This document shows, piece after piece, positions 1 to 57,322 of a stretch of 57,322 nucleotides of DNA (position 1 is its first letter; the number at the start of each line of letters is the position of its first letter). The DNA comes from Phycisphaerae bacterium (GTDB lineage: Bacteria; Planctomycetota; Phycisphaerae; SM23-33), in contig PUND01000043.1 of assembly GCA_003551645.1 (NCBI GenBank), forward strand, positions 1 to 57,322, read 5' to 3'. The notes under the pieces are model-generated. The model had not been told where the DNA came from. It saw only the letters and a list, made by a program, of their open reading frames with translations, and did no database searches. Made by a program: the position numbers and the translations under genes.

Positions 1-543
1 AAGCTCGTGCAGGTCGCGCAGGAAGTCCGCACACCACAGCGCCGCCCGCTTGCCCACGGTCGTAAGCTGCGCCGGCTGGTAGTGCGTCCATGCCAGGCAC
101 GGCAGGTCGCGGTGCTCGGCCGCGAAGTAGGCCAGTGCATCCACCACGCCGGCAAGCTCCGCCGTCAGCAGCGACAGCGCCTCGCGCATCAGGATGATGT
201 CGGTGTTGCAGCCGACGAACTGGCTGGTCGCGCCGAGGTGTATGACCGGCCTGGCCGCCGGAGCCGCATCCGCGAAGGCGTGTATGTGCGCCATCACATC
301 GTGGCGGAACTTGCCCTCGTACCGTTCGGCCGCCTCGAAGTCGATATCGTCCAGGTGCTCTCGCATCTGGCGGAGCTGCTCGTCGGATATGTCCAGCCCA
401 AGCTCCCGTTGCGATTCCGCCAGCGCCAGCCACAGCCGCCGCCAGGTGGAGAACTTCCGCATATCGCCGAACAATTCCCGCATCGCCCGCCCGGCGTAGC
501 GGGTCTCGAACGGGCTTATGTATGTCTGTCGTCGCTCGTCCAT
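1..543 (-). CDS. purB: Adenylosuccinate lyase, N-terminal 181 residues (runs off the window)
   Basis: Purine biosynthesis enzyme of the fumarase/aspartase superfamily. It releases fumarate from SAICAR and from adenylosuccinate. The reading frame is open from the ATG at 543 down to base 1, so it is missing from the ORF track because its stop lies outside. Motifs seen are HLGATSQFVGCNTD (about residues 102-115) and WTHYQPAQLTTVGKRA (152-167), both typical of PurB. The N-terminus (MDERRQTYISPFETRYAG) also fits the family. A TATAAT-like hexamer lies at 550-555 on the same strand, only 6 bases before the start codon, and I see no Shine-Dalgarno sequence, so the mRNA may be leaderless (inference). 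The C-terminal half is outside the window. Confidence 0.95.
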   Translation of the reverse strand, partial: MDERRQTYISPFETRYAGRAMRELFGDMRKFSTWRRLWLALAESQRELGLDISDEQLRQMREHLDDIDFEAAERYEGKFRHDVMAHIHAFADAAPAARPVIHLGATSQFVGCNTDIILMREALSLLTAELAGVVDALAYFAAEHRDLPCLAWTHYQPAQLTTVGKRAALWCADFLRDLHEL

Positions 544-598
544 GTCGGCATTATACTACGGGGCCTTGGCCGCCGCGGCAATACGCCTGAGGGGGCTG

Positions 599-1033
599 CT
601 ATCTGACGAACTTGATGGACCACGGATAGCGGAACCACTCTCCCCTGTTCGCGCTGAAGGTTCCAATCAGGCCATAAACCCAGTCCAGCACCGCCAATCC
701 GAGGAGGGCCACCGGAGCCAGACATATAAACCCGAACCCCAGGGCCGCACCCACGGCGAAACCGATCATCAGCGTCAACTGCCAGTTAAGGGCTTCCTTT
801 CCCTGATCGGCCACGAACGGCCTTTCGTCCTTCATCACCAGCCAGAGTATCAGCGGAGCGATGAATCCCGTCAGCAATCCCAGGAGGTGACAGAGCATAC
901 CCAGTGTCCTGTCCTCCTGAGACACCGGCCCGGTCATCGGCGCGGGCGGCTCCGGCCGCGGAGGAGGAGGCGGCTCCGGCGGCGGGGGAGGCGGCCGAGT
1001 CGGACCTTCATTCGGAGGGTCAGTTCCCGTCAT
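599..1033 (-). CDS. DUF4870 (Tic20-like) small membrane protein, copy 1
   Basis: Protein of 144 residues: a Pro-rich N-terminal tail (about residues 8-35, PPPPPPEPPPPP), then hydrophobic segments around LGMLCHLLGLLTGFIAPLILW and WQLTLMIGFAVGAALGFGF, with the conserved ending RGEWFRYPWSIKF. This is the DUF4870 layout; the cellular role of the family is not established. The ATG at 1033 is preferred over the upstream GTG at 1048 because AAGGAA lies just before it. First of three tandem paralogues on the minus strand, 11 bases after copy 2, so probably cotranscribed with it. Confidence 0.85.
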   Translation of the reverse strand: MTGTDPPNEGPTRPPPPPPEPPPPPRPEPPAPMTGPVSQEDRTLGMLCHLLGLLTGFIAPLILWLVMKDERPFVADQGKEALNWQLTLMIGFAVGAALGFGFICLAPVALLGLAVLDWVYGLIGTFSANRGEWFRYPWSIKFVR

Positions 1034-1044
1034 GGCCGTTTCCT

Positions 1045-1524
1045 TCACTCACCAGGGCGTTGCGTCTGTTCCCGCCTGTCATTTCCTCCCGAAAACGGGT
1101 AGCGGAACCACTCGCCCTGACTGGCCTTCACCGATGCGATGACCACATACGTAATGTTAACAGCGGCCAGGGCGAGCATCACGACAAAGCCGAGCAGAAA
1201 CGGGCCAGCCGCGCCCACCGCGGACACGACCATCAGCGCGCCGACAACAAGTGAAACCACCGTCACCAATACCTGCCATCTGAGCGATTCCCTGCCCTGG
1301 TCGTCCACGAACGCGCTTCGCTCCTTGTGCGTCAGCCAGATGACAAGGGGGCCGATGATGTTGCCGAACGGCACCGCCGAACCGCCCATGGCCAGGATGT
1401 GACAGAGCATGCCCATCGTCCTGTCCTGGGATGTCAGTTCCTGACCCGGCGGTGGAGGGGGCGCATCCGGATGGTCCGGCCCCGCCGGCGGAGGGACATC
1501 CTGCCGAGGTGCGTTCGCCGTCAT
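1045..1524 (-). CDS. DUF4870 (Tic20-like) small membrane protein, copy 2
   Basis: Protein of 159 residues with a Pro-rich N-terminus, the family box DRTMGMLCHILAMGG, a LVIWLTHKERSAFVDDQGRESL loop and the ending GEWFRYPFSG. It is the most diverged of the three copies: the Lys-Asp pair in the first loop is replaced and a hydrophilic C-terminal tail (NDRREQTQRPGE) is added. AAGGGAG precedes the ATG. It lies directly upstream of copy 1. Function unknown; the predicted location is the inner membrane with several helices. Confidence 0.85.
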   Translation of the reverse strand: MTANAPRQDVPPPAGPDHPDAPPPPPGQELTSQDRTMGMLCHILAMGGSAVPFGNIIGPLVIWLTHKERSAFVDDQGRESLRWQVLVTVVSLVVGALMVVSAVGAAGPFLLGFVVMLALAAVNITYVVIASVKASQGEWFRYPFSGGNDRREQTQRPGE

Positions 1525-1701
1525 GGTCGTCTCCCTTCACCGGCTCGTGCGGTTACGCACTAAGGCGCTGCGACCACGGCAGGGAGTAATTCCGCCCTGC
1601 TAACCGAAATGGGCAGCACGGGCCGCCGCGCATCCGCCGGGATCCCCTGTCCCGACGTCCCGCGGCGGCCGTGCGAATACTCGTCGCGGAACCGCCCGGG
1701 C

Positions 1702-2148
1702 CTACTTGATGAACTTAATAGACCACGGATAGCGGAACCACTCGCCGCGGTTGGCCTTCATCGTGCCGATTATGCCGTAGATGACCGCCAGGATCCAGAC
1801 GACCGCGTAGAGGACGAACCCAATACATACGAACGTAAGCGCGCTGCTGATGATGTAGCCGATAAGCAGCGTTATCTGCCAGTTCAGCGCTTCCTTGCCC
1901 TGGTCATTCACGAACGGCTGATCATCCTTCTTGATAAGCCAGATGACCAGCGGGCCGATGAAGCCGGTGAATATACCGAGAAGGTGGGCGAGCATGCCCA
2001 TTGTGCGCGCATCCTTGGGCACTTCGCCGCCGGCCTGCGCCTCGGCGCCCGGCGATGGCGGCTGACCTTCGGCCGGGGGCTGCTCTGGCTGCTGGGGTTC
2101 CTGCTGCGGCTGCTGGGGGCCTTCGTTACCGGGGCTGTTTTGCGTCAT
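1702..2148 (-). CDS. DUF4870 (Tic20-like) small membrane protein, copy 3
   Basis: Protein of 148 residues. The N-terminal 45 residues are rich in Gln, Pro and Glu (GPQQPQQEPQQPEQPP). Then come ARTMGMLAHLLGIFTGFIG, WLIKKDDQPFVNDQGKEALNW, two further hydrophobic stretches and NRGEWFRYPWSIKFIK. It is closest in sequence to copy 1. The ATG at 2148 was chosen over the track start at 2178 because AAAGGAAA precedes it. It is 177 bases upstream of copy 2 and probably heads the cluster. No function is known beyond membrane location. Confidence 0.85.
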   Translation of the reverse strand: MTQNSPGNEGPQQPQQEPQQPEQPPAEGQPPSPGAEAQAGGEVPKDARTMGMLAHLLGIFTGFIGPLVIWLIKKDDQPFVNDQGKEALNWQITLLIGYIISSALTFVCIGFVLYAVVWILAVIYGIIGTMKANRGEWFRYPWSIKFIK

Positions 2149-2286
2149 TGATGTTTCCTTTCGCTGACCACCGCGCAATTCGACTACCCGACCCGACGCG
2201 AGCCGGGCGCATAACGGGTTACGCGAGACATCCTATGCCTGTATCGGCCGTAATGAAAGACAAGACCACAGGATTTCGGCTTTTTT

Positions 2287-2311
2287 TGCGCGCGCGGTCA
2301 ACGGATCGCAC
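2287..2311 (+). repeat. Imperfect direct repeat, copy 1
   Basis: TGCGCGCGCGGTCAACGGAT followed by CGCAC. It matches the copy at 3171-3195 at 22 of 25 positions. Both are preceded by a T-rich run. The pair brackets the DUF2752 operon and ends close to the start of the phage module; meaning unknown. Confidence 0.6.
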
Positions 2312-2437
2312 GGTCGCAGGCACGGAAACCCGCCCGCGCATTGCTTGCGCCGATGCAATGCGATGGCGTCAACGATGGCCCGCTATCCTGGATTGCGTGT
2401 CGGGGGCGGGGATTTAACTGCGCATTGACCGAGACCG

Positions 2438-2818
2438 TCACCACGTGCTCGTCGGGCTGAGGAGCTTCACCACCCAAGCCAGCAACAGTATGCCAACCCA
2501 GACCCAGGACAGGCGTTTGCCCGCATGACCCCCGCGGACTGCCAGACAAATCGTAAACGCCGTCAACCCCAGGATTGGAATGGTCATAGGGTTGTAATAC
2601 AGCGATCCGCGCAGATCGCCACGCATCAGCGCCTGCAGACTGCGCGTTCCGCCTGTGGTTGGACTCGGAAAGCCCGTAGTCGCCGTAAGTATCGACGGCG
2701 GCACACGCCACCTGGCAATGTGATAAACATTCCAGACCAGGTAGAACGCTACCATGGCGGCTGCAAAGGCGGTCGCCACACGACGACGAGTTCGGCGCCA
2801 TCTCAGGCGCACAGGCAT
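2438..2818 (-). CDS. DUF2752-like small membrane protein
   Basis: Protein of 126 residues. A basic N-terminus (RLRWRRTRRR) is followed by a membrane segment, then the box LTATTGFPSPTTGGTRSLQALMRGDLRGSLYYNP, which aligns by eye with the DUF2752 signature (usually TGLPCPGCGxTRA...RGDxxxAxxxNP). The Cys residues that normally flank the motif are replaced by Ser, Thr and Gly. Two more hydrophobic stretches follow (IPILGLTAFTICLAV, WVGILLLAWVVKLL). It starts 3 bases after the small gene at 2822-2959, so the two are an operon. Function unknown. Confidence 0.75.
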   Translation of the reverse strand: MPVRLRWRRTRRRVATAFAAAMVAFYLVWNVYHIARWRVPPSILTATTGFPSPTTGGTRSLQALMRGDLRGSLYYNPMTIPILGLTAFTICLAVRGGHAGKRLSWVWVGILLLAWVVKLLSPTSTW

Positions 2819-2821
2819 CGG

Positions 2822-2959
2822 TCAGGTCTTGCTCGCCTTACAACCGTCAAGAACCCAGGGCAGCCAGCACAGCGGCAGACAGACAAGCAGCAAAACGATG
2901 AACAGGATGAAACCGCCCTTGTTAAGCCCCAGTGCAAATTCCTCGTTTGCTTCGCTCAT
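2822..2959 (-). CDS. 45-residue single-span membrane protein (not in the ORF track)
   Basis: Reads MSEANEEFALGLNKGGFILF, continues with a strongly hydrophobic stretch (IVLLLVCLPLCWLPWVL) and ends in DGCKASKT. A clear AAGGAGCG stands 5 bases before the ATG at 2959. The stop is immediately followed by the start of the DUF2752-like gene. The good ribosome site, the membrane span and the operon spacing make it a likely real gene despite its length. Proposed to work with its neighbour; no function recognised. Confidence 0.75.
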   Translation of the reverse strand: MSEANEEFALGLNKGGFILFIVLLLVCLPLCWLPWVLDGCKASKT

Positions 2960-3334
2960 AGCTCGCTCCTTCGACTCTGACAATGCGTACATTACCCGGA
3001 CAGTGACGATGATCGTCCCTGCCGCATTGGTCCGGGCTTTCTCAGGTGGGCTTGCCCGGCTACGGCAGCGGGAGATTTCGGACGAACTTTAAGCTCACGC
3101 ATTAGTTGCGCCAAGCTAAATCCGTGCGAAATATTTATTTTGTCCGCTCTGTGTTTCGCCCCCCGTTTTCTGCGCGCGCGGTCAGCGAGTCGCACCCCGG
3201 TCCGTCGCAAAAAAGCGCGTTTTTTTTAGCCCACTGTTCGGCTTGGCTTAGCCGGTCTCCCTCCGGCGACCGGCAAGACCTGCGCGCGCACGTTCCGGCC
3301 GACGGCCGAAAAGGCGAGGACGGAACAATTAACA
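2960..3334. other. Intergenic region between the DUF2752 operon and the phage module
   Basis: No credible gene. It contains a GC-rich hairpin (CCGGGC at 3032-3037 pairing with GCCCGG at 3054-3059), the second direct repeat (3171-3195) and a run AAAAAAGCGCGTTTTTTTT near 3211-3228. It must hold the divergent promoters for the membrane operon (minus) and the portal gene (plus), but no promoter here is convincing. Confidence 0.5.
3171..3195 (+). repeat. Imperfect direct repeat, copy 2
   Basis: TGCGCGCGCGGTCAGCGAGT followed by CGCAC, three mismatches to 2287-2311. It ends 139 bases before the portal start codon. It could be an old recombination or attachment scar, or part of a dispersed repeat. 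Confidence 0.6.
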
Positions 3335-4933
3335 ATGCCCTTCGAAACAGACAACCTCGCCACCGACGGCCGCGAAGCAATCGACGCCGACTACCTCGAT
3401 TACCTTCTTCAGCGGCAGGACGACGACGCCCGACGTTACCGCCGTCTGTGGGAGTACTTCCGTAATCCGCTCCGGCCGGTGGCCGGCATCTCGGCCCGCG
3501 CGGCCAACGCCGCCAGCCGGCCATACGTCGAGGCCCAGGAGTCCGGCCTGCCCGCACGCATCACCGGCGTCCGCCGCGTCGGCTCCCGCGAGGAGGTGCC
3601 GGACCTGCGACGAAAGGAAGTCGTCATCGAGAACGACATCGGCTGGCGAATCCAGACGATGATCGACTTCTTGTTCCCCCGCTGCCCGACGCTCCGCTCG
3701 CTGGCGGGCGAGGAGCCGCTGGCGGAGACCATCGAGCAGGTCCTGGGTGTCCTGCTCGACGCCAACGGGGGCGTGCGGCTGCTGCAAGAGCTTGCCCTTT
3801 TCGGAGCCGTTTACGGCTTCGTTGACGTTGCCCTCCGAACCCCGGCCGATGCCGCGGAAACCGCGCTCGCCGCCGCGAAGTCCGCGGATTCGCCGTCGCC
3901 GCCCGCCTCCTCCGACGCGACGGCGCATCGGCCGGGCACTCCTTCCCCGCAGGCCCGCAGGCGGGCGATGGAGGCGGCCGCATCGCTCCGTCTGGAGCCG
4001 ATTGAGGCGCCCCGAGTCGTGCCGGTGCTGGACGAGGACGATTACAGCCGCGTCCGGCTGTGGGTTCAGAAGTACCACAAGCACCCGCCGCGCATGGACC
4101 GCTCGCTTCGCCGGCGGCTGCCGCTGCCGTGGACAACCAAAACGTCCGAGGCGCCGGCGGAGGTCGAGGTGGTGGAGGTACTCTCGCCGACCTGGTGGCA
4201 GCGATACGAGGACCGCCGCCTGGTCGCCGAAGGCCCGAACCCGCTCAACCGGCTGCCGGTGGTCCACGTGCAGAACCTCTCGCTTCCGGCGAGCTACGCC
4301 GGTTTGAGCGACGTCGAGCCGATGGTCCCGCTGCAGGATGAGCTGAACACACGGCTCAGCGACCGGGCGCACCGGGTGACGTATCAGTCCTTCAAGATGT
4401 ACCTGGGCAAGGGCATCGACGACTTCCTCGAGCGACCCGTCGGGCCGGGACAGATGTGGGCGACCGAGAACCTCGAGGCCGGCATCGAGGAGTTCGGCTC
4501 CGACGCCGACGCCCCCGGCGAGACCGCGCACATCGAGCAGGTCCGCGAGGCGCTGGACAAGGTCTCCGGCGTCACGCCGCTGGCCGCGGGGCTTATCCGA
4601 GGGAACGTCGGACACCTCACCAGCGCCACCGCCCTGAAGGTGGTCCTCGGCGGGCTTCTGGCGCGGACCGCCCGCAAGCGGCTGACTTACGGCGAGGGAC
4701 TGGCCCGGCTGGCGGAACTGGCGCTGGCCTGGCTGGACCGTCGCGGCGTACTGCGGACCAGGCCCGAGGACAGGCGTATCGAGGTCCACTGGCCAAGCCC
4801 GCTGCCGACCGACGAGGCGGAACAGCTCCGCAACGCGCAGATAAAGGCCCGGCTCGGAGTCCCGCGCGAAAGGATTCTCACAGAGCTGGGATACGACGAC
4901 CACACCGAGCAGACAGAACGGACCAACACGTGA
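3335..4933 (+). CDS. Phage portal protein
   Basis: Protein of 532 residues, close to the usual size of portal subunits, which form the dodecameric DNA gate at the capsid vertex. Supporting blocks are the GLSDVEPMVPLQDELNTRLS region (about residue 328 onward) and the later GNVGHLTSATALKVVLGGLL segment, both of the kind seen in SPP1 gp6-like portals. Its position ahead of a scaffold-like gene and the capsid gene is the classical order. No strong ribosome site is adjacent to the ATG (GAGGA is about 17 bases upstream). Normally a terminase precedes it; here there is only intergenic DNA. Confidence 0.85.
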   Translation: MPFETDNLATDGREAIDADYLDYLLQRQDDDARRYRRLWEYFRNPLRPVAGISARAANAASRPYVEAQESGLPARITGVRRVGSREEVPDLRRKEVVIENDIGWRIQTMIDFLFPRCPTLRSLAGEEPLAETIEQVLGVLLDANGGVRLLQELALFGAVYGFVDVALRTPADAAETALAAAKSADSPSPPASSDATAHRPGTPSPQARRRAMEAAASLRLEPIEAPRVVPVLDEDDYSRVRLWVQKYHKHPPRMDRSLRRRLPLPWTTKTSEAPAEVEVVEVLSPTWWQRYEDRRLVAEGPNPLNRLPVVHVQNLSLPASYAGLSDVEPMVPLQDELNTRLSDRAHRVTYQSFKMYLGKGIDDFLERPVGPGQMWATENLEAGIEEFGSDADAPGETAHIEQVREALDKVSGVTPLAAGLIRGNVGHLTSATALKVVLGGLLARTARKRLTYGEGLARLAELALAWLDRRGVLRTRPEDRRIEVHWPSPLPTDEAEQLRNAQIKARLGVPRERILTELGYDDHTEQTERTNT

Positions 4934-4944
4934 GAGGACAGGAT

Positions 4945-5556
4945 ATGTCAGAGCACACAGCCGATCAGCCCCGGCCGGACGATTCGCGGACCGGCGACGA
5001 CACCACTTCCGTGGCGGCCGAGACAACCGCCGCGGACTCAGCCGACGCCAAGCTCGTCCCGGTGGGCGAGTCCATCAAGTACCGCCGCCGCGCCCAGCAG
5101 GCCGAGGGCCGATGCCGGGAGCTGGAGCGGAAGCTCCAGGACCTTGAGTCGCAACTGACACGCGGTCGAGACGAGGTGGCCGCCGCCGAGGCCCGGCGCG
5201 ACGAGGCGGCCGCACACGCCACCCGGCTGGAGAACCGGCTGGGGGTCGAGCGCAAGCTTGCCGAGGCCGGGGCCGTGGATATCGAGGCGGCGTCGCTGCT
5301 GCTGTCGCGCCGAGCGGACCTCGACGAGCCGCTGGAAGACGAGCAACTCGACCGTCACGTCGAACAACTGCTGCTGGACAAGCCATTCCTGACGGCCTCC
5401 GCCGACCTGCCGGCTCAGACCGCATCGGCCCGGCCGAGTGAACACGCCACCGCCGGCGACCTGGCACGCGCCGCCAGGCGGGCCGTAAGCAGCGGCGACC
5501 GGCGGGACATCGCCGAGTACCTGCGACTGCGACGCACCGCGGAAGCCAACGACTAG
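4945..5556 (+). CDS. Coiled-coil scaffold-like protein
   Basis: Protein of 203 residues. The track shows it inside a longer frame from 4456, but the ATG at 4945, preceded by GAGGACAGG, is the natural start and leaves 11 bases after the portal stop. The N-terminal 45 residues are acidic and disordered. Residues about 45-110 form a charged coiled coil (RAQQAEGRCRELERKLQDLE). The C-terminal part is helical, ending with DIAEYLRLRRTAEAND. The position between portal and capsid genes and the acidic, helical make-up suggest a capsid assembly scaffold, which is inference. Confidence 0.7.
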   Translation: MSEHTADQPRPDDSRTGDDTTSVAAETTAADSADAKLVPVGESIKYRRRAQQAEGRCRELERKLQDLESQLTRGRDEVAAAEARRDEAAAHATRLENRLGVERKLAEAGAVDIEAASLLLSRRADLDEPLEDEQLDRHVEQLLLDKPFLTASADLPAQTASARPSEHATAGDLARAARRAVSSGDRRDIAEYLRLRRTAEAND

Positions 5557-5625
5557 CCGCGCCGCCGAAGATCGGCCGGCGCAGACAACCACACGCGAAC
5601 CCCAACACAAGGAGACAAAGCAACC

Positions 5626-6786
5626 ATGGCATTTACTGGAAAGGCAACCTACTCCGCCGGGGCCGACCTGCCGGAGATAGCCGAGGACGTAGCCGACATC
5701 GTCAGCATCGTCTCGCCCTATGAGACACCCCTGCTGGACCGGCTGGGCGACCCGACCCGGGCCGCGACCAGCACCTTCCACGAGTGGCTGGAAGATGAGC
5801 TTCTGCCCAACACCGACGCCACCGACGACGGCAACTGGACCGACCCCACGAACCAAAACACCTTCGGAGTCGCACACACCGACCGTTTCCGCGTGGGCGA
5901 CCAGATTCGCGCCGCCGGAAGCGATGAGCTGATGATGGTAACTGAGGTCGATACCGGCGCCGGGGAGATCACCGTCACCCGCGGCTACGGCGGCACGACA
6001 CCGGAGGACCTCTCCGACGGCCTGACGCTGCACATCCTCGGCAACGCCGCCCTCGAAGGCGACGACTCCCCTGCCGCCCGCTTCACCACCCGCACCCGAA
6101 AGGGCAACTGGACGCAGATATTCACAGCCGGCATCCGCATCAGCGGCTCGGAGCTTGCCGCCCGCAAGATCGCCGTCGCCGACGAGCTGGACTACCAGAA
6201 GCAGGAGCGGCTGCGCGAGCTTCTGCGCGACCTGGAGAACACGGTCGTCAACGGAACCGCCCCGACGGCCGATCAGCAGGGATCGGCAACCGTCCGCAGA
6301 ACCATGCGTGGCATCCTGCCGGCGCTTACCGGCAACATCTTTCTGCCCGGCGAGGACGGCTTCCCCGCCGAGGCCAACCTCACCGAGGAGCAGCTCAACC
6401 TCGCCCTGAGGCGGATATGGGAACAGTCCGCCAGCCGCATCGACACCATCGTCGTCAACGGCCACCAGAAGCGCCGCATCAACGGCTTTATCACCAGCAC
6501 CCGCGCCTACGGGCCTGAGGATGTGGCCTTCCGCGACCTGGTGAGTACCTACGAGAGCGACTTCGGCGTCTGCCGCGTGGTGCTGTGTCGGCACATGCCG
6601 GCCGATGCGGTCCTGCTGCTGGACAGCTCGCGCATCGATGTGCTGCCGCTGGCCGGACGCAGCTTCCACTACAAGCCGCTGGCGACCACCGGCGACTACG
6701 AGAGCGGCGAGGTCATCGGCGAATACACCGTCGAGCTTCGCAACGAGAACGCACACGGGGTCATCAAGTCGCTGTCCGCCGCGTAG
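5626..6786 (+). CDS. Phage major capsid protein, SU10-like (DUF5309 type)
   Basis: Protein of 386 residues. The N-terminus (DIVSIVSPYETPLLDRLGD) and the blocks FTAGIRISGSELAARK, LLRDLENTVVNGT and IDTIVVNGHQKRRING match the pattern of SU10-like HK97-fold capsid proteins. The C-terminus GEYTVELRNENAHGVIKSL is also typical. An insertion of about 80 residues after residue 90 (VGDQIRAAGSDELMMVTEVD...) looks like a beta-rich decoration-type segment. The ATG is preceded by AAGGAGAC. No separate prohead protease gene is present between portal and capsid. Confidence 0.85.
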   Translation: MAFTGKATYSAGADLPEIAEDVADIVSIVSPYETPLLDRLGDPTRAATSTFHEWLEDELLPNTDATDDGNWTDPTNQNTFGVAHTDRFRVGDQIRAAGSDELMMVTEVDTGAGEITVTRGYGGTTPEDLSDGLTLHILGNAALEGDDSPAARFTTRTRKGNWTQIFTAGIRISGSELAARKIAVADELDYQKQERLRELLRDLENTVVNGTAPTADQQGSATVRRTMRGILPALTGNIFLPGEDGFPAEANLTEEQLNLALRRIWEQSASRIDTIVVNGHQKRRINGFITSTRAYGPEDVAFRDLVSTYESDFGVCRVVLCRHMPADAVLLLDSSRIDVLPLAGRSFHYKPLATTGDYESGEVIGEYTVELRNENAHGVIKSLSAA

Positions 6787-6927
6787 CACCCGTCACCCCG
6801 GCGCCCGCCGAAGGCGCCGGGCCTGCCCCGCCCCACTGCAAATCGCGACCGAATAAATGGCAGGCCGCGGGCGGGGCGGACCCGGAACCTTCGGCCGACA
6901 AAGCCATCAAAACCTGGAGCACCGACC

Positions 6928-7578
6928 ATGAGACGATTCTGCCAAGACCGAGACCTGCTGGCCGTCGAGCCGGTGATGTTCCTGGGCGGCGGATTTCCCG
7001 CCCGTGTGCCCGCACGCGGGGAAGACGCTGAGTTCAGCGGCACAACCTTCACCTCGGCCGCGAGCGACTTCCACGCCGCCGGTGTGGCCCCGGGCATGGT
7101 CCTGACCGTCTATGCCGCCACGCCGTCGGAGGGGCTGGCCCTGGAGATAATCTCGGTGGACTCGACCACCACGCTGACGGTTTCTGTTCTGCGGGCGTCC
7201 ATCGAGGATGAGCCGGTCGCTCCGCCCGCCGACGGTGAGAAATTCCACATCCGATCATACGACGTGCGGATATCCCGCGTATCGGAAGCACTCGCCGAGA
7301 CGCTGCGCCGGATGTCCGAGGCGGCAGGCATCTCGGCGGCCCACTTTTCGGACTCTTCGCAACTGACCGCCACGACGTGCTACGGCGTGCTGGCCGAGTG
7401 CTTCACCGCGCGGTCGGCCGGCGGGTCGGCCGACGACGCCAACTGGATAAAGGCCCGCCACTATCGCGAGCTGTTCCGCTCGTCGCGGCTGGGGCTGCGG
7501 CTGGCGGTGGACATCGACGGCGACTGCGTCGCCGAGCGTACCCGCACGCTCGGCAACATCCTGCTGAGGAGGACGTAG
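6928..7578 (+). CDS. Phage head-completion-like protein
   Basis: Protein of 216 residues, TGGAG before the ATG. The first 110 residues look like a beta-rich domain (MVLTVYAATPSEGLALEIIS), and the second half is helical (RVSEALAETLRRMSEAAG, ARHYRELFRSSRLGLRL). Its position directly after the capsid gene is where connector or head-completion proteins normally lie. I do not recognise a named family. The role is inferred from order and size. Confidence 0.65.
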   Translation: MRRFCQDRDLLAVEPVMFLGGGFPARVPARGEDAEFSGTTFTSAASDFHAAGVAPGMVLTVYAATPSEGLALEIISVDSTTTLTVSVLRASIEDEPVAPPADGEKFHIRSYDVRISRVSEALAETLRRMSEAAGISAAHFSDSSQLTATTCYGVLAECFTARSAGGSADDANWIKARHYRELFRSSRLGLRLAVDIDGDCVAERTRTLGNILLRRT

Positions 7579-7580
7579 CG

Positions 7581-8015
7581 GTGGCCGGCGTCGCGAAGAC
7601 CGTTCTTGACTCGATAGTGCAGTCCCTCCGTTCGGAGGCCGGTCCATCGGGACTGGCGGTTGTGATCGCGGGCGAGTCGGCCGATGAAACGGCCGTGCCG
7701 CGGGCGAACGTTCTGTACCGGGGCTGCGACGCCTTCGAGCCGGACGACTCGCCCGCCGGCGGATGGTTGCGGCTGCGTTATCGCGTCGAGGTTCGCACCC
7801 GCTGCGATGGTGCGGCTTCCGGCCTCGGCCGGGCGGCCGAGCTTGCGGAATCCGCCGTCGTCGCCCTGCTGGCCGACCCGTACCGGGGCGGCGTATGCGC
7901 GGACCTGCCGGTCGGCAGGGCCACGGAGATAGGGCGGGTGGAGGTGCTCACGCAGCTTCGCCGCCCGGAAGCCGGCGTGGCGCTTGAGGTCCGCTGTCAC
8001 GTGGAGGAAAGCTGA
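7581..8015 (+). CDS. Phage tail-completion-like protein
   Basis: Protein of 144 residues, starting at the GTG at 7581 because GAGGAGG lies 7 bases upstream within the end of the previous gene; the track start at 7377 is inside that gene. Its length and its mix of helix and strand (LRYRVEVRTRCDG, ELAESAVVALLADPYRGG, GVALEVRCHVEES) suit tail terminator or neck proteins. Its stop overlaps the next start (TGATG). No named family recognised. Confidence 0.65.
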   Translation: MAGVAKTVLDSIVQSLRSEAGPSGLAVVIAGESADETAVPRANVLYRGCDAFEPDDSPAGGWLRLRYRVEVRTRCDGAASGLGRAAELAESAVVALLADPYRGGVCADLPVGRATEIGRVEVLTQLRRPEAGVALEVRCHVEES

Positions 8016-8422
8016 TGGGTCGCTACACTCGCATCGGCTCCGTGGAGTTCGACTCGTCTCCGTTGCCGCTGCCGGTGTCTGTGCGGGTGTCGCGCCGGGC
8101 CGAACCGCTGCCGGCGTCCGGGGACAACCACGCATTCGCCACCAGCGTCGAAACCGCCACGCCCGTTTTCTCGGCGGAGGTTCGCATTCGTGACACCTCG
8201 GCCGCCGAGCAACTTGACCTCGGGCAAAGGGGCGACCTGGGCTTCACAGTCCGCGCGGCCGAGCAGGACAAGCCCCACAGGAGGGTCACGCTCAAAGGCG
8301 CCGTGCTGCTGGCGGTGGAGCTGGCATACGAGCAGACCGAGGCGGCGGACGCGACGCTGCGGTTCGTCGCCGAGGCCGAGACCGGCTCGCAGGAGCCGTT
8401 TAGCGCGGGAGACCAGCCATGA
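8015..8422 (+). CDS. Phage tail-tube-like or neck protein
   Basis: Protein of 135 residues beginning MGRYTRIGSVEFDSSPLPLP and continuing with alternating strands (TPVFSAEVRIRDT, RRVTLKGAVLLAVELAYEQ). A small beta-barrel protein at this point of the order would fit a tube or neck subunit. It overlaps the previous gene by one base and the next by four. Function inferred from context only. Confidence 0.6.
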   Translation: MGRYTRIGSVEFDSSPLPLPVSVRVSRRAEPLPASGDNHAFATSVETATPVFSAEVRIRDTSAAEQLDLGQRGDLGFTVRAAEQDKPHRRVTLKGAVLLAVELAYEQTEAADATLRFVAEAETGSQEPFSAGDQP

Positions 8423-8784
8423 GTTCGTTCGGCGGCAGTAACCTGTTCGGCTCCGGCCCGCACTCCATTCGTCCGTGTTCGTGGGGGCGGTCGCAACAGC
8501 GGCGCGGCTTCGACGCCCTGGACGGCGAGGTGGTGCTGGACGACGGGCTTCGCGGCCGAACCATCGAACAGACCGGCCGACTCCGGGCATCCACCGCATC
8601 GGCCCTGCAGACGCTGATTGAGGACATCGAGCAGCTCATAGACGGGCGGACGCATACGCTGCTGGACAATCACAGCCACGTTTACCCCAACGTGATGCTC
8701 CAGAGCTTCGAGCCGCGGACCCCCATCCAGAAGGGCCGGTCGTACTGGTGCGACTACACGGCCCGCTACCTGCAACTGCCATGA
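8419..8784 (+). CDS. Phage structural protein, unknown
   Basis: Protein of 121 residues. Notable features are LDDGLRGRTIEQTGRLRAST, a helical middle (LQTLIEDIEQLIDGRTHTLL) and YPNVMLQSFEPRTPIQKGRS, a pattern like small virion proteins with strand-helix-strand domains. ATGA-type overlap with the previous gene. The next gene starts four bases before its end. No family recognised. Confidence 0.6.
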   Translation: MSSFGGSNLFGSGPHSIRPCSWGRSQQRRGFDALDGEVVLDDGLRGRTIEQTGRLRASTASALQTLIEDIEQLIDGRTHTLLDNHSHVYPNVMLQSFEPRTPIQKGRSYWCDYTARYLQLP

Positions 8785-9500
8785 CCGGCCAATTCACAAC
8801 CGAAGGAATCGACGGGCTTTCCGCCCTGCCGCGGGCCGTGCCGCCGGGCTGGCGCGTGAGGTTCCGCTCGAAGCACGCGGGCATGGCGCATCAGCTCTAC
8901 GTCAACGGCCGGCTCGCCGACTGGACCGACACCACCGACCGGCGAAGCTTCACGCTGGACGACTACGGCCCGTGCGAGTTGACGGTCGCGGCCGTGGCCC
9001 CGCGCGAAAGGGCTACGGACTTCTCGCACCTCCTGCCGGATGAGGTCCGCCGTCCGGCGTGGGTCTTCGAGGCGGCTATCCCGCGTGGGACCGACCTGGG
9101 CCGGTCGGACCGCATCGAGGCGACGATCGTCGGCGAAGCCGGGCCGATCGCATCCTTCGAGGCCTGGCCGGAGCACATCCGCCGATGGGCCTGGGGTGAG
9201 GACCGCTTCGGCAAGGGCGGTTTCGGCTACGACGGCTCGCTCGCGCCCGGTGCCGGGTTGGGTGCGTTCGGGGCCGGGGCGTTCGGTATGGACGCGGATG
9301 TAATCCGACTGCGGATGCCCATCCCGGCGACGGGCGAGCACGAAATCACCATCCGCAGCGTAAGCGACAAAGGCCCCGCAGCCGAGTTGCCCCCGATTCA
9401 GTTCATCTCCGCACCGCCTCCGGCTGCGCCAGAGTCGATAGCCGTCGCCGCTTACGACAACCAGACCCAGACAGTAACCCTGCAAATCCAGAGAGGTTGA
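8781..9500 (+). CDS. Phage structural protein with Gly/Phe-rich loop
   Basis: Protein of 239 residues. The ATG at 8781 overlaps the previous stop; the track start at 8748 is less likely. The N-terminal half is a fibronectin-like beta domain (GWRVRFRSKHAGMAHQLYVN). The middle carries a Gly/Phe-rich loop (WGEDRFGKGGFGYDGSLAPG, then GLGAFGAGAFGMDAD), followed by IRLRMPIPATGEHEITIRSV and a Pro/Ala linker. Probably a tail or baseplate-associated component; this is inference. Confidence 0.6.
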   Translation: MTGQFTTEGIDGLSALPRAVPPGWRVRFRSKHAGMAHQLYVNGRLADWTDTTDRRSFTLDDYGPCELTVAAVAPRERATDFSHLLPDEVRRPAWVFEAAIPRGTDLGRSDRIEATIVGEAGPIASFEAWPEHIRRWAWGEDRFGKGGFGYDGSLAPGAGLGAFGAGAFGMDADVIRLRMPIPATGEHEITIRSVSDKGPAAELPPIQFISAPPPAAPESIAVAAYDNQTQTVTLQIQRG

Positions 9501-9501
9501 C

Positions 9502-10323
9502 ATGACCGAAATGCACCCGCCCGACGCCACACTCAACGCCCTTTCCGGAACCGCCGACGACGAGCAGGAGGTGCCCTTCCCGACCATCGGCGAGTCGCCT
9601 TACTACACCAGCTTCTACAGGATGCTTCATCGCCTGCTCGACGTGGCCCGCCGCGCCGGCGACCTGCGCGTGTACAAGGACGGGGAGCTTACCTTCGGCA
9701 TCCGGTGCGGCCGCTTCTTCGACGGCGACGAGCTGCGAGAGTACCCCGGCTCATCCGGCAACGCGCTGGCAAACAACGCCGAGAACCACATCTATCTGGA
9801 CGCCGCTGGTGCGCTTCACGTCTCGACCGGCGGCTTCCCGCCTCCGGCGACGCCGCACATCCGCCTGGCGACCATCACCACCGCCGCGGGCGGCTATACG
9901 CACGCCGACATCGGCGACCGGCGCGGCCCGGCCATGTTCGCGCTGTCCAACGGGCTGTCGCCCTCTCGGCTGCAAGACCTGCTGCCGGGCATGGCAATCA
10001 CCGCCGGTGAGCAGACCGGCGATACGCGGACCGTCACCTGCCAAGTCACCGACGCGGCCGGAAACGACCTCGCCGAGCGGTTCCGCATGCGCCTGTGGGT
10101 GGCGACGGTCGAGTTCGGGCCGCCCGGCGCCGACGGCAACTCGGTGAGCGTTACCGGCGGCGAGTTGCTCCGGGAGATAACCGCCGAGGCGGATTATGAG
10201 CTTATCACCGCGCCGGACGGCTCGGCCGCCGTGGACCTGGCCGTCACGCCGCCTGCGAGCCGCTGGGTCTGCGCGGAAATCGACGGGCGCATCCACTGCT
10301 CCAACGAACTGACATACGCCTGA
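9502..10323 (+). CDS. Phage structural protein, unknown
   Basis: Protein of 273 residues with GAGAGG just before the ATG. It contains YYTSFYRMLHRLLDVARRAG (helical), LTFGIRCGRFFDGDELREYP, a NAENHIYLDAAGALHVSTGG strand region and a C-terminal Ig-like segment ending in WVCAEIDGRIHCSNELTYA. The layout suggests a helical anchor followed by beta domains, as in tail fibre adaptors. No family recognised. Confidence 0.6.
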   Translation: MTEMHPPDATLNALSGTADDEQEVPFPTIGESPYYTSFYRMLHRLLDVARRAGDLRVYKDGELTFGIRCGRFFDGDELREYPGSSGNALANNAENHIYLDAAGALHVSTGGFPPPATPHIRLATITTAAGGYTHADIGDRRGPAMFALSNGLSPSRLQDLLPGMAITAGEQTGDTRTVTCQVTDAAGNDLAERFRMRLWVATVEFGPPGADGNSVSVTGGELLREITAEADYELITAPDGSAAVDLAVTPPASRWVCAEIDGRIHCSNELTYA

Positions 10324-10334
10324 GGCCACAAGCC

Positions 10335-12449
10335 ATGCCATTACACCACTACATCGACAACGAGGTCCCGGACTTCGCCGAGTGGGACACCGTCGTCGCT
10401 GACGGCGGCGCAACCGTCGTGCAGACGGCAGAGTCCGGCTTCCCGGAAAGAGGCAAGCTCGGACTGCGGATCGACTGTCAGATGGAACAGGCGTGGGTCG
10501 AGAAGCAGCTAGGCGGCGCCGGCGATCACCTGGCGATCGGCTTCTGGATGAGGATCGTCGAGCCGCCTGACTGGGCCTGGTGGATGACGAAGCTGGGCGT
10601 CTGCGAGGCCTGCGCGGAAGACGACGCCGGCATGCGACTGCACCTTCGGCAACACCCAAACGGCCTGTGCCTGTCGCTGCACCAGGCGACGGACGGTTCC
10701 CTGAACGTGATCAACGACGATCTGCTCCTTGATAGTCAGCGATGGCACTACCTGGTCGCCGTCTGTCACTGGGGTCAGAGCGAGTGTGAGGCCAAACTCT
10801 ACATCGACGGCTCACTCCGCGGGCATTCGGTCCTGGCCGACTGCGGCGCAGGCAGGCGTCCGGACCGGGTGCGTCTCGGCTGCACCGAGTCCGGCGGGGT
10901 GTGCCCGGTCGTGCTGGACTTCGACGAGATCAAGATCGCCGACGCCTACCCCGAACCGTTCCGGGCCGAACCGCAGACGGAGCACCCGGCGCCGGAGCGG
11001 ACCGTGGTGCTGGTCGCCGACACTGAATATGGCCGGGAGTTCGCCGACGGTTGCGTCGAGATGCTGGGCATTCCGCGTGGCAACCGGTGTGTGCTGTCCA
11101 ATGCCTCCACGGACGAGACGCTTCAGGACCACGCCGCCTTCGAGCAGCAGGTTGAAAACGACCTGCGGGCGTGGCTGGCGACCAACCCCACGGCCGCCGC
11201 CCGATGCAACTGCCTGCTGCTGGGCGGCGACCTGCCCGGGTACTTCATGCACGACGGGCTGCGGCACTCGGCCACCTCCCGACTGATGAATACGCACCAG
11301 CCGTTCTCGACCGGGTCGGACAATCCGTTGTACGCCCCCGGTGAGGTTACACGGCTGACCAAGGCGGCCCTGGACGGTTTGTATCTGGTGACGCGCATAG
11401 ACGCCCCGGACCCGCAGGACGCGAGGACGGTGATGTCGCGGTCGGTTTCCGTATCCGCAATGGAGTCGCTGCCGGCCGACAACCTGCTCTACTGCGACGA
11501 TGCGGCTTATCGCCCATCCCCGGCATGCGGGCGTCTGCGCATGCCGACGTCCGATATCTCGAAGCTGGATATGGCGGCGATGGTCTGGGGCCGGGTCGCC
11601 GACCCGCAGTTCGGCGACGGAGGTACCCGCGCCGTCTTCGCCGACACATCGGCCGGCTCGGCCGCCACGCTGAGGGACAAGAGCTTATCCTGCGGCCGGG
11701 CGCTGTTTGATGCCGGCTTCGCCGCCGCACTTGGTTGCAGTGATGAGCCGGACGACTTCGACGTCGAGAGTTTCTTCGAGATGCTCCGCATCGGCGGCAC
11801 GCTTGCCGAGGCGTTCGCCGTCGCCACGGCCCGGCTGGACTACACATCGGTCGCCTGCGGCGTTCCGACCATGACGGTCGCGACACCCCGAGCCGGCGTG
11901 AACATCTATCACGGCGTCGGAAGCGCCGACGCCATCGACTACTCCGCACCGATGGCGTATCTGCACGAGAACCAGCAGACCGTCGATGTGCCGCTGGAGC
12001 TTGCCGCCGGCCGGAGACACTACCTGGCCGCGCGGGCGGTCTCGTCGGCCAGCGTCGAGGAGAACAATACCCACATCATCACCTGCGCACGTGCCGACGC
12101 CCAGGGAGTGATGCTCGGCGAACCGCTGCCGACGCCGACCGATCTCGTAGTCGATGTCCTGTCGCCGGGCCGCGTGGCGATCGGCTTCGTATGCCGAGTC
12201 GAGCCGGGCCTCGCCCGACCGGAGGCGTTTGAGGTGCTCTCGGACAACGGAAGCGGGCAACTGGACGCCGACAACCCCGTCGCGAGCATCCCGGCGGCCG
12301 ACGACCGGGAAGTGTTCATGGCCCAGGCGACCGACCTGACCCTGCCGGCAAAGCTGGCCGTCCGCTGCCGCCGAGACGGGCACACCGGCGAGTTGAGCCA
12401 AACAGTGAACGCCGCCTGGCCGACGCCCGCGCCGCCGGCTGTGCTTTGA
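10335..12449 (+). CDS. Large fibre-like protein: LamG-like lectin fold plus TIGR03790-like domain
   Basis: Protein of 704 residues, the largest of the module. Residues about 1-210 resemble a LamG/concanavalin-type jelly roll (LAIGFWMRI, LYIDGSLRGHSVLADCGAG, RPDRVRLGC, DFDEIKIADAYPEPF). Residues about 225-535 follow the pattern of the TIGR03790 family: VVLVADTEYGREFADGC, CLLLGGDLPGYF, GLYLVTRIDAPDPQDAR, then GGTLAEAFAVATARLDYTSV and CGVPTMTV. The C-terminal 140 residues are beta-rich. LamG suggests carbohydrate or surface binding. The second domain is unusual in a virion protein. GAGGC precedes the start. Confidence 0.65.
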   Translation: MPLHHYIDNEVPDFAEWDTVVADGGATVVQTAESGFPERGKLGLRIDCQMEQAWVEKQLGGAGDHLAIGFWMRIVEPPDWAWWMTKLGVCEACAEDDAGMRLHLRQHPNGLCLSLHQATDGSLNVINDDLLLDSQRWHYLVAVCHWGQSECEAKLYIDGSLRGHSVLADCGAGRRPDRVRLGCTESGGVCPVVLDFDEIKIADAYPEPFRAEPQTEHPAPERTVVLVADTEYGREFADGCVEMLGIPRGNRCVLSNASTDETLQDHAAFEQQVENDLRAWLATNPTAAARCNCLLLGGDLPGYFMHDGLRHSATSRLMNTHQPFSTGSDNPLYAPGEVTRLTKAALDGLYLVTRIDAPDPQDARTVMSRSVSVSAMESLPADNLLYCDDAAYRPSPACGRLRMPTSDISKLDMAAMVWGRVADPQFGDGGTRAVFADTSAGSAATLRDKSLSCGRALFDAGFAAALGCSDEPDDFDVESFFEMLRIGGTLAEAFAVATARLDYTSVACGVPTMTVATPRAGVNIYHGVGSADAIDYSAPMAYLHENQQTVDVPLELAAGRRHYLAARAVSSASVEENNTHIITCARADAQGVMLGEPLPTPTDLVVDVLSPGRVAIGFVCRVEPGLARPEAFEVLSDNGSGQLDADNPVASIPAADDREVFMAQATDLTLPAKLAVRCRRDGHTGELSQTVNAAWPTPAPPAVL

Positions 12450-12517
12450 TGCCGACTCACAGGGCAAACATGCCTTTACGGATGCTAACTTGTTTTCGCT
12501 TCTCAAACGAGTCACAG

Positions 12518-12600
12518 CACAGAGCCGCGAAGAGACAGAGAGTTACATATTCCGTCTCATACATCTCTGTTCCTCTGTGTCGAAAGCACGAACGTCCACA
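12518..12600. repeat. Palindrome-ended intergenic repeat, copy A
   Basis: Begins CACAGAGCCGCGAAGAGACA and ends TTCCTCTGTGTCGAAAG, so its ends are complementary. A related copy in the opposite orientation is at 15961-16040. It sits between the fibre-like and hub-like genes and interrupts the otherwise tight gene packing. Confidence 0.6.
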
Positions 12601-12644
12601 ATGCACGAATCATCTCGTCTCTTACTGAGCACCTGTCAGGAACC

Positions 12645-14339
12645 ATGAACACGCTGAAGCTTTCAAAACGCACCGAATCGCCCGTGCTGCGATGCGCCGC
12701 TCCACTGGTCTTCGTGGACGGCCGGTTTCGTCCGGATTTGCGGGGCCGCTTGTGGGAGGTCCTGCCGGCGCCGCGTTTCGGGCGGGCGCGGCTCGAGGTC
12801 CGGGGCCGGGCAGTGCTTCCGCCGCCGCGGATCGGCTCACACGTGCTCCTGCTCGGGCCGGGCGCGGTCGGTCAGTTCCTCGGCGTGGTGGATTCCCGCA
12901 TCGACCGGCTGGGCGAACAGGCCGACCCGCCCGGAGTCGAGGTCCGCCATATCCTCGCTGAAAAGCTTTCCGACAGGGTCGCCGCCCGGCACCTGCTCAT
13001 CGGCGGGGAGCCGGTCGAAATACGAAGCGGCACTGTGGGCTTCAACACCGGCTGCGATTCGATGGCGACACCGAACGACCACACCCTCAACGGGCGGAAG
13101 ACGCCGTTGTTTTCGTCGGCCGCCGACGCCCGGCGGTGGAGCGTGGCCGATGCTCTTGCGTATCTGCTGGCGGCGTGCGTGCCGCCGGAGGTGGAGGTCC
13201 AGGATATCGACGAGCTTCGCGAGCTTGCCGGCGGAATCAACGCCGGCGAGTCCGACATCACCGGCCGGACGGTAGCCGAGGCGCTGGCGAACGTCGCCGC
13301 CGCCGCGGCGCTGGAACTGCGGGCCGCGCGGGCCGGTGAGGGGCTGGTGTTCTACCGCCCCGGCAGGCAGGGCCGGCTGCGGAGCGTCCGTCTTCAGCCG
13401 AGCGGGCAAAGGGTGCTGGCGTCGGGCAGCAATCTGTGGCGAGGCCGGCTTGAGTTTCACCGTCGGCCGGGCCGGCGCGGCGTGCTGGCTCTGGGGGCGC
13501 GCCGGCGGTACGAGGCCACATTCGAGCTTTCGCCCGGCTGGGACCCCGCGAAACAGACTCACCGCTGGCGAGACTTCGTTCGCGGCGAGGCCGCCGACTG
13601 GCCCGACGTTTCGCGGGTTTACCGCAAGTGGGTGCTCAACGAGCACGCTCGTTACAGCGGCGAGCCGTGGAACCTGCCGGTGCACGACTTTTCCGAGATA
13701 GACCCGTATGCGTTCACCGCCCTGTCCCCGCGACGGTTCCTGCCGTGCATCTCCACCGACGAGGCCGGGCAATCGCTGGGCATGGCGGTGGAGTTCCGCC
13801 GCGGCGGGGAAGACCAGTGGCGACGCTGGCCGGGACCGGTCTGGACGTGCGAGGACGAGTGCGCCGTGCTGCTCGGCGGCGACTCGCTGCCGGGCGACTT
13901 CTTCGCAGCGGCCGCTGCCGGCGAAGCGCAAGTGCGCATCACGGCGACCGTGCAGGCCGACGCCCGCCTGATAGCCGAGGTCCCAGGCGACCCCAATCTG
14001 CCGACCGAGACTGCGGACTTCTCCGACCGCGCCGCCTGGCAGCGGGTCTCGCCGCTGAGTGTCTTCTACGGCCGTGGAGACCTGGGCGTGCCCGACGAGC
14101 GCGACGACGCCGATATGCTCGCCGAGCTTGCCCGCCGCCACGCCGAAGGCGCTTGCGAGGCGGTCGAGGCGCATCTGACGCTGGGCTGGCCGGATGCGTC
14201 TTTCCACGTGGGCGACCGCGTGGAGCGGATCGACGGGCGGGCGATTGAGCTTGCCCCTCACGCCGACGCGGCGCCGCGGGTCCGCTCGGTCCGCCACGAC
14301 TTCGACCGATTGACAACCGAACTGACTGTCACTGGATGA
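12645..14339 (+). CDS. Phage baseplate/tail-hub-like protein
   Basis: Protein of 564 residues; CAGGAACC precedes the ATG. It has an N-terminal beta region (DGRFRPDLRGRLWEVLPAPR), a helical middle (SVADALAYLLAACVPPEVEV, TVAEALANVAAAAALELRAA), and a C-terminal part with HLTLGWPDASFHVGDRVERI and RVRSVRHDFDRLTTELTVTG. The last block resembles the end of gp27/late-control-D-like hub proteins, where a short strand domain closes the ring. Assignment rests on this pattern and on gene order. Separated from the previous gene by 195 bases holding a repeat. Confidence 0.6.
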   Translation: MNTLKLSKRTESPVLRCAAPLVFVDGRFRPDLRGRLWEVLPAPRFGRARLEVRGRAVLPPPRIGSHVLLLGPGAVGQFLGVVDSRIDRLGEQADPPGVEVRHILAEKLSDRVAARHLLIGGEPVEIRSGTVGFNTGCDSMATPNDHTLNGRKTPLFSSAADARRWSVADALAYLLAACVPPEVEVQDIDELRELAGGINAGESDITGRTVAEALANVAAAAALELRAARAGEGLVFYRPGRQGRLRSVRLQPSGQRVLASGSNLWRGRLEFHRRPGRRGVLALGARRRYEATFELSPGWDPAKQTHRWRDFVRGEAADWPDVSRVYRKWVLNEHARYSGEPWNLPVHDFSEIDPYAFTALSPRRFLPCISTDEAGQSLGMAVEFRRGGEDQWRRWPGPVWTCEDECAVLLGGDSLPGDFFAAAAAGEAQVRITATVQADARLIAEVPGDPNLPTETADFSDRAAWQRVSPLSVFYGRGDLGVPDERDDADMLAELARRHAEGACEAVEAHLTLGWPDASFHVGDRVERIDGRAIELAPHADAAPRVRSVRHDFDRLTTELTVTG

Positions 14340-14899
14340 CCATGAAGACCGACCGCGTTTATCACGATTCGTTCAAACACCTCTCCCAGGCCGGCGGCGG
14401 AACGGGCGTGCTGCTTGCGCGCATCGTCGCGGCCGAGACCGGCAACCGCTACTCGGCCGTCGCCGTGGAGTTCGACGGTGACGGTCTGACACAGCCGGTC
14501 GGGGATGAGGTTGTGGTAACCAACCTGGCCGAGGACCCATCCGCCGGCGGAAACCTGCCAGCCGGCACCGAGGCGCTGGCCGTGGACACCGAGGGCCGGT
14601 GGGTGGTGCACGTGCGCGCCTTTGGGACGGCCGTGTTCGCTGCCCGGGTGATAGCCCACGCCGGGACGGCCGGCCGCTACATCGTCCGCGAGCAGGCGCT
14701 GTCGCCGGAGGGCACCTTCGAGGACAAGCCCGGTGCCGACGACGTTACCGCGACGAACCTGGCGGAGCTTTCGCTGGGCGACGGGGCGGCCGTCGATGAT
14801 GACACCATCGTACTGGTGCACGCGGTGCCGGATACAGGCGAGCCGCCGACGCCGCGGCACGTGTTCGACCATCCCGCCTACGCCAAATACCTGGACTGA
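14336..14899 (+). CDS. Phage structural protein, unknown
   Basis: Protein of 187 residues that overlaps the previous stop (ATGACCATG; the second ATG at 14342 is also possible). Beta-rich: GTGVLLARIVAAETGNRYSA, GDEVVVTNLAEDPSAGG, RWVVHVRAFG. The residues VTNLAE and ATNLAEL recur, hinting at an internal duplication. An OB-fold or spike-type domain would fit the position after a hub gene, but this is inference. Confidence 0.6.
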   Translation: MTMKTDRVYHDSFKHLSQAGGGTGVLLARIVAAETGNRYSAVAVEFDGDGLTQPVGDEVVVTNLAEDPSAGGNLPAGTEALAVDTEGRWVVHVRAFGTAVFAARVIAHAGTAGRYIVREQALSPEGTFEDKPGADDVTATNLAELSLGDGAAVDDDTIVLVHAVPDTGEPPTPRHVFDHPAYAKYLD

Positions 14900-14904
14900 A
14901 CGCG

Positions 14905-15945
14905 ATGAGCTACAACCCAACATGGCAGAACGCCGACCCGGCCGGACAGGTCGTCGCGGCCGAGCACTTCATCCGGCTCAGCGACGCCGCCGAGCTTGCC
15001 GACGCGGTCAACCGCCGCCGGCTGCTGACCTACCAGGCGGAGCAGGACTTCTCGTCGGACATCGCCGCCGGCGCGCATGTGAGAAACCGGGTAATCGACT
15101 CGGCCGAGGCCCCGCCTTACGACGCGTTCCGCAAGTCGCTCGCCGAGAAGATACTGCACCCGCCCGTTGGCACGCTCGGCGGACAGCCCGCCTCCCCGCT
15201 GGCTATGGACTGGCTCTGGCCGATAGCCGACGGCGATGAAGACAAACTCCTGGTCGCCGGCGACGCCGACGAAGGCCAGGTGGGGCTTTTCGAGAAGCTC
15301 AACGGAACCGACGACTGGACCGACGCGACGCTGACGCCGGGGCAGTCGCGCATACGCGCAGTACACATCAACGAACTGCGGCAGGCGGTGGAGTGGATCC
15401 GCCGCGGGCGCTGGGTCCTGCCTGTGTATCCGGAAGCGGGCCTGTTCTCGCCGATGCCGGATACGCCCTGGGGCGGCGGGTTCCTCGCCAACGATGGCAG
15501 CGAGGAGCTTCGGGTGGTGGGCTTTTCGATGTTGCGTACGCCCGAGACGCCGCCGCGCGGGCTGACCGACGTTACCGTCCGGCCGTCCACCCGCATCGAG
15601 CTTCTCGCCAGCGACGACTGCACGCTCCAGGTGCACCATTGCCTGCGGGAAATCGACTTCCAGACCAACCCGCCGACGTGGAACCAGTACGCTCCCGACG
15701 CCTCGGCCGCATGGTCGCAACCGGGCGGGCTGGGCGAAGGCGATTCGCTGCCGATCGGTTCGCTGACGCTAACCGCCGGCGAGCCGGGGCATATGTCCGG
15801 CCCGGTGGTCGCCGCGGCGCTTCAGGCGATGACAGACGGCGCCGAGCGGAACCTGCTTGTCCGCAGGGAAGACACCGGCCCGCAGACCGTTGAGATAACC
15901 GTAATGCTGGTCGTGGAGTTCGACCTTCTAACGCCGCCGAACTAG
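14905..15945 (+). CDS. Phage tail fibre/adaptor-like protein
   Basis: Protein of 346 residues. It carries IRAVHINELRQAVEWIRRGR (about residues 151-170), a short helical motif that I associate with tail fibre or attachment proteins of environmental phages, here followed by RWVLPVYPEAGLFSP. The C-terminal half is beta-rich (TVRPSTRIELLASDDCTLQV, TVEITVMLVVEFDL). No strong ribosome site. It is the last large virion gene; a repeat element follows. Confidence 0.6.
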   Translation: MSYNPTWQNADPAGQVVAAEHFIRLSDAAELADAVNRRRLLTYQAEQDFSSDIAAGAHVRNRVIDSAEAPPYDAFRKSLAEKILHPPVGTLGGQPASPLAMDWLWPIADGDEDKLLVAGDADEGQVGLFEKLNGTDDWTDATLTPGQSRIRAVHINELRQAVEWIRRGRWVLPVYPEAGLFSPMPDTPWGGGFLANDGSEELRVVGFSMLRTPETPPRGLTDVTVRPSTRIELLASDDCTLQVHHCLREIDFQTNPPTWNQYAPDASAAWSQPGGLGEGDSLPIGSLTLTAGEPGHMSGPVVAAALQAMTDGAERNLLVRREDTGPQTVEITVMLVVEFDLLTPPN

Positions 15946-15960
15946 AGAGGCAGAGTTGGT

Positions 15961-16040
15961 CGTTTCGAGCGTCCACTGTTCGACACAGAGGGACAGAGGA
16001 ACTGAGTTTTATTTCTCTGAATCTCTGCGCCTCTGTGTCG
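15961..16040. repeat. Palindrome-ended intergenic repeat, copy B
   Basis: Contains TTCGACACAGAGGGACAGAG and ends CTGCGCCTCTGTGTCG. In reverse complement it resembles copy A at 12518-12600. It is followed by a second small repeat, AATCCGCAATCCTAAATCCG continuing to 16094. Confidence 0.6.
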
Positions 16041-16061
16041 CATCGACGCTTGCACCCGCTT

Positions 16062-16094
16062 TGAATCCGCAATCCTAAATCCGCAATCCGCAAT
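16062..16094. repeat. Short tandem repeat of AATCCGCAATCC type
   Basis: Three to four copies of a 7-9 base unit (AATCCGCAAT). It runs right up to the start codon of the next gene and occupies the place of the ribosome site. Related units appear at about 50205-50258. Confidence 0.6.
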
Positions 16095-16373
16095 ATGAAC
16101 CTGATCTCCGTTCTATATGACCTGGCCGGCTTTGGGGCCGCGGGGCTTATGGGAGCCATGTGGCTGTGGGAGCGCCGCCTCAGCCGCCGGCGGGAAGAGC
16201 AACTCGACGACGCCCACGAGCGAATCCGCCGCGACGAACAGCGGCTGGACAAACTCACCGAGGTCGTCGAGCGGAACACCGCCGCCGTAGCCGGCTTCGC
16301 CGAGACGCAGCGACAGGTGCACGAGACGCTGAAAGACCTCAGCAGGGAGCTTCGACATGACCGGACGTATTAA
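16095..16373 (+). CDS. Small membrane-anchored coiled-coil protein
   Basis: Protein of 92 residues: an N-terminal membrane segment (LYDLAGFGAAGLMGAMWLW) then a charged coiled coil (RRREEQLDDAHERIRRDEQR ... QRQVHETLKDLSRELRH). The layout is like small phage membrane proteins of the lysis or holin region, but no family is recognised. The start lacks a ribosome site because a repeat directly precedes it. The end overlaps the next gene by 17 bases. Confidence 0.6.
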   Translation: MNLISVLYDLAGFGAAGLMGAMWLWERRLSRRREEQLDDAHERIRRDEQRLDKLTEVVERNTAAVAGFAETQRQVHETLKDLSRELRHDRTY

Positions 16374-16857
16374 GCTGATTTGCCTCATCCCACCGGCGCT
16401 GCTTTGTGCCGGCTGTGCCGAGACGGCCGCGGTGAACCTGATCTCCGTAGCCCGCGAGGGCATCGCCGACGCCCGCGGCGCCCAGCAGGACCAGCACGAG
16501 GAACTGATGACCCGGCTCGCCGGGCAGAAGGAGTCGCTGGACGAGGCGTTCGACTCGGACGTCCGCCTGGTCGCGGCCGGCGGAATCACCGACGCCGACG
16601 GCGAGCCGGTGGAGCTGACGCCGGAGTGGGTCATCTCCGCCCGCGCCGGCTACGCCGCGGCCCGCGACGTCGTCGCCGCGGAAATGCTCTCCGCCGAGCT
16701 TGCCCACGCGGCGCGTCTGGACAACCTCGCCGCGGCCGACGAGGCCCTTGAGATGGCGACCGACCTGTTGCTCCGCCAGGCGGGGCTGACCGAGCCGGTC
16801 CGCGTCAAACTGCTGGATAAACACGGGAGATGGATTGATGACAGACAACAGCGTTGA
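16357..16857 (+). CDS. Predicted lipoprotein of the phage module
   Basis: Protein of 166 residues. The N-terminus MTGRIKLICLIPPALLCAGC ends in a lipobox (LCAGC), so export and lipidation at Cys20 are expected. The rest is helical and acidic (GAQQDQHEELMTRLAGQKES, AARDVVAAEMLSAELAHAAR). A lipoprotein after a membrane coiled-coil gene recalls o/i-spanin pairs of lysis cassettes, though Rz1-type proteins are usually much shorter. Role uncertain. Confidence 0.65.
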   Translation: MTGRIKLICLIPPALLCAGCAETAAVNLISVAREGIADARGAQQDQHEELMTRLAGQKESLDEAFDSDVRLVAAGGITDADGEPVELTPEWVISARAGYAAARDVVAAEMLSAELAHAARLDNLAAADEALEMATDLLLRQAGLTEPVRVKLLDKHGRWIDDRQQR

Positions 16858-17095
16858 ACAGGCCGTTTCACAGGCGGTGGACCGCGCCTACGACCGCTGG
16901 GCCGCCGAACACCCATCTCTGGCGCGGGTGATAGACCGGCTGGCCGTCACAGAACGGACCAGCGAGTCGCTCCGTGATTCGGAGGCCTATCGCAAGGCCG
17001 TGGCGGACTACCACCGCGGCCGGAACGAACTGGAACTCATACACCGACTGACGGAGCTTGCCGCGCCGCTGGTGCGGAAGCTGCTTTCCGGCTGA
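16838..17095 (+). CDS. Small helical protein, unknown
   Basis: Protein of 85 residues starting MTDNSVEQAVSQAVDRAYDR. The ATG at 16838 is preceded by GGGAGATGG; the track start at 16835 is a TTG one codon earlier. Entirely helical and charged, ending LTELAAPLVRKLLSG. It overlaps the lipoprotein gene by 20 bases. No family recognised. Confidence 0.6.
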   Translation: MTDNSVEQAVSQAVDRAYDRWAAEHPSLARVIDRLAVTERTSESLRDSEAYRKAVADYHRGRNELELIHRLTELAAPLVRKLLSG

Positions 17096-17118
17096 CGGCC
17101 GGGGAAAGGAACGAAAAG

Positions 17119-17337
17119 ATGCGCGGATTTCTTGAACGGATATCGTCGCGGAAGTTTCTGACGGCCGTGGCAGTCCAGGCGGCGTCGGTGGCCGCTATCT
17201 TCCGCCCGGAACACGAGCAGACGCTGCACACCGCGGCGGTACGAATCGCGGCACTGGCGACGCTGCTGCTGGCGGCGATGGGCTACGGCAAGATCGAGTC
17301 CGCCGTGGACGCCGCCATGAAACAGGATGCTCAGTAG
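17119..17337 (+). CDS. Small holin-like membrane protein
   Basis: Protein of 72 residues with AAAGGAAC before the ATG. It has two hydrophobic stretches (FLTAVAVQAASVAAIF and VRIAALATLLLAAMGYG) separated by a short charged loop, and a hydrophilic C-terminus (KIESAVDAAMKQDAQ). Size and layout suit a holin, but holins share little sequence, so this is inference. Last gene of the module; its stop region overlaps the converging lipoprotein gene. Confidence 0.6.
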   Translation: MRGFLERISSRKFLTAVAVQAASVAAIFRPEHEQTLHTAAVRIAALATLLLAAMGYGKIESAVDAAMKQDAQ

Positions 17338-17798
17338 AGCGCCAGTTCCGCGGTCTGGGGGTCCTCGAAGCCCTCGCCGCGGAAGACCGTCGCTTTGACG
17401 ACAAACGGATACGCGACTATCGGCGCCCTTCGGCCAGGGTCGTATTCCATAACGGCCGAGTCACCTGGCGCCAGCACGATGGTCCGGTAAGGCCCCAGCG
17501 GGACGGCCGCCCGAAGGCCCTCCAGAAATATCTCGTCCGGCTCAAGCACCAGCGGCTCGGAGCGTGAGGTGTTGGTTATCTCCAGGACGAGCTTCTGAAG
17601 CTGGGGCAGGTTGCGGGCCTTGCCGACCTCGGAGTCCATAACGGCGAGCGACCAGCCGTCCATTTCCAGTTGCGCGCCCCGGACCTCTACGACCCAGTCG
17701 CCCCGGTCGTCGCTGAACTCCATCATCGCCGGTCGCGTCGTCGGGAAACAGCCGCCGAGCACCGCAATCGCCAGCGTCAGCAGAACCGCCGCCTTCAC
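17331..17798 (-). CDS. Predicted lipoprotein, unknown
   Basis: Protein of 155 residues. The signal MKAAVLLTLAIAVLGGC ends in the lipobox LGGC, then a beta-rich body (DDRGDWVVEVRGAQLEMDGW, LQKLVLEITNTSRSEPLVLE, VVKATVFRGEGF) that resembles a small Ig-like fold. The start overlaps the stop of the upstream TPR lipoprotein by four bases (ATGA), so the two are translationally coupled. Host gene by its context. Confidence 0.7.
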   Translation of the reverse strand: MKAAVLLTLAIAVLGGCFPTTRPAMMEFSDDRGDWVVEVRGAQLEMDGWSLAVMDSEVGKARNLPQLQKLVLEITNTSRSEPLVLEPDEIFLEGLRAAVPLGPYRTIVLAPGDSAVMEYDPGRRAPIVAYPFVVKATVFRGEGFEDPQTAELALY

Positions 17799-18157
17799 CG
17801 GCCGTTCTCCGCCTCATCCGGCGGGATGAACCTCAGGTGCCTGGCCGAGTCGCCGGCCTGCTGCTCGGCGCGGCGCAGCCACATCCGCGCCATCTGGTGC
17901 GAGGGCTGTACGTCCAGGCAGCTCTGGTAATAGTAAATCGCCCGGACGAGCCGACCCTTGCTGTGCATGATGCGCCCCATGTGGTAAAGCGACTCCGGGT
18001 CATAGGGGCGCTTGTTCAGCACCTCGCGGAAGGACTCCTCGGCCTCGTCCAGATAGCCGAGCTGATACTGGCTGATTGCCTGGTCGCGAAGCTCCCCTAC
18101 CGGCGGGGCGCAGCCGAGCAAGAGCAACCCCGCCGTCACTGCGGTCAGGTATCTCAT
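17795..18157 (-). CDS. TPR lipoprotein
   Basis: Protein of 120 residues. The ATG at 18157 (AGGGAGCGACAGG upstream) gives the signal MRYLTAVTAGLLLLGC, with lipobox LLGC; the track's longer start adds an unlikely basic extension. The body has tandem TPR-like helices: AISQYQLGYLDEAEESFREV, ESLYHMGRIMHSKGRLVRAI, SCLDVQPSHQMARMWLRRAE. Likely a periplasm-facing protein-protein interaction partner for the next lipoprotein; partner unknown. Confidence 0.75.
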   Translation of the reverse strand: MRYLTAVTAGLLLLGCAPPVGELRDQAISQYQLGYLDEAEESFREVLNKRPYDPESLYHMGRIMHSKGRLVRAIYYYQSCLDVQPSHQMARMWLRRAEQQAGDSARHLRFIPPDEAENGR

Positions 18158-18249
18158 CCTGTCGCTCCCTTTGGCGCCGGCGCGGAATCCCGCCGCCGGG
18201 CCGCTGTCCAATCCGTGTACCTATAGTGTAAACACTCGAAAGGCCGATG

Positions 18250-18999
18250 TCACTCGCCGTCGCGTCGGACCGGTTCGAGCCGCAGCGTGAGTTGCTTGTC
18301 CGCGATGGTCATCTCGGATACGCGGAGTCGGCGCCTGTTGATGCCGCCGGTGAACACCGGCTCGACCCGGGCGTCTTCGCCGGCGAGCAGACCCGCCAGC
18401 AGCCGGCCGAACTGCTCGACCGGTTTGTCGTTGTCCTCGTCGATCGGATCGGCCTCGGCGAGCTGCCGCCGCAACTGCTCGACCTGCCCGGCGACGGCGG
18501 AAGACGGCACCGCCAGCCGACCCACGCGGGCGCCGTCGAGGCGGAAGCCGATGTGGTCATCCGTCTGCTCGGCAGCCAGCGTGACCGAGAGCACCTTCTG
18601 GCGCCTGGTCTCGCGCAACATCAGCGTCAGCGTCCCTTCACCGAGCAAGACAGCCGGCTCGGCAAGACCGGCGCCGTCAAGCCGGCCCTGCATCTGTCCC
18701 GGTTCCCAGCCCATCCCCAGCCAGGCGATCTCATCCATAGAGGCGAGAAAGCGGTTAATCTCGTCCTCGGTGATGCTCCAGTCGAACGGCCGGGATTCCT
18801 GAGCGGGATTGCTCAGCTCGCGGATAAGCTTGCGGTTGACGAAATCGTACGCTGCTTCCTGCTTATGCTGCTGTGACAGACGAATCGGTCGGTACTCCGC
18901 CGGGACGCGCGAGGCCAGCACATACAGCACGCCGGCGGCGCCGGCAAGAGCCACCACAAGGAACACCAAGACCCACTTTGCCGACTTCCATACGCGCAT
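18250..18999 (-). CDS. Membrane-anchored hypothetical protein
   Basis: Protein of 249 residues. GGAGCGAAC before the ATG at 18999 decides the start. N-terminal membrane segment (WVLVFLVVALAGAAGVLYVL) then a large extracytoplasmic part with ITEDEINRFLASMDEIAWLG, EGTLTLMLRETRRQKVLSVT and RRRLRVSEMTIADKQLTLRL. The alternating-strand pattern recalls lipid-binding or LolA-like beta sheets, but no family is recognised. Confidence 0.65.
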   Translation of the reverse strand: MRVWKSAKWVLVFLVVALAGAAGVLYVLASRVPAEYRPIRLSQQHKQEAAYDFVNRKLIRELSNPAQESRPFDWSITEDEINRFLASMDEIAWLGMGWEPGQMQGRLDGAGLAEPAVLLGEGTLTLMLRETRRQKVLSVTLAAEQTDDHIGFRLDGARVGRLAVPSSAVAGQVEQLRRQLAEADPIDEDNDKPVEQFGRLLAGLLAGEDARVEPVFTGGINRRRLRVSEMTIADKQLTLRLEPVRRDGE

Positions 19000-19130
19000 G
19001 TTCGCTCCGTCGATAATCAGTTTGGCCGCAGACGCCGCCCGAGGCAAGAGCATTTGCTCAAAAACAAGAGAGGATTCATCGATTGCAGGCGATTTGGAAA
19101 GCCGTCCCCGCGAACATCACGCCTCAAACA

Positions 19131-20339
19131 TCATCGTGATGACTCCCCCTGCTCATCCTCAAAGTACCGGCGGACCAGCGGGCGGTATCGCTGAGGTATG
19201 CGTCCGGCGGCCAGCGCCTCGGCTGCCCGCAGCCGCGCCCGCGACCATGCCTGTTCGAACGGTTCGGTGTCGTCGTCGGTGTCGCGAGCCGCGCCGGGCG
19301 AATACACCCGCACCACGCCCTCGCCCGGTGTCGGCGCGGCGTCGGCTGCGTCGGCATCCTCGGCCGCGACGGTCGGCGGGTCATCCTCAGCGGGATCCTC
19401 GCGCATCAGCGCCGAGGTGTCCACGCCGGCTCGGCGAAGGTTCATCAGCGCCTCAAGCAGCCGCTCGGCGTCCTGTTCGTCGGCCGCGGCGGCCGCGTCC
19501 TCGACGTCCGGCGCCTGCTCGTCAAGCCCCGCCTCGGCGGCCGCGCGGCGTATCGCCTCGGCCAGTTGCTCCCGCTCGGCGGCGGTCATGCGTCTGGCGG
19601 CCGAGGCCACCGTCGCCGCCTGGCGCCGTCCGGCCGCGGACGCCGCCGGAATCAGCGTCACACTCAACAGCACCGCCAGGGCCAGTGCGGCGGCGGTCGC
19701 CCGGCCGCGAGACCACAGCGGCAGCGTCGTCGCGCGTGCGCGGTCGGCGGCCCGCAGGGCGTGAACGCACACGTTGCGGACGACCCGCTCGTCGGCCGAC
19801 GGCGATTCGACAAGCTCAGCCGCCGTCGCCAGCCGGTCCAGCAGTCTGGCTCGCGAATCCAGCACAATCGCCGAGCCGCGCGGCCCGGGCGCGCCCGCCA
19901 GCGACACCAGCGCCCCGATCGCGGCCCCGGCGGGTATCACCGCCGCCGGTATCAGCCAGGGCGCCACGCGCAGGTGGGCGCCCAGCAACAGCCCGCCGGA
20001 GGCCAGGACCCCAACAAGCACGCACACAACCGCCGCGGCCCTGCCGGCCGGTCCGCCAAGCCCCGCTACGCGCCCGAGCGACGGGCGTGCCAGAATCGCC
20101 GCCGCTCCGGCGGCCGGGACCATGCACAGCGCCATCCCCGCGGGCGTCCACAGATGCGCCAAGGCCCAGCCGCCCAGTGCCGCCGACGCCGCCACGGCCG
20201 CGGCCGTAGCGCACACGGCGGCCGACTCGGCCGCTCGCACGCGAAGCAGCTTCCGCCGGGCAAACACAAGCAACCGGCGCACCTGCTGGTCGGGCGAGTC
20301 CGGCTCACGTCTCTGTTGGTCCGGGTTCGCGGAGGTCAT
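19131..20339 (-). CDS. Multi-pass membrane protein with C-terminal helical domain
   Basis: Protein of 402 residues (MTSANPDQQRREPDSPDQQV onward). The track joins it to a long upstream shadow frame lying over the ATPase gene; the ATG at 20339 is the sensible start although no good ribosome site is visible. About six hydrophobic stretches fill residues 40-250. The C-terminal region is acidic and helical (EREQLAEAIRRAAAEAGLDE; DVEDAAAAADEQDAERLLEA) and ends RIPQRYRPLVRRYFEDEQ. I associate this ending with planctomycetal proteins encoded near MoxR/VWA gene sets, but this is weak. Function unknown. Confidence 0.65.
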   Translation of the reverse strand: MTSANPDQQRREPDSPDQQVRRLLVFARRKLLRVRAAESAAVCATAAAVAASAALGGWALAHLWTPAGMALCMVPAAGAAAILARPSLGRVAGLGGPAGRAAAVVCVLVGVLASGGLLLGAHLRVAPWLIPAAVIPAGAAIGALVSLAGAPGPRGSAIVLDSRARLLDRLATAAELVESPSADERVVRNVCVHALRAADRARATTLPLWSRGRATAAALALAVLLSVTLIPAASAAGRRQAATVASAARRMTAAEREQLAEAIRRAAAEAGLDEQAPDVEDAAAAADEQDAERLLEALMNLRRAGVDTSALMREDPAEDDPPTVAAEDADAADAAPTPGEGVVRVYSPGAARDTDDDTEPFEQAWSRARLRAAEALAAGRIPQRYRPLVRRYFEDEQGESSR

Positions 20340-20384
20340 AAGTACATTGTCGGTTTTAAGGGCGGGCCGTTCAATACCGGCGGG

Positions 20385-20505
20385 AACTCCTCTCCCCTGG
20401 GAGAGGTCGGCCGTAGGACCGGGTGAGGACACTCCTCTCCCATCTGCCAGACACCCCCTCCCGGCCCTTCGGGCCGACCTCCCCATTTGATGGGGAGGGG
20501 TTATT
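20385..20505. repeat. GC-rich palindromic intergenic elements
   Basis: Holds CTCTCCCCTGGGAGAG, then CCCGGCCCTTCGGGCCG, and CTCCCCATTTGATGGGGAG, three consecutive hairpins between two minus-strand genes. The last ones could serve as terminator for the ATPase gene; the rest looks like dispersed palindromic repeat material. Confidence 0.55.
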
Positions 20506-23197
20506 TGGCCCGGCCGTGGACGCCGAGGCGTTTCAGGATTTCGTCGAATATCCAGATGGAGCTTGCGACCAGGACTATCAGCAGCCAGTCCAGCAGTTGC
20601 AGCGGGCGAGTGTCGAACAGCAGCCGGCCGAGCGGGGTCTGTACCACCAGCACCTGCAGGCCGATTGCGATGCCCACGCCCAGCAGCAGCCAGCGGTTGC
20701 TCAGCAGGCCGATGCGGAATGCGGACATCCTCTCGGAGCGGGCGTTGAGGGCCTGGAACCACTCGAAGCCGACCATGGCGGTGAACGCCATCGTCCTGCC
20801 ATATTCCAGCCCGATCGTGTGATTCCGCCAGGCGAACAGCCCCAGCGTTCCGCCGGCCATCAGCGGCGTCAGCAGCGCCAGCCGGCGGAGCATGACGGCG
20901 TTGAGGACGCGCTGGCCCGGTCGGCGGGGCTTCTCGGTAAGCACATCCGCGTGGGGCGGCTCTATGCCCAGCGGTATGGTGCACGCCCCGGCCGTTACCA
21001 GGTTTACCCACAGGATCATCGTCGCCAGCAGCGGCAGGTCCAGGCCGATCATCAGCGCCGCGACCAGTGTGGTTATCTCCCCGGCGTTGGCCGAGAGCAG
21101 GAAGAAAATGACGCCGCGGAGGTTGTCGTATATGACCCGGCCCTCTTTGACGGCGTTGATGATGGTGGCGAAGTTGTCGTCGGTCAGGACCATGTCGGCG
21201 GCCTCCTTGGCCACCTCGGTCCCGGCCCGTCCCATCGCAACGCCGATGTCGGCGCCCTTCAGGGCCGGGGCGTCGTTCACGCCGTCGCCGGTCATCGCCA
21301 CAACGTCGCCGTGGCCCTGGAGCGCCTGCATTATCCGGAGCTTGTGGGCCGGCGAGACCCGCGCATAGACGCCGGTATGGGTGACGGCCTCGGCCAGGGC
21401 GGACTCGTCCATGCGGTCCAGGGCGGCGCCGTCGAGCACGTCGGAGTCTTCGGTGATGCCGACCATGCCGGCGACTGCGCTTGCGGTGGCGGCGTGGTCG
21501 CCGGTGATCATCACCGGGCGGATGCCGGCCCGCTTCGCGTCGGCGACGGCATTGGTGCTTTCGGCACGCGGCGGGTCCATCATGCCCCACAGCCCGGCGA
21601 GCGTCAGGTCCGCCTCCACGTCGGCTTCTTCAAGGGCTTCCTTGTCGGGGTCGAACTCGCGATACGCCCCGGCCATCACGCGGAGGGCCTCGCCGGCGAG
21701 GTCCTGGTTGACCCGCTCTATCCGCTCTCGCAGCTCGTCGGTAAGCTCGGCCCGCTCGCCGTCGATAAGCACGTGCGAGCAGTAATTGAGCAGCCGGTCG
21801 GGGGCGCCCTTGACCAGCACGATGCGCGTGCCTTCCGGCGATGAGTGCAGCGTGGCCATATATTTGCGGTCGCTGGAGAAAGGAACCTCATCCAGCCGGG
21901 GCTGCGACTGCTCCAGCTCATCCCGGTCAAGCCCGGCCTTGACGCCCACGGCCAGCAGCCCTGCCTCGCTGGGGTTGCCGTCGGCGAGCCAGCGGCCTTC
22001 CTCCCGGCGGAGACGGGCGTTGTTGGCCAGGACGCCTATCCGCAGCAGCGGCTCGGCCGCCTGCCGGGCTTCCGGCGGGGCGTCCTCGCCTTCGGGTGTG
22101 ATTTCGCCTTCTGGGGCGTATCCGCCGCCGGTTACGTCGAACAGTCGCCCGGACGCCCACAGCCGCTGGACGGTCATCTGGTTCTGCGTGATTGTGCCGG
22201 TCTTGTCGGAGCAGATGACGGTGGTCGAGCCGAGCGTCTCTACAGCGGGCAGGCGGCGGATAATCGCGTGGTGGTCGGCCATCCGGCGGACGCCCAGTGC
22301 GAGCGTTACGCTGATGACCGCCGGCAGTCCCTCGGGTATCGCCGAGACGGCCACCGCCACGGAGAACATGAGCATCTCGAAGTATTCGTAGCCGCGCAGC
22401 AGACCGAGGCCGAAGATGGCAAACGCCAGCACGATGCCCGTGCCGCCCAGCAGCATGCCGAGCTTGTGCATGCGCTTCTGCAGCGGCGTCTGCTCGCGTT
22501 CGGAGCCGCGGACGGCGTGGGCGATTCGGCCCATCTCGGTGTCCATACCGGTGGCGACGACGACCGCCTCGCCACGCCCGCCGGTGATGTTGGTGGACAT
22601 CCAGGCCATGTTTGACCGGTCGGCCAGCGCCGCGTCGGCTTCGACGGCTCCGGGCTTCTTCCTGACCGGCTTCGATTCGCCGGTCAGCGCCGACTCGTCC
22701 ACCTGCAGCTCCTCGGTCCTGAGCAGGCGGGCATCGGCGACGACCCTGTCCCCGGTCTCAAGCACCAGCACATCGCCGGGCACCACGTGGGGCGCATCGA
22801 CGTCCACGATTTCGCCGTCGCGTCGGACACGGGCGTGGGGTGCGGACATTTTTCGCAGCGCCGCCAGCGCGCCCTCGGCCCGCCACTCCTGGAAGAACCC
22901 CAGGATGGTGTTGAGCACGACAACGCCGAAGATGACGGCCGAGTCAACTGTCTTGCCGGCCATCAGCGAGACCACCGCCGCCGCTATGAGAAGGTAGATA
23001 AGCGGGTTGTGGACCTGTCTGAGAAGCAGCCGCAGCGGACCCGCGCCCTCCTCGGCCTCCAGGGCGTTCGGTCCGAACTCCGCCAGCCGCGCCGAGGCGG
23101 CATCCGAGGTCAAGCCGTCTTCGGAGCCGTCCAGGCGGGACATCAGCTCACGCTGGGCAATCGCGTGCCAATCGACCGACGACTGTGCTCGCTCCAT
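20501..23197 (-). CDS. P-type cation-transporting ATPase (P2-like)
   Basis: Protein of 898 residues, standard length for P2 pumps. It has the cation ATPase N-domain ([20 protein letters not shown]), TGES (172-175, actuator), SAIPEGLPA in TM4 (about 286-293), the phosphorylation site DKTGT (331-335), [13 protein letters not shown] (hinge) and six C-terminal helices. PEGLPA in TM4 is typical of Ca2+/Na+ pumps. TM6 reads [19 protein letters not shown], without the Asp of the usual NLVTDGLPA, so the ion specificity is open. AAGGGA precedes the ATG. Confidence 0.9.
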
Positions 23198-23361
23198 CCG
23201 TTTGTCCCTTTCGCGAATTTGCCGCGAAGGTCGGCATCGCTGCTTGCCCGCCCCGTCGCGGCGGCGGAGGGATTATCACGGAAGATGCGAACCGCAAGCA
23301 AGCCCCGGACACCGGATTCCCGCGCGGGTATCGCCGGCGGCGACCGGCGCGGACCGGTCGG

Positions 23362-23856
23362 CTATGTCAGTCGTATGAGCACCGGCCGCAGCAGCGCACG
23401 CAGAATGACCAGAAAGACAATCCCCAGCAGCGCCGTCAGCACGACCAGCCAGGACCACTGCTGCACGACCAGACCCAGCGCCACGCCGGCCGACGGAGGG
23501 TGTTCGGTGTTGGTCACCACCATGCCGAACATCGTCAGGCCCACCGCCAGTGCTCCGTAAACGGCCCCGGCGTTGAGTGGAAGGTTGGCAAGCGGCGCCC
23601 ACTGCATGAGCCAGTAGCACAGGGTGCCCATTGCGCAGCCGACGATATAGCCGCCGACCAGCAACCGCGTTCGGGAGACCGGATCGTGCGGAAGTGAGAA
23701 AACGATAAAAGAGCTGGCGCCCAGAGAGGCAACTATTACGGCATCGGTGACCATGTCCAGCACCGAAAGCACAGTAAGCATGCACGCCATGGCCAGCGTG
23801 CACTGCAACACGTAGCGAGGTGCCTGTTTGCGAAACTTCGGGTCTATTATCCGCAT
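23362..23856 (-). CDS. HPP family membrane protein
   Basis: Protein of 164 residues from the ATG at 23856, with about four membrane helices (LAMACMLTVLSVLDMV, VGGYIVGCAMGTLCYWLMQW, GAVYGALAVGLTMFGMVV, WLVVLTALLGIVFLVILRAL). The name-giving motif is present as NTEHPPSAGVALGL, and SLGASSFIVFSLP is also characteristic. Some HPP proteins are reported as nitrite transporters, but the substrate here is unknown. A longer frame upstream to 24006 lacks family similarity. AAGGAAA lies about 14 bases before the start, rather distant. Confidence 0.85.
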   Translation of the reverse strand: MRIIDPKFRKQAPRYVLQCTLAMACMLTVLSVLDMVTDAVIVASLGASSFIVFSLPHDPVSRTRLLVGGYIVGCAMGTLCYWLMQWAPLANLPLNAGAVYGALAVGLTMFGMVVTNTEHPPSAGVALGLVVQQWSWLVVLTALLGIVFLVILRALLRPVLIRLT

Positions 23857-24015
23857 CTGGGTCGGGGCGTTTCCTTTCCGGTCAAGAAAGATTATGAGTA
23901 TACCACATTCCCCGGCCGGACCACATAATTGACGCGCGGCTAGCGGGCGCGAGGCGAGGCGGTCAACCCCGCGCCCGTATGCCCGGACGCTTCTCGGCAT
24001 CGACATCCAAGCCGG

Positions 24016-24843
24016 CTATCCCAGCAGCAGCAAGCTAAGGGCCATCACGGCCATACCGGACAGCAGCCCGTACAGCGACTCGTGGCCCTTGCCGTAGGCG
24101 CGGGAGGTCGGCAGCAGCTCATCCAGCGAGATATACACCATGATCCCCGCGACCATGCCGAACGCAACGCCCATGACGCCTTCGGTCATGAAGGGTCTGA
24201 GTATGGCGTATCCGACCAGCGCGCCTATCGGCTCGGCGAAGCCGGCCAGGAAAGAGTATCCGAAGGCCTTCCGCTTGCTGCCGGTGGCGAAGTAGATGGG
24301 CACCGATATGCTCATGCCCTCCGGGATATTGTGCAGTGCGATTGCGATGGCGATGGCCAGGCCGACGGCCGGGTCTTCCAGCGCCGACAGGAACGTGACC
24401 ATGCCCTCCGGGAAGTTATGCAGCGCTATGGCGACGGCGGTGAACAGCCCCAGCCGGTGCAGCTTGGCCTTGCTGGTGTGAAGCAACTGCTCTGGCGACT
24501 CGCCCTCGTGGACGGCCTCCATCTGCCACATGGCGCGGACCTCGTGGGGGTTCTCGGCGGCCGGTATCAGACGGTCAACCAGCAGCATCACCACGACGCC
24601 GGCGAAGAACGCCCCGACGGCGTACCAGTTGTGGGCGACCTCGTAGTCGCCGAGCATCTCGGCCGCTTCCGGCAGAATCTCGGCGAACGATATGTAGAGC
24701 ATCACACCGGCCGCGAACCCCGTTCCGACCGACAGGAACCGGTAGCTTGTGCGCTTCGCGAAAAACGCTATCGCGCTTCCGATACCCGTGGAAAGACCCG
24801 CGAATGTCGTAAGAGCCAACGCAAACCAGAAGTTCTCGTGCAT
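24016..24843 (-). CDS. zupT: ZIP family metal transporter (ZupT-like)
   Basis: Protein of 275 residues with about eight membrane segments, importing divalent cations (Zn, and in some homologues Fe or Mn). The two signature helices are intact: ALHNFPEGMVTFL and ALHNIPEGMSISVP, giving the His/Asn/Glu metal site. A cytoplasmic loop between TM3 and TM4 has HEVRAMWQMEAVHEGESPEQ. GGGAGCGC before the ATG at 24843 sets the start. Divergent from a DtxR-type regulator across a promoter region with a 13-base dyad, so metal-dependent regulation is likely. Confidence 0.9.
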   Translation of the reverse strand: MHENFWFALALTTFAGLSTGIGSAIAFFAKRTSYRFLSVGTGFAAGVMLYISFAEILPEAAEMLGDYEVAHNWYAVGAFFAGVVVMLLVDRLIPAAENPHEVRAMWQMEAVHEGESPEQLLHTSKAKLHRLGLFTAVAIALHNFPEGMVTFLSALEDPAVGLAIAIAIALHNIPEGMSISVPIYFATGSKRKAFGYSFLAGFAEPIGALVGYAILRPFMTEGVMGVAFGMVAGIMVYISLDELLPTSRAYGKGHESLYGLLSGMAVMALSLLLLG

Positions 24844-24922
24844 AATGCGCTCCCTGGCAACGGCCGACGTGGCCGCCGCCTGCAAATTCCCAAAAACACT
24901 CTTGACTCGAACTTAGCCGAGC

Positions 24923-24935
24923 CGTACATTGTACG
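24923..24935. promoter_or_regulatory. Candidate metalloregulator operator (dyad)
   Basis: CGTACATTGTACG is a perfect 6-1-6 inverted repeat, inside a weaker longer dyad (TTAGCC ... GGGTAA). It lies between the divergent starts of the ZIP transporter (24843) and the DtxR-type regulator (24993), next to a TTGACT at 24902-24907. That location suits an operator for the regulator. Binding is inferred. Confidence 0.55.
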
Positions 24936-24992
24936 CTTGGGTAAACATACAGGCCGCAGGCCGGACCGTCAAGTGGCTGACAGAAAATAATC

Positions 24993-25520
24993 ATGAAAAA
25001 GCAAGCAGGGACACCCGCCCCGCCGACAAGCGCGTTGAGCGCCAGCTTGGAGGACTACCTGGAGGCGATTCTCCGGATCATCCAGGAAAAGCAGGCGGTC
25101 CGCGCCACCGACATCGGAAAGCGGCTCAAGGTCAGCCGCTCGTCGGTGACCGGCGCCCTGCACGCCCTGGCCGACCGAGGTCTTATCAACTACGCGCCCT
25201 ACGACGTAATCACGCTGACCGACGCCGGCCGGGCCGCCGCCGAGGATGTCGCCCATCGCCACGAATCACTGAGGGACTTCTTCACGAAGGTGCTCGCGGT
25301 CGAGCCGGAGAAGGCCGACGACGCCGCATGCAAGATGGAGCACGCGATCCCCGAGGCCATCCTGGAGCGGTTCGTCGATTTCGTCCGCTTCGTGGAGCGT
25401 TGCCCGCGCGGCGGGCCGGACTGGATAGAACACTTCGGCCGGTTCTGCGACCACCAGAACACCGACGACGACTGCGAAAACTGCGTCCGGGAGGTGCTTG
25501 AGAAGTTGAGGCGGCCGTAA
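24993..25520 (+). CDS. DtxR/MntR family metal-dependent regulator
   Basis: Protein of 175 residues. The N-terminal winged helix reads SLEDYLEAILRIIQEKQAVR ATDIGKRLKVSRSSVTGALHA; the dimerisation/metal domain follows with DAACKMEHAIPEAILERFVD, where Cys, Glu and His occupy the usual metal-ligand positions. The C-terminus carries an extra cluster (CDHQNTDDDCENCVREVL) that could bind a further metal. No SH3-like third domain, so it is closer to MntR/short DtxR proteins. Divergent to the ZIP gene and followed by hemP. Confidence 0.88.
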   Translation: MKKQAGTPAPPTSALSASLEDYLEAILRIIQEKQAVRATDIGKRLKVSRSSVTGALHALADRGLINYAPYDVITLTDAGRAAAEDVAHRHESLRDFFTKVLAVEPEKADDAACKMEHAIPEAILERFVDFVRFVERCPRGGPDWIEHFGRFCDHQNTDDDCENCVREVLEKLRRP

Positions 25521-25603
25521 GCGGAATCACACCGTCGCCGACAGCAGCGCGGCGGCAGAGCAATTGGCAGAACAGACAGAACGGAATTGAGGCGAGTGCG
25601 AAC

Positions 25604-25783
25604 ATGAGTTACTGTGGAAATACTGGCCAGTGTGGTCGCTGCAACCATCCGGGACCGCTGGGCGCGGCTACCATCGAATCGGAACGCCTTTTCGCCGGCG
25701 GCAGGGAGGTCAGGATCCGTCATAACGGCGAGACATACCGCCTGCGCCTGACCAGGAACGGAAAGCTTATCCTCAACAAATAG
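25604..25783 (+). CDS. hemP: Hemin uptake protein HemP-like (not in the ORF track)
   Basis: 59 residues: MSYCGNTGQCGRCNHPGPLG, then GGREVRIRHNGETYRLRLTR and NGKLILNK. The C-terminal 27 residues match the HemP family pattern (V.I.H.G..Y.LR.T..GKLILTK). The N-terminus is unusual in having four Cys in CGNTGQCGRCNHPG, resembling a small metal-binding knuckle. GAGGCGAG stands before the ATG. It is 83 bases downstream of the DtxR-type regulator and upstream of the porin, consistent with an iron-related unit. HemP is linked to haem or iron uptake; the exact role here is not known. Confidence 0.8.
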   Translation: MSYCGNTGQCGRCNHPGPLGAATIESERLFAGGREVRIRHNGETYRLRLTRNGKLILNK

Positions 25784-25897
25784 CCACCGACAACCGCTTC
25801 GCCCCAGCCAGCCAAAAGCCAGCCGGGCAGCAGAGACGTCGTAGTGCTCTGCTGTCTTTTTTTTGTGGCGAAGGAAACCCCGCAGGAAGGAGTGGAA

Positions 25898-27142
25898 ATG
25901 AAGTTCGAGCAAGTGGTGTGTGTTATCGCCGTGGTGGCGTGCTTTCTGGGATGGACATCCGCGGCCCGGGCCGAGGATGAGCCGTTCCACGCGGCGATTA
26001 CCGGGCGAGAAACGCTGACCGACGACTGGTTCGGTCTGGGCCGGGAACTCGAAGACCTTGGCATCTCGCTGGAGCTGGAGCTGACACAGGTGTACCAGGT
26101 GAACCTCCGCGGAGGGCTGAGCACCCACAGGCGGTCCGGCCGGTATTCCGGGCTGTACGAACTGGAGCTGGAGGTCGATACCGAGAAGCTGTTCGGGCTT
26201 CCGGGGGGGACGATTGCCGCCGAGGCCGAGGGCGGCTGGTCCGAAGGCATAGACCCGCCCTCGGTCGGCAGCGTCTTCGGGGTCAACTACGTGGCCGACG
26301 AGCGGTGCATGCCCATTATCCTGTCCCAGCTCTGGTACCAGCAGTCGCTGCTGGAAGGTTCGTTGCGGGTTCGCCTGGGCAAGCAGGACCCGACCAGTTG
26401 GTTCGATGGCAATGAGTACGCCGGCGACGAGACCTCTCAGTTCCTCAACTCGGCGCTGGTGAACAACCCCACCGTCCCCTTCCCCGACGAGGGACTGGGC
26501 ATTGCGGCCCACCTGAGGCCGATAAGCTGGTGGTACGTGGCCGCCGGCGTCTTCGACGCCCACGCGGTGGACAGCCAGACCGGCTTCAATACCGCCTTTC
26601 ACGGGCCCTGCGATTTCTTCATGATCGCAGAGACCGGCATCTCGGCCGATGTGCCGCTGGGCGAAGCGGACTTGCCGGGAGCGTACCGCGTGGGACTGTG
26701 GTACGACCCGCAGTCGAAGGACCGCCTCGACGGCCGTGGCTCCAAGCGCGACGACGTCGGCTTCTATTTCAGTGCCGACCAGGTCATCTGGTCGTCCGGG
26801 GACGACGAAGACCACCGCAATGTCGGCCTGTTCGCACGGTTCGGCCTGGCCGACGGAGACGTAAACGAGGTCAAATCGTTCTGGAGCGTCGGCACCGCCT
26901 GTCGCGGGCTTATCCCCACGCGAGCCGACGACGTTCTGGGCTTCGGAGTCGCACAGGGACGACTGAGCGGCCGGGCGGGCTTCACCACCTCGCACGAAAC
27001 GGCGATGGAGCTTTACTACAACGCATCGGTGACGCCGTGGCTGAGCGTAAGCCCATCGATGCAGTACGTCTTCAATCCCGGCGGCGACCGGGACGTAAGC
27101 GACGCCGTCGTCGCCGGCGTCAGAGTGCACCTGTCGTTCTGA
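25898..27142 (+). CDS. OprB-like carbohydrate-selective porin family protein
   Basis: Protein of 414 residues from the ATG at 25898 (AAGGAG upstream). Signal peptide MKFEQVVCVIAVVACFLGWT SAARA, cleaved near residue 25. A beta-barrel pattern follows: LELELTQVYQVNLRGGLSTH, YELELEVDTEKLFGLPGGTI, LRVRLGKQDPTSWFDGNEYA, TAMELYYNASVTPWLSVSPS and the terminal GVRVHLSF ending in Phe, typical of outer membrane barrels. OprB relatives pass sugars or other small solutes, but the context beside hemP and metal regulators suggests a metal-related substrate (inference). Confidence 0.8.
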   Translation: MKFEQVVCVIAVVACFLGWTSAARAEDEPFHAAITGRETLTDDWFGLGRELEDLGISLELELTQVYQVNLRGGLSTHRRSGRYSGLYELELEVDTEKLFGLPGGTIAAEAEGGWSEGIDPPSVGSVFGVNYVADERCMPIILSQLWYQQSLLEGSLRVRLGKQDPTSWFDGNEYAGDETSQFLNSALVNNPTVPFPDEGLGIAAHLRPISWWYVAAGVFDAHAVDSQTGFNTAFHGPCDFFMIAETGISADVPLGEADLPGAYRVGLWYDPQSKDRLDGRGSKRDDVGFYFSADQVIWSSGDDEDHRNVGLFARFGLADGDVNEVKSFWSVGTACRGLIPTRADDVLGFGVAQGRLSGRAGFTTSHETAMELYYNASVTPWLSVSPSMQYVFNPGGDRDVSDAVVAGVRVHLSF

Positions 27143-27155
27143 GTGGAATGTTGCA

Positions 27156-27201
27156 GCCCGGCCGCCCTCGCAGACACGTCGTCCGCCGGGGGCGGCCGGG
27201 C
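27156..27201. terminator. Bidirectional terminator hairpin
   Basis: GCCCGGCCGCCC (27156-27167) pairs with GGGCGGCCGGGC (27190-27201), a 12-base stem between the converging porin and Fur-type genes. Confidence 0.75.
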
Positions 27202-27204
27202 CGC

Positions 27205-27576
27205 TCAGTTGCAGGAGTCGCACAACCCATAGAGAAACAGGTCATGTCCTTCCAGCGTGAAGTTGCTAGGCGTGAGACGGCCAAGCAACTCATCACACCC
27301 GGCCACCTCGTACATGCTCTGGCACCGGCGGCAGCGGAAGAAATGGTGATGCCCCCTGCCGGCCGGCTCGTACAGCGGGGCCTCGCCGGGAAGCTGGACG
27401 GTCACAATCTTCCTCTTCTTCAGCAGGCGATTGAGTATCCGATACACGGTCGCCTGGCTCAGTGTCGGTACGGCCTCACGGGCAATAGACAGAATATCAG
27501 CGACTCCCAGTGGCGTGCTGGATTCTTTAAGAGCTCCCAGGACGGCCTGTTTCTGGCGCGTATTACGTTCGGCCAT
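27205..27576 (-). CDS. Fur family metalloregulator (Fur/Zur/PerR type)
   Basis: Protein of 123 residues from the ATG at 27576 (the track start at 27729 adds an unlikely 51-residue tail). Winged helix: NTRQKQAVLGALKESSTPLG ... TLSQATVYRILNRLLKKRKI. The metal-binding dimer domain includes GRGHHHFFRCRRC with the CxxC pair, and the C-terminal CDSC supplies the second structural Zn site. The HHH-x2-RC stretch and absence of an HxHxD regulatory block make Zur or Fur indistinguishable by eye. Divergent from the His-rich protein gene, with a shared promoter/operator region. Confidence 0.88.
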   Translation of the reverse strand: MAERNTRQKQAVLGALKESSTPLGVADILSIAREAVPTLSQATVYRILNRLLKKRKIVTVQLPGEAPLYEPAGRGHHHFFRCRRCQSMYEVAGCDELLGRLTPSNFTLEGHDLFLYGLCDSCN

Positions 27577-27600
27577 ATTGCACACTCTGCTTTTTTTCGC

Positions 27601-27629
27601 TTGACTTATTGCGAACCTGTTCCTAATAT
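27601..27629 (+). promoter_or_regulatory. Sigma70-type promoter of the His-rich/pseudopilin/PEP-CTERM unit
   Basis: TTGACT (27601-27606), 17-base spacer, TAATAT (27624-27629). Confidence 0.7.
27606..27629. promoter_or_regulatory. Candidate Fur-family operator
   Basis: TTATTGCGAAC-CT-GTTCCTAATAT is an imperfect inverted repeat (8 of 11 pairs) that fills the spacer and -10 of the promoter at 27601-27629 and lies 30 bases upstream of the Fur-type gene. Location and AT-rich arms fit repression by the neighbouring regulator. Inference. Confidence 0.5.
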
Positions 27630-27649
27630 GCTTCGTCGTACGGTCAAGG

Positions 27650-28108
27650 GTGTGCTCGCCCGAAGGCCCGACGTGCTTGTGTGCGAATGTGAGGAAACGC
27701 TCATCCATTCTACTGATGCTCGGCGTCATCGCCTTTCAGGGCACCGGGCTGCTGCACGCGCTGCACGTGCTGCTTGAGCACGATCATACCGGACATTCGT
27801 GCTCAACAGAAGCGCGCCACCTGGAGGATGACACCTGCCCGTCGTCGCGGGCGAGCGAGACCCACAGCGGATATCCGGCCCTTGATGAGCAAGCCGACAA
27901 ACACTCCCATCACCCGGCGGCCTGTCAGATTTGCAGCGCCATTGTCGGCCTGAAGGCCCTGGCGGCAGATGTCGAGTACGAGCCGCCAATATATTTGCCG
28001 CAGGTTGGGCGGAACCTCCGGCCCGCCGGGGCGGCTCACGTCAGTCCCCTGCTCAGCGACAAGGCCCCGCGCGCGCCTCCGACCTGCGGTCTCTCAATCA
28101 GCGTCTGA
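27650..28108 (+). CDS. Exported His/Cys-rich protein, DUF2946-like
   Basis: 152 residues from a GTG at 27650; a GTG at 27689 (giving RKRSSILLMLGVIAFQGTGL as signal) is equally possible because neither has a ribosome site. After the hydrophobic segment come LLEHDHTGHSCSTEARHLED and DKHSHHPAACQICSAIVGLK, many His and Cys that could bind metal. The CQICSAI block recalls DUF2946 proteins, which tend to be found with copper genes. First gene after the promoter at 27601. Proposed role: periplasmic metal binding (inference). Confidence 0.65.
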   Translation: MCSPEGPTCLCANVRKRSSILLMLGVIAFQGTGLLHALHVLLEHDHTGHSCSTEARHLEDDTCPSSRASETHSGYPALDEQADKHSHHPAACQICSAIVGLKALAADVEYEPPIYLPQVGRNLRPAGAAHVSPLLSDKAPRAPPTCGLSISV

Positions 28109-28146
28109 GTGCTCCGCGAACCCCCTGATCAGACCAGAGGTGGCAA

Positions 28147-28896
28147 ATGCGCCGCAGGTATGCATTTACTCTGATCGAACTGCTTGTCGTGATCGCCATA
28201 ATCGCGTTGCTGATGTCCATCCTGATGCCCGCGCTGTCGGCCGCAAGGAGTGTGGCCAGGAGGGCCAAGTGCCTCAGCAATGTGCGCAATATGCAGGTGG
28301 CCAATTGGATGTACCTGACAAGCCACGACGGACGCCTTATCGACGTAGGCCTTGCACACGGAGGTGCTCACGCCCACGAAGAGGCCGCGTGGATCAACAC
28401 CCTGTCGGGCTATTACGGCAGTACCTTGCTGCACCGGTCCCCGGTGGACAACAGCCCGCACTGGCCTGCCGATGAAGGCGGTCAGGGGGTCCCGGTACCC
28501 GGCGGAGACGGCACGCAGTTCCGGCGGACGAGTTACGGGATAAACAACTTCCTTTCCGGGGTGGCCCCCAGCATGCCGGGCACCTCATGGCAAGCATACA
28601 CCAACCTTGAAGAGGTCCCCAATCCCGCCGAGACGGTGCACTTCCTGATCATGGCTTTCACCGGGCCTTTTGCCGGGGCCGATCACGTTCACGTGGAGAA
28701 CTGGATGCCCCACCCGGATGCGCCGCCGGTTGTCGCGGCCAGCCAGATGCAGACCAATGCCCATGGCGGGCCGGAAAAATCGTGGGAGTCGGTCTCGAAC
28801 TACGGCTTCCTCGACGGACACGCAAGAACGCTGACCTTTGAAGAGGTCTTTCAAAACTGGACTAACAACCGATTTGACCCACAAGTCGCACGATAA
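28147..28896 (+). CDS. Pseudopilin-type protein (prepilin N-methylation signal)
   Basis: 249 residues with AGAGGTGG before the ATG. The type IV pilin-like leader is [20 protein letters not shown], followed by [20 protein letters not shown], as in the large planctomycete families of DUF1559-related or type II secretion-like proteins. The C-terminal YGFLDGHARTLTFEEVFQNW is the usual DGH box of these families. Between them lie His-rich segments (GLAHGGAHAHEEAAW; FAGADHVHVENWMPHPD). Downstream of the His-rich gene and upstream of two PEP-CTERM genes, so it is likely part of the same exported set. Confidence 0.82.
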   Translation: MRRRYAFTLIELLVVIAIIALLMSILMPALSAARSVARRAKCLSNVRNMQVANWMYLTSHDGRLIDVGLAHGGAHAHEEAAWINTLSGYYGSTLLHRSPVDNSPHWPADEGGQGVPVPGGDGTQFRRTSYGINNFLSGVAPSMPGTSWQAYTNLEEVPNPAETVHFLIMAFTGPFAGADHVHVENWMPHPDAPPVVAASQMQTNAHGGPEKSWESVSNYGFLDGHARTLTFEEVFQNWTNNRFDPQVAR

Positions 28897-28916
28897 TGTG
28901 CGGAGGAGAATGCATC

Positions 28917-29603
28917 ATGATGCTCACCCATGCAACGCCCCGGCGGGCCGCTCTGCTCGTCGCGGCACTTACAGTGTGCCTGATTGGGGCGTCGGCTCAA
29001 GCCGACGGCCTGCACGAGGGCGACTTTGTCTTGACCTACGACGAGGCGGCCGGCTCGATGACCATCGCTCCGCCGGTGAAGACGGGCGTGTTCGGCGATT
29101 CTGGCTGGCCAAACTACACGGCCGACCCCGGCATCGACTCGGTCATCGGGGAGCTTCCGGCCGGTGAGTCAATCGCCTTTGATGTGCTTGGACCTGTCCG
29201 GAAATGGGACGGCTCGACCTTCGATGCAATAGCCCAGGAAACCATCACAATTGGCTATGGGCCTGCATCGGTAACTACATCACCGCACGGGCCGGTCACC
29301 GGCTTTGCCATAAACGCCTCATCGTCAGGCGAGTTTCACGTACACTACGACTTCACGCTCAATGACCCGGCCGAAGCAGGCATCTATTTGCTGGATATGG
29401 AGTTGTATTTTCAGGACACGGAGGAGACTCGCTCCAATCCGTTCTACTTCGTGTTCAGCCAGGACGGCTCGCAGGCCGATCTCGACGAGGCGGTTTACTA
29501 CGTCGAGAACGTTATCGTCCCGGAACCCGGAACGGCCGCGTTGCTCATCGGCGCCGGGACGCTGCTGCTACGGCGGCGGTCACGCCGAGGTCGTGGTAGC
29601 TGA
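28917..29603 (+). CDS. PEP-CTERM secreted protein with H-x-H domain
   Basis: Protein of 228 residues from the ATG at 28917, chosen because GGAGGAG precedes it. Signal peptide ending near GASAQADG. The body includes GEFHVHYDFTLNDPAEAGIY LLDMELYFQDTE, which resembles the TIGR03769 surface repeat (H-x-H followed by F and AGxYxL). The C-terminus is a PEP-CTERM sorting tail, VPEPGTAALLIGAGTLLLRR, then basic residues. Such proteins are retained and processed by exosortase/EPS machinery. The stop codon of the preceding gene lies 21 bases upstream. Confidence 0.82.
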   Translation: MMLTHATPRRAALLVAALTVCLIGASAQADGLHEGDFVLTYDEAAGSMTIAPPVKTGVFGDSGWPNYTADPGIDSVIGELPAGESIAFDVLGPVRKWDGSTFDAIAQETITIGYGPASVTTSPHGPVTGFAINASSSGEFHVHYDFTLNDPAEAGIYLLDMELYFQDTEETRSNPFYFVFSQDGSQADLDEAVYYVENVIVPEPGTAALLIGAGTLLLRRRSRRGRGS

Positions 29604-29732
29604 GGCGACAGGACCACTGATGCTTCACCCGGAGACGGCCCGGTCGAGGTGACCGCGGCCGACTAATCCCCGGCCGCGCGGTCGGGAAAACCCTTGCTCA
29701 AGCGCAGGCCATGCCTGCGGAGGAGAATCACA

Positions 29733-30491
29733 ATGCGTAAGCTATTCCGAATTGCCGCTATTGCAGCACTGTCCCTGACGTTTCTGCCGGCTCTGGCCGC
29801 CGCCGGGACCTTCAATGACTGGCCCGACAACTGGGACTACAACGACTGGCACATCGGGCTGGAAGTTCACGACGGCCAACTGGTCACCGGCTGGTACACC
29901 GGCCGGGACGGCGGACTAATCGGGTTCGCTCCGAGCCAGGTGTTCCTACAGCAGTTCGGCCATACCGGAGTGGTTGGCGTTGCGGACTGGGGAACCAATT
30001 CCGGTCCGGGCACCTTCAATACACCCAGCTCAGTCGGCTTTAACCTCATGGAAGAACTGCACATGTGGGACGGAGACACCTTTGTCCCAACCGCGGACGC
30101 AACCCTCACTGTCAACGCCGGGCCGGAGACCGTTCAATCGGGCACCGGCTTCGTGGCCGGCATCCCCACACAGGTCCGGGATGAGGACTCGCACCCCAGC
30201 AGTACGGGTAACTGGGGCCGGCATCACGCCCATTATCTGTTCTGGCTCGATGAGGAAGCCGACGACGGGATATATTTCATCAAGACGGAATGGTTCCACA
30301 CGTCGTCTGATCAGTCGGTCGAGCTTGCCGCGAACGCCGAACCCGTTTGGCTGGTGTTCGGCCTGAATGTTGATGATGAGCAGCTTGTAACCGCGGCCAA
30401 TTACGTACAGACCGAGGTCGTGCCCGAGCCGGCGACGCTGGGGCTGCTGGCCGTCGGCGGCGTTGCACTGCTGAAGCGCCGAAGACGATAG
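29733..30491 (+). CDS. PEP-CTERM secreted protein with H-x-H domain, paralogue
   Basis: Protein of 252 residues; GGAGGAGA before the ATG at 29733 fixes the start. Signal MRKLFRIAAIAALSLTFLPA LAAAG. A motif WHIGLEVHDGQLVTGWYTG opens the mature part, then NWGRHHAHYLFWLDEEADDG IYFIKTEWFH carries the same H-x-H...GIY pattern as the preceding protein. The C-terminus VPEPATLGLLAVGGVALLKR RRR is a PEP-CTERM signal. The two genes look like a diverged tandem pair. The His-rich surfaces suggest metal binding (inference). Confidence 0.82.
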   Translation: MRKLFRIAAIAALSLTFLPALAAAGTFNDWPDNWDYNDWHIGLEVHDGQLVTGWYTGRDGGLIGFAPSQVFLQQFGHTGVVGVADWGTNSGPGTFNTPSSVGFNLMEELHMWDGDTFVPTADATLTVNAGPETVQSGTGFVAGIPTQVRDEDSHPSSTGNWGRHHAHYLFWLDEEADDGIYFIKTEWFHTSSDQSVELAANAEPVWLVFGLNVDDEQLVTAANYVQTEVVPEPATLGLLAVGGVALLKRRRR

Positions 30492-30530
30492 TAGCCGCAA
30501 GATGGGTCATAGCGCAAGAATGTCATAATT

Positions 30531-30599
30531 CAGCCCGGCCGCCCGCGAGAGCGCATCCGCAAGATAAATGGCGGATACCCGAGCGGGCAGGCCGGGCTG
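30531..30599. terminator. Large hairpin between converging genes
   Basis: CAGCCCGGCCGCCCGC (30531-30546) pairs with GCGGGCAGGCCGGGCTG (30583-30599), with one bulged base and an inner hairpin (CATCCGC/GCGGATA). Probable bidirectional terminator. Confidence 0.7.
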
Positions 30600-30615
30600 C
30601 GTATGATGCGGAGTT

Positions 30616-31749
30616 TCAACCCGGTTCCTTCAGTCCCAGCGCATCGGCCGAGGCGGCAATCGCCTCGCCAAGATCGTTCGCGGACAAATCCTCCGTCAGC
30701 CGGAGTATAAGCCCGCCGCGCCGCGGGCCGCTGAACAGGTATCGAGACACCAGACCCATCCGCCACCAGCCGGCGGTATCCGGCGGGCGACGGCCGGGCG
30801 ACGCGGCGAGCATGCACGGCAGCATATCCTCGAGGCGCCGAGTCGGCGGCGGATACGCAAGCTTGCCCAGATACGCCACATCGCCAGGGTCGGCCAGAAA
30901 GACCTTCGCCTTCCTCGCCGTGCACGGCTGCACCAGCACGAAGCGGAACTCCTCCAGCGGCGCGACGTGGCGGTAGTCGGGACCGTCCAGCTCGGCCAGC
31001 CGGTCCAGCCGGGCCTTGTACCCGGCCGCCCGCTCGAACCGGAGCTTATCCGAGGCCTCGCGCATCCGCCGGCGCAGCTCGTCGAGGTGTTCACGGCGCC
31101 CGCCCGTGGCAAACTCGGCGGCCTTGGCCACCGCCTGTCGGTATTCAACCATAGACACCCGGCCGTGACAGGCCCCAAGGCACCGGCCCATCTGTCCGTA
31201 TGCGCAGGGATCGCCGTTCGGTGCATCCCTCAGCACCTGCCAGTCGCGGCAGAGGTAGAAGCCGTCCCGGAGGATATCGCAGAATCGCTCGGCCGCCCGC
31301 GCGTTCGGGAACGGGCCAAGATACCGCCCGAACCCTGTCGGGGCTTGCCGCGTGCGGACAAAGTGCGGGATGTCGGCCGACGGGTCCACATGCACGAACC
31401 ACGGCGGCTTCCAGGCGAGCATTTCGGCGTATTCGTCCGGCCAGAGCCGGCGGGCAAGCTCAAAGAAGCGCAGGTCGGTCTCGAAGTGTCCGTCGGTAAG
31501 CTTCCAGGCGACCTTGCCGGTAATCCTCCCCAGGTCCGGCATGTTCCGGCGGGTCTGCTCGTCGGGCCGGAGTATGCGGTTGCGCACGCGGGAGCGCATG
31601 TCCGCCGCGGGCAACAGTTGTATCGGCCGATCTTCGCCTGTGCTCAGAAGCGCCACTCCGCGACGAGCGGGTATGCGGGCCAGCATCTCATCCGACAAAG
31701 GCGGCGGTCCCTGAACTTCGCCGTCGAAACTGTCGGTGGTCTCGGACAT
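30616..31749 (-). CDS. UvrC-like protein with degenerate GIY-YIG domain
   Basis: Protein of 377 residues from the ATG at 31749. UvrC cuts DNA beside lesions bound by UvrB. Seen here: an N-terminal region aligning with the GIY-YIG nuclease (RRGVALLSTGEDRPIQLL and MRSRVRNRI), the UvrC block CAYGQMGRCLGACHGR, and a UVR helix pair (LRRRMREASDKLRFERAAGY). The two Tyr of GIY...YIG are absent (GVA and QLL in their place), while the Arg of the RxR region is kept. The RNase H-like C-terminal half and HhH domain of full UvrC are not evident, so it is closer to Cho in length. Probably not catalytic in the canonical way. Confidence 0.78.
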   Translation of the reverse strand: MSETTDSFDGEVQGPPPLSDEMLARIPARRGVALLSTGEDRPIQLLPAADMRSRVRNRILRPDEQTRRNMPDLGRITGKVAWKLTDGHFETDLRFFELARRLWPDEYAEMLAWKPPWFVHVDPSADIPHFVRTRQAPTGFGRYLGPFPNARAAERFCDILRDGFYLCRDWQVLRDAPNGDPCAYGQMGRCLGACHGRVSMVEYRQAVAKAAEFATGGRREHLDELRRRMREASDKLRFERAAGYKARLDRLAELDGPDYRHVAPLEEFRFVLVQPCTARKAKVFLADPGDVAYLGKLAYPPPTRRLEDMLPCMLAASPGRRPPDTAGWWRMGLVSRYLFSGPRRGGLILRLTEDLSANDLGEAIAASADALGLKEPG

Positions 31750-31777
31750 GTTCGCCCGCGCCGGCGGCGCCGGCCGC

Positions 31778-32251
31778 TCACAGCCACATGCCGGTGATCC
31801 GCCCCTCGTAAACCAGCGAGCCGTCAACGAACGCCTGGGTGTCTCCTATGCACCTGCGGCGGCGCAGCTCGATCATCTTGCCCAGCAGTATGATTTGCTT
31901 CCCGGGCACGACCGAGCCGCGGAACTTCACGCCGTCAACGGCGCCGAAGGCGAGAAAGTCGCCGAAACGATCGGTGGTCATCGCGTAATAGCTGACTAGC
32001 TGGGCGGCCGATTCGATCATCAGCACTCCCGGGAATAGCGGCCGGCCGGGAATGTGCCCGCGGACCCAGAACTCATCGTCGCGGACGTCGCGGAAGCCGA
32101 CGATCTGGCCTTTTTCCGGGACGAGGTGGCAGATTCCGTCAAGCTGCTGAAACTCGTACCGGTGCGGATTGACCTCGTAGATGCCCTCACGCGGTATGAG
32201 GACCTTCTTGGTGTCTATGTCCGATATGTCGAACAGGGGTTGAGGCGGCAT
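31778..32251 (-). CDS. FabZ-like 3-hydroxyacyl-ACP dehydratase family
   Basis: Protein of 157 residues, the usual hot-dog fold length. The active-site helix is clear: RGHIPGRPLFPGVLMIESAA, with catalytic His in GHIPG and the Glu/Gln position following PGVLMIE. FabZ removes water from 3-hydroxyacyl-ACP in fatty acid elongation. The ATG at 32251 is preceded by GGAAAG; the upstream track start adds an unlikely tail. It lies 28 bases upstream of the UvrC-like gene on the same strand. Paralogous hot-dog proteins are common in Planctomycetota, so the substrate may differ. Confidence 0.85.
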   Translation of the reverse strand: MPPQPLFDISDIDTKKVLIPREGIYEVNPHRYEFQQLDGICHLVPEKGQIVGFRDVRDDEFWVRGHIPGRPLFPGVLMIESAAQLVSYYAMTTDRFGDFLAFGAVDGVKFRGSVVPGKQIILLGKMIELRRRRCIGDTQAFVDGSLVYEGRITGMWL

Positions 32252-32452
32252 GGCTGTGCTTTCCAGCCCGGCCGCGCCGGGCAATTACGGTCAGTTGGCT
32301 GATCCTTCGCCGTCGGCGCCGGCGAACGTCCGATTACCGTATCAACGCCCCGCTGCGTGGTCAACGCCTAATCGCGCAAACGCCGGCGGCTGCCGACTGG
32401 CAAGTCGCCCGTCCCGAAAGCTACAATACCGCCGCAGCTTAAGGAGCCGAAC

Positions 32453-32863
32453 ATGAGTGAACTTGTGCGCACCGCCCTGGCCATCGACCGCGACCTGCTC
32501 GAGCGGTTCGATCAGTGGATGTCCGGCCACGGATACACCAACCGCAGCGAGGCCGTCCGCGACCTGGTCCGCAACGCACTTATAGAGCAGGAATGGGCCG
32601 ACCCGCACGCCCAAGTGGTGGCCGTGCTCAGTGTGGTCTTCGACCACGAGGCCCGCACACTCGCCCAGGAGCTGACCCACATCCAGCACGAACACCACCA
32701 CTCCGTGCTCTGCAGCCAGCACGTCCACCTGGACCACGAGCAGTGCCTGGAGGCGATCCTTCTACGCGGCACGGCTGGGGCGCTTCGGGAACTTGCGGAC
32801 CGCATAATAGCCACCCGTGGAGTAAAGGCCGGCAAACTGACGCTCCTGTCCACGCAAGTCTGA
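32453..32863 (+). CDS. nikR: Nickel-responsive regulator NikR
   Basis: Protein of 136 residues. The N-terminal ribbon-helix-helix (LVRTALAIDRDLLERFDQWM ... GYTNRSEAVRDLVRNALIEQ) binds DNA. The C-terminal ACT-like domain has the nickel site SQHVHLDHEQCLE, matching the His/His/Cys ligand pattern of NikR. It represses or activates nickel transport genes according to Ni2+. AAGGAGCC stands before the ATG. No nickel transporter is adjacent, so the targets lie elsewhere. Confidence 0.92.
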   Translation: MSELVRTALAIDRDLLERFDQWMSGHGYTNRSEAVRDLVRNALIEQEWADPHAQVVAVLSVVFDHEARTLAQELTHIQHEHHHSVLCSQHVHLDHEQCLEAILLRGTAGALRELADRIIATRGVKAGKLTLLSTQV

Positions 32864-33058
32864 GACAGCCGGTTTTCTCATCTTTTCCGGCGCGCCTTGC
32901 CGAATGGAACCAATGGCACCCCCCCCGCGGACATTTTTCGCCGCCTCGCTTTTCGGCGGCTGTTGACGCGGTATGGAGCCGCTATAATAACCTCAGCATA
33001 CCGGCCGGGCGCGTAGCCGCAGGCGATGGAACGCACAGACAGCTACAAGGAATCGGAA

Positions 33059-33334
33059 ATGTACGAAAAAGGCCGAAAAAAAGGCACACTTCGCTTTAGT
33101 CTCACCGCACCGGACCATATTAGGCAGGCATCGGTCACCGGGGACTTCAACGGCTGGAAACCGGTCCGCATGCGCCGCAACAAGGACGGGCAGTTCGTGG
33201 CCATCGTCTCGGCGAAACCGGGGCCGCACGAGTACAAGTTCCTGGTTGACGGCGACTGGTCCGTTGACCCGGAAAACTCCGACTACTCCGTGAACCCCTA
33301 CGGCACGCTGAACTCGGTGGCCCATCTCGTGTAA
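33059..33334 (+). CDS. Glycogen-binding (AMPK-type CBM48) domain protein
   Basis: Protein of 91 residues from the ATG at 33059 (AAGGAATC upstream; the track start at 33026 lacks one). It is a single E-set domain: HIRQASVTGDFNGWKPVRMR RNKDG and GPHEYKFLVDGDWSVDPENS. The Trp and Lys residues of the carbohydrate face are present. Short stand-alone versions occur in many bacteria; the substrate is likely a glucan but is unproven. Followed by a phage-type repressor in the opposite direction. Confidence 0.85.
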   Translation: MYEKGRKKGTLRFSLTAPDHIRQASVTGDFNGWKPVRMRRNKDGQFVAIVSAKPGPHEYKFLVDGDWSVDPENSDYSVNPYGTLNSVAHLV

Positions 33335-33374
33335 GGGTTTGGTCCTGAATCCCGCGTGGTCGCAGCGGTCCGAC

Positions 33375-34178
33375 CTAACGCCTGCCCGCCTCGAGCGGCT
33401 GGACGCGGAACACCGCCGGCCAGAGTCCCGTTATCCGCTCCCGGGGATATAGCTCCGAGGGGTAGCGGTCGTTCAGCGGCTGGAGGCGGACGGTGTCTTC
33501 GTCGTCCTGGTAGAAGCGTTTGAAGGTGGTCTCGGCGTCCTCGGCGAAGCGGATGAAGCAGTCGTCGCCGGACCTTGCCGGCGTATTGGGCGAGAAGATG
33601 ACGATATCGCCCTCGTGGTAGGACGGCTCCATAGAGTCGCCCACCACCCGTGCGGCGAAGGCCTGGGCGTCGTGGACGTCCGGACAGCGGATATACTCAT
33701 CCGCCACGCTAGGTGGATAGTCCAGGTCTGTGAAGTGTCGCGGGTAGCCGGCCGTTACCTTGTTGATAATCGGCACCGACGCCCCGGCCGTCAGAGTGCG
33801 CACGTTGCCCGCGTTCTCCGGCTCGATCTCGGCCGCCAGCGCATCGAGGTCAACTCCGCCGCCGGGCTTGCGCGGGCCCTCGGATATAAGACCCCTCAGC
33901 ACGCTGCGGAGCTTCTGTATCTGGGCGTCCTTGCGCTCGTACTCGTCGCGAACGTCGGCCGGCGTGCGCGCAAGGTGGGCAAGCTTGGTAAGCTCGCCCG
34001 CGCCAAAGCCGAGCACACGTTCCAAGGCCCGCAGCACGCCGTCGGTCGGTGGGTTCTTGGCCCGGCCGGTCTCGATGGTCGAAAGGTACGGCTTGGAAAT
34101 GGCCGCCTGTTCGGAGACCTGATCCTGCGTCAGGCCCAGCTCCTCCCGACGACGCCTTATAATCGCACCTATGTTCAT
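33375..34178 (-). CDS. XRE/S24 (LexA/CI-like) repressor
   Basis: Protein of 267 residues from the ATG at 34178. N-terminal HTH: NIGAIIRRRREELGLTQDQV SEQAAISKPYLSTIETGRAK. The C-terminal S24 peptidase domain has the catalytic Ser in VVGDSMEPSYHEGDIVIF and the Lys in ETTFKRFYQ, so self-cleavage as in LexA or phage CI is likely. Linker residues of the LTAGASVPIINKV type could hold the cleavage site. Such repressors keep phage operons silent until DNA damage. A divergent promoter region with three dyads lies directly upstream. Confidence 0.88.
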   Translation of the reverse strand: MNIGAIIRRRREELGLTQDQVSEQAAISKPYLSTIETGRAKNPPTDGVLRALERVLGFGAGELTKLAHLARTPADVRDEYERKDAQIQKLRSVLRGLISEGPRKPGGGVDLDALAAEIEPENAGNVRTLTAGASVPIINKVTAGYPRHFTDLDYPPSVADEYIRCPDVHDAQAFAARVVGDSMEPSYHEGDIVIFSPNTPARSGDDCFIRFAEDAETTFKRFYQDDEDTVRLQPLNDRYPSELYPRERITGLWPAVFRVQPLEAGRR

Positions 34179-34353
34179 AGCCGCTCTCCCGCCCCCCGGC
34201 TGAACCAAATCGGCCATCCCTGCCACGAAACCCGCAACACCAACCAGGCCCGCGAAAATGCCCGAGCCATGCTCATCAGCCGCGCACCGCGAAAGACCGA
34301 ACGCCCGGCTTCACGGCCGCCCGGTCGGCTGCGTCCATTACGGAAACGAGTAA

Positions 34354-34382
34354 ATTTTAGCGTCATATATGTATAACGGCAA
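34354..34382 (-). promoter_or_regulatory. Sigma70-type promoter for the repressor
   Basis: On the minus strand TTGCCG (34377-34382), 17-base spacer, TAAAAT (34354-34359). The spacer includes the palindrome CATATATG (34364-34371). Confidence 0.6.
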
Positions 34383-34404
34383 GAAAAATATCCGACTTTT
34401 TTAC

Positions 34405-34414
34405 TGTCCAGACA
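34405..34414. promoter_or_regulatory. Dyad between the divergent promoters
   Basis: TGTC-CA-GACA, a 4-2-4 palindrome between the repressor promoter and the packaging-operon promoter. Candidate repressor site. Confidence 0.45.
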
Positions 34415-34432
34415 ATTTTTTCTGATAATAGC

Positions 34433-34460
34433 TTGACTGCGCCTGTTGTCTTGTTATAAT
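34433..34460 (+). promoter_or_regulatory. Sigma70-type promoter for the packaging operon
   Basis: TTGACT (34433-34438), 16-base spacer, perfect TATAAT (34455-34460). The local AT-richness contrasts with the GC-rich surroundings. Confidence 0.75.
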
Positions 34461-34470
34461 ATACAAAGGC

Positions 34471-34486
34471 CTAGTAGCATAACTAG
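34471..34486. promoter_or_regulatory. Candidate operator at the transcription start
   Basis: CTAGT-AGCATA-ACTAG, a perfect 5-base inverted repeat beginning 10 bases after the -10 box, where a bound repressor would block initiation. Candidate site for the S24 repressor. Confidence 0.5.
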
Positions 34487-34658
34487 TGAACAGGCGAAGC
34501 GATTACAACAGCCGGGCGCAAGCATTCGACACCCAGGGCGATGCGTCGATAGAACCAGGAATAAGGGCTTAAAATTAAATGACTTAGAAAACTACCAAAC
34601 AAAGCCGACACACCGGGATTAACCACCAGACCAGCTCAAACACGAAACGAGGGACGCC

Positions 34659-35093
34659 ATGCCGCTGTCTTTGCGTGAGAACATCTGCCGGCACCAGGAA
34701 TTACCAGACGACCAGGAGGTGATTCGAGGTCGTATCGAGCTTTTGGACAGTCCCGACAGGGATTTGCTCGAGGCGATCCTCATACAGGGCCAATCGGCCG
34801 CATCGCTGGCCAGGATCATGGGCGTCCGTCCGCGGACGCTCCGCGAGCGGGTCCGCCGCCTCACCCACCGGCTGAGCAGCCGACGGTTCCTCGATGCGGC
34901 AAGGTCGCTGAGTTACCTGTCCGCGGAGGATGCGGAGCTGGCCCGCATGCACTTCTGCCAGGGCCTCAGCCAGAGGGAACTCGCCCGGCGGCTGGGCACG
35001 AGCACGCATGCCCTTCGCCGTCGGCTGGACCGCATCGATGCCGAGATAACCGCCATCCGCCGGCTCCACCGCAGCCGGTCGCCGCGCCACTGA
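34659..35093 (+). CDS. Double helix-turn-helix protein of the packaging operon
   Basis: Protein of 144 residues with GAGGGACG before the ATG. Two HTH-like repeats are visible: SAASLARIMGVRPRTLRERV RRLTHRL (residues about 47-72) and SQRELARRLGTSTHALRRRL DRI (about 105-128), both like sigma70 region 4. There is no region 2, so it is not a full sigma factor. It precedes the ABC-GNAT and terminase genes, so it could be an operon regulator, or a DNA-recognising small terminase substitute. Both are inferences. A long leader (about 190 bases) separates it from the promoter. Confidence 0.7.
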   Translation: MPLSLRENICRHQELPDDQEVIRGRIELLDSPDRDLLEAILIQGQSAASLARIMGVRPRTLRERVRRLTHRLSSRRFLDAARSLSYLSAEDAELARMHFCQGLSQRELARRLGTSTHALRRRLDRIDAEITAIRRLHRSRSPRH

Positions 35094-35146
35094 GCCGTCC
35101 CTCGCCCTGACGCCCCTTCGCCGCCAGCCCACGGGGAAGCCGCCAA

Positions 35147-36385
35147 ATGCCCGCCACAAGACCCGCCGGCTGTTTCCGTCGGCGCACCACCATCAGCATT
35201 TCGTTCAGCCGCCCCGCCGCCCGAGGCCGGGACGCGTCGAGAGTCGCCCGCCTGTTCGGCATCTCCGCCGGCCGGGACCGGATATGGGACGAACTGACCG
35301 TTGAACTCGCCGCCGGCGAGATCGTCGCCGTCGTCGCTCCCAGTGGGGCCGGCAAGAGCGTGCTGCTGAGGCGCATCGCCCGCCGGGTCCCCGGCACCGT
35401 GGTACTGGATGCTGTCGGGCCGGCGATCACCGGTCTGCCGGCGATCGAATACGTCGGCGAGGGCCCTTTCCGGAGGCGGCTTGATCTTCTCAGCCGCTGC
35501 GGGCTTGCCGACGCGGCCGCGATTGTACGCCCGGCTGCCCGGCTCTCCGGCGGACAGCAGTGGCGGCTGGCCCTTGCCGCGGCTCTGAACGCCGCAACCC
35601 GAACGGCCGAACCCCGGCTGGTGATAGCCGACGAGTTCGGCTCCGGCCTGGACGCCATCACCGCGACGGTCCTGGCCCGGCAGGTTCGCTCGCTGATACG
35701 GCCACGGCGGCCGGATGCGCCGGCGATGCTGCTGGCGACGCCGCGGGCGGAGCTGCTGCCCTGGCTCCGGCCGGACCGCACCATCGTCAAGACGCCCGGA
35801 GAGCCGGCTGGCGTGTTGACGCGGTGGCGCAGGCCCACGGGGCGGCGCCGGCCTCCCTGGGGCGGATTCCGGCTTATGCCCGGCCGGATAGCCGACTACG
35901 ACGCCCTTTCCAGCTGGCATTACCTCACCTGCCGGCCCGCCGCGCATAAGAGGGTCTGGGTCGTTCGCACATCGCGCCGCCCGCCGGGGGCGCCCGCGAC
36001 AGCCGGCGTACTGGTGGTCTCACCGCCGTCGATGCGCTGCCGCGGACGCAACCAGGCGACACGGCGGCGGTACCTCGGTCCGGACCACCGCCGGTCGCTT
36101 GCGCTTCTGAACGCCGAAATCGAGTGCATATCGCGTGTGGTGGTGCACCCGATGTATCGCGGCTGCGGGCTGGCGACCGCACTGGTCCGTCACTCGGTGG
36201 CCACGGCCGAAACGCCGCTTGTCGAGGCCCTGGCGGTTATGGGCGGCGTGCATCCGCTCTTTGAGGCCGCGGGGATGAGCCGCATCGGCCGCTTCGCCGG
36301 CACGCGAGAGTACCACTACTTCCTGGCCCGCCGTCGGCCGGCGGTTCCGTCGGCCAGGCAAACGGAGATCCTGCTGAATGACTGA
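35147..36385 (+). CDS. ABC ATPase fused to GNAT acetyltransferase domain (COG2401 architecture)
   Basis: Protein of 412 residues. The ABC ATPase half has Walker A APSGAGKS (64-71), the signature RLSGGQQWRLALA (132-144) and Walker B RLVIADEFGSGLDA. The C-terminal half has the GNAT acetyl-CoA motif RVVVHPMYRGCGLATALVRH. There are no membrane segments, so it is not a transporter subunit. The combination of an ABC-type ATPase with a predicted acetyltransferase is known as COG2401. Its stop overlaps the terminase start by 8 bases, indicating coupled expression. Function unknown; a DNA-processing or packaging accessory role is inferred from the neighbour. Confidence 0.82.
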   Translation: MPATRPAGCFRRRTTISISFSRPAARGRDASRVARLFGISAGRDRIWDELTVELAAGEIVAVVAPSGAGKSVLLRRIARRVPGTVVLDAVGPAITGLPAIEYVGEGPFRRRLDLLSRCGLADAAAIVRPAARLSGGQQWRLALAAALNAATRTAEPRLVIADEFGSGLDAITATVLARQVRSLIRPRRPDAPAMLLATPRAELLPWLRPDRTIVKTPGEPAGVLTRWRRPTGRRRPPWGGFRLMPGRIADYDALSSWHYLTCRPAAHKRVWVVRTSRRPPGAPATAGVLVVSPPSMRCRGRNQATRRRYLGPDHRRSLALLNAEIECISRVVVHPMYRGCGLATALVRHSVATAETPLVEALAVMGGVHPLFEAAGMSRIGRFAGTREYHYFLARRRPAVPSARQTEILLND

Positions 36386-37898
36386 CACACCCAACGCCCG
36401 CCTTCGGCGAAGAAAACCCACAAGTCGCAAGACCGCCGGCCCAGCCGAGCCGAAAGACCGGCCGGCCGCGCCGCCGAAGCCGCGGACACCGCATCAGCTC
36501 GCCCGACTGGTCCGCGACGCCTTCGGGCTGAACGTCCCGCCCGGTCCGTGCTGCGACCATCACAACTCGCCGCTGGATTACCTGGTGGCGAGCTTCTTCG
36601 GCGAGCGCGATTTGCTGGTCTGGGCCAACCGCGGCGGCGGCAAGACCATGATGGCGGCCGTGGCGACGCTGCTGGACGCGATATATCACGGGCCGGTCCA
36701 CATCCGCGTTATCGGCGGCAGCTTCGATCAGTCCGACCGGCTGGCCGAGCACATCCGCGAACTGCTGGAGCACAGACCAGACCTGCTCGCCAAACCGCCC
36801 ACCCGCGACCGCGTGCGGCTTGTCGGCGGTTCGGAAATCCGCATGCTGCCGCAGTCGGAACGGGCGGTCCGCGGCCAGCACGTCCAGAAGATACGCTGCG
36901 ACGAGGTGGAGCTTTTCGACGAGCGCGTCTGGCGGGCCGTCCAGTTCGCCACGCGGTCCACCGCGTCGGCTCGCGGGTCCATCGAGGTGCTCTCAACGCT
37001 CCACCGCAGCGGCGGGCTGATGCATCGGCTGGTAAGCGACGCCGAGCGGCTGGCCTCCCCCCTGCCGGCCGACGGCGCCGGCGGCAAGCCCGGCTATGCA
37101 CTGATACACTGGTGCCTGTGGGACGTTATCGAGCCGTGCCCCGCCTGGCGCGACTGCAACGGCTGTCCGCTGGCCGACGACTGCCGGGGCGTCGCCCGCA
37201 ACGGCAAGGGGTTCTTCCGAATCGACGACGCCATCGCCATAAAGGCCCGCTCCAGCCGCGCCGCATGGGACGCCGAGATGCTCTGCAAGGGGCCGCACCG
37301 CGACTGGCTGGTGTTCCCGGAGTTCGACGTGGCCCGCCACATCCGCCATGCGGAATACTGCCCGGACTGGCCGATGTACCGGGCGATCGACTTCGGCTAC
37401 CGCAGCCCGCTGGTGTGTTTGTGGATACAGGTAACGCCCGCCGGCACTGTGCACGTGATAGACGAGTACGTCCGCCGCCGCCTGCCCCTGACAGCACACG
37501 CCGAGGAGATACTCCGCCGCGACCCTCCGGCGGCGAAGACGGCCATGACCTACGTGGACCCGGCCGGCCGGCAGAAAGAGGCCACCAGCGGCGCCGCCTG
37601 CACCGAGCTTCTCCGGGCCGCGGGCATCCCCAGCACCTGCCGGGCCAGCACCATCGCGGAGGGGCTGGAGCTTATCCGCTCCGCACTGGCCCCGGCGTGC
37701 GGAGAGCCGTCGCTGGTTATCGACCGGCGGTGCGGGCGGCTTATCGACGCCTTCCACAGCTACCACTACCCGCCCGGCGGCGACGCCCGGTCCGAACAGC
37801 CCGCCAAGGACGGCCCGGACCACCTCATCGACGCGCTGCGGTATTTCTTCGTCAACCGGATGCGGCCGAAAGTTGCCGTCCGCCGGGGCAGGTATTAG
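36378..37898 (+). CDS. Phage terminase large subunit
   Basis: Protein of 506 residues, the packaging motor and DNA-cutting enzyme. ATPase: Walker A NRGGGKT (84-90), Walker B with Glu in KIRCDEVELFD (about 171-181), then the coupling region STLHR. A Cys-rich insertion CPAWRDCNGCPLADDCRG (about 254-270) could bind zinc. RNase H-like nuclease: AIDFGYRSP, TYVDPAGR and DHLIDALRYF provide the acidic residues. All key residues look intact. No small terminase is recognisable. It lies about 19 kb from the portal gene, though normally adjacent. Confidence 0.9.
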   Translation: MTDTPNARLRRRKPTSRKTAGPAEPKDRPAAPPKPRTPHQLARLVRDAFGLNVPPGPCCDHHNSPLDYLVASFFGERDLLVWANRGGGKTMMAAVATLLDAIYHGPVHIRVIGGSFDQSDRLAEHIRELLEHRPDLLAKPPTRDRVRLVGGSEIRMLPQSERAVRGQHVQKIRCDEVELFDERVWRAVQFATRSTASARGSIEVLSTLHRSGGLMHRLVSDAERLASPLPADGAGGKPGYALIHWCLWDVIEPCPAWRDCNGCPLADDCRGVARNGKGFFRIDDAIAIKARSSRAAWDAEMLCKGPHRDWLVFPEFDVARHIRHAEYCPDWPMYRAIDFGYRSPLVCLWIQVTPAGTVHVIDEYVRRRLPLTAHAEEILRRDPPAAKTAMTYVDPAGRQKEATSGAACTELLRAAGIPSTCRASTIAEGLELIRSALAPACGEPSLVIDRRCGRLIDAFHSYHYPPGGDARSEQPAKDGPDHLIDALRYFFVNRMRPKVAVRRGRY

Positions 37899-37910
37899 AC
37901 TGACCCTGTC

Positions 37911-38816
37911 ATGTCGGTAAAGGTCTATCTCAACGGGCGGCTGGTTCCGCGGGCCGAGGCGAGCGTATCGGCGTTCGACGCCGGTCTGCTGCACGGGGCG
38001 TCGGCGTTCACGACCATGCTGGCGCGTGCGGGCAGTGTCTTCCGGCTGGAAAGGCACCTGGGGCGACTGATGCACACAGTGAGCGTGCTGGATTTGCGGA
38101 CCGACGCAACGGCCGACGAACTCCGGCAGGCGGTTTACGACGTGCTGACCGCCAACGGCCTTTGCGACGCCCGCGTGCGCGTTACGCTGACCCCCGGACC
38201 TGTCGGGCGGATGGACGAGGAAGGCGAGGACAACGCCCCGCCGACCAAGCTGGTAACGGCCGAGCCGCTGCCGGAATATCCGCGTCAGTGGTATGACAAC
38301 GGCATCGCCGTGGTCATCGCGCCGTTCAAGCAGCTCGCCGGCGACCCGTCCTTCGGCTTCAAGACCGGCTGCTATCTGCCGCGCGTCCTGGCTCGGAAGG
38401 AGGCCGCCGCGAAGGGCTTCGACGAGGCGCTGTGGTTCACCACCGAGAACCTTCTGGCAGAGGCGTGTTTCTGCAACGTCTTTCTGGTCCGCGAGGGCGA
38501 GGTACGAACCCCGCCTGTGGGCACGCCGGCCCTGCCGGGGGTGGTGCGGGAGGCGGTTATCGAGCTTTGCGACCGGCTGGACCTGCCCTGCGACGCCGAA
38601 GCGCCCCTTACCATAGACGATGTACTGTCGGCCGAGGAGATGTTCCTGACCAGTTCCACCGCGGGCATCCGGCCGGTTGTGCGCCTGGAGCGGCATACCG
38701 TGGGCGAGGGCGAACCCGGCCCGGTGACGCGCAAACTGATGGACGAATACGAGCAACTGCTGAGAGTCGAGTGCGGACCAAGAGGCACACACGACGACGG
38801 GTCGGGTCATACTTGA
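37911..38816 (+). CDS. Aminotransferase class IV (BCAT/ADC-lyase type)
   Basis: Protein of 301 residues, PLP fold type IV. N-terminus VYLNGRLVPRAEASVSAFDA GLLHGASAF is typical, and the PLP Lys is in FGFKTGCYLPRVLARKEA. TTENLLAEACFCNVF matches the cofactor-phosphate region of the family (usually E-x-S-x-x-N), with Ser replaced by Ala/Cys. The family includes branched-chain aminotransferase, D-amino acid aminotransferase and aminodeoxychorismate lyase; I cannot decide between them. It starts 12 bases after the terminase stop, oddly close for a host gene, though the next genes are plainly host. Confidence 0.85.
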   Translation: MSVKVYLNGRLVPRAEASVSAFDAGLLHGASAFTTMLARAGSVFRLERHLGRLMHTVSVLDLRTDATADELRQAVYDVLTANGLCDARVRVTLTPGPVGRMDEEGEDNAPPTKLVTAEPLPEYPRQWYDNGIAVVIAPFKQLAGDPSFGFKTGCYLPRVLARKEAAAKGFDEALWFTTENLLAEACFCNVFLVREGEVRTPPVGTPALPGVVREAVIELCDRLDLPCDAEAPLTIDDVLSAEEMFLTSSTAGIRPVVRLERHTVGEGEPGPVTRKLMDEYEQLLRVECGPRGTHDDGSGHT

Positions 38817-38875
38817 GCTTTATGCCTGGTCGAGTGTGGTTGGGCTTCGCCGCGCTTCGCGAAGTGAAGCTCAAG
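38812..38875. repeat. Inverted-repeat element overlapping the aminotransferase stop
   Basis: CTTGAGCTT (38812-38820) and AAGCTCAAG (38867-38875) form a perfect 9-base stem with an inner palindrome CTTCGCGAAG. The stop codon TGA at 38814-38816 lies inside the left arm. Not followed by a T tract; looks like a REP-type element. Confidence 0.6.
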
Positions 38876-38936
38876 CCACGGCCACGGCGCACGGCCGCGA
38901 CAGTCGGCGCACAGACAAGCGAAATCGAGGTGCGAT

Positions 38937-40043
38937 ATGAAAGTACGGGACATCGTAGAGGTACTGGAACACATCGCTCCGCCTGAGCTGGCGGCCGAGT
39001 GGGACAACGTGGGCCTGCTTATCGGCGACGACGACGCCGACGTACGCAAGCTGATGCTGACCATCGACCTGACGCCGGAGGTCCTGACCGAGGCCGGCCG
39101 GGGCCAGGCCGATATGGTGATGGCGTACCACCCGCTTATCTTCAGGCCGCTGGCGCGGTTGACGGCGTCCGATGCCCCCGTCGCCTACGCCGCGACGCGG
39201 CGCGGGCTGGCGGTTTACTCGATGCACACCGCGCTGGACGCCGCCGACGGCGGTACCAACGATGTGCTGGCGGAGGTGCTCGGGCTTCGCGACACCCGCC
39301 CCCTGGAGCCGGTCGCCGGCGATGACGAGTGCAAGATCGTCTCCTTCGTGCCGAGCGAAGACCTCTCGCGTGTCGCGGAGGCGGCCTTCGAGGCCGGCGC
39401 CGGGCGCGTGGGAGACTATTCCGAGTGCGCGTTCTTCTGTCACGGCGTCGGTTCGTTCCGCGGCGGGGAGGGTTCGCATCCGACCGTCGGTCAGCCGGGC
39501 AGACACGAGGCGGCCGAGGAACTCCGGTTCGAGACGGTCGCGCCTCGCTCGCTCGCCCGGGGGGTGGTCTCGGCCGTCAGGGACGCCCACCCATACGAGG
39601 AGCCGGTGGTGGATGTTTATCCGCTGGTCGCCGGCGCGGCCGTCGCCGGGATGGGGCGCATCGGAAAGCTGGATCGCCCGGTAACGGCCGGGACGCTGAT
39701 AAACCGCGTCAAGAAGGCGCTGGGGCTGAAGCGGATGCTGGTCGCGGGCCGGCCCGCCGGCGATGGGCAGCCGAAGATCGAAACCGCCGCCTGTTGCGCC
39801 GGCTCGTGCGGGTCGCTGTTCAAAGCGGCCTCGGCGGCCGGCGCCGGGTTCTACCTCACCGGCGAGATGCGCCACCACGATGCGCTGGCGGCCGCACAGG
39901 CAGGCATGACCGTCGTCTGCACAGGGCACTCCAACTCCGAACGGATCGCGCTTTGCCGACTTGCCGAGCGGCTCGGCGCCGAGATGCCGAAGCTAAATGT
40001 CGCGGTTTCAAAACAGGACCGGGACCCGTTCGATGTGGTTTAA
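38937..40043 (+). CDS. Nif3-like dinuclear metal protein (YqfO type)
   Basis: Protein of 368 residues. The Nif3 halves are EWDNVGLLIGDDDADV, AYHPLIFRPLARL and SMHTALDAADGGTNDVLAEV at the N-side, and the closing GEMRHHDALAAAQAGM TVVCTGHSNSER. Between them sits an inserted domain (CKIVSFVPSEDLSRVAEAAF to AHPYEEPVVDVYPL), as in the longer YqfO-type members. It binds two metal ions through His/Asp/Glu. Often annotated as GTP cyclohydrolase I type 2, but the biochemical role is unsettled. GAGGTGCG precedes the ATG. Confidence 0.9.
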   Translation: MKVRDIVEVLEHIAPPELAAEWDNVGLLIGDDDADVRKLMLTIDLTPEVLTEAGRGQADMVMAYHPLIFRPLARLTASDAPVAYAATRRGLAVYSMHTALDAADGGTNDVLAEVLGLRDTRPLEPVAGDDECKIVSFVPSEDLSRVAEAAFEAGAGRVGDYSECAFFCHGVGSFRGGEGSHPTVGQPGRHEAAEELRFETVAPRSLARGVVSAVRDAHPYEEPVVDVYPLVAGAAVAGMGRIGKLDRPVTAGTLINRVKKALGLKRMLVAGRPAGDGQPKIETAACCAGSCGSLFKAASAAGAGFYLTGEMRHHDALAAAQAGMTVVCTGHSNSERIALCRLAERLGAEMPKLNVAVSKQDRDPFDVV

Positions 40044-40193
40044 CCATCATGGCCGGCCGGTTTGCCGATTGGCGGAATTCGCCGACCCGATACATTGCGT
40101 GAGTCGCCGGGAAAAGGTATGGATTCCATGCCGACGGGCCTGCTTGACGCCCGAGCGGGTCGCGACTGTCACATGAACTGACAGGTTTTCCAA

Positions 40194-40802
40194 ATGATTA
40201 AATACAAATGCGTCGAATGCGGCTCAAAGCTTGAGACTACGAAGGCCCTGGCCGGCCAGCCGGAACGATGTCCCGCGTGCGGGAAGTTGAACACGGTCCC
40301 GGCCGACGAGCGGAACGACACCGGCGGCAGGGACAAGCACAGGGGCAAGCCGGCGGTTCTCGAAACGGGCGAAGCGATGGAGGCCCTGCGGAAGCTGAGG
40401 ACCGACGCCGCCGAAGCCGCGCCGGCCGAGGCATTGCTGGAGTCTCAGGCGCCTGAAACCGAGCCACCGGTCGCAAGGCCCGCCCCGCCACGGCCGGCAA
40501 GCTCCGCCGCCGGGCCGGAGGAACCACGGCGAACGTCGAGACCGCCGGCCCGGACGACCCTCACCGAGACCGCCTGCGGGATAATGGGATGGATAAGTAT
40601 GGTCCTGGGTTTCGCCGCGCCCATAATCTTTATAACCAACGCCTTGCGGGCGGAATCTCAGCGGCCGGTGTGGCAGGCGCTTTTGGTGTTCGTCGGCTGC
40701 ATCGCCTTCGGCGTTGCCGCCGGTGTGTTCTGGTTTGCACTGCAGCAGGCGCTGCGGTACCTGCGAAGAAGCATGAACGCGATTGAGAGATTGCGGGTAT
40801 AG
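40194..40802 (+). CDS. Zinc-ribbon membrane protein
   Basis: Protein of 202 residues. The N-terminal zinc ribbon is KYKCVECGSKLETTKALAGQ PERCPACGKLN (CxxC...CxxC). A Pro/Ala/Glu-rich linker follows (ETEPPVARPAPPRPASSAAG), and two membrane segments end the protein (GWISMVLGFAAPIIFITNAL and ALLVFVGCIAFGVAAGVFWF). This ribbon-linker-membrane layout is common in Planctomycetota proteins of unknown function. The weak ribosome site is AGG about 10 bases upstream. Confidence 0.75.
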   Translation: MIKYKCVECGSKLETTKALAGQPERCPACGKLNTVPADERNDTGGRDKHRGKPAVLETGEAMEALRKLRTDAAEAAPAEALLESQAPETEPPVARPAPPRPASSAAGPEEPRRTSRPPARTTLTETACGIMGWISMVLGFAAPIIFITNALRAESQRPVWQALLVFVGCIAFGVAAGVFWFALQQALRYLRRSMNAIERLRV

Positions 40803-40911
40803 TGTATCCGGCGGGCCGATGTCGGCCGACGACGGACAACGCCGTCTGCCGGGCGGTGGGTACCGACCCGGCATGCAACCGTTTCGATTCTTCAACTTAC
40901 GGAGGCAGACG

Positions 40912-41892
40912 ATGATTACGACCGCGGATGCAGTGAGTGCAAGGGTGTCCCGCCCGGTGGCGGGCGCGGCTGTGGGGATGCTGGCGTCGGTGCTGATAGT
41001 CGCGATCGGCTGCGCGCAGGTCTCGACCGAGCGATATACGCTGAACCCGGATGGCTCCGGCAAGGTCGAAGTCAGAATGGCGCGAGACCTTGAGGGAGGG
41101 GCGCAGATGGACCCCTTCGGCGGAATGGGCACGGACGGTTCGACCGACCAGCGGGCACGGCAGGAGGTCCTGAAGATAGTCCGCGACTCCGAAGGCGTGG
41201 ACGCATGGACGGACGTTTCCCACCGGGTCGAACCGGTGGAGGACAAGAACTACCTGGTCTTCGAGGGCACGGCCTATTTCCCGGACCTGAACGAACTGGA
41301 GCTTACTACCGGTAACGCCGCGCCGGTCAAGCTCGACTGGCAACGTCATGACGACGGCAGCGCGACGCTGACGATAGGCATGGACACCAACGATGAGGCC
41401 GACCAGCGGGAGGACGCCGACGAACAGCCCGATGCCGAGGAAATCGACGACCCACTGATAAAGCGTCTCCAGGAAGCGGAATCCCGCCAGGGCCTGCGGA
41501 TGATGCAGACCATGGTGGAGGGCTTCCGCAGGGAGATGGTCTTCAACCTGCCCGCGGAGGTGGCCGAGGCCAGCGGCATGGAAAGCCACAGCGAGCGTGA
41601 AGTGCGGTTCGTCTTCGACGGCAGGGAGATTGCCGAGGCATTCGAGGAACTGCTGGACAAAGACGTCGAAGACTGGGCCGAAGCGTTCGACGACTTAACG
41701 GTCCAGCAGCTCCGGTCCATGGATGAGGATGTGGTGAACCGGATTGTCGGGGCCAGAATATCGGCACGCGCGGTCATCCGTCCCGACGGAGAGTCGCTGT
41801 TCGACTATCAGGCGGAAGTCGCCGAGGCCAAACAGGCCCAGCGTCGGATCGAAAGAAAGCTGGAGGGCGGCGACGAGCAGGAGGATTTCTGA
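40912..41892 (+). CDS. Exported hypothetical protein, possibly lipoprotein
   Basis: Protein of 326 residues from the ATG at 40912 (ACGGAGGCAG before it); the track start overlaps the previous gene without support. The hydrophobic N-terminus GMLASVLIVAIGCAQVSTER includes a weak lipobox (AIGC). The mature part starts with a repeat-free beta region (YTLNPDGSGKVEVRMARDLE), followed by an acidic loop (ADQREDADEQPDAEEIDD) and a helical end (FEELLDKDVEDWAEAFDDLT). YTLNPDGSGKVEV resembles the start of envelope proteins that report on mechanical or lipid state, but no family is named. Confidence 0.7.
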   Translation: MITTADAVSARVSRPVAGAAVGMLASVLIVAIGCAQVSTERYTLNPDGSGKVEVRMARDLEGGAQMDPFGGMGTDGSTDQRARQEVLKIVRDSEGVDAWTDVSHRVEPVEDKNYLVFEGTAYFPDLNELELTTGNAAPVKLDWQRHDDGSATLTIGMDTNDEADQREDADEQPDAEEIDDPLIKRLQEAESRQGLRMMQTMVEGFRREMVFNLPAEVAEASGMESHSEREVRFVFDGREIAEAFEELLDKDVEDWAEAFDDLTVQQLRSMDEDVVNRIVGARISARAVIRPDGESLFDYQAEVAEAKQAQRRIERKLEGGDEQEDF

Positions 41893-41959
41893 CATACCGG
41901 CCGCCCCACGAACCGCGGCGCCCTTGACGGGGCTGTGAATTGTCGGGCATGCGCCGGAC

Positions 41960-42775
41960 CTACGGCCGCACGCGCTCAAGCGCGCGGGTGTATTGTTTGC
42001 GCGGCGCGATTTCCGCCGCCCGCTGATAATACCGGCGCGCCTGGTCGAGCCGGCCCAGCGATTCGCACATCACACCCGCGGCGAACATCGAGTTGTGGTC
42101 CGCCGGTTTTATCTCCACGGCCCGGAGATACTCTTGCAGTGCGGCCTCGTGGTCGCCGGCCGCAGCCAGCACATCCGCGCGCCTGGCCGGCTCCGACTCG
42201 CCCGGCGGGATGTATTCGGTGGCGGATACCCGGCGCGGGCTTATCCGCGCCACGAACGCCTCCACGCACTCGTCGATAAGCCCGCCGATGGCCGGCTCCG
42301 GCGGCGGGGGCTGCTCGGCGACACCGTGGGCCTGGCGGGTAATCGTCACGGTCGCGAGCGTGCCGGAAGTCCGCGCATCGGCGATGGTGAAGCCGACAGA
42401 CGCCTCGTGCCGCCACCGGACATATTCCACCGACGCCGGCTCGCCGGGCGCCGGCCGCTCGCGAGTGCCACGCTGCCGCCGCGTGACGACTCGCACCCGG
42501 CTATCGACCACCGCGTCGGCGTCCCGCTGGGGTGTCGCAAGCTTGAACCGCCGGTGATCCACATCTTCGGCCGAGAGTTTCCCGACCAGCGCTTCTCTGG
42601 CGTGTTCCGCCCAGCGGTCGTCTTCGGCTGTGGCGCCGGTGAACCGCCCGATATCCAGGACGCGGACCGTCCGCGGCAGGTCGTGCTCGGCGGGCCGGTC
42701 ATACTGAAGCTCGACCTCCACGGGCCGGGCGCAGCCGATCAGCGCGAGTATCCAGCAGGGAATGAATCCAGTCAT
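41960..42775 (-). CDS. Predicted lipoprotein with TPR
   Basis: Protein of 271 residues from the ATG at 42775 (CGGAAAGC upstream), which gives the signal MTGFIPCWILALIGC with lipobox LIGC. The middle is beta-rich (VRVLDIGRFTGATAEDDRWA; VDSRVRVVTRRQRGTRERPA). The last 75 residues are TPR-like (ADVLAAAGDHEAALQEYLRA, HNSMFAAGVMCESLGRLDQA, RRYYQRAAEIAPRKQYTRAL). The pattern fits a periplasmic scaffold or assembly lipoprotein. Convergent to the exported protein at 40912. Confidence 0.75.
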   Translation of the reverse strand: MTGFIPCWILALIGCARPVEVELQYDRPAEHDLPRTVRVLDIGRFTGATAEDDRWAEHAREALVGKLSAEDVDHRRFKLATPQRDADAVVDSRVRVVTRRQRGTRERPAPGEPASVEYVRWRHEASVGFTIADARTSGTLATVTITRQAHGVAEQPPPPEPAIGGLIDECVEAFVARISPRRVSATEYIPPGESEPARRADVLAAAGDHEAALQEYLRAVEIKPADHNSMFAAGVMCESLGRLDQARRYYQRAAEIAPRKQYTRALERVRP

Positions 42776-42949
42776 AAGCTTTCCGTGATAGGGTTTCACG
42801 ACAAGGCATCCTTTCGGAACCGGCTCCGCGGGACTGCCCCGCGGACATTCATCACAGCCGGTGGTTAAACCTACTCCTCGCCCGGCCCCGTGGCAACCGG
42901 GAAACCGCCGCGAGCCGAACACCGAAACGCCGGACTTGCGGAAAACCCC

Positions 42950-42978
42950 TCGACCCACCGGGGCGGTTTGTGTATAGT
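42950..42978 (+). promoter_or_regulatory. Candidate promoter of rplM-rpsI
   Basis: TCGACC (42950-42955), 17-base spacer, TATAGT (42973-42978). About 120 bases upstream of rplM; the leader may hold a regulatory structure but none was identified. Confidence 0.5.
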
Positions 42979-43099
42979 GTCTGTCCGCCGGTCGGCGGTT
43001 TTCCGCGCTTTTTCAGGATGCGCCGGCTTGACACGGGCGGAGTATGCCGCATAATGCAGGGCTTCCGCTGTTTCCCCTTAGACTGATAGGGATCGCTAG

Positions 43100-43528
43100 A
43101 TGAAGACGTACATGGCCAGGAAAGAAGATGTCACCAGGCGGTGGTATGTGGTCGATGCCGCCGACAAGGTGCTGGGCCGCATCTCCACCGAGATCGCCCG
43201 CATCCTGATGGGCAAGCACCGCCCGGAGTACACCCCGCATACCGACGTGGGCGACTTCGTGATCGTAATCAATGCCGAGAAGGTCCGTCTGACCGGCAAG
43301 AAACTCCAGCAGAAATCGCACGAGCGGTACAGCGGTTACCCCAGCGGGCACAGAGTGGTGCCCCTGGCGGAGGTCATGAAGGACAAGCCCGAACAGGTCG
43401 TTCGTGAATCGGTCCGGCGGATGCTTCCCAAGACCAAGCTCGGCCGGGAGATGGTCGGGAAACTCAAGGTTTACGCCGGCGCCGAGCATCCGCATCAGGC
43501 CCAGCAGCCGGAAGTTTTGGAGCTGTAG
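43100..43528 (+). CDS. rplM: Ribosomal protein L13
   Basis: Protein of 142 residues, usual length. Begins MKTYMARKEDVTRRWYVVDA, with VLGRISTEIARILMGKHRPE and YTPHTDVGDFVIVINAEKVR, HERYSGYPSGHR and the C-terminal YAGAEHPHQAQQPEVLEL. Component of the 50S subunit. AGGGA precedes the ATG. Followed by rpsI after 18 bases, the conserved L13-S9 operon. Confidence 0.97.
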   Translation: MKTYMARKEDVTRRWYVVDAADKVLGRISTEIARILMGKHRPEYTPHTDVGDFVIVINAEKVRLTGKKLQQKSHERYSGYPSGHRVVPLAEVMKDKPEQVVRESVRRMLPKTKLGREMVGKLKVYAGAEHPHQAQQPEVLEL

Positions 43529-43546
43529 CAACAGGAAATAACGCAT

Positions 43547-44080
43547 ATGGCCGAGCAGCAGGAACAACCACAGGACCAGCAGCAGCCCCAGGCCGAGCAG
43601 CCGGAGGCCGAGGCGACCGCCGTCGCCACGCCCGAGAAGCCCGAAACGCCCAAGGAGCAGCCCGCCCGGACGGCCCCGCCGCCTCCGGAGGGCCGGCACT
43701 ACTGGTGGGGCACCGGCCGGCGGAAGGAAGCCGTCGCACGGGTGCGGATACGCCCCGGCAGCGGCTCGTTTTTCGTCAACGGCCGGAGCGTGGACGATTT
43801 CTTCACCCAGCAGCGCGACCGCGAGGGCGTCACGACACCGCTGCGCGTGGCCAACATGGTCGGCTCCTGGGACGTCTTCGCCAACGTCCGGGGCGGCGGC
43901 TATACCGGACAGGCCGGCGCCGTTCGGCTCGGACTGGCCCGGGCGCTCGTCGAGGCCGTGCCGGAGCTGCTGGAAGAGCTTCGCCGGCGGGGACTTCTTA
44001 CCAGAGACGCCAGGACGGTCGAGCGGAAGAAGCCGGGCCAGCCGGGCGCGCGGAGGAAGTTCCAGTTCTCCAAGCGGTAA
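43547..44080 (+). CDS. rpsI: Ribosomal protein S9 with N-terminal extension
   Basis: Protein of 177 residues. The S9 core starts near residue 50 (YWWGTGRRKEAVARVRIRPG), with GGGYTGQAGAVRLGLARALV and the invariant C-terminus RRKFQFSKR that reaches the P site. The first 45 residues are a low-complexity Gln/Pro/Glu extension (EQQEQPQDQQQPQAEQPEAE), absent from typical 130-residue S9. The extension is probably flexible and outside the ribosome core. A terminator follows. Confidence 0.97.
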   Translation: MAEQQEQPQDQQQPQAEQPEAEATAVATPEKPETPKEQPARTAPPPPEGRHYWWGTGRRKEAVARVRIRPGSGSFFVNGRSVDDFFTQQRDREGVTTPLRVANMVGSWDVFANVRGGGYTGQAGAVRLGLARALVEAVPELLEELRRRGLLTRDARTVERKKPGQPGARRKFQFSKR

Positions 44081-44105
44081 AGCCACACCAGAGACAACGA
44101 ACCCG

Positions 44106-44143
44106 AAAGCCCCGGCGGCCGAGAAAAGCCACTGGGGCTTTTT
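44106..44143 (+). terminator. Rho-independent terminator after rpsI
   Basis: AAAGCCCC (44106-44113) pairs with GGGGCTTT (44134-44141), followed by T residues to 44143. Confidence 0.85.
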
Positions 44144-44340
44144 GCTGGACCGATTGGCCGAGGTCCTGCGGGTTTATCGATGGATCGGGCGCTGTGGCTT
44201 GCCGAGCAGGCCCCGGCGCATCCGCACGGGCGGGTGCAGTGGCTTGCGGCGCTGGTCCAGACGTGTCGGGACCAGCGGAGCAACCACGTTTCCCGCGCAT
44301 CCGGCGGTAAGTGTCGCAACAGATAACTCCGGAGCGAGTA

Positions 44341-45369
44341 ATGACAGAAAACGCAAAGACACGCGTGGTGCTCGTAGGCGGCAGCGGATACGCCGGCTTC
44401 GAGGCGCTGCGGTGGCTCATTCGCCATCCGCATGCAGAGATCGTGGGCATTTTCGGTCCCGAAGCTGAGCTTGGGCCAATGGAGCGGTTCTACCCCCTGC
44501 TGAGCAAGCAGGTGGAGCTTCCGCAGCGGCTTTACGAGCCGGACGCCGTGGCGGCCCTGAACGCGGACGTCGCGATGCTAGCCGTGCCGCACAAGGTCGC
44601 GATGAGCTACGTGCCGCCGCTCCGCGAGGCGGGCCTGCGGGTGATAGACTTCTCCGCGGACTACCGGCTGAGCGACCGCGGCGTCTATGAGCAGTGGTAC
44701 TGCGAGCATACCGACGCCGAGCGGCTCACCGAGGCGGTTTACGGGCTACCGGAACACTATCGCGACCGCATCCGCACGGCCGGGCTGGTGGCCAATCCCG
44801 GCTGCTATCCGACATCGACCATCCTTCCGCTTGCGCCGCTGCTGGCCGAGGGGCTTATCGAGCCGGACGGCATCGTGGCCAGCTCCGCAAGCGGCGTCAG
44901 CGGCGCCGGGCGGGCGCCGAGCCAGATGATGCACTACCCGGAGCGGAACGAGAACTTCGAGCCGTACAAGGTCGGCTCGCACCGCCACATGCCGGAGATG
45001 GAGCAGGTGCTTTCGGATATCTCCGGGGAGCCGACGACGCTGCTGTTTCAGCCGCATCTGGCGCCGATGGACCGGGGGATACTGACGAGCATCTACGCCC
45101 GCCCCGCGGCCGGTGCGAATGAACAGAAGCTCACCGACGCCCTGCACGCCGCCTACGACTCGGCCGCATTCGTCCGCATCCGCGAAGATGTGCTGCCGGC
45201 GACCAAGTACGTCGCCAACACCAACTTCTGCGATGTGGCCGTCCGGCTGACAAAGGGAACCGTCGTCGCCTTCGGCGCACTGGACAACCTCATCAAGGGC
45301 GCATCGGGACAGGCGATACAGAACATGAACGTCATGTTCGATATGGACGAGCGGACGGGATTGTACTGA
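44341..45369 (+). CDS. argC: N-acetyl-gamma-glutamyl-phosphate reductase
   Basis: Protein of 342 residues, third step of arginine synthesis. N-terminal NAD(P)-binding GGSGYAGFEALRWL, the catalytic Cys in VANPGCYPTSTILPL and the motif VGSHRHMPEMEQVL with the His/Glu residues. The C-terminal DNLIKGASGQAIQNMNVMF is a hallmark. GGAGCGAG precedes the ATG at 44341; the longer track start is not needed. Followed at a distance by argJ, separated by 622 bases of repeats. Confidence 0.95.
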   Translation: MTENAKTRVVLVGGSGYAGFEALRWLIRHPHAEIVGIFGPEAELGPMERFYPLLSKQVELPQRLYEPDAVAALNADVAMLAVPHKVAMSYVPPLREAGLRVIDFSADYRLSDRGVYEQWYCEHTDAERLTEAVYGLPEHYRDRIRTAGLVANPGCYPTSTILPLAPLLAEGLIEPDGIVASSASGVSGAGRAPSQMMHYPERNENFEPYKVGSHRHMPEMEQVLSDISGEPTTLLFQPHLAPMDRGILTSIYARPAAGANEQKLTDALHAAYDSAAFVRIREDVLPATKYVANTNFCDVAVRLTKGTVVAFGALDNLIKGASGQAIQNMNVMFDMDERTGLY

Positions 45370-45991
45370 TTGAGCAGCAATTGGGCGGGCTGCGCCCGCC
45401 AGATTCCAAAGCAAGCAGCTCCGCGCAACGGCGGACACTCCGCTCCGCCCTGCGTAGTGTGTTACGCGGAACAGGACGGCCCGCCCCGCCCGGCTAGCGG
45501 ATGCCCGCCCGCGGCAGGTGTGCCGTCGCCTGGCGGCAAACCGCCCTGCTGCTGGAAGGACAGGAAATAGGCGGCGTTCCAGGCCGCAAGTACCGGAGAC
45601 CTGCCGTTGGCGGACCACCAGAAAATAGCCGGCGTTTTAGGCCCGAAGGGCGACAGAAAATAGCCCGGGGGGGGCGTCAGCCCCCGGAACTGCGGCGCAA
45701 AATGCTGTTAGCCCCGAAGGGGCGACAGCATCGTGCGACGGTGGGAAGTCTATGTCGCCCCTTCGGGGCTGAATGTGATAAAGACCAGACCACCGGGGCC
45801 TCACGGCCCCGGCTACTAACTGCCGGTCCTTCGGACCTGCGAAGGGCCAAGGATGAAGCATCGGCCCAAACACTGTGCAATACCGCCGCAAGTGGTGATC
45901 GCTTGATCTGGATGAACGCCCTCTGTATTAGTTAAGTATTCTACGGCAAGATTCGCTTCATTATCGCCAAGTCTCACGGAGCAACCCACAA
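45370..45991. repeat. Intergenic array of GC-rich palindromes between argC and argJ
   Basis: No gene. Contains repeated units related to CCCCGAAGGGGCGACAG (about 45642, 45713 and inverted at 45756), GAAATAGGCGGCGTT/GAAAATAGCCGGCGTTTT (about 45565 and 45622), and hairpins CCGGGGGG..CCCCCGG, CCGGGGCCTCACGGCCCCGG and CCGGTCCTTCGGACC. These look like REP-like or IS-scar elements. Confidence 0.65.
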
Positions 45992-47200
45992 ATGAGCGCC
46001 AGCAACTCGCGACACATAACGCTGCCGAAGGGTTTTCTGGCCGCCGGGGTTCGCTGCGGCGTCAAGACGGCCGGCGCGGACCTTGCGATTATCGCCGCCG
46101 AGCGACCGGCCGCCTGCGCGGTGCTGACCACGCAAAACCAGGTGGTCGGCGCCCCCGTTGAGTTGTGCCGGCGACTGCTTCCCGGCGGACGGGGGCGGAT
46201 GCGCGGCATCGTCATCAATGCCGGCTGCGCGAACGTCTGCACCGGCGCGGCGGGCCTGCGCGACGCCGAGACGATGGGCCGGCTGACGGCCGGGCGGCTG
46301 GGCGCAACGGCCGAGCAGGTCCTGGTCGCCTCCACCGGCATCATCGGGCATCGGCTTGAGATGGACAAGATCCGCCGCGGCATCGACGCCGCCGGCGACG
46401 CCCTCGGCACCGACAAAGACGCCGCGGTAGCCCGCGCGATAATGACCACGGACACCCGCCCGAAATCCTCTGTCGCACACTGCAAGCTCGGCGGGCGAGA
46501 GTTCACCGTCGCCGGAGTGGCGAAGGGTTCTGGCATGATAGCCCCGAACATGGCCACCATGATCGCGGTCATCACCACCGACGCGGCCATTACGCCGGCC
46601 GCGCTGCACCGCGCGCTTAAGGCGGCCGCGGATGATAGCTTCAACGCCGTGACGGTGGATTCCGACACTTCCACCTCCGACACGGTCGCGGCCCTGGCGT
46701 CGGGCGCGGCCGGGAACAAGCGGATAACCGCCGGCTCGCCGGGCTACCGGACGTTCGCCGCCGCGCTGCGGCGCGTGTGCGTTGACCTGGCCGAGCGAAT
46801 CGCCGCCGACGGCGAGGGCGCTACCAAGCTCATCCGCGTGCGGGTCCGCGGGGCGGCCGGCGCGGCAGACGCCCGCTCGGCCGCGATGGCGATAGCCAAC
46901 TCGCCACTGGTCAAGTGCGCCGTCCACGGCGGCGACCCGAACTGGGGCCGCATCGCCGCGGCCGCCGGCAAGTCGCCGGCCGGCGTGGAGGCCGGGAAGA
47001 TGTCCATACGCATCGGCGGCGTGACCGTGTTCTCGCGCGGCCGGGGGCGGAAGTTCGACGCGGCCGCCGTCGCAAAGCACCTCGCCGGAAACGCCGTGGA
47101 AATCGAATGCAACCTCAATCTCGGCGCCGGCGAGCACACGGCCCTGACCTGCGACCTCTCGGCCGAATATGTGCGAATCAACGCCGACTACCACACCTGA
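45992..47200 (+). CDS. argJ: Glutamate N-acetyltransferase (bifunctional ArgJ)
   Basis: Protein of 402 residues. ArgJ transfers acetyl from N-acetylornithine to glutamate, and in some bacteria also uses acetyl-CoA. Signature GVAKGSGMIAPNMATMIAVI, in which the chain is self-cleaved before the Thr of MATM to give the catalytic Thr. The oxyanion pair is in STGIIGHRLEMDKI. Other blocks: VINAGCANVCTG, DSFNAVTVDSDTSTSDTV, VHGGDPNWGRIAAAAG. N-terminal Leu/Pro/Lys/Gly-Phe (LPKGFLAAGVRCGVK) supports the start. Predicted to work with argC. Confidence 0.95.
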   Translation: MSASNSRHITLPKGFLAAGVRCGVKTAGADLAIIAAERPAACAVLTTQNQVVGAPVELCRRLLPGGRGRMRGIVINAGCANVCTGAAGLRDAETMGRLTAGRLGATAEQVLVASTGIIGHRLEMDKIRRGIDAAGDALGTDKDAAVARAIMTTDTRPKSSVAHCKLGGREFTVAGVAKGSGMIAPNMATMIAVITTDAAITPAALHRALKAAADDSFNAVTVDSDTSTSDTVAALASGAAGNKRITAGSPGYRTFAAALRRVCVDLAERIAADGEGATKLIRVRVRGAAGAADARSAAMAIANSPLVKCAVHGGDPNWGRIAAAAGKSPAGVEAGKMSIRIGGVTVFSRGRGRKFDAAAVAKHLAGNAVEIECNLNLGAGEHTALTCDLSAEYVRINADYHT

Positions 47201-47384
47201 GCAGCATCCGACGACCATCGTCGCAGCCCGGTGAATCCTCTGACTGGCCGCCGGCGACCGCGGCGGCGCAAAGAGACAATAATTTTGCGCAAACTCCGGT
47301 TGTCGGCCGCCCGCCTTGATGGTATTCTATAGTCAGGTAGTCATCTCTTCTTTCATGATGGCCAAGCGGCCGGAGGCGAAAAAA

Positions 47385-48221
47385 ATGAATAGGTCGAAAC
47401 AGCATCACGGGAGTCGTACGGGTTTCACGCTCATCGAGCTTCTGGTGGTCATCGCCATCATCGCCCTTCTGATGAGCATCCTCATGCCGGCGCTGGGACA
47501 GGCGCGAGAACAAGCCAACAGGATCAAGTGCCTGTCGCACTTGCGAGGGATCGGAATTGGCATGCTCAGCTACAGCAGTGACTACCGCGAGACAATCGTT
47601 CCGGCCAGCTACTTGTACGGCCGGGGCGAGGAGCCAGGCCCCCAATTCCGCCAGGACTGGGCGGCGATTCTTGCGATAAACGGGTATATCAGCGCGCCTA
47701 TCTATCCGGAAAACGAGGCCCCGGCACATCCGGAACCTGTGCCGGAAGCCGCTGCAAGGTCCATCCTGCAGTGCCCGGGCGCATCAGACATAGTACGGGA
47801 GAACTGGGGAGAGGATCCGTACGTGCCGGTGGGGCCTAGCGACCAGCCGGCCGACCTTCCCGACGAAAGACGCATTATCTACTTCTCGTACGGATCAAGC
47901 GGCGCCAACAATCGCGGGGAACGCCAACTGCCCATGCGGGTGCATGCCGATTACGACAATCCGCCCCACACATTCCCCATGGCACAGAGGCCCGGAGATA
48001 CGGTGCTGCTGTATGATGGTTCATGGAGCCACAACGGCTTTGTATTTGAACGGATCAACGCCCACCACATGAACGCCACACAGACCGCCGTCCTGCTGAT
48101 GGACGGCAGCACACATGCGTTTGACCGCGACGACCTGCCCAAACCCGACCTGAATCATATGGGCAATCTGAGCTATCTCAGAGACAACTACCCCTATCCG
48201 CTGTGGCGTTTCGACCAGTAG
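47385..48221 (+). CDS. Pseudopilin-type protein (prepilin N-methylation signal)
   Basis: Protein of 278 residues from the ATG at 47385 (GGAGGCG upstream; three earlier Met codons are possible). Leader [36 protein letters not shown]. The mature part is a beta-rich domain with [13 protein letters not shown] at its end, plus [20 protein letters not shown] and [20 protein letters not shown] with the DG box. It resembles the other pseudopilin at 28147 only at the N-terminus. Probably an exported component of a type II/IV pilus-related or planctomycetal surface system. Confidence 0.8.
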
Positions 48222-48281
48222 CCCCGCCCGGTGAGACGGGCGGTAAACTGCGTGGTTACCTCGCCGGTGTGCCGGTTGCGA

Positions 48282-49970
48282 TTATCTCCCTCGCCGCGAC
48301 TCGCCTCGCCGGCCACGGTCGGAGCTGTCACCGCGGCGATTGACGTTCCCGCCGCCGCGTTCGGTGTCATTACCGCCGCGGTCGAAGCGCCCGGTTCGCC
48401 GATTGGTCCGGTCGAACCTGTCGGTCCCGAAGTCGGAGCGGTCGAAGCGGTCGGCGCCGAAATCGGACCTGTCAAAACGGTCCCGCCTGCTTGTCGAACG
48501 CTCGGGCGTCCGGGTGCGAACATCGCCGAACAGTGAGCCGCTGTCCGACCGTTCGGTCCGCCTGCGGTGTACGGTGCCGGTTTCGCGGCCGCCGAACGAG
48601 GATCTATCCCGCCGACTCTCCATAGACCGCTGCCGCACAAACCCGCCGTCTGACCGTCGCGACTCGCCGCGCCCGCTTGGCGAGCGGTCCTCAAACGTCC
48701 GTGGCGACGAGAAATCGCGGCCGGAGATGTCCGGACGGGTCGAGGTGGTGAACCCGCCGGTCGTGCCGGTCCGCGTTCGGCTGTTCCTGCCCGAACTGGT
48801 GTCCGGCGTGATTCGCACTCTCGGGCGGTCGCGGGTAGTCTCGAAGCGGGCGTCGCGCGATTCGCGCCGCGGCCCGGACCTGTCGGTCGTGAAACTCCTG
48901 TCGCGGTCGGTCGTGGTTCGTCCGCGGTCGCGGCTCGGCCGTGAGTCCAGAGAGGATATGGACTCACGAAGCGTCGTCCTCCTCGGCGAGCGCGTGGTGA
49001 CCGACCTCGGACGCGTGTGGCTCGGTCGCCGCACTGTGGAGCGTCTTGACGGCAGCGAACGGGTCCGGCGGACCAGCGGGACCTCGCGCTTCAGGCGGAC
49101 GCCGGCGTCGAGCGTGGTCCGCCGCACGATAGTGGTCGAACTCGATATGCCGATGCCGAAGTGCACCGAGAACGACCACCGCCTCGGCCGGACCACCACG
49201 ACGGACCTGGCCACCGGCGGGCAGAGCAGGACCACGCGCGAGCAGAACGGGAACGTGTAGTAGTCGTAGCAGATGCGCGAGGGAACCCAGACCGGGTAGT
49301 AGGTCGAGTGGTGGTGATGATGATGATGGTGGTGATCGACGTAAACCGTCCGCGTATCGGCCACGTCCGGCCAGGGGTCGGACGGGGCCTGGTCCGGCCC
49401 GCGGAGGTAGGCGTCGAGCGCTATCTCGTACGGCTCGTGGAACTCCCGTCGGTATTGCAGCCGGTGCTTAAGCTCTGCCGCCCGGCCGACCATCTCGGAG
49501 GTAACTTCCAATGAGCCGGTGTTGGCCTCGATCCAGGCGACTATCTCGCCGGCGGTCTTCAGCGCGAACGGCTCATCCGGTCCGTGGCGTATGGCCGAGT
49601 GGATCGCGGCGACCGCGCCTTCGCCGTTGCCGCCGAGCAGGTTCATCTGCGCGATAACCGCCCAGCCGATGCCGCTGTAGGGGTCCATGCCGACAAGCTC
49701 CTGGGCCTGGTAATAGGTAAGCTCCGCCAGGCCGAGGTCTATCATCCGCCGGATGTACGCCTCGTGGAGCCGGGGGTCGTGCTCGTGGGTCTCCAGGCCT
49801 CTGGAGTAGGCCTCCACAACGCCGGCGGGGTCGTCGGCATTGCGGACGGCGGTGATGACGGCCGGTTCGTGCCCCTCAGACGACGCGAACACATAGCCCT
49901 GTGCCCGTGCCGTCTGGCCGGAAATCAGCAGCACCGCCGCGACGATGAGAACTGCCTTCAGGTATTTCAT
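48282..49970 (-). CDS. Secreted protein with His9 tract and Arg/Ser/Asp-rich repeat tail
   Basis: Protein of 562 residues. Signal peptide MKYLKAVLIVAAVLLISGQT ARAQ. Residues 30-210 form a helical, TPR-like domain (VVEAYSRGLETHEHDPRLHE, YYQAQELVGMDPYSGIGWAV). Next to it lies VDHHHHHHHHHSTYYPVWVP (213-221 are nine consecutive His). Then a short hydrophobic stretch and a tail of about 270 residues with repeats such as DRFDRSDFGADRFDRSDFGT, highly basic with Asp, Ser and Thr. Planctomycetal proteins with His tracts before YYPVW-type segments are known to me only as hypothetical. Metal binding and surface or nucleic-acid contact are inference. Confidence 0.7.
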   Translation of the reverse strand: MKYLKAVLIVAAVLLISGQTARAQGYVFASSEGHEPAVITAVRNADDPAGVVEAYSRGLETHEHDPRLHEAYIRRMIDLGLAELTYYQAQELVGMDPYSGIGWAVIAQMNLLGGNGEGAVAAIHSAIRHGPDEPFALKTAGEIVAWIEANTGSLEVTSEMVGRAAELKHRLQYRREFHEPYEIALDAYLRGPDQAPSDPWPDVADTRTVYVDHHHHHHHHHSTYYPVWVPSRICYDYYTFPFCSRVVLLCPPVARSVVVVRPRRWSFSVHFGIGISSSTTIVRRTTLDAGVRLKREVPLVRRTRSLPSRRSTVRRPSHTRPRSVTTRSPRRTTLRESISSLDSRPSRDRGRTTTDRDRSFTTDRSGPRRESRDARFETTRDRPRVRITPDTSSGRNSRTRTGTTGGFTTSTRPDISGRDFSSPRTFEDRSPSGRGESRRSDGGFVRQRSMESRRDRSSFGGRETGTVHRRRTERSDSGSLFGDVRTRTPERSTSRRDRFDRSDFGADRFDRSDFGTDRFDRTNRRTGRFDRGGNDTERGGGNVNRRGDSSDRGRRGESRRGR

Positions 49971-50033
49971 GGCTCATACCTCCAAGCTGACAGACAGCCG
50001 CCTTGGTCGGCGGTTAGAAATATTATGCCCAGA

Positions 50034-50258
50034 AGACAGCGAATAGCGAATAGCGACTCGCGAGCAGCGACTGGCGAAGAGCGAACAGCGAATGGCGGAC
50101 AGCAGCCACGAGCCGTGAGCAATGGGCAACGAGCCAAGAACCAAGGGTGCCGTGGGCTGCGAAGCCCCGGCGAGCCGGGGCGAAGCAACCACGCCGGCGC
50201 GATTCACAATCCGCGACTCCTCATTCGCGATTCGCGACTCGCAACTCGCAATTCCTCA
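50034..50258. repeat. Short tandem repeats of GCGAATA/GCGACTC type
   Basis: Units such as AGCGAATAGCGAATAGCGAC, GGCGAAGAGCGAACAGCGAA (50034-50140) and ATTCGCGATTCGCGACTCGC (50220-50250). They lie between two genes and have no coding potential. Similar units precede the gene at 16095. Confidence 0.6.
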
Positions 50259-50621
50259 CGGTGTGGGGTTTTCTATCCACCGCCGGTAGCAAGGCCCGCA
50301 CAGATGCAGCGTGAAGCGCCGGCAGACCTGGTCCATCATCTCCTGCTGCGACATCTCCGACATCTGCTCGATGAGCCGGTCTATCTCCTCGCCAGGGTCG
50401 CACAGCAGGTCATCCTCCGAGAAGCTCGGCGGCGTGGGGTCGGCGAACGCCTCGACTCGGACGACGTAGAAATCGCCCCTGCCCGGCGCCAGATGCGCCC
50501 CGCAGCGATGGCAGAAGAGGTTGGCATGGGGAGCATCTTTCACTTCAGTCCTGAACGGCCCGGCCGGCGCCGGCTCAGCCACTTCGCTGATCAACTGCTT
50601 GCTGGTCTCGTCCGGGCACAC
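50256..50621 (-). CDS. Zinc-ribbon hypothetical protein with unclear start
   Basis: Protein of 121 residues from a GTG at 50621, the only usable start before an in-frame TAG about 50 bases upstream; no ribosome site. Two CxxC pairs occur: NLFCHRCGAHLAPGRG and LHLCGPCYRRWIENP, suggesting a zinc-binding fold. The upstream codons (KQNPAKEPYDPRRPVVCPDE) look protein-like, so the gene may be 5'-truncated or frameshifted. Function unknown. Confidence 0.55.
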   Translation of the reverse strand: MCPDETSKQLISEVAEPAPAGPFRTEVKDAPHANLFCHRCGAHLAPGRGDFYVVRVEAFADPTPPSFSEDDLLCDPGEEIDRLIEQMSEMSQQEMMDQVCRRFTLHLCGPCYRRWIENPTP

Positions 50622-51049
50622 AACCGGACGCCGAGGGTCATACGGCTCCTTGGCCGGGTTCTGCTTACCCTATCGGCAAAGAAGCCCGCAATTGTTCCAT
50701 CAATCTACGGATGACAGAGCACTGGACCTGACCATTCGAACAGCAGGGCTTATCGATGCCACGAGCACACGAATACACGGTATCACGGGCAAACGCGCAC
50801 GCGTATGGGGCGCATCAGCCGGGCAATCCGGCGCCGGGTGTGGCCAATCGCGTACCTGGCGCGTATGATGGCCCCGCGGAAGCGCCCGGCGTAAGGCGGC
50901 CGGGCGGACTTGCTCAACGGCAAGCGGTACGATCCCGAAAAATTCGCCGGTCAGGCACCGAGGCGCGGAGCTTCAACAGGCCGGGAAGGGCTTGTGCGGC
51001 CAGCCGCCTCTTTGGCTCGCAAGCCGGCGCGGTACACAGGAGTTAGAAG
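50622..51049. other. Intergenic region upstream of the class V aminotransferase
   Basis: No credible gene. It contains GC-rich segments that could fold (GGCCCCGCGGAAGCGCCCGG near 50871; GGCCGGGCGG; GCGGCCAGCCGCC near 50996). A strong AGGAG at 51037-51041 serves the next gene. Possible leader structure; no known riboswitch class recognised. Confidence 0.45.
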
Positions 51050-52225
51050 ATGGCCGACATATCAAACATCAAGCCGCGTATCCTGATGGGCCCCGGCCCG
51101 AGCAATGTTCACCCGCGTGTGCTCAAGGCGATGTCGCACACGTGCGTCGGGCACTTGGATGCGCAGTTTCTGGAAGTCCTCAACGACATCCGCAACATGC
51201 TCCGGCAGGTGTTCAGGACCCGCAACAACCTGACGCTGGCGGTCAGCGGAACCGGCTCGGCCGGCATGGAGGCATGCGTGGTGAACCTCGTGGAGCCGGG
51301 CGACCGCGTGCTGATATGCGTCGCCGGCGTCTTCGGCTCGCGGATGGCCGACGTCGCCGAACGCGCCGGCGCGGATGTTACCACCATCGAGGTCCCCTGG
51401 GGCCGGGTCTTCAGCCCGGAACAGGTGGCCGAGGCGATTGAGCGGTCCGGTCCGTTCAAGCTCGTTGGGATAGTCCACGCTGAGACATCGACCGGCGCCG
51501 CCCAGCCGATAAAACCGATCGGCGAAGTCGTCCGCCAAGCCGGCTCACTGCTGCTTGTGGACACGGTTACCAGCTTGGGCGGCATGGAGGTGAATGTGGA
51601 CGGCTGGGGCATCGACGCCTGCTACAGCGGCACGCAGAAGTGCCTGTCGTGCCCGCCGGGCCTCGCGCCGGTAACGTTCAGCTCCGCCGCCGAGAAGGTC
51701 ATCAGCGAGCGGAAGACCAAGGTCCGAAGCTGGTACCTGGACATGAACATGGTCCGCCAGTACTGGGGATCGGAACGGCTGTATCACCACACCGCGCCGG
51801 TGAACATGAACTACGCGCTGCACGAGGCGCTGCGTCTGGTGCTGGGCGAAGACCTGGAGAAACGCTGGAACCGGCACGCCCTGCATCATAAGGCCCTCAA
51901 GGCGGGCCTGGAGGCGATGGGCCTGCGATACCTCACCGACCCGGAACACCAACTGCCGATGCTCAACGCGGTCGAGGCGCCGGAGGGCGTCGATGAGGCC
52001 GCCGTCCGCAAGCGGCTGATGGACGACCACTCCATCGAGTTCGGCGGCGGGCTGGGCGATTTCAAAGGCCGGGCGTGGCGAATCGGGTTGATGGGCGAGT
52101 CCGCGACGCGAAAGAACGTGGAAACGGCCCTGGGAGCGCTGGCAAAGGTGCTGTCCGAGCAGGTGGCGGGCATCTGGGCCGACAAGGCCGTCGAGGCCGC
52201 CAAGGACGTCTACAGTAAAAGGTAA
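51050..52225 (+). CDS. Class V aminotransferase (serine-pyruvate/alanine-glyoxylate type)
   Basis: Protein of 391 residues. The N-terminus [45 protein letters not shown] and [15 protein letters not shown] fit the family, and the PLP Lys is K197 in [14 protein letters not shown]. The C-terminal [20 protein letters not shown] is typical. Serine-glyoxylate, alanine-glyoxylate and serine-pyruvate activities share this family, so the substrate is open. AGGAGTT stands before the ATG. Confidence 0.93.
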
Positions 52226-52283
52226 GGCCCGCGAAAGAGCTTGACGCAAGCCCGGCAAATGCGGTACTGATGGTCACAGAGCC

Positions 52284-52374
52284 GGAGAGGTGGCTGAGTG
52301 GCTGAAAGCGACGGTTTGCTAAACCGTTGTACCGGGTCAAACCGGTACCGCGGGTTCGAATCCCGCCCTCTCCG
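52284..52374 (+). tRNA. tRNA-Ser (anticodon GCU)
   Basis: Acceptor stem GGAGAGG/CCTCTCC, D arm TGGCTGAGTGGCTGAAAGCG, anticodon stem-loop ACGGTTTGCTAAACCGT with anticodon GCT (reads AGC/AGU), long variable arm (TGTACCGGGTCAAACCGGTACC) as in serine tRNAs, and T arm CGGGTTCGAATCCCG. Directly beside the integrase module, so its 3' end is the likely attachment site. Confidence 0.95.
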
Positions 52375-52588
52375 TTGCAAAAGAGCCGGCGTTTGTAAGG
52401 CCCGATAAAAACAGGCCTTGCGACATGTCGGCATTTTTGTGCGCCGGAGTTGTCCCGGTTTTGTCCCGGTTTGGCGACTCGCCGCTGAGGCGCGTTTGGC
52501 CTGCCGCCTGGGATGCCGCTGCCGCCATGAGCACCATAGCGGCGGCGACTGCCTTGCTGGTTGTGACTTTTACTTTTCTTTTACGCAT
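52337..52588 (-). CDS. Small exported protein ending inside the tRNA-Ser gene
   Basis: Protein of 83 residues with AGGAG 9 bases before the ATG, in line after the integrase (18-base gap). The N-terminus MRKRKVKVTTSKAVAAAMVL MAAAASQAAG looks like a signal peptide. The last dozen residues (ATERAGFEPAVPV) are read from the antisense strand of the tRNA-Ser 3' part, as happens when an element's end gene is completed by the host tRNA at the attachment site. No function recognised; the ORF could be fortuitous, but the ribosome site is strong. Confidence 0.5.
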   Translation of the reverse strand: MRKRKVKVTTSKAVAAAMVLMAAAASQAAGQTRLSGESPNRDKTGTTPAHKNADMSQGLFLSGLTNAGSFATERAGFEPAVPV

Positions 52589-52606
52589 GATCTATATCTC
52601 CTGAAT

Positions 52607-53734
52607 TCAAGAGGCCCTGCCTACCAGGGCCTCGGTTGTGTTGGTTTCCGCCGTCTCACCGAACGGCACAGCTTCCATGAACGCCTGCGATTCTTCCGGG
52701 CTGAGGTGGTAGTATCGTTGACGGACGCTGCCGTCGGCGTGGTTGAGCCAGATGTCCACCGCCCGTTCGGGGACACCGCTGTTGACGGTGAAGCTTTTGA
52801 AAAAATGCCGCAGATCGTGCAGCGTGAAGCCCGTTATACCCGCCCGCTCCGCGGCCGCCTTGAAGTACTCGTTGAGACGTTTGGCGTTGATGGGCCTGCC
52901 GCCTTCGGGGTATTTCCGCGAAGGACGGGCGGTGAAAAGCAGCTCGTGATCCTTGTCCTCCCGCCTCGCTTCCTGAAGCACGGCCAGGAGGCGGGAGTGG
53001 ATGGGCAGCTTGTACTGCTGCCGCTTCTTGACGTCGCGGACGGTCAGCCAGCCGCCTTCAAGGTCAACATCGCGACGCTCGAGAACCTGCAGCGAGCTGA
53101 CCCGCATGCCCGTAAACGCCAGTGTCGCGAGCATCCTGAACTGCCGCTCGCTGCACTGCCGCAGGATGGCGTTGACCTGTTCCAGCGACAGTGCCGGCCT
53201 GCTGATCAGCCTTGGTTTGTTCAGCCGGTAGTCGGCGACCGGGTTCGTCGCCAACAACCCACGACGCTTCGCCCATTTGAATAGCTGCTTTATCCCCACG
53301 CTTTCGTGATAGACGGTCGCCGGAGCACAGTCCCGGCTCCGCTCGGCGCGATACTGATCAAGCAACGAGACACCGACGGCGTCAAGGCGTCGAACCCGAC
53401 GCGACTCGGCGAATTCGACAAACCGCTCCAGCTCGCCCCTGTAGCGAGTGACCGTCCTGTCCGCCCTGTCCTCGGTCCGGAGGAACTCGAGGTACCTGTC
53501 AACTCCCTCGCGGAGTCTCACACGCTTCGGCGCCTGATAGGTACCGCCGGCAAGCTCTGCGGCAAGCCGAGTCGCACGCTCTGTGGCCACCTTCTTATTC
53601 GAGGTGCCCAAGCTCTTTCGCCTGTGCGAGTCGCTGTGCTGAAACTCCGCCGTCCATGTGCCCTTCTTGCCACGTCGATAAATTTTCACTCGGTCGCCGA
53701 TGGAGACCCTATGTTCGTCATCTGTGTCATTCAT
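52607..53734 (-). CDS. Tyrosine recombinase/integrase
   Basis: Protein of 375 residues. The N-terminal part includes a DNA-binding domain and SAM-like core (RYLEFLRTEDRADRTVTRYR GELERFVEFAE). Catalytic residues of the tyrosine recombinase family: R211 in FTGMRVSSLQ, H306xxR309 in LHDLRHFF, H332 in WLNHADGS, and the nucleophile at Y341/Y342 in RQRYYHL. Intact, so it is probably active. Oriented toward the tRNA-Ser, as in elements integrated at tRNA genes. Overlaps the stop of the HTH gene by 8 bases. Confidence 0.93.
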   Translation of the reverse strand: MNDTDDEHRVSIGDRVKIYRRGKKGTWTAEFQHSDSHRRKSLGTSNKKVATERATRLAAELAGGTYQAPKRVRLREGVDRYLEFLRTEDRADRTVTRYRGELERFVEFAESRRVRRLDAVGVSLLDQYRAERSRDCAPATVYHESVGIKQLFKWAKRRGLLATNPVADYRLNKPRLISRPALSLEQVNAILRQCSERQFRMLATLAFTGMRVSSLQVLERRDVDLEGGWLTVRDVKKRQQYKLPIHSRLLAVLQEARREDKDHELLFTARPSRKYPEGGRPINAKRLNEYFKAAAERAGITGFTLHDLRHFFKSFTVNSGVPERAVDIWLNHADGSVRQRYYHLSPEESQAFMEAVPFGETAETNTTEALVGRAS

Positions 53735-53996
53735 TGGTCTTGCTCCAGTCCGGGCCGTTGAAAACGAGGTCCACGGCCTTGTTCAACCAGATCAGCACAT
53801 GCTTGCCTCGCTTGCGCATGGCGCCGTCGAGACGGCCCTTGCTGATCCACTCATAAATGGTGCTGATAGACAGCCCCAGCAGCTCCGCCAGGTCCTTCGG
53901 CCCGCCTATCGGTGATGGCAGGTCCTCCAGACCTTTGGAGATTTCGGCGTCTGTCAGCTTTTTTCGTTTAGTTCCCAAAACTTCTCTTACCCTCAT
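53727..53996 (-). CDS. Excisionase-type helix-turn-helix protein
   Basis: Protein of 89 residues from the ATG at 53996. The HTH is SPIGGPKDLAELLGLSISTI YEWISKGRLDGAMRKRGKHV, the HTH_17/excisionase pattern (WI.KG.....G....). Such proteins bind attachment sites or act as directionality factors for tyrosine recombinases. Its stop overlaps the integrase start. The start is uncertain, since there is no clear ribosome site. Confidence 0.8.
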   Translation of the reverse strand: MRVREVLGTKRKKLTDAEISKGLEDLPSPIGGPKDLAELLGLSISTIYEWISKGRLDGAMRKRGKHVLIWLNKAVDLVFNGPDWSKTNE

Positions 53997-54045
53997 ATCT
54001 AAGTAGGCATGACCTCGCAAAAAAGAGAGGCCACGCGCCTGGTAT

Positions 54046-54579
54046 TCACCTCATATCCAATCGCCGCCGCAACAGGCCGGTCTCGATGCGGCTGATCACT
54101 ATCGGCCGATAGCCCTTTTCTGCGGACTGGCCTGAGCCGAGGTCCGTCCACGGCAAACCAATTTTCGGCAGACTGCCGGACCGAACGCCGCTCTTGCGGC
54201 CGGCACGGAGACACTCGCCGTCGCCAATCTCCAGCTCCAGATCCTCGGCCCCTTCAAAAAGCGGGTAAAGTCGTAGCGAATAGTCCGTGCCGTGCGGGTT
54301 TGGCGTCGCCCAGTCGGCCAGCAGCCGCAGAGCACGTTCCAGTGCCTCTCGGCCCAGGTTAGCCTTCCGCAACGACGCCGCCAGGGCCAGCAAGTAGGCG
54401 AAGTACTTGGAGAACGTCCGGGGCACGCCCCGACGAGGAGCGTGCATATCCTTAAACCAAGGGATGGCCGCACCGAGCAGGTCGTAATCGACTACGTAAC
54501 GAAGGGCCCGCGGCTGTATGCCTGTCCGCTCGGCTATCTGGTCGATATCCAGCATTGTGGATGATTTTTCGGCTGTCAT
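54046..54579 (-). CDS. MerR-like HTH regulator of the element
   Basis: Protein of 177 residues from the ATG at 54579 (GGAGATAA before it). The N-terminal MLDIDQIAERTGIQPRALRY VVDYDLL is a MerR-like winged helix (IAERTGIQPRALRYV). The remainder is helical and of unknown fold (LAALAASLRKANLGREALER ALRLLADWA). It is transcribed from the promoter at 54618-54646 and is likely to control the repeated operator-like sites there. No cofactor site is evident. Confidence 0.7.
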   Translation of the reverse strand: MTAEKSSTMLDIDQIAERTGIQPRALRYVVDYDLLGAAIPWFKDMHAPRRGVPRTFSKYFAYLLALAASLRKANLGREALERALRLLADWATPNPHGTDYSLRLYPLFEGAEDLELEIGDGECLRAGRKSGVRSGSLPKIGLPWTDLGSGQSAEKGYRPIVISRIETGLLRRRLDMR

Positions 54580-54615
54580 TTTATCTCCATACTCATGTCG
54601 GCATCTCATCTACAT

Positions 54616-54695
54616 CTACTATATCACATAATGCGTGCCCGGTCAAGTCCAACAATTGACGACCAGAATACAACAGGTCATACGTGATATAGTAG
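54616..54695. promoter_or_regulatory. Pair of inverted 12-base sites in the element switch region
   Basis: CTACTATATCAC (54616-54627) and its perfect complement GTGATATAGTAG (54684-54695). The first overlaps a -10 box. Related TACTATATCG occurs near 54776 and CTATAGTATA near 54803. Candidate operators. Confidence 0.6.
54618..54646 (-). promoter_or_regulatory. Sigma70-type promoter for the MerR-like gene
   Basis: On the minus strand TTGACC (54641-54646), 17-base spacer, TATAGT (54618-54623). Confidence 0.7.
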
Positions 54696-54806
54696 CATAC
54701 ATATAAATCTCTTACAGGTGCTACCGCTCCGTTGATGGTCATAGCTGCCGGGTTGTCTGCGGCCGTGTGTGTCATACTATATCGCCATATCCATTACGAC
54801 ATCTAT

Positions 54807-54835
54807 AGTATAACCTACCATCGGGTCCAGGTCAA
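54807..54835 (-). promoter_or_regulatory. Second sigma70-type promoter in the switch region
   Basis: On the minus strand TTGACC (54830-54835), 17-base spacer, TATACT (54807-54812). Its -10 overlaps the dyad CTATAGTATA. It would read leftwards into the region of the first promoter. Confidence 0.6.
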
Positions 54836-54850
54836 GTCAAGCGGTTCTGC

Positions 54851-55027
54851 TTACCTGTTAGACTCCCCCCGGCCGGAGGCGGAACGCTTGTCGAGCCAGT
54901 CCCAGGCCAGCAACCACCCTACCAGATAGGCAAGCTCCTCTCGGCGACGGCTGTAATCGGAATCGCCTCCGGCTTCACCTTCAGGCCCGGCGGGGTGGTT
55001 TTGGTCGTTGGTGGTCTTGTCGGTCAT
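54851..55027 (-). CDS. Small protein of the integrative element
   Basis: Protein of 58 residues from the ATG at 55027; AAAGGAAC before it decides the start (the longer track start at 55183 runs against the gene order). Sequence MTDKTTNDQNHPAGPEGEAG GDSDYSRRREELAYLVGWLL AWDWLDKRSASGRGESNR: an acidic, disordered N-terminus and a helical amphipathic end. No family recognised. It lies between the coiled-coil gene and the switch region. Confidence 0.6.
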   Translation of the reverse strand: MTDKTTNDQNHPAGPEGEAGGDSDYSRRREELAYLVGWLLAWDWLDKRSASGRGESNR

Positions 55028-55142
55028 GTCATGTTCCTTTCGGTATCGTGTAATGCCGCCTTTCGGCGGTATGTGAAGGAAGCCGAACCTGCTCCGGCTT
55101 CGACCGGCAGCGTGATTGTCATTTCGGTCTTCGGCTTTCCCG

Positions 55143-55535
55143 TCATTGGTGATGCTCGTCGGTCCGACCGGCCGGCAGGTCATGAATGTTTGGCCGGTGC
55201 TCTCTGGGCTGGAGGCGAAGCTGTACGCTCTGGCGTGTCTCGGCGATGGAGGAGAGCTTCTTGTCGCCGACGATGCGTCTGGCGGCCGTGACCGAAACGC
55301 TCACGCATTCCAAAAACTCCTTGGCCGAGACCAGGCGCCTCAGGTCGGCCGGGACGACCTCCAGCCGGTTCTGGGTTATCAGCTGCGCATCGAAGTGCTC
55401 GCTGGTGGCCCGCGTCATGCCGTGCTCGGACATCTGGGCACGGACCGACCTGGCCAGGGCATCCTCCTGCTGCTGAAGTTCCTGGCGACGGCCGCGAAGC
55501 CGGCCCAGGCGTTCGATCTGTTCGGTCAGGTTCAT
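55143..55535 (-). CDS. Coiled-coil protein of the integrative element
   Basis: Protein of 130 residues from the ATG at 55535 (AAAGGAGC upstream). It starts MNLTEQIERLGRLRGRRQEL QQQEDALARSVRAQMSEHGM, a coiled coil, then a compact region (HFDAQLITQNRLEVVPADLR RLVSAKEFLECVSVSVTAAR). Such small proteins are common in phages and plasmids as hypothetical genes. Function unknown; probably the most upstream gene of the operon seen here. Confidence 0.65.
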   Translation of the reverse strand: MNLTEQIERLGRLRGRRQELQQQEDALARSVRAQMSEHGMTRATSEHFDAQLITQNRLEVVPADLRRLVSAKEFLECVSVSVTAARRIVGDKKLSSIAETRQSVQLRLQPREHRPNIHDLPAGRTDEHHQ

Positions 55536-56259
55536 CGCAAAGCTCCTTTCTGTGGGTTCAGGGGTAAAGGTGTCAGCAGGCCCGCCCGACGCGGACGGAC
55601 CTTTCATTCAGGGGTCATTCGGTGCCGGCCTGACTGGCGACCGGCGGGAACGAGACGGTGATGCGAACGCCGAAGAGGCCCGTTGAGTACCGGGCGATGA
55701 CTAACCACCCTTCATATTGTTATAGCGTGTTTTGGGCGGCAATTAAGCGGCAGGTGGAGGCCACGACGCTCCGGGCCGCTGGGACTCTCGAGCTTGCCTC
55801 GAAAAGCTGAGCGCGGGCCAAGGTGGAATCGCATCCGGGTAGGATCGGCCTGCCAGGCCTCGTAAGGAGGCGATTCGCCGTTGCAGGAGCAGCGACGATT
55901 CATGGCGGAATTCGGGGCCAGGGCGGTTTGGACGAAGCCCCGCCAGAGCAATGCGATCGGGGAACCGGCCAGGCACTTAGACCCCGATCTCGGTCAGTTC
56001 CCGCTGGCCCCATCGCTCTGGTTGCGCATGCACGTGTCTATCTGCAGGATCTCACGCAGGGACGTGAATTCCATATGACCCGAGCCGACAAACAGGACCG
56101 AATGTCCTTTGTGGCGGCGGCATGCCTGTGGCGCGGACCGGGCACTGAGCGGGTGGACTTCTCCCTCCATAATCGAACGCTTCCGCCCTTAGCATGATTA
56201 TCGCTGTCGCCGGTCACGGGTTTTCGACGAGAGCATTCTCCTGGGCATGTGTGAGAGCA
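55536..56259. other. Region without a convincing gene
   Basis: Over 700 bases separate the element operon from the gene at 56260. Frames in both directions are short and none has a persuasive start, ribosome site or motif. A TTG-initiated 65-residue frame at 55881-56078 follows AAGGAGG but resembles no family. It may include the unseen end of the integrative element or a decayed gene. Confidence 0.5.
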
Positions 56260-56664
56260 ATGTCAGCGTACGAGTCAATAGCGGCTGAGCCGAGGTTGAT
56301 GAGCTTCTACTGCGGGTGGATCGGCCAGCGGATATGCGTCCGTCTCCACCAGGCGGTCCTCGACGGCGATGCGAGCATGTGGCGGGATGCGTGTCGGGAG
56401 TTTGACCGCCTCCTTGTCCTGCTCGACCACCGGCAAAAACAAAACGAGACCGCATTGCCCGAACCGGCAGTCACAGACCTGGCCGAGCTTCTCGAGCTGC
56501 TCTGTGAAGATGGCGGCTGGTGGTCAGGCGCAGAGGCGGCTGAGCAGCGCTACCCGGATGATGAACGTCCCTCGGACTTCGAGGATGCGATAGAGCAGGC
56601 GATCAAGGGCCAACCGTTTGTGCCGTACCTGGATGCGGATGCCCCCCAGCTTGCCTCGTCCTGA
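56260..56664 (+). CDS. Acidic hypothetical protein
   Basis: Protein of 134 residues from the ATG at 56260; the track's start at 56194 adds 22 doubtful residues. Helical and acidic: MSAYESIAAEPRLMSFYCGW IGQRICVRLHQAVLDGDASM, then FDRLLVLLDHRQKQNETALP, LLELLCEDGGWWSGAEAAEQ and EDAIEQAIKGQPFVPYLDAD. No family recognised. It could belong to the mobile element or to the host. Confidence 0.55.
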   Translation: MSAYESIAAEPRLMSFYCGWIGQRICVRLHQAVLDGDASMWRDACREFDRLLVLLDHRQKQNETALPEPAVTDLAELLELLCEDGGWWSGAEAAEQRYPDDERPSDFEDAIEQAIKGQPFVPYLDADAPQLASS

Positions 56665-56740
56665 AAGTCCTGAGCGAAGCTGTTCATCCGCTAGCAGTGC
56701 GGTTTATACTCTGCCTGTGCATTCACGCGGTCCCTCAGAT

Positions 56741-56761
56741 GGCCCGGTGTAGCTCCGGGCC
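56741..56761. terminator. Hairpin between converging genes
   Basis: GGCCCGG-TGTAGCT-CCGGGCC, a perfect 7-base stem downstream of the acidic protein gene and downstream of the converging oxidase-like gene. Probable terminator. Confidence 0.6.
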
Positions 56762-56806
56762 GGCTCATTCCTTCGAAACACTTAGTGAATGTACTAACCG
56801 CCACGT

Positions 56807-57196
56807 TTACTTTCCCTGGCCGTCTCCAACCAGTGGGCGAACGCCGTCAATCCGGAAATGAACAAGGTATCTGGCTTCGCTGCTGCCGTTGCAATCCTGT
56901 GCCGAGGGCCTTCGGCGAAGGGCCTCAATCTTCTCGGCGTCGGTCTCTTCGGCGACCTTCGTCAGGTACAACCGCTTGCCCTGATAGCCCTGGCCTGCCT
57001 CGATGAACAGGTAGGCCGCATGAGGATTGGACTGCAGGTTCCTGTGGCTCAGGCGGTCGGCCATGATAAAGGCCAGTGTCTGTTCATCCACGAAGTGTGG
57101 TCTGGCATAGACGGCGACATCGACCTCGCCGGAGCCGCTGGCGGTAGCCAGTATTCCCGTTCCGCTGGTGTTCTCAAAATACTCTTGAAGCTCCAT
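56807..57196 (-). CDS. Pyridoxamine 5'-phosphate oxidase-like flavin protein
   Basis: Protein of 129 residues from the ATG at 57196 (GGGAGAGATGAG upstream). Split-barrel fold: MELQEYFENTSGTGILATAS GSGEVDVAVYARPHFVDEQT, AFIMADRLSHRNLQSNPHAA YLFIEAGQGYQGKRLYLTKV. The middle is the FMN-binding pattern of short PNPOx-like proteins. The length fits this subfamily rather than true PdxH. The substrate is unknown; many members bind FMN, F420 or haem. Confidence 0.85.
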   Translation of the reverse strand: MELQEYFENTSGTGILATASGSGEVDVAVYARPHFVDEQTLAFIMADRLSHRNLQSNPHAAYLFIEAGQGYQGKRLYLTKVAEETDAEKIEALRRRPSAQDCNGSSEARYLVHFRIDGVRPLVGDGQGK

Positions 57197-57267
57197 CTCA
57201 TCTCTCCCTGTCCAGGCCCGACGCATTGTATCTTGACCATACTTTGAGTTTGATTGCGTTCGTGTGG

Positions 57268-57313
57268 CGGTTCCCCGAAGCCCTCATAAGAGGGCTGGGG
57301 CTTCGGGGAACCG
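57268..57313. terminator. Strong hairpin at the right edge
   Basis: CGGTTCCCCGAAGCCC (57268-57283) pairs perfectly over 16 bases with GGGCTTCGGGGAACCG (57298-57313). It is upstream of the oxidase-like gene, so it may terminate a gene lying right of the window. Confidence 0.65.
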
Positions 57314-57322
57314 GCGGCGGCG

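Follow-up and report, generated by a model that had tools for sequence, protein, structure and literature searches.

Organization of the locus

The window, i.e., the whole stretch of 57,322 nucleotides of contig PUND01000043.1 from a Phycisphaerae bacterium that was analysed here, carries phage-related genes in two places (Table 1). The character of the sequence and weak matches to planctomycete sigma factors also make Phycisphaerae (Planctomycetota) the probable host group. The first is a packaging cassette, in which the gene for a fusion of an ABC ATPase with a GNAT domain is followed by the gene for the large terminase (TerL) and preceded by one for a protein with two helix-turn-helix (HTH) domains, with a repressor gene running in the divergent direction. 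The second is a head cluster (3335–17095), about 30 kb from the cassette.

Table 1. Features of the head cluster and the packaging cassette (positions in the window)
Feature	Position	Strand	Evidence
Candidate operator copy 1, palindrome TGCGCGCGC	3166..3185		about −169 of portal start
Candidate operator copy 2, palindrome TGCGCGCGC	3276..3295		about −59 of portal start
Portal protein, SPP1 type	3335..4933	+	PF05133 2.1e-11; phrog_104 2.5e-19; single copy in 29/60 relatives
Scaffold-like coiled-coil protein in the portal–capsid interval	4945..5556	+	open reading frame and position; similar frames in the corresponding position of L181 and L182; inferred from order
Major capsid protein, SU10 type	5626..6786	+	PF17236 9.2e-85; phrog_1328 5.8e-72; 198/396 genomes
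g3, after the capsid gene, probable head–tail connector	6928..7578	+	no family match; conserved in nearly all structural loci
g4, tail-terminator-like	7581..8015	+	weak match to phrog_4204 (0.014); GTG start
g5, conserved, probable tail or connector gene	8015..8422	+	synteny in family f1
g6, conserved	8419..8784	+	synteny
g7, conserved, tail-like region	8748..9500	+	synteny
g8, conserved, tail-like region	9502..10323	+	synteny
g9, conserved, 704 aa, lectin-like fold match, possible tail fibre or tip	10335..12449	+	Laminin_G_3 5.7e-5, below cut-off; synteny
g10, conserved, tail-like region	12645..14339	+	synteny in families f1, f11, f12, f16
g11, conserved	14336..14899	+	synteny
g12, conserved	14905..15945	+	synteny
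g13, small protein with N-terminal membrane segment, holin-like by position	16095..16373	+	sequence; conserved
g14, lipoprotein-like, possible spanin	16357..16857	+	sequence; inferred
g15, last conserved gene of the head cluster	16835..17095	+	conserved in structural loci
LexA/CI-type self-cleaving repressor (HTH and S24 peptidase), divergent from the packaging operon	33375..34226	−	Peptidase_S24 3.3e-21; conserved cleavage and active-site residues
Protein with two sigma-region-4-like HTH domains, probable activator	34659..35093	+	profile matches; same place in most cassettes
ABC ATPase–GNAT fusion	35147..36385	+	Pfam, PHROGs, alignment, class-wide survey, motif inspection
Large terminase (TerL), ATPase and RNase H nuclease	36378..37898	+	phrog_2 2.7e-17; motifs

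TerL is complete at 506 aa, the Walker A motif and the nuclease motifs AIDFG, VDPAG and DHLIDA all being found. In the repressor, the Ala–Gly cleavage site (INKVsAGYP) and the active-site lysine (TFKR) are present in all 15 loci aligned, and the active-site serine (GDSMEP) in nearly all of them. An Ala–Gly site combined with a Ser–Lys pair is the build of LexA/CI-type repressors, which are cleaved when triggered by RecA; with its HTH and S24 domains, the Ala–Gly site and the Ser–Lys dyad, the protein is thus predicted to be of the SOS-cleavable LexA/CI class.

The neighbours of the cassette that match Pfam families are host-like (aminotransferase class IV, NIF3, AMPK-type CBM, FabA-like, P-type ATPase and ZIP transporter), and within 15 kb of it neither a portal nor a capsid gene was found. 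A small-terminase (TerS)-like gene was not found before TerL in the window's own family and is present in other families. A PEP-CTERM-like secreted protein, recognized by eye at 29694–30491, is unrelated to the ABC–GNAT finding.

The ABC–GNAT fusion protein

The fusion is encoded in a single open reading frame of 412 aa, the only one of its kind in the genome, and joins an ABC domain to a GNAT domain, which is the defining trait of the COG2401-like family. Motif inspection located Walker A (APSGAGKS) at residue 64, the signature LSGGQ at 133, Walker B (RLVIADE) at 157 and the D-loop (SGLD) at 166 in the ABC half, and the acetyl-CoA loop RGCGLA at residue 338 in the GNAT half. The earlier note on this DNA, made from the sequence, had listed complete ABC motifs and a GNAT loop in one protein; this description stands except for the H-loop histidine, which is missing here (LATPR), whereas the phage relatives carry TCHYD. 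The 8-base overlap with the terminase start that it reported was borne out as well, the ATG of TerL at 36378 lying inside the last codons of the fusion gene, whose TGA occupies 36383–36385.

The ABC half was matched by Pfam ABC_tran above the cut-off (E = 3.8e-9) and the GNAT half by Acetyltransf_7 (8.9e-4) and Acetyltransf_1 (0.001) under the cut-offs, while the PHROGs divide the protein into phrog_293 (ABC) and its GNAT partner phrog_886; no family-specific NCBIfam model was found among the 25 matches listed. An alignment of 17 relatives showed H258–Y259, N322, R330, P335, R338, G341 and E360 to be invariant in the GNAT half. The predicted structure of the whole protein had a pLDDT of 66, with a good ABC part; structural comparison of that part returned transporter-type ATPases, which give no functional clue, and the GNAT domain modelled alone (pLDDT 49) gave weak matches, mostly to GNATs, that are unusable as evidence.

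Recurrence of the cassette in the class

Scans of genomes and viral contigs with the fusion protein as a single query gave almost no matches, so that an alignment-based search was needed. Of 60 related genomes, 47 had ABC–GNAT (E ≤ 1e-10) and 42 had TerL (E ≤ 1e-8), and gene maps of 40 loci gave the order of a repressor divergent from HTH, ABC, GNAT and TerL in most relatives. The same fusion recurs as a single copy with the same neighbour across many related genomes. In distant families, ABC and GNAT are separate neighbouring genes, and a ParB-N protein (4.4e-8 in locus L084) and a small TerS-like HTH protein are encoded between GNAT and TerL. The same interval holds an NlpC/P60 peptidase match in L084 (4816–5601) and, in L082 (10820–11461), a peptidase that resembles it by eye; both are possibly lysis or entry enzymes of a particle. 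At one locus (L072 of genome G010, 1–2657), TerL and ABC–GNAT converge at the contig end, unlike at all the others, which is probably a rearrangement or an assembly error.

The survey was extended to a class-wide sample of 396 genomes, with TerL counted at E ≤ 1e-40. GNAT was present in 263 and TerL in 205 of them, and the two occurred together in 194, the window's own genome excluded (odds ratio 35), while capsid and TerL were both present in 181 genomes, with 16 and 23 having one alone (odds ratio 87); these ratios are descriptive only, because they treat the genomes as independent, which they are not. Where TerL and GNAT could both be placed (100 genomes), they lay on one contig in 86 and within 5 kb of each other in 70.

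Related ABC–GNAT genes also occur without this system, in 61 of the 396 genomes, mostly of families f4, f13 and f15, which have neither this capsid nor this TerL; in gene maps of four loci (L090, L092–L094) no TerL of this terminase family was seen nearby. Near one terminase-free ABC–GNAT gene (L091 of G039, 3611–10912) there are genes for an S24-type regulator and a D12 DNA adenine methyltransferase, together with a restriction gene of the SacI type and a gene of the GmrSD/HNH type. The loci without terminase are what could be expected if ABC–GNAT and TerL were functionally unrelated and neighbours by chance, but their adjacency across numerous genera, as well as in phages whose terminases differ (see below), refutes this explanation, which is hardly credible any longer.

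ABC and GNAT genes in phages

A related ABC gene was found in 19 viral contigs, in most of them fused to GNAT and often with a ParB-like gene just upstream. A TerL lies within about 6 kb in seven of the 19 (large open reading frames were tested in nine), and these terminases belong to four families, phrog_38, phrog_9, phrog_979 and phrog_2; since several TerL families stand beside the pair, ABC and GNAT accompany packaging genes whatever the type of terminase. Phages RHph_N1_15 and nickie have, in this order, ParB-like, ABC, small genes, GNAT, an HTH or small protein, TerL, the portal region and capsid, while in SSU5 a ParB–ABC–GNAT run stands at the end of the phage record. The packaging regions of SSU5, Rhizobium phages RHph_N1_15 and RHEph10 and Pseudomonas phage nickie thus share ParB-like, ABC (phrog_293) and GNAT (phrog_886) genes with the chromosomal cassettes, and in RHph_N1_15 and nickie the run also includes genes for the HTH protein, TerL and capsid; the phage regions differ in being true phages of ~100–120 kb, in which ABC and GNAT are separate and ParB precedes ABC. 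In three of these regions (L004–L006, from SSU5, RHph_N1_15 and nickie), the phrog_886 GNAT genes bear the label of ABC transporter ATP-binding subunits, apparently a misannotation that was carried over.

The earlier note had taken the link to a packaging gene for a possible clue to the function of the family, and had proposed a survey of the neighbours of such genes. In the class and in phages alike terminase does recur beside them, which points to a functional link, and in spite of the 61 genomes that lack this capsid and TerL the family is, overall, not one that is usually found away from terminases.

The head cluster

The portal protein matched only SPP1_portal and the capsid protein only SU10_MCP in Pfam. 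The SPP1-type portal occurs once in each relative that has it, and the capsid gene is a single copy in 31 of the 60 relatives and in the class-wide carriers, which represent 133 genera; HK97-type portals (11 of 60) are patchy, HK97-type capsids occur in 13 of 60, and both families are absent from the window genome. Nearly all the capsid matches listed are 56–79% identical to the window protein, the best phage match being 32%. In the window the cluster adjoins purB, as it does in at least nine further genera, and in two other genera (G046 and G055) it lies directly beside the TerL cassette.

The conserved core comprises the portal, scaffold and capsid genes and the gene after the capsid. Tail-like genes are adjacent to it in families f1, f11, f12 and f16 and not in f5, f8, f10 and f14 (L178–L182); because no tail-like genes adjoin the head genes in the latter, their particles may be tailless or have their tail genes elsewhere.

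Capsid homologues with 48–52% identity were also found in 14 genomes outside the class, in families f46, f87 and f89 of the same phylum. These carriers (G433, G454, G472, G486, G500, G514, G527, G539, G549, G559, G569, G578, G586 and G593) have a different gene neighbourhood (L261–L263).

Inserts interrupt the capsid gene of some genomes at about codon 57–61, with a length of 11.5 kb in L257 (G155, 4069–15821) and 6.9 kb in L256 (G038, 3538–10597); the G155 insert carries a large serine recombinase, named by eye (4185–5978 of L257). Interruptions also include L258 (G090), where the two parts are on opposite strands, and L259 (G080). The capsid gene seems to be used as an integration site by a mobile element.

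Candidate operator of the head genes

In five genera, the window's and four others, a copy of the palindrome TGCGCGCGC is found at −51 to −59 relative to the portal start, with a second copy ~110 bases further upstream in two of the five (the window's and G008), and three more genomes have a single copy at −128 to −162; the other loci with the palindrome before the portal are L167, L169–L172, L175 and L179. GCGCGCGC is nearly absent elsewhere in these loci, 9 of its 16 occurrences in family f1 lying in the stretch before the portal, which makes up 1.9% of the f1 sequence (binomial p about 3e-12). TGCGCGCGC was not found in the repressor–HTH region, a search of which for palindromic repeats gave no convincing motif, and a comparison of this region with the one upstream of the portal found no operator in common. 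By analogy with GafA of the gene transfer agent (GTA) RcGTA, the two-HTH protein is a candidate for binding the TGCGCGCGC palindrome.

Inheritance and selection

Trees of the system were compared with that of RpoB. The joined capsid, TerL and portal tree had six supported splits, all six of them common to RpoB, and no supported conflict, and the capsid tree shared nine of its 11 supported splits, with one conflict. The TerL and GNAT trees were restricted to capsid-bearing genomes, as unrelated prophage-type copies, when included, gave false conflicts. For TerL, GNAT, capsid and portal, dN/dS in close pairs was 0.09–0.19, and therefore the genes are maintained by selection rather than decaying; the value is higher in a more distant pair (G046–G055), in which synonymous sites are probably saturated. 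Tree congruence, dN/dS, the site at purB and the single copy together show vertical inheritance and maintenance by selection.

These results bear on the explanation that the genes belong to an ordinary or decaying prophage, in which the terminase came to lie beside ABC–GNAT by accident. All the parts are phage-like, and patchy prophage portals and capsids do exist elsewhere in the class, but the single copy in half of the class, the congruent trees and low dN/dS, the shared chromosomal site, the separation into two clusters and the failure to recognize an integrase largely refute it, and it is now very improbable. The earlier note had been right to suspect a link with the terminase, and had missed both the head cluster and the fact that the system as a whole is inherited vertically.

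Possible role of ABC–GNAT in DNA packaging

The earlier note had considered the COG2401-type fusion to have no assigned function, a view that is out of date: a GNAT coupled with an ABC ATPase, found in some phages, has been predicted to acyl-modify a DNA base (PMC7824862, where previous work by its authors' group is cited). This system has the same pair of domains as the window protein; it is itself a prediction and concerns phages rather than a chromosomal particle cassette. Acylation of DNA by ABC–GNAT is proposed here because of this prediction and because of the company of the gene, i.e., ParB, terminases and the methyltransferase and restriction genes of L091, and the protein is possibly a DNA-marking enzyme inside a packaging operon.

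A further comparison is offered by Mom of phage Mu, for which a GNAT-type fold has been reported and in which, as in the window protein, inspection shows an HY pair towards the N-terminal end of the GNAT part. Mom differs in having no ABC partner, and its profile does not match the window GNAT significantly (hhalign probability 0.2%), a result that is compatible with remote homology. Literature searches found nothing that links COG2401 with terminase, or an ABC ATPase, GNAT, ParB and terminase with one another.

Alternatively, ABC–GNAT might modify a protein, such as TerL, the capsid, the portal or RNA polymerase, or recognize DNA in the place of TerS. GNATs often act on proteins, with phage examples given in PMC7824862, the window's family has no TerS-like gene before TerL, and the frame overlap of ABC–GNAT and TerL suggests coupled translation. 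Replacement of the small terminase, which the earlier note had suggested, is however unlikely as a general role, and is considered for the window's own family only, because ABC, GNAT, ParB-like and TerS-like genes co-occur before TerL in other families. The pair also stands beside the TerLs of several phage families and beside ParB-like genes, and the terminase-free fusion of L091 beside genes of DNA methylation and restriction, which argues against a protein target as well; on balance this alternative is rather unlikely.

A proposed gene transfer agent-like particle system

The window system has a trait expected of a GTA, its capsid, portal and terminase genes being derived from phage and located in the host chromosome; neither an integrase nor a replication gene was recognized beside the cassette or the head cluster, and the flanking genes with Pfam matches are host genes. 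ABC–GNAT probably belongs to a vertically inherited, phage-derived chromosomal DNA-packaging particle system, which is best read as a new kind of GTA, although this assignment is held with some reserve. Against it count the low-confidence GNAT model, the comparison with Mom, which was not significant, the lack of an operator common to both clusters, the missing H-loop histidine, the 61 genomes with a relative of ABC–GNAT only, and the tail-like genes that are not adjacent to the head genes in f5, f8, f10 and f14.

In such a GTA, DNA damage would lead RecA to trigger self-cleavage of the repressor, and the two-HTH protein would switch on the packaging and head genes. ABC–GNAT, as an ATP-dependent, DNA-bound dimer, would then transfer an acyl group from acyl-CoA to bases of the DNA that is handed to TerL, and TerL would fill preformed heads with host DNA, to be released by lysis.

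The genes might also form a domesticated head-and-packaging machine that serves a purpose other than gene transfer, such as DNA storage, killing particles or defence, with ABC–GNAT still working with the terminase. This would suit the families in which no tail-like genes stand beside the head genes and the capsid is nevertheless 56–79% identical and under purifying selection; the window's family and several others, however, keep a large tail-like region and holin-like and lipoprotein-like genes, as expected of a particle that is released, and such a purpose is considered unlikely. The GTA reading could also be carried further, to an ancient GTA of many families of one class and part of a second class of the phylum, which would acyl-mark DNA during packaging, so that the transferred DNA would be recognized or protected in recipients, and whose particle would be tailless, or have had its tail genes moved, in several lineages. 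This extended version is decidedly more doubtful than the GTA reading itself.

If the GTA reading is true, an independent type of GTA, with very slow capsid evolution, would be present in roughly half of the genomes sampled from a whole class. DNA packaging would be the clearest biological setting so far for the ABC–GNAT family, the predicted acyl modification would become testable as a modified base in particle DNA, and the repressor suggests a simple route of induction, by DNA damage.

Comparison with known gene transfer agents

GTAs have been described from alphaproteobacteria, Bartonella, Brachyspira, Desulfovibrio and Methanococcus, those confirmed experimentally coming from few lineages, and reviewers have asked how common they are and how they can be distinguished from prophages (PMC11841831). 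In the titles and abstracts of the part of the literature that was covered, no GTA-like element of Planctomycetota was found. As a kind, the window system is best read as a new variant of GTA, in which the terminase would be one part of a larger particle system.

The structural genes of RcGTA are of the HK97 type, and such portal and capsid homology was not found for the window system by Pfam and genome search, its portal being of the SPP1 and its capsid of the SU10 type. RcGTA has been proven to package DNA and to transfer genes, functions that are predicted for the window system. The two are alike in having a phage-derived head and tail cluster (~14 kb), vertical inheritance, and regulators away from the structural cluster. 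RcGTA has no replication genes, and none was recognized in the two clusters of the window system. GafA, the activator of RcGTA, contains two DNA-binding regions of a sigma-factor/DnaA-like type (PMC9638019), which recall the two HTH domains of the window protein. The window system differs in that its TerL lies in a separate cassette under a LexA/CI-type repressor of its own, together with ABC–GNAT and, in other families, also with ParB-like genes.
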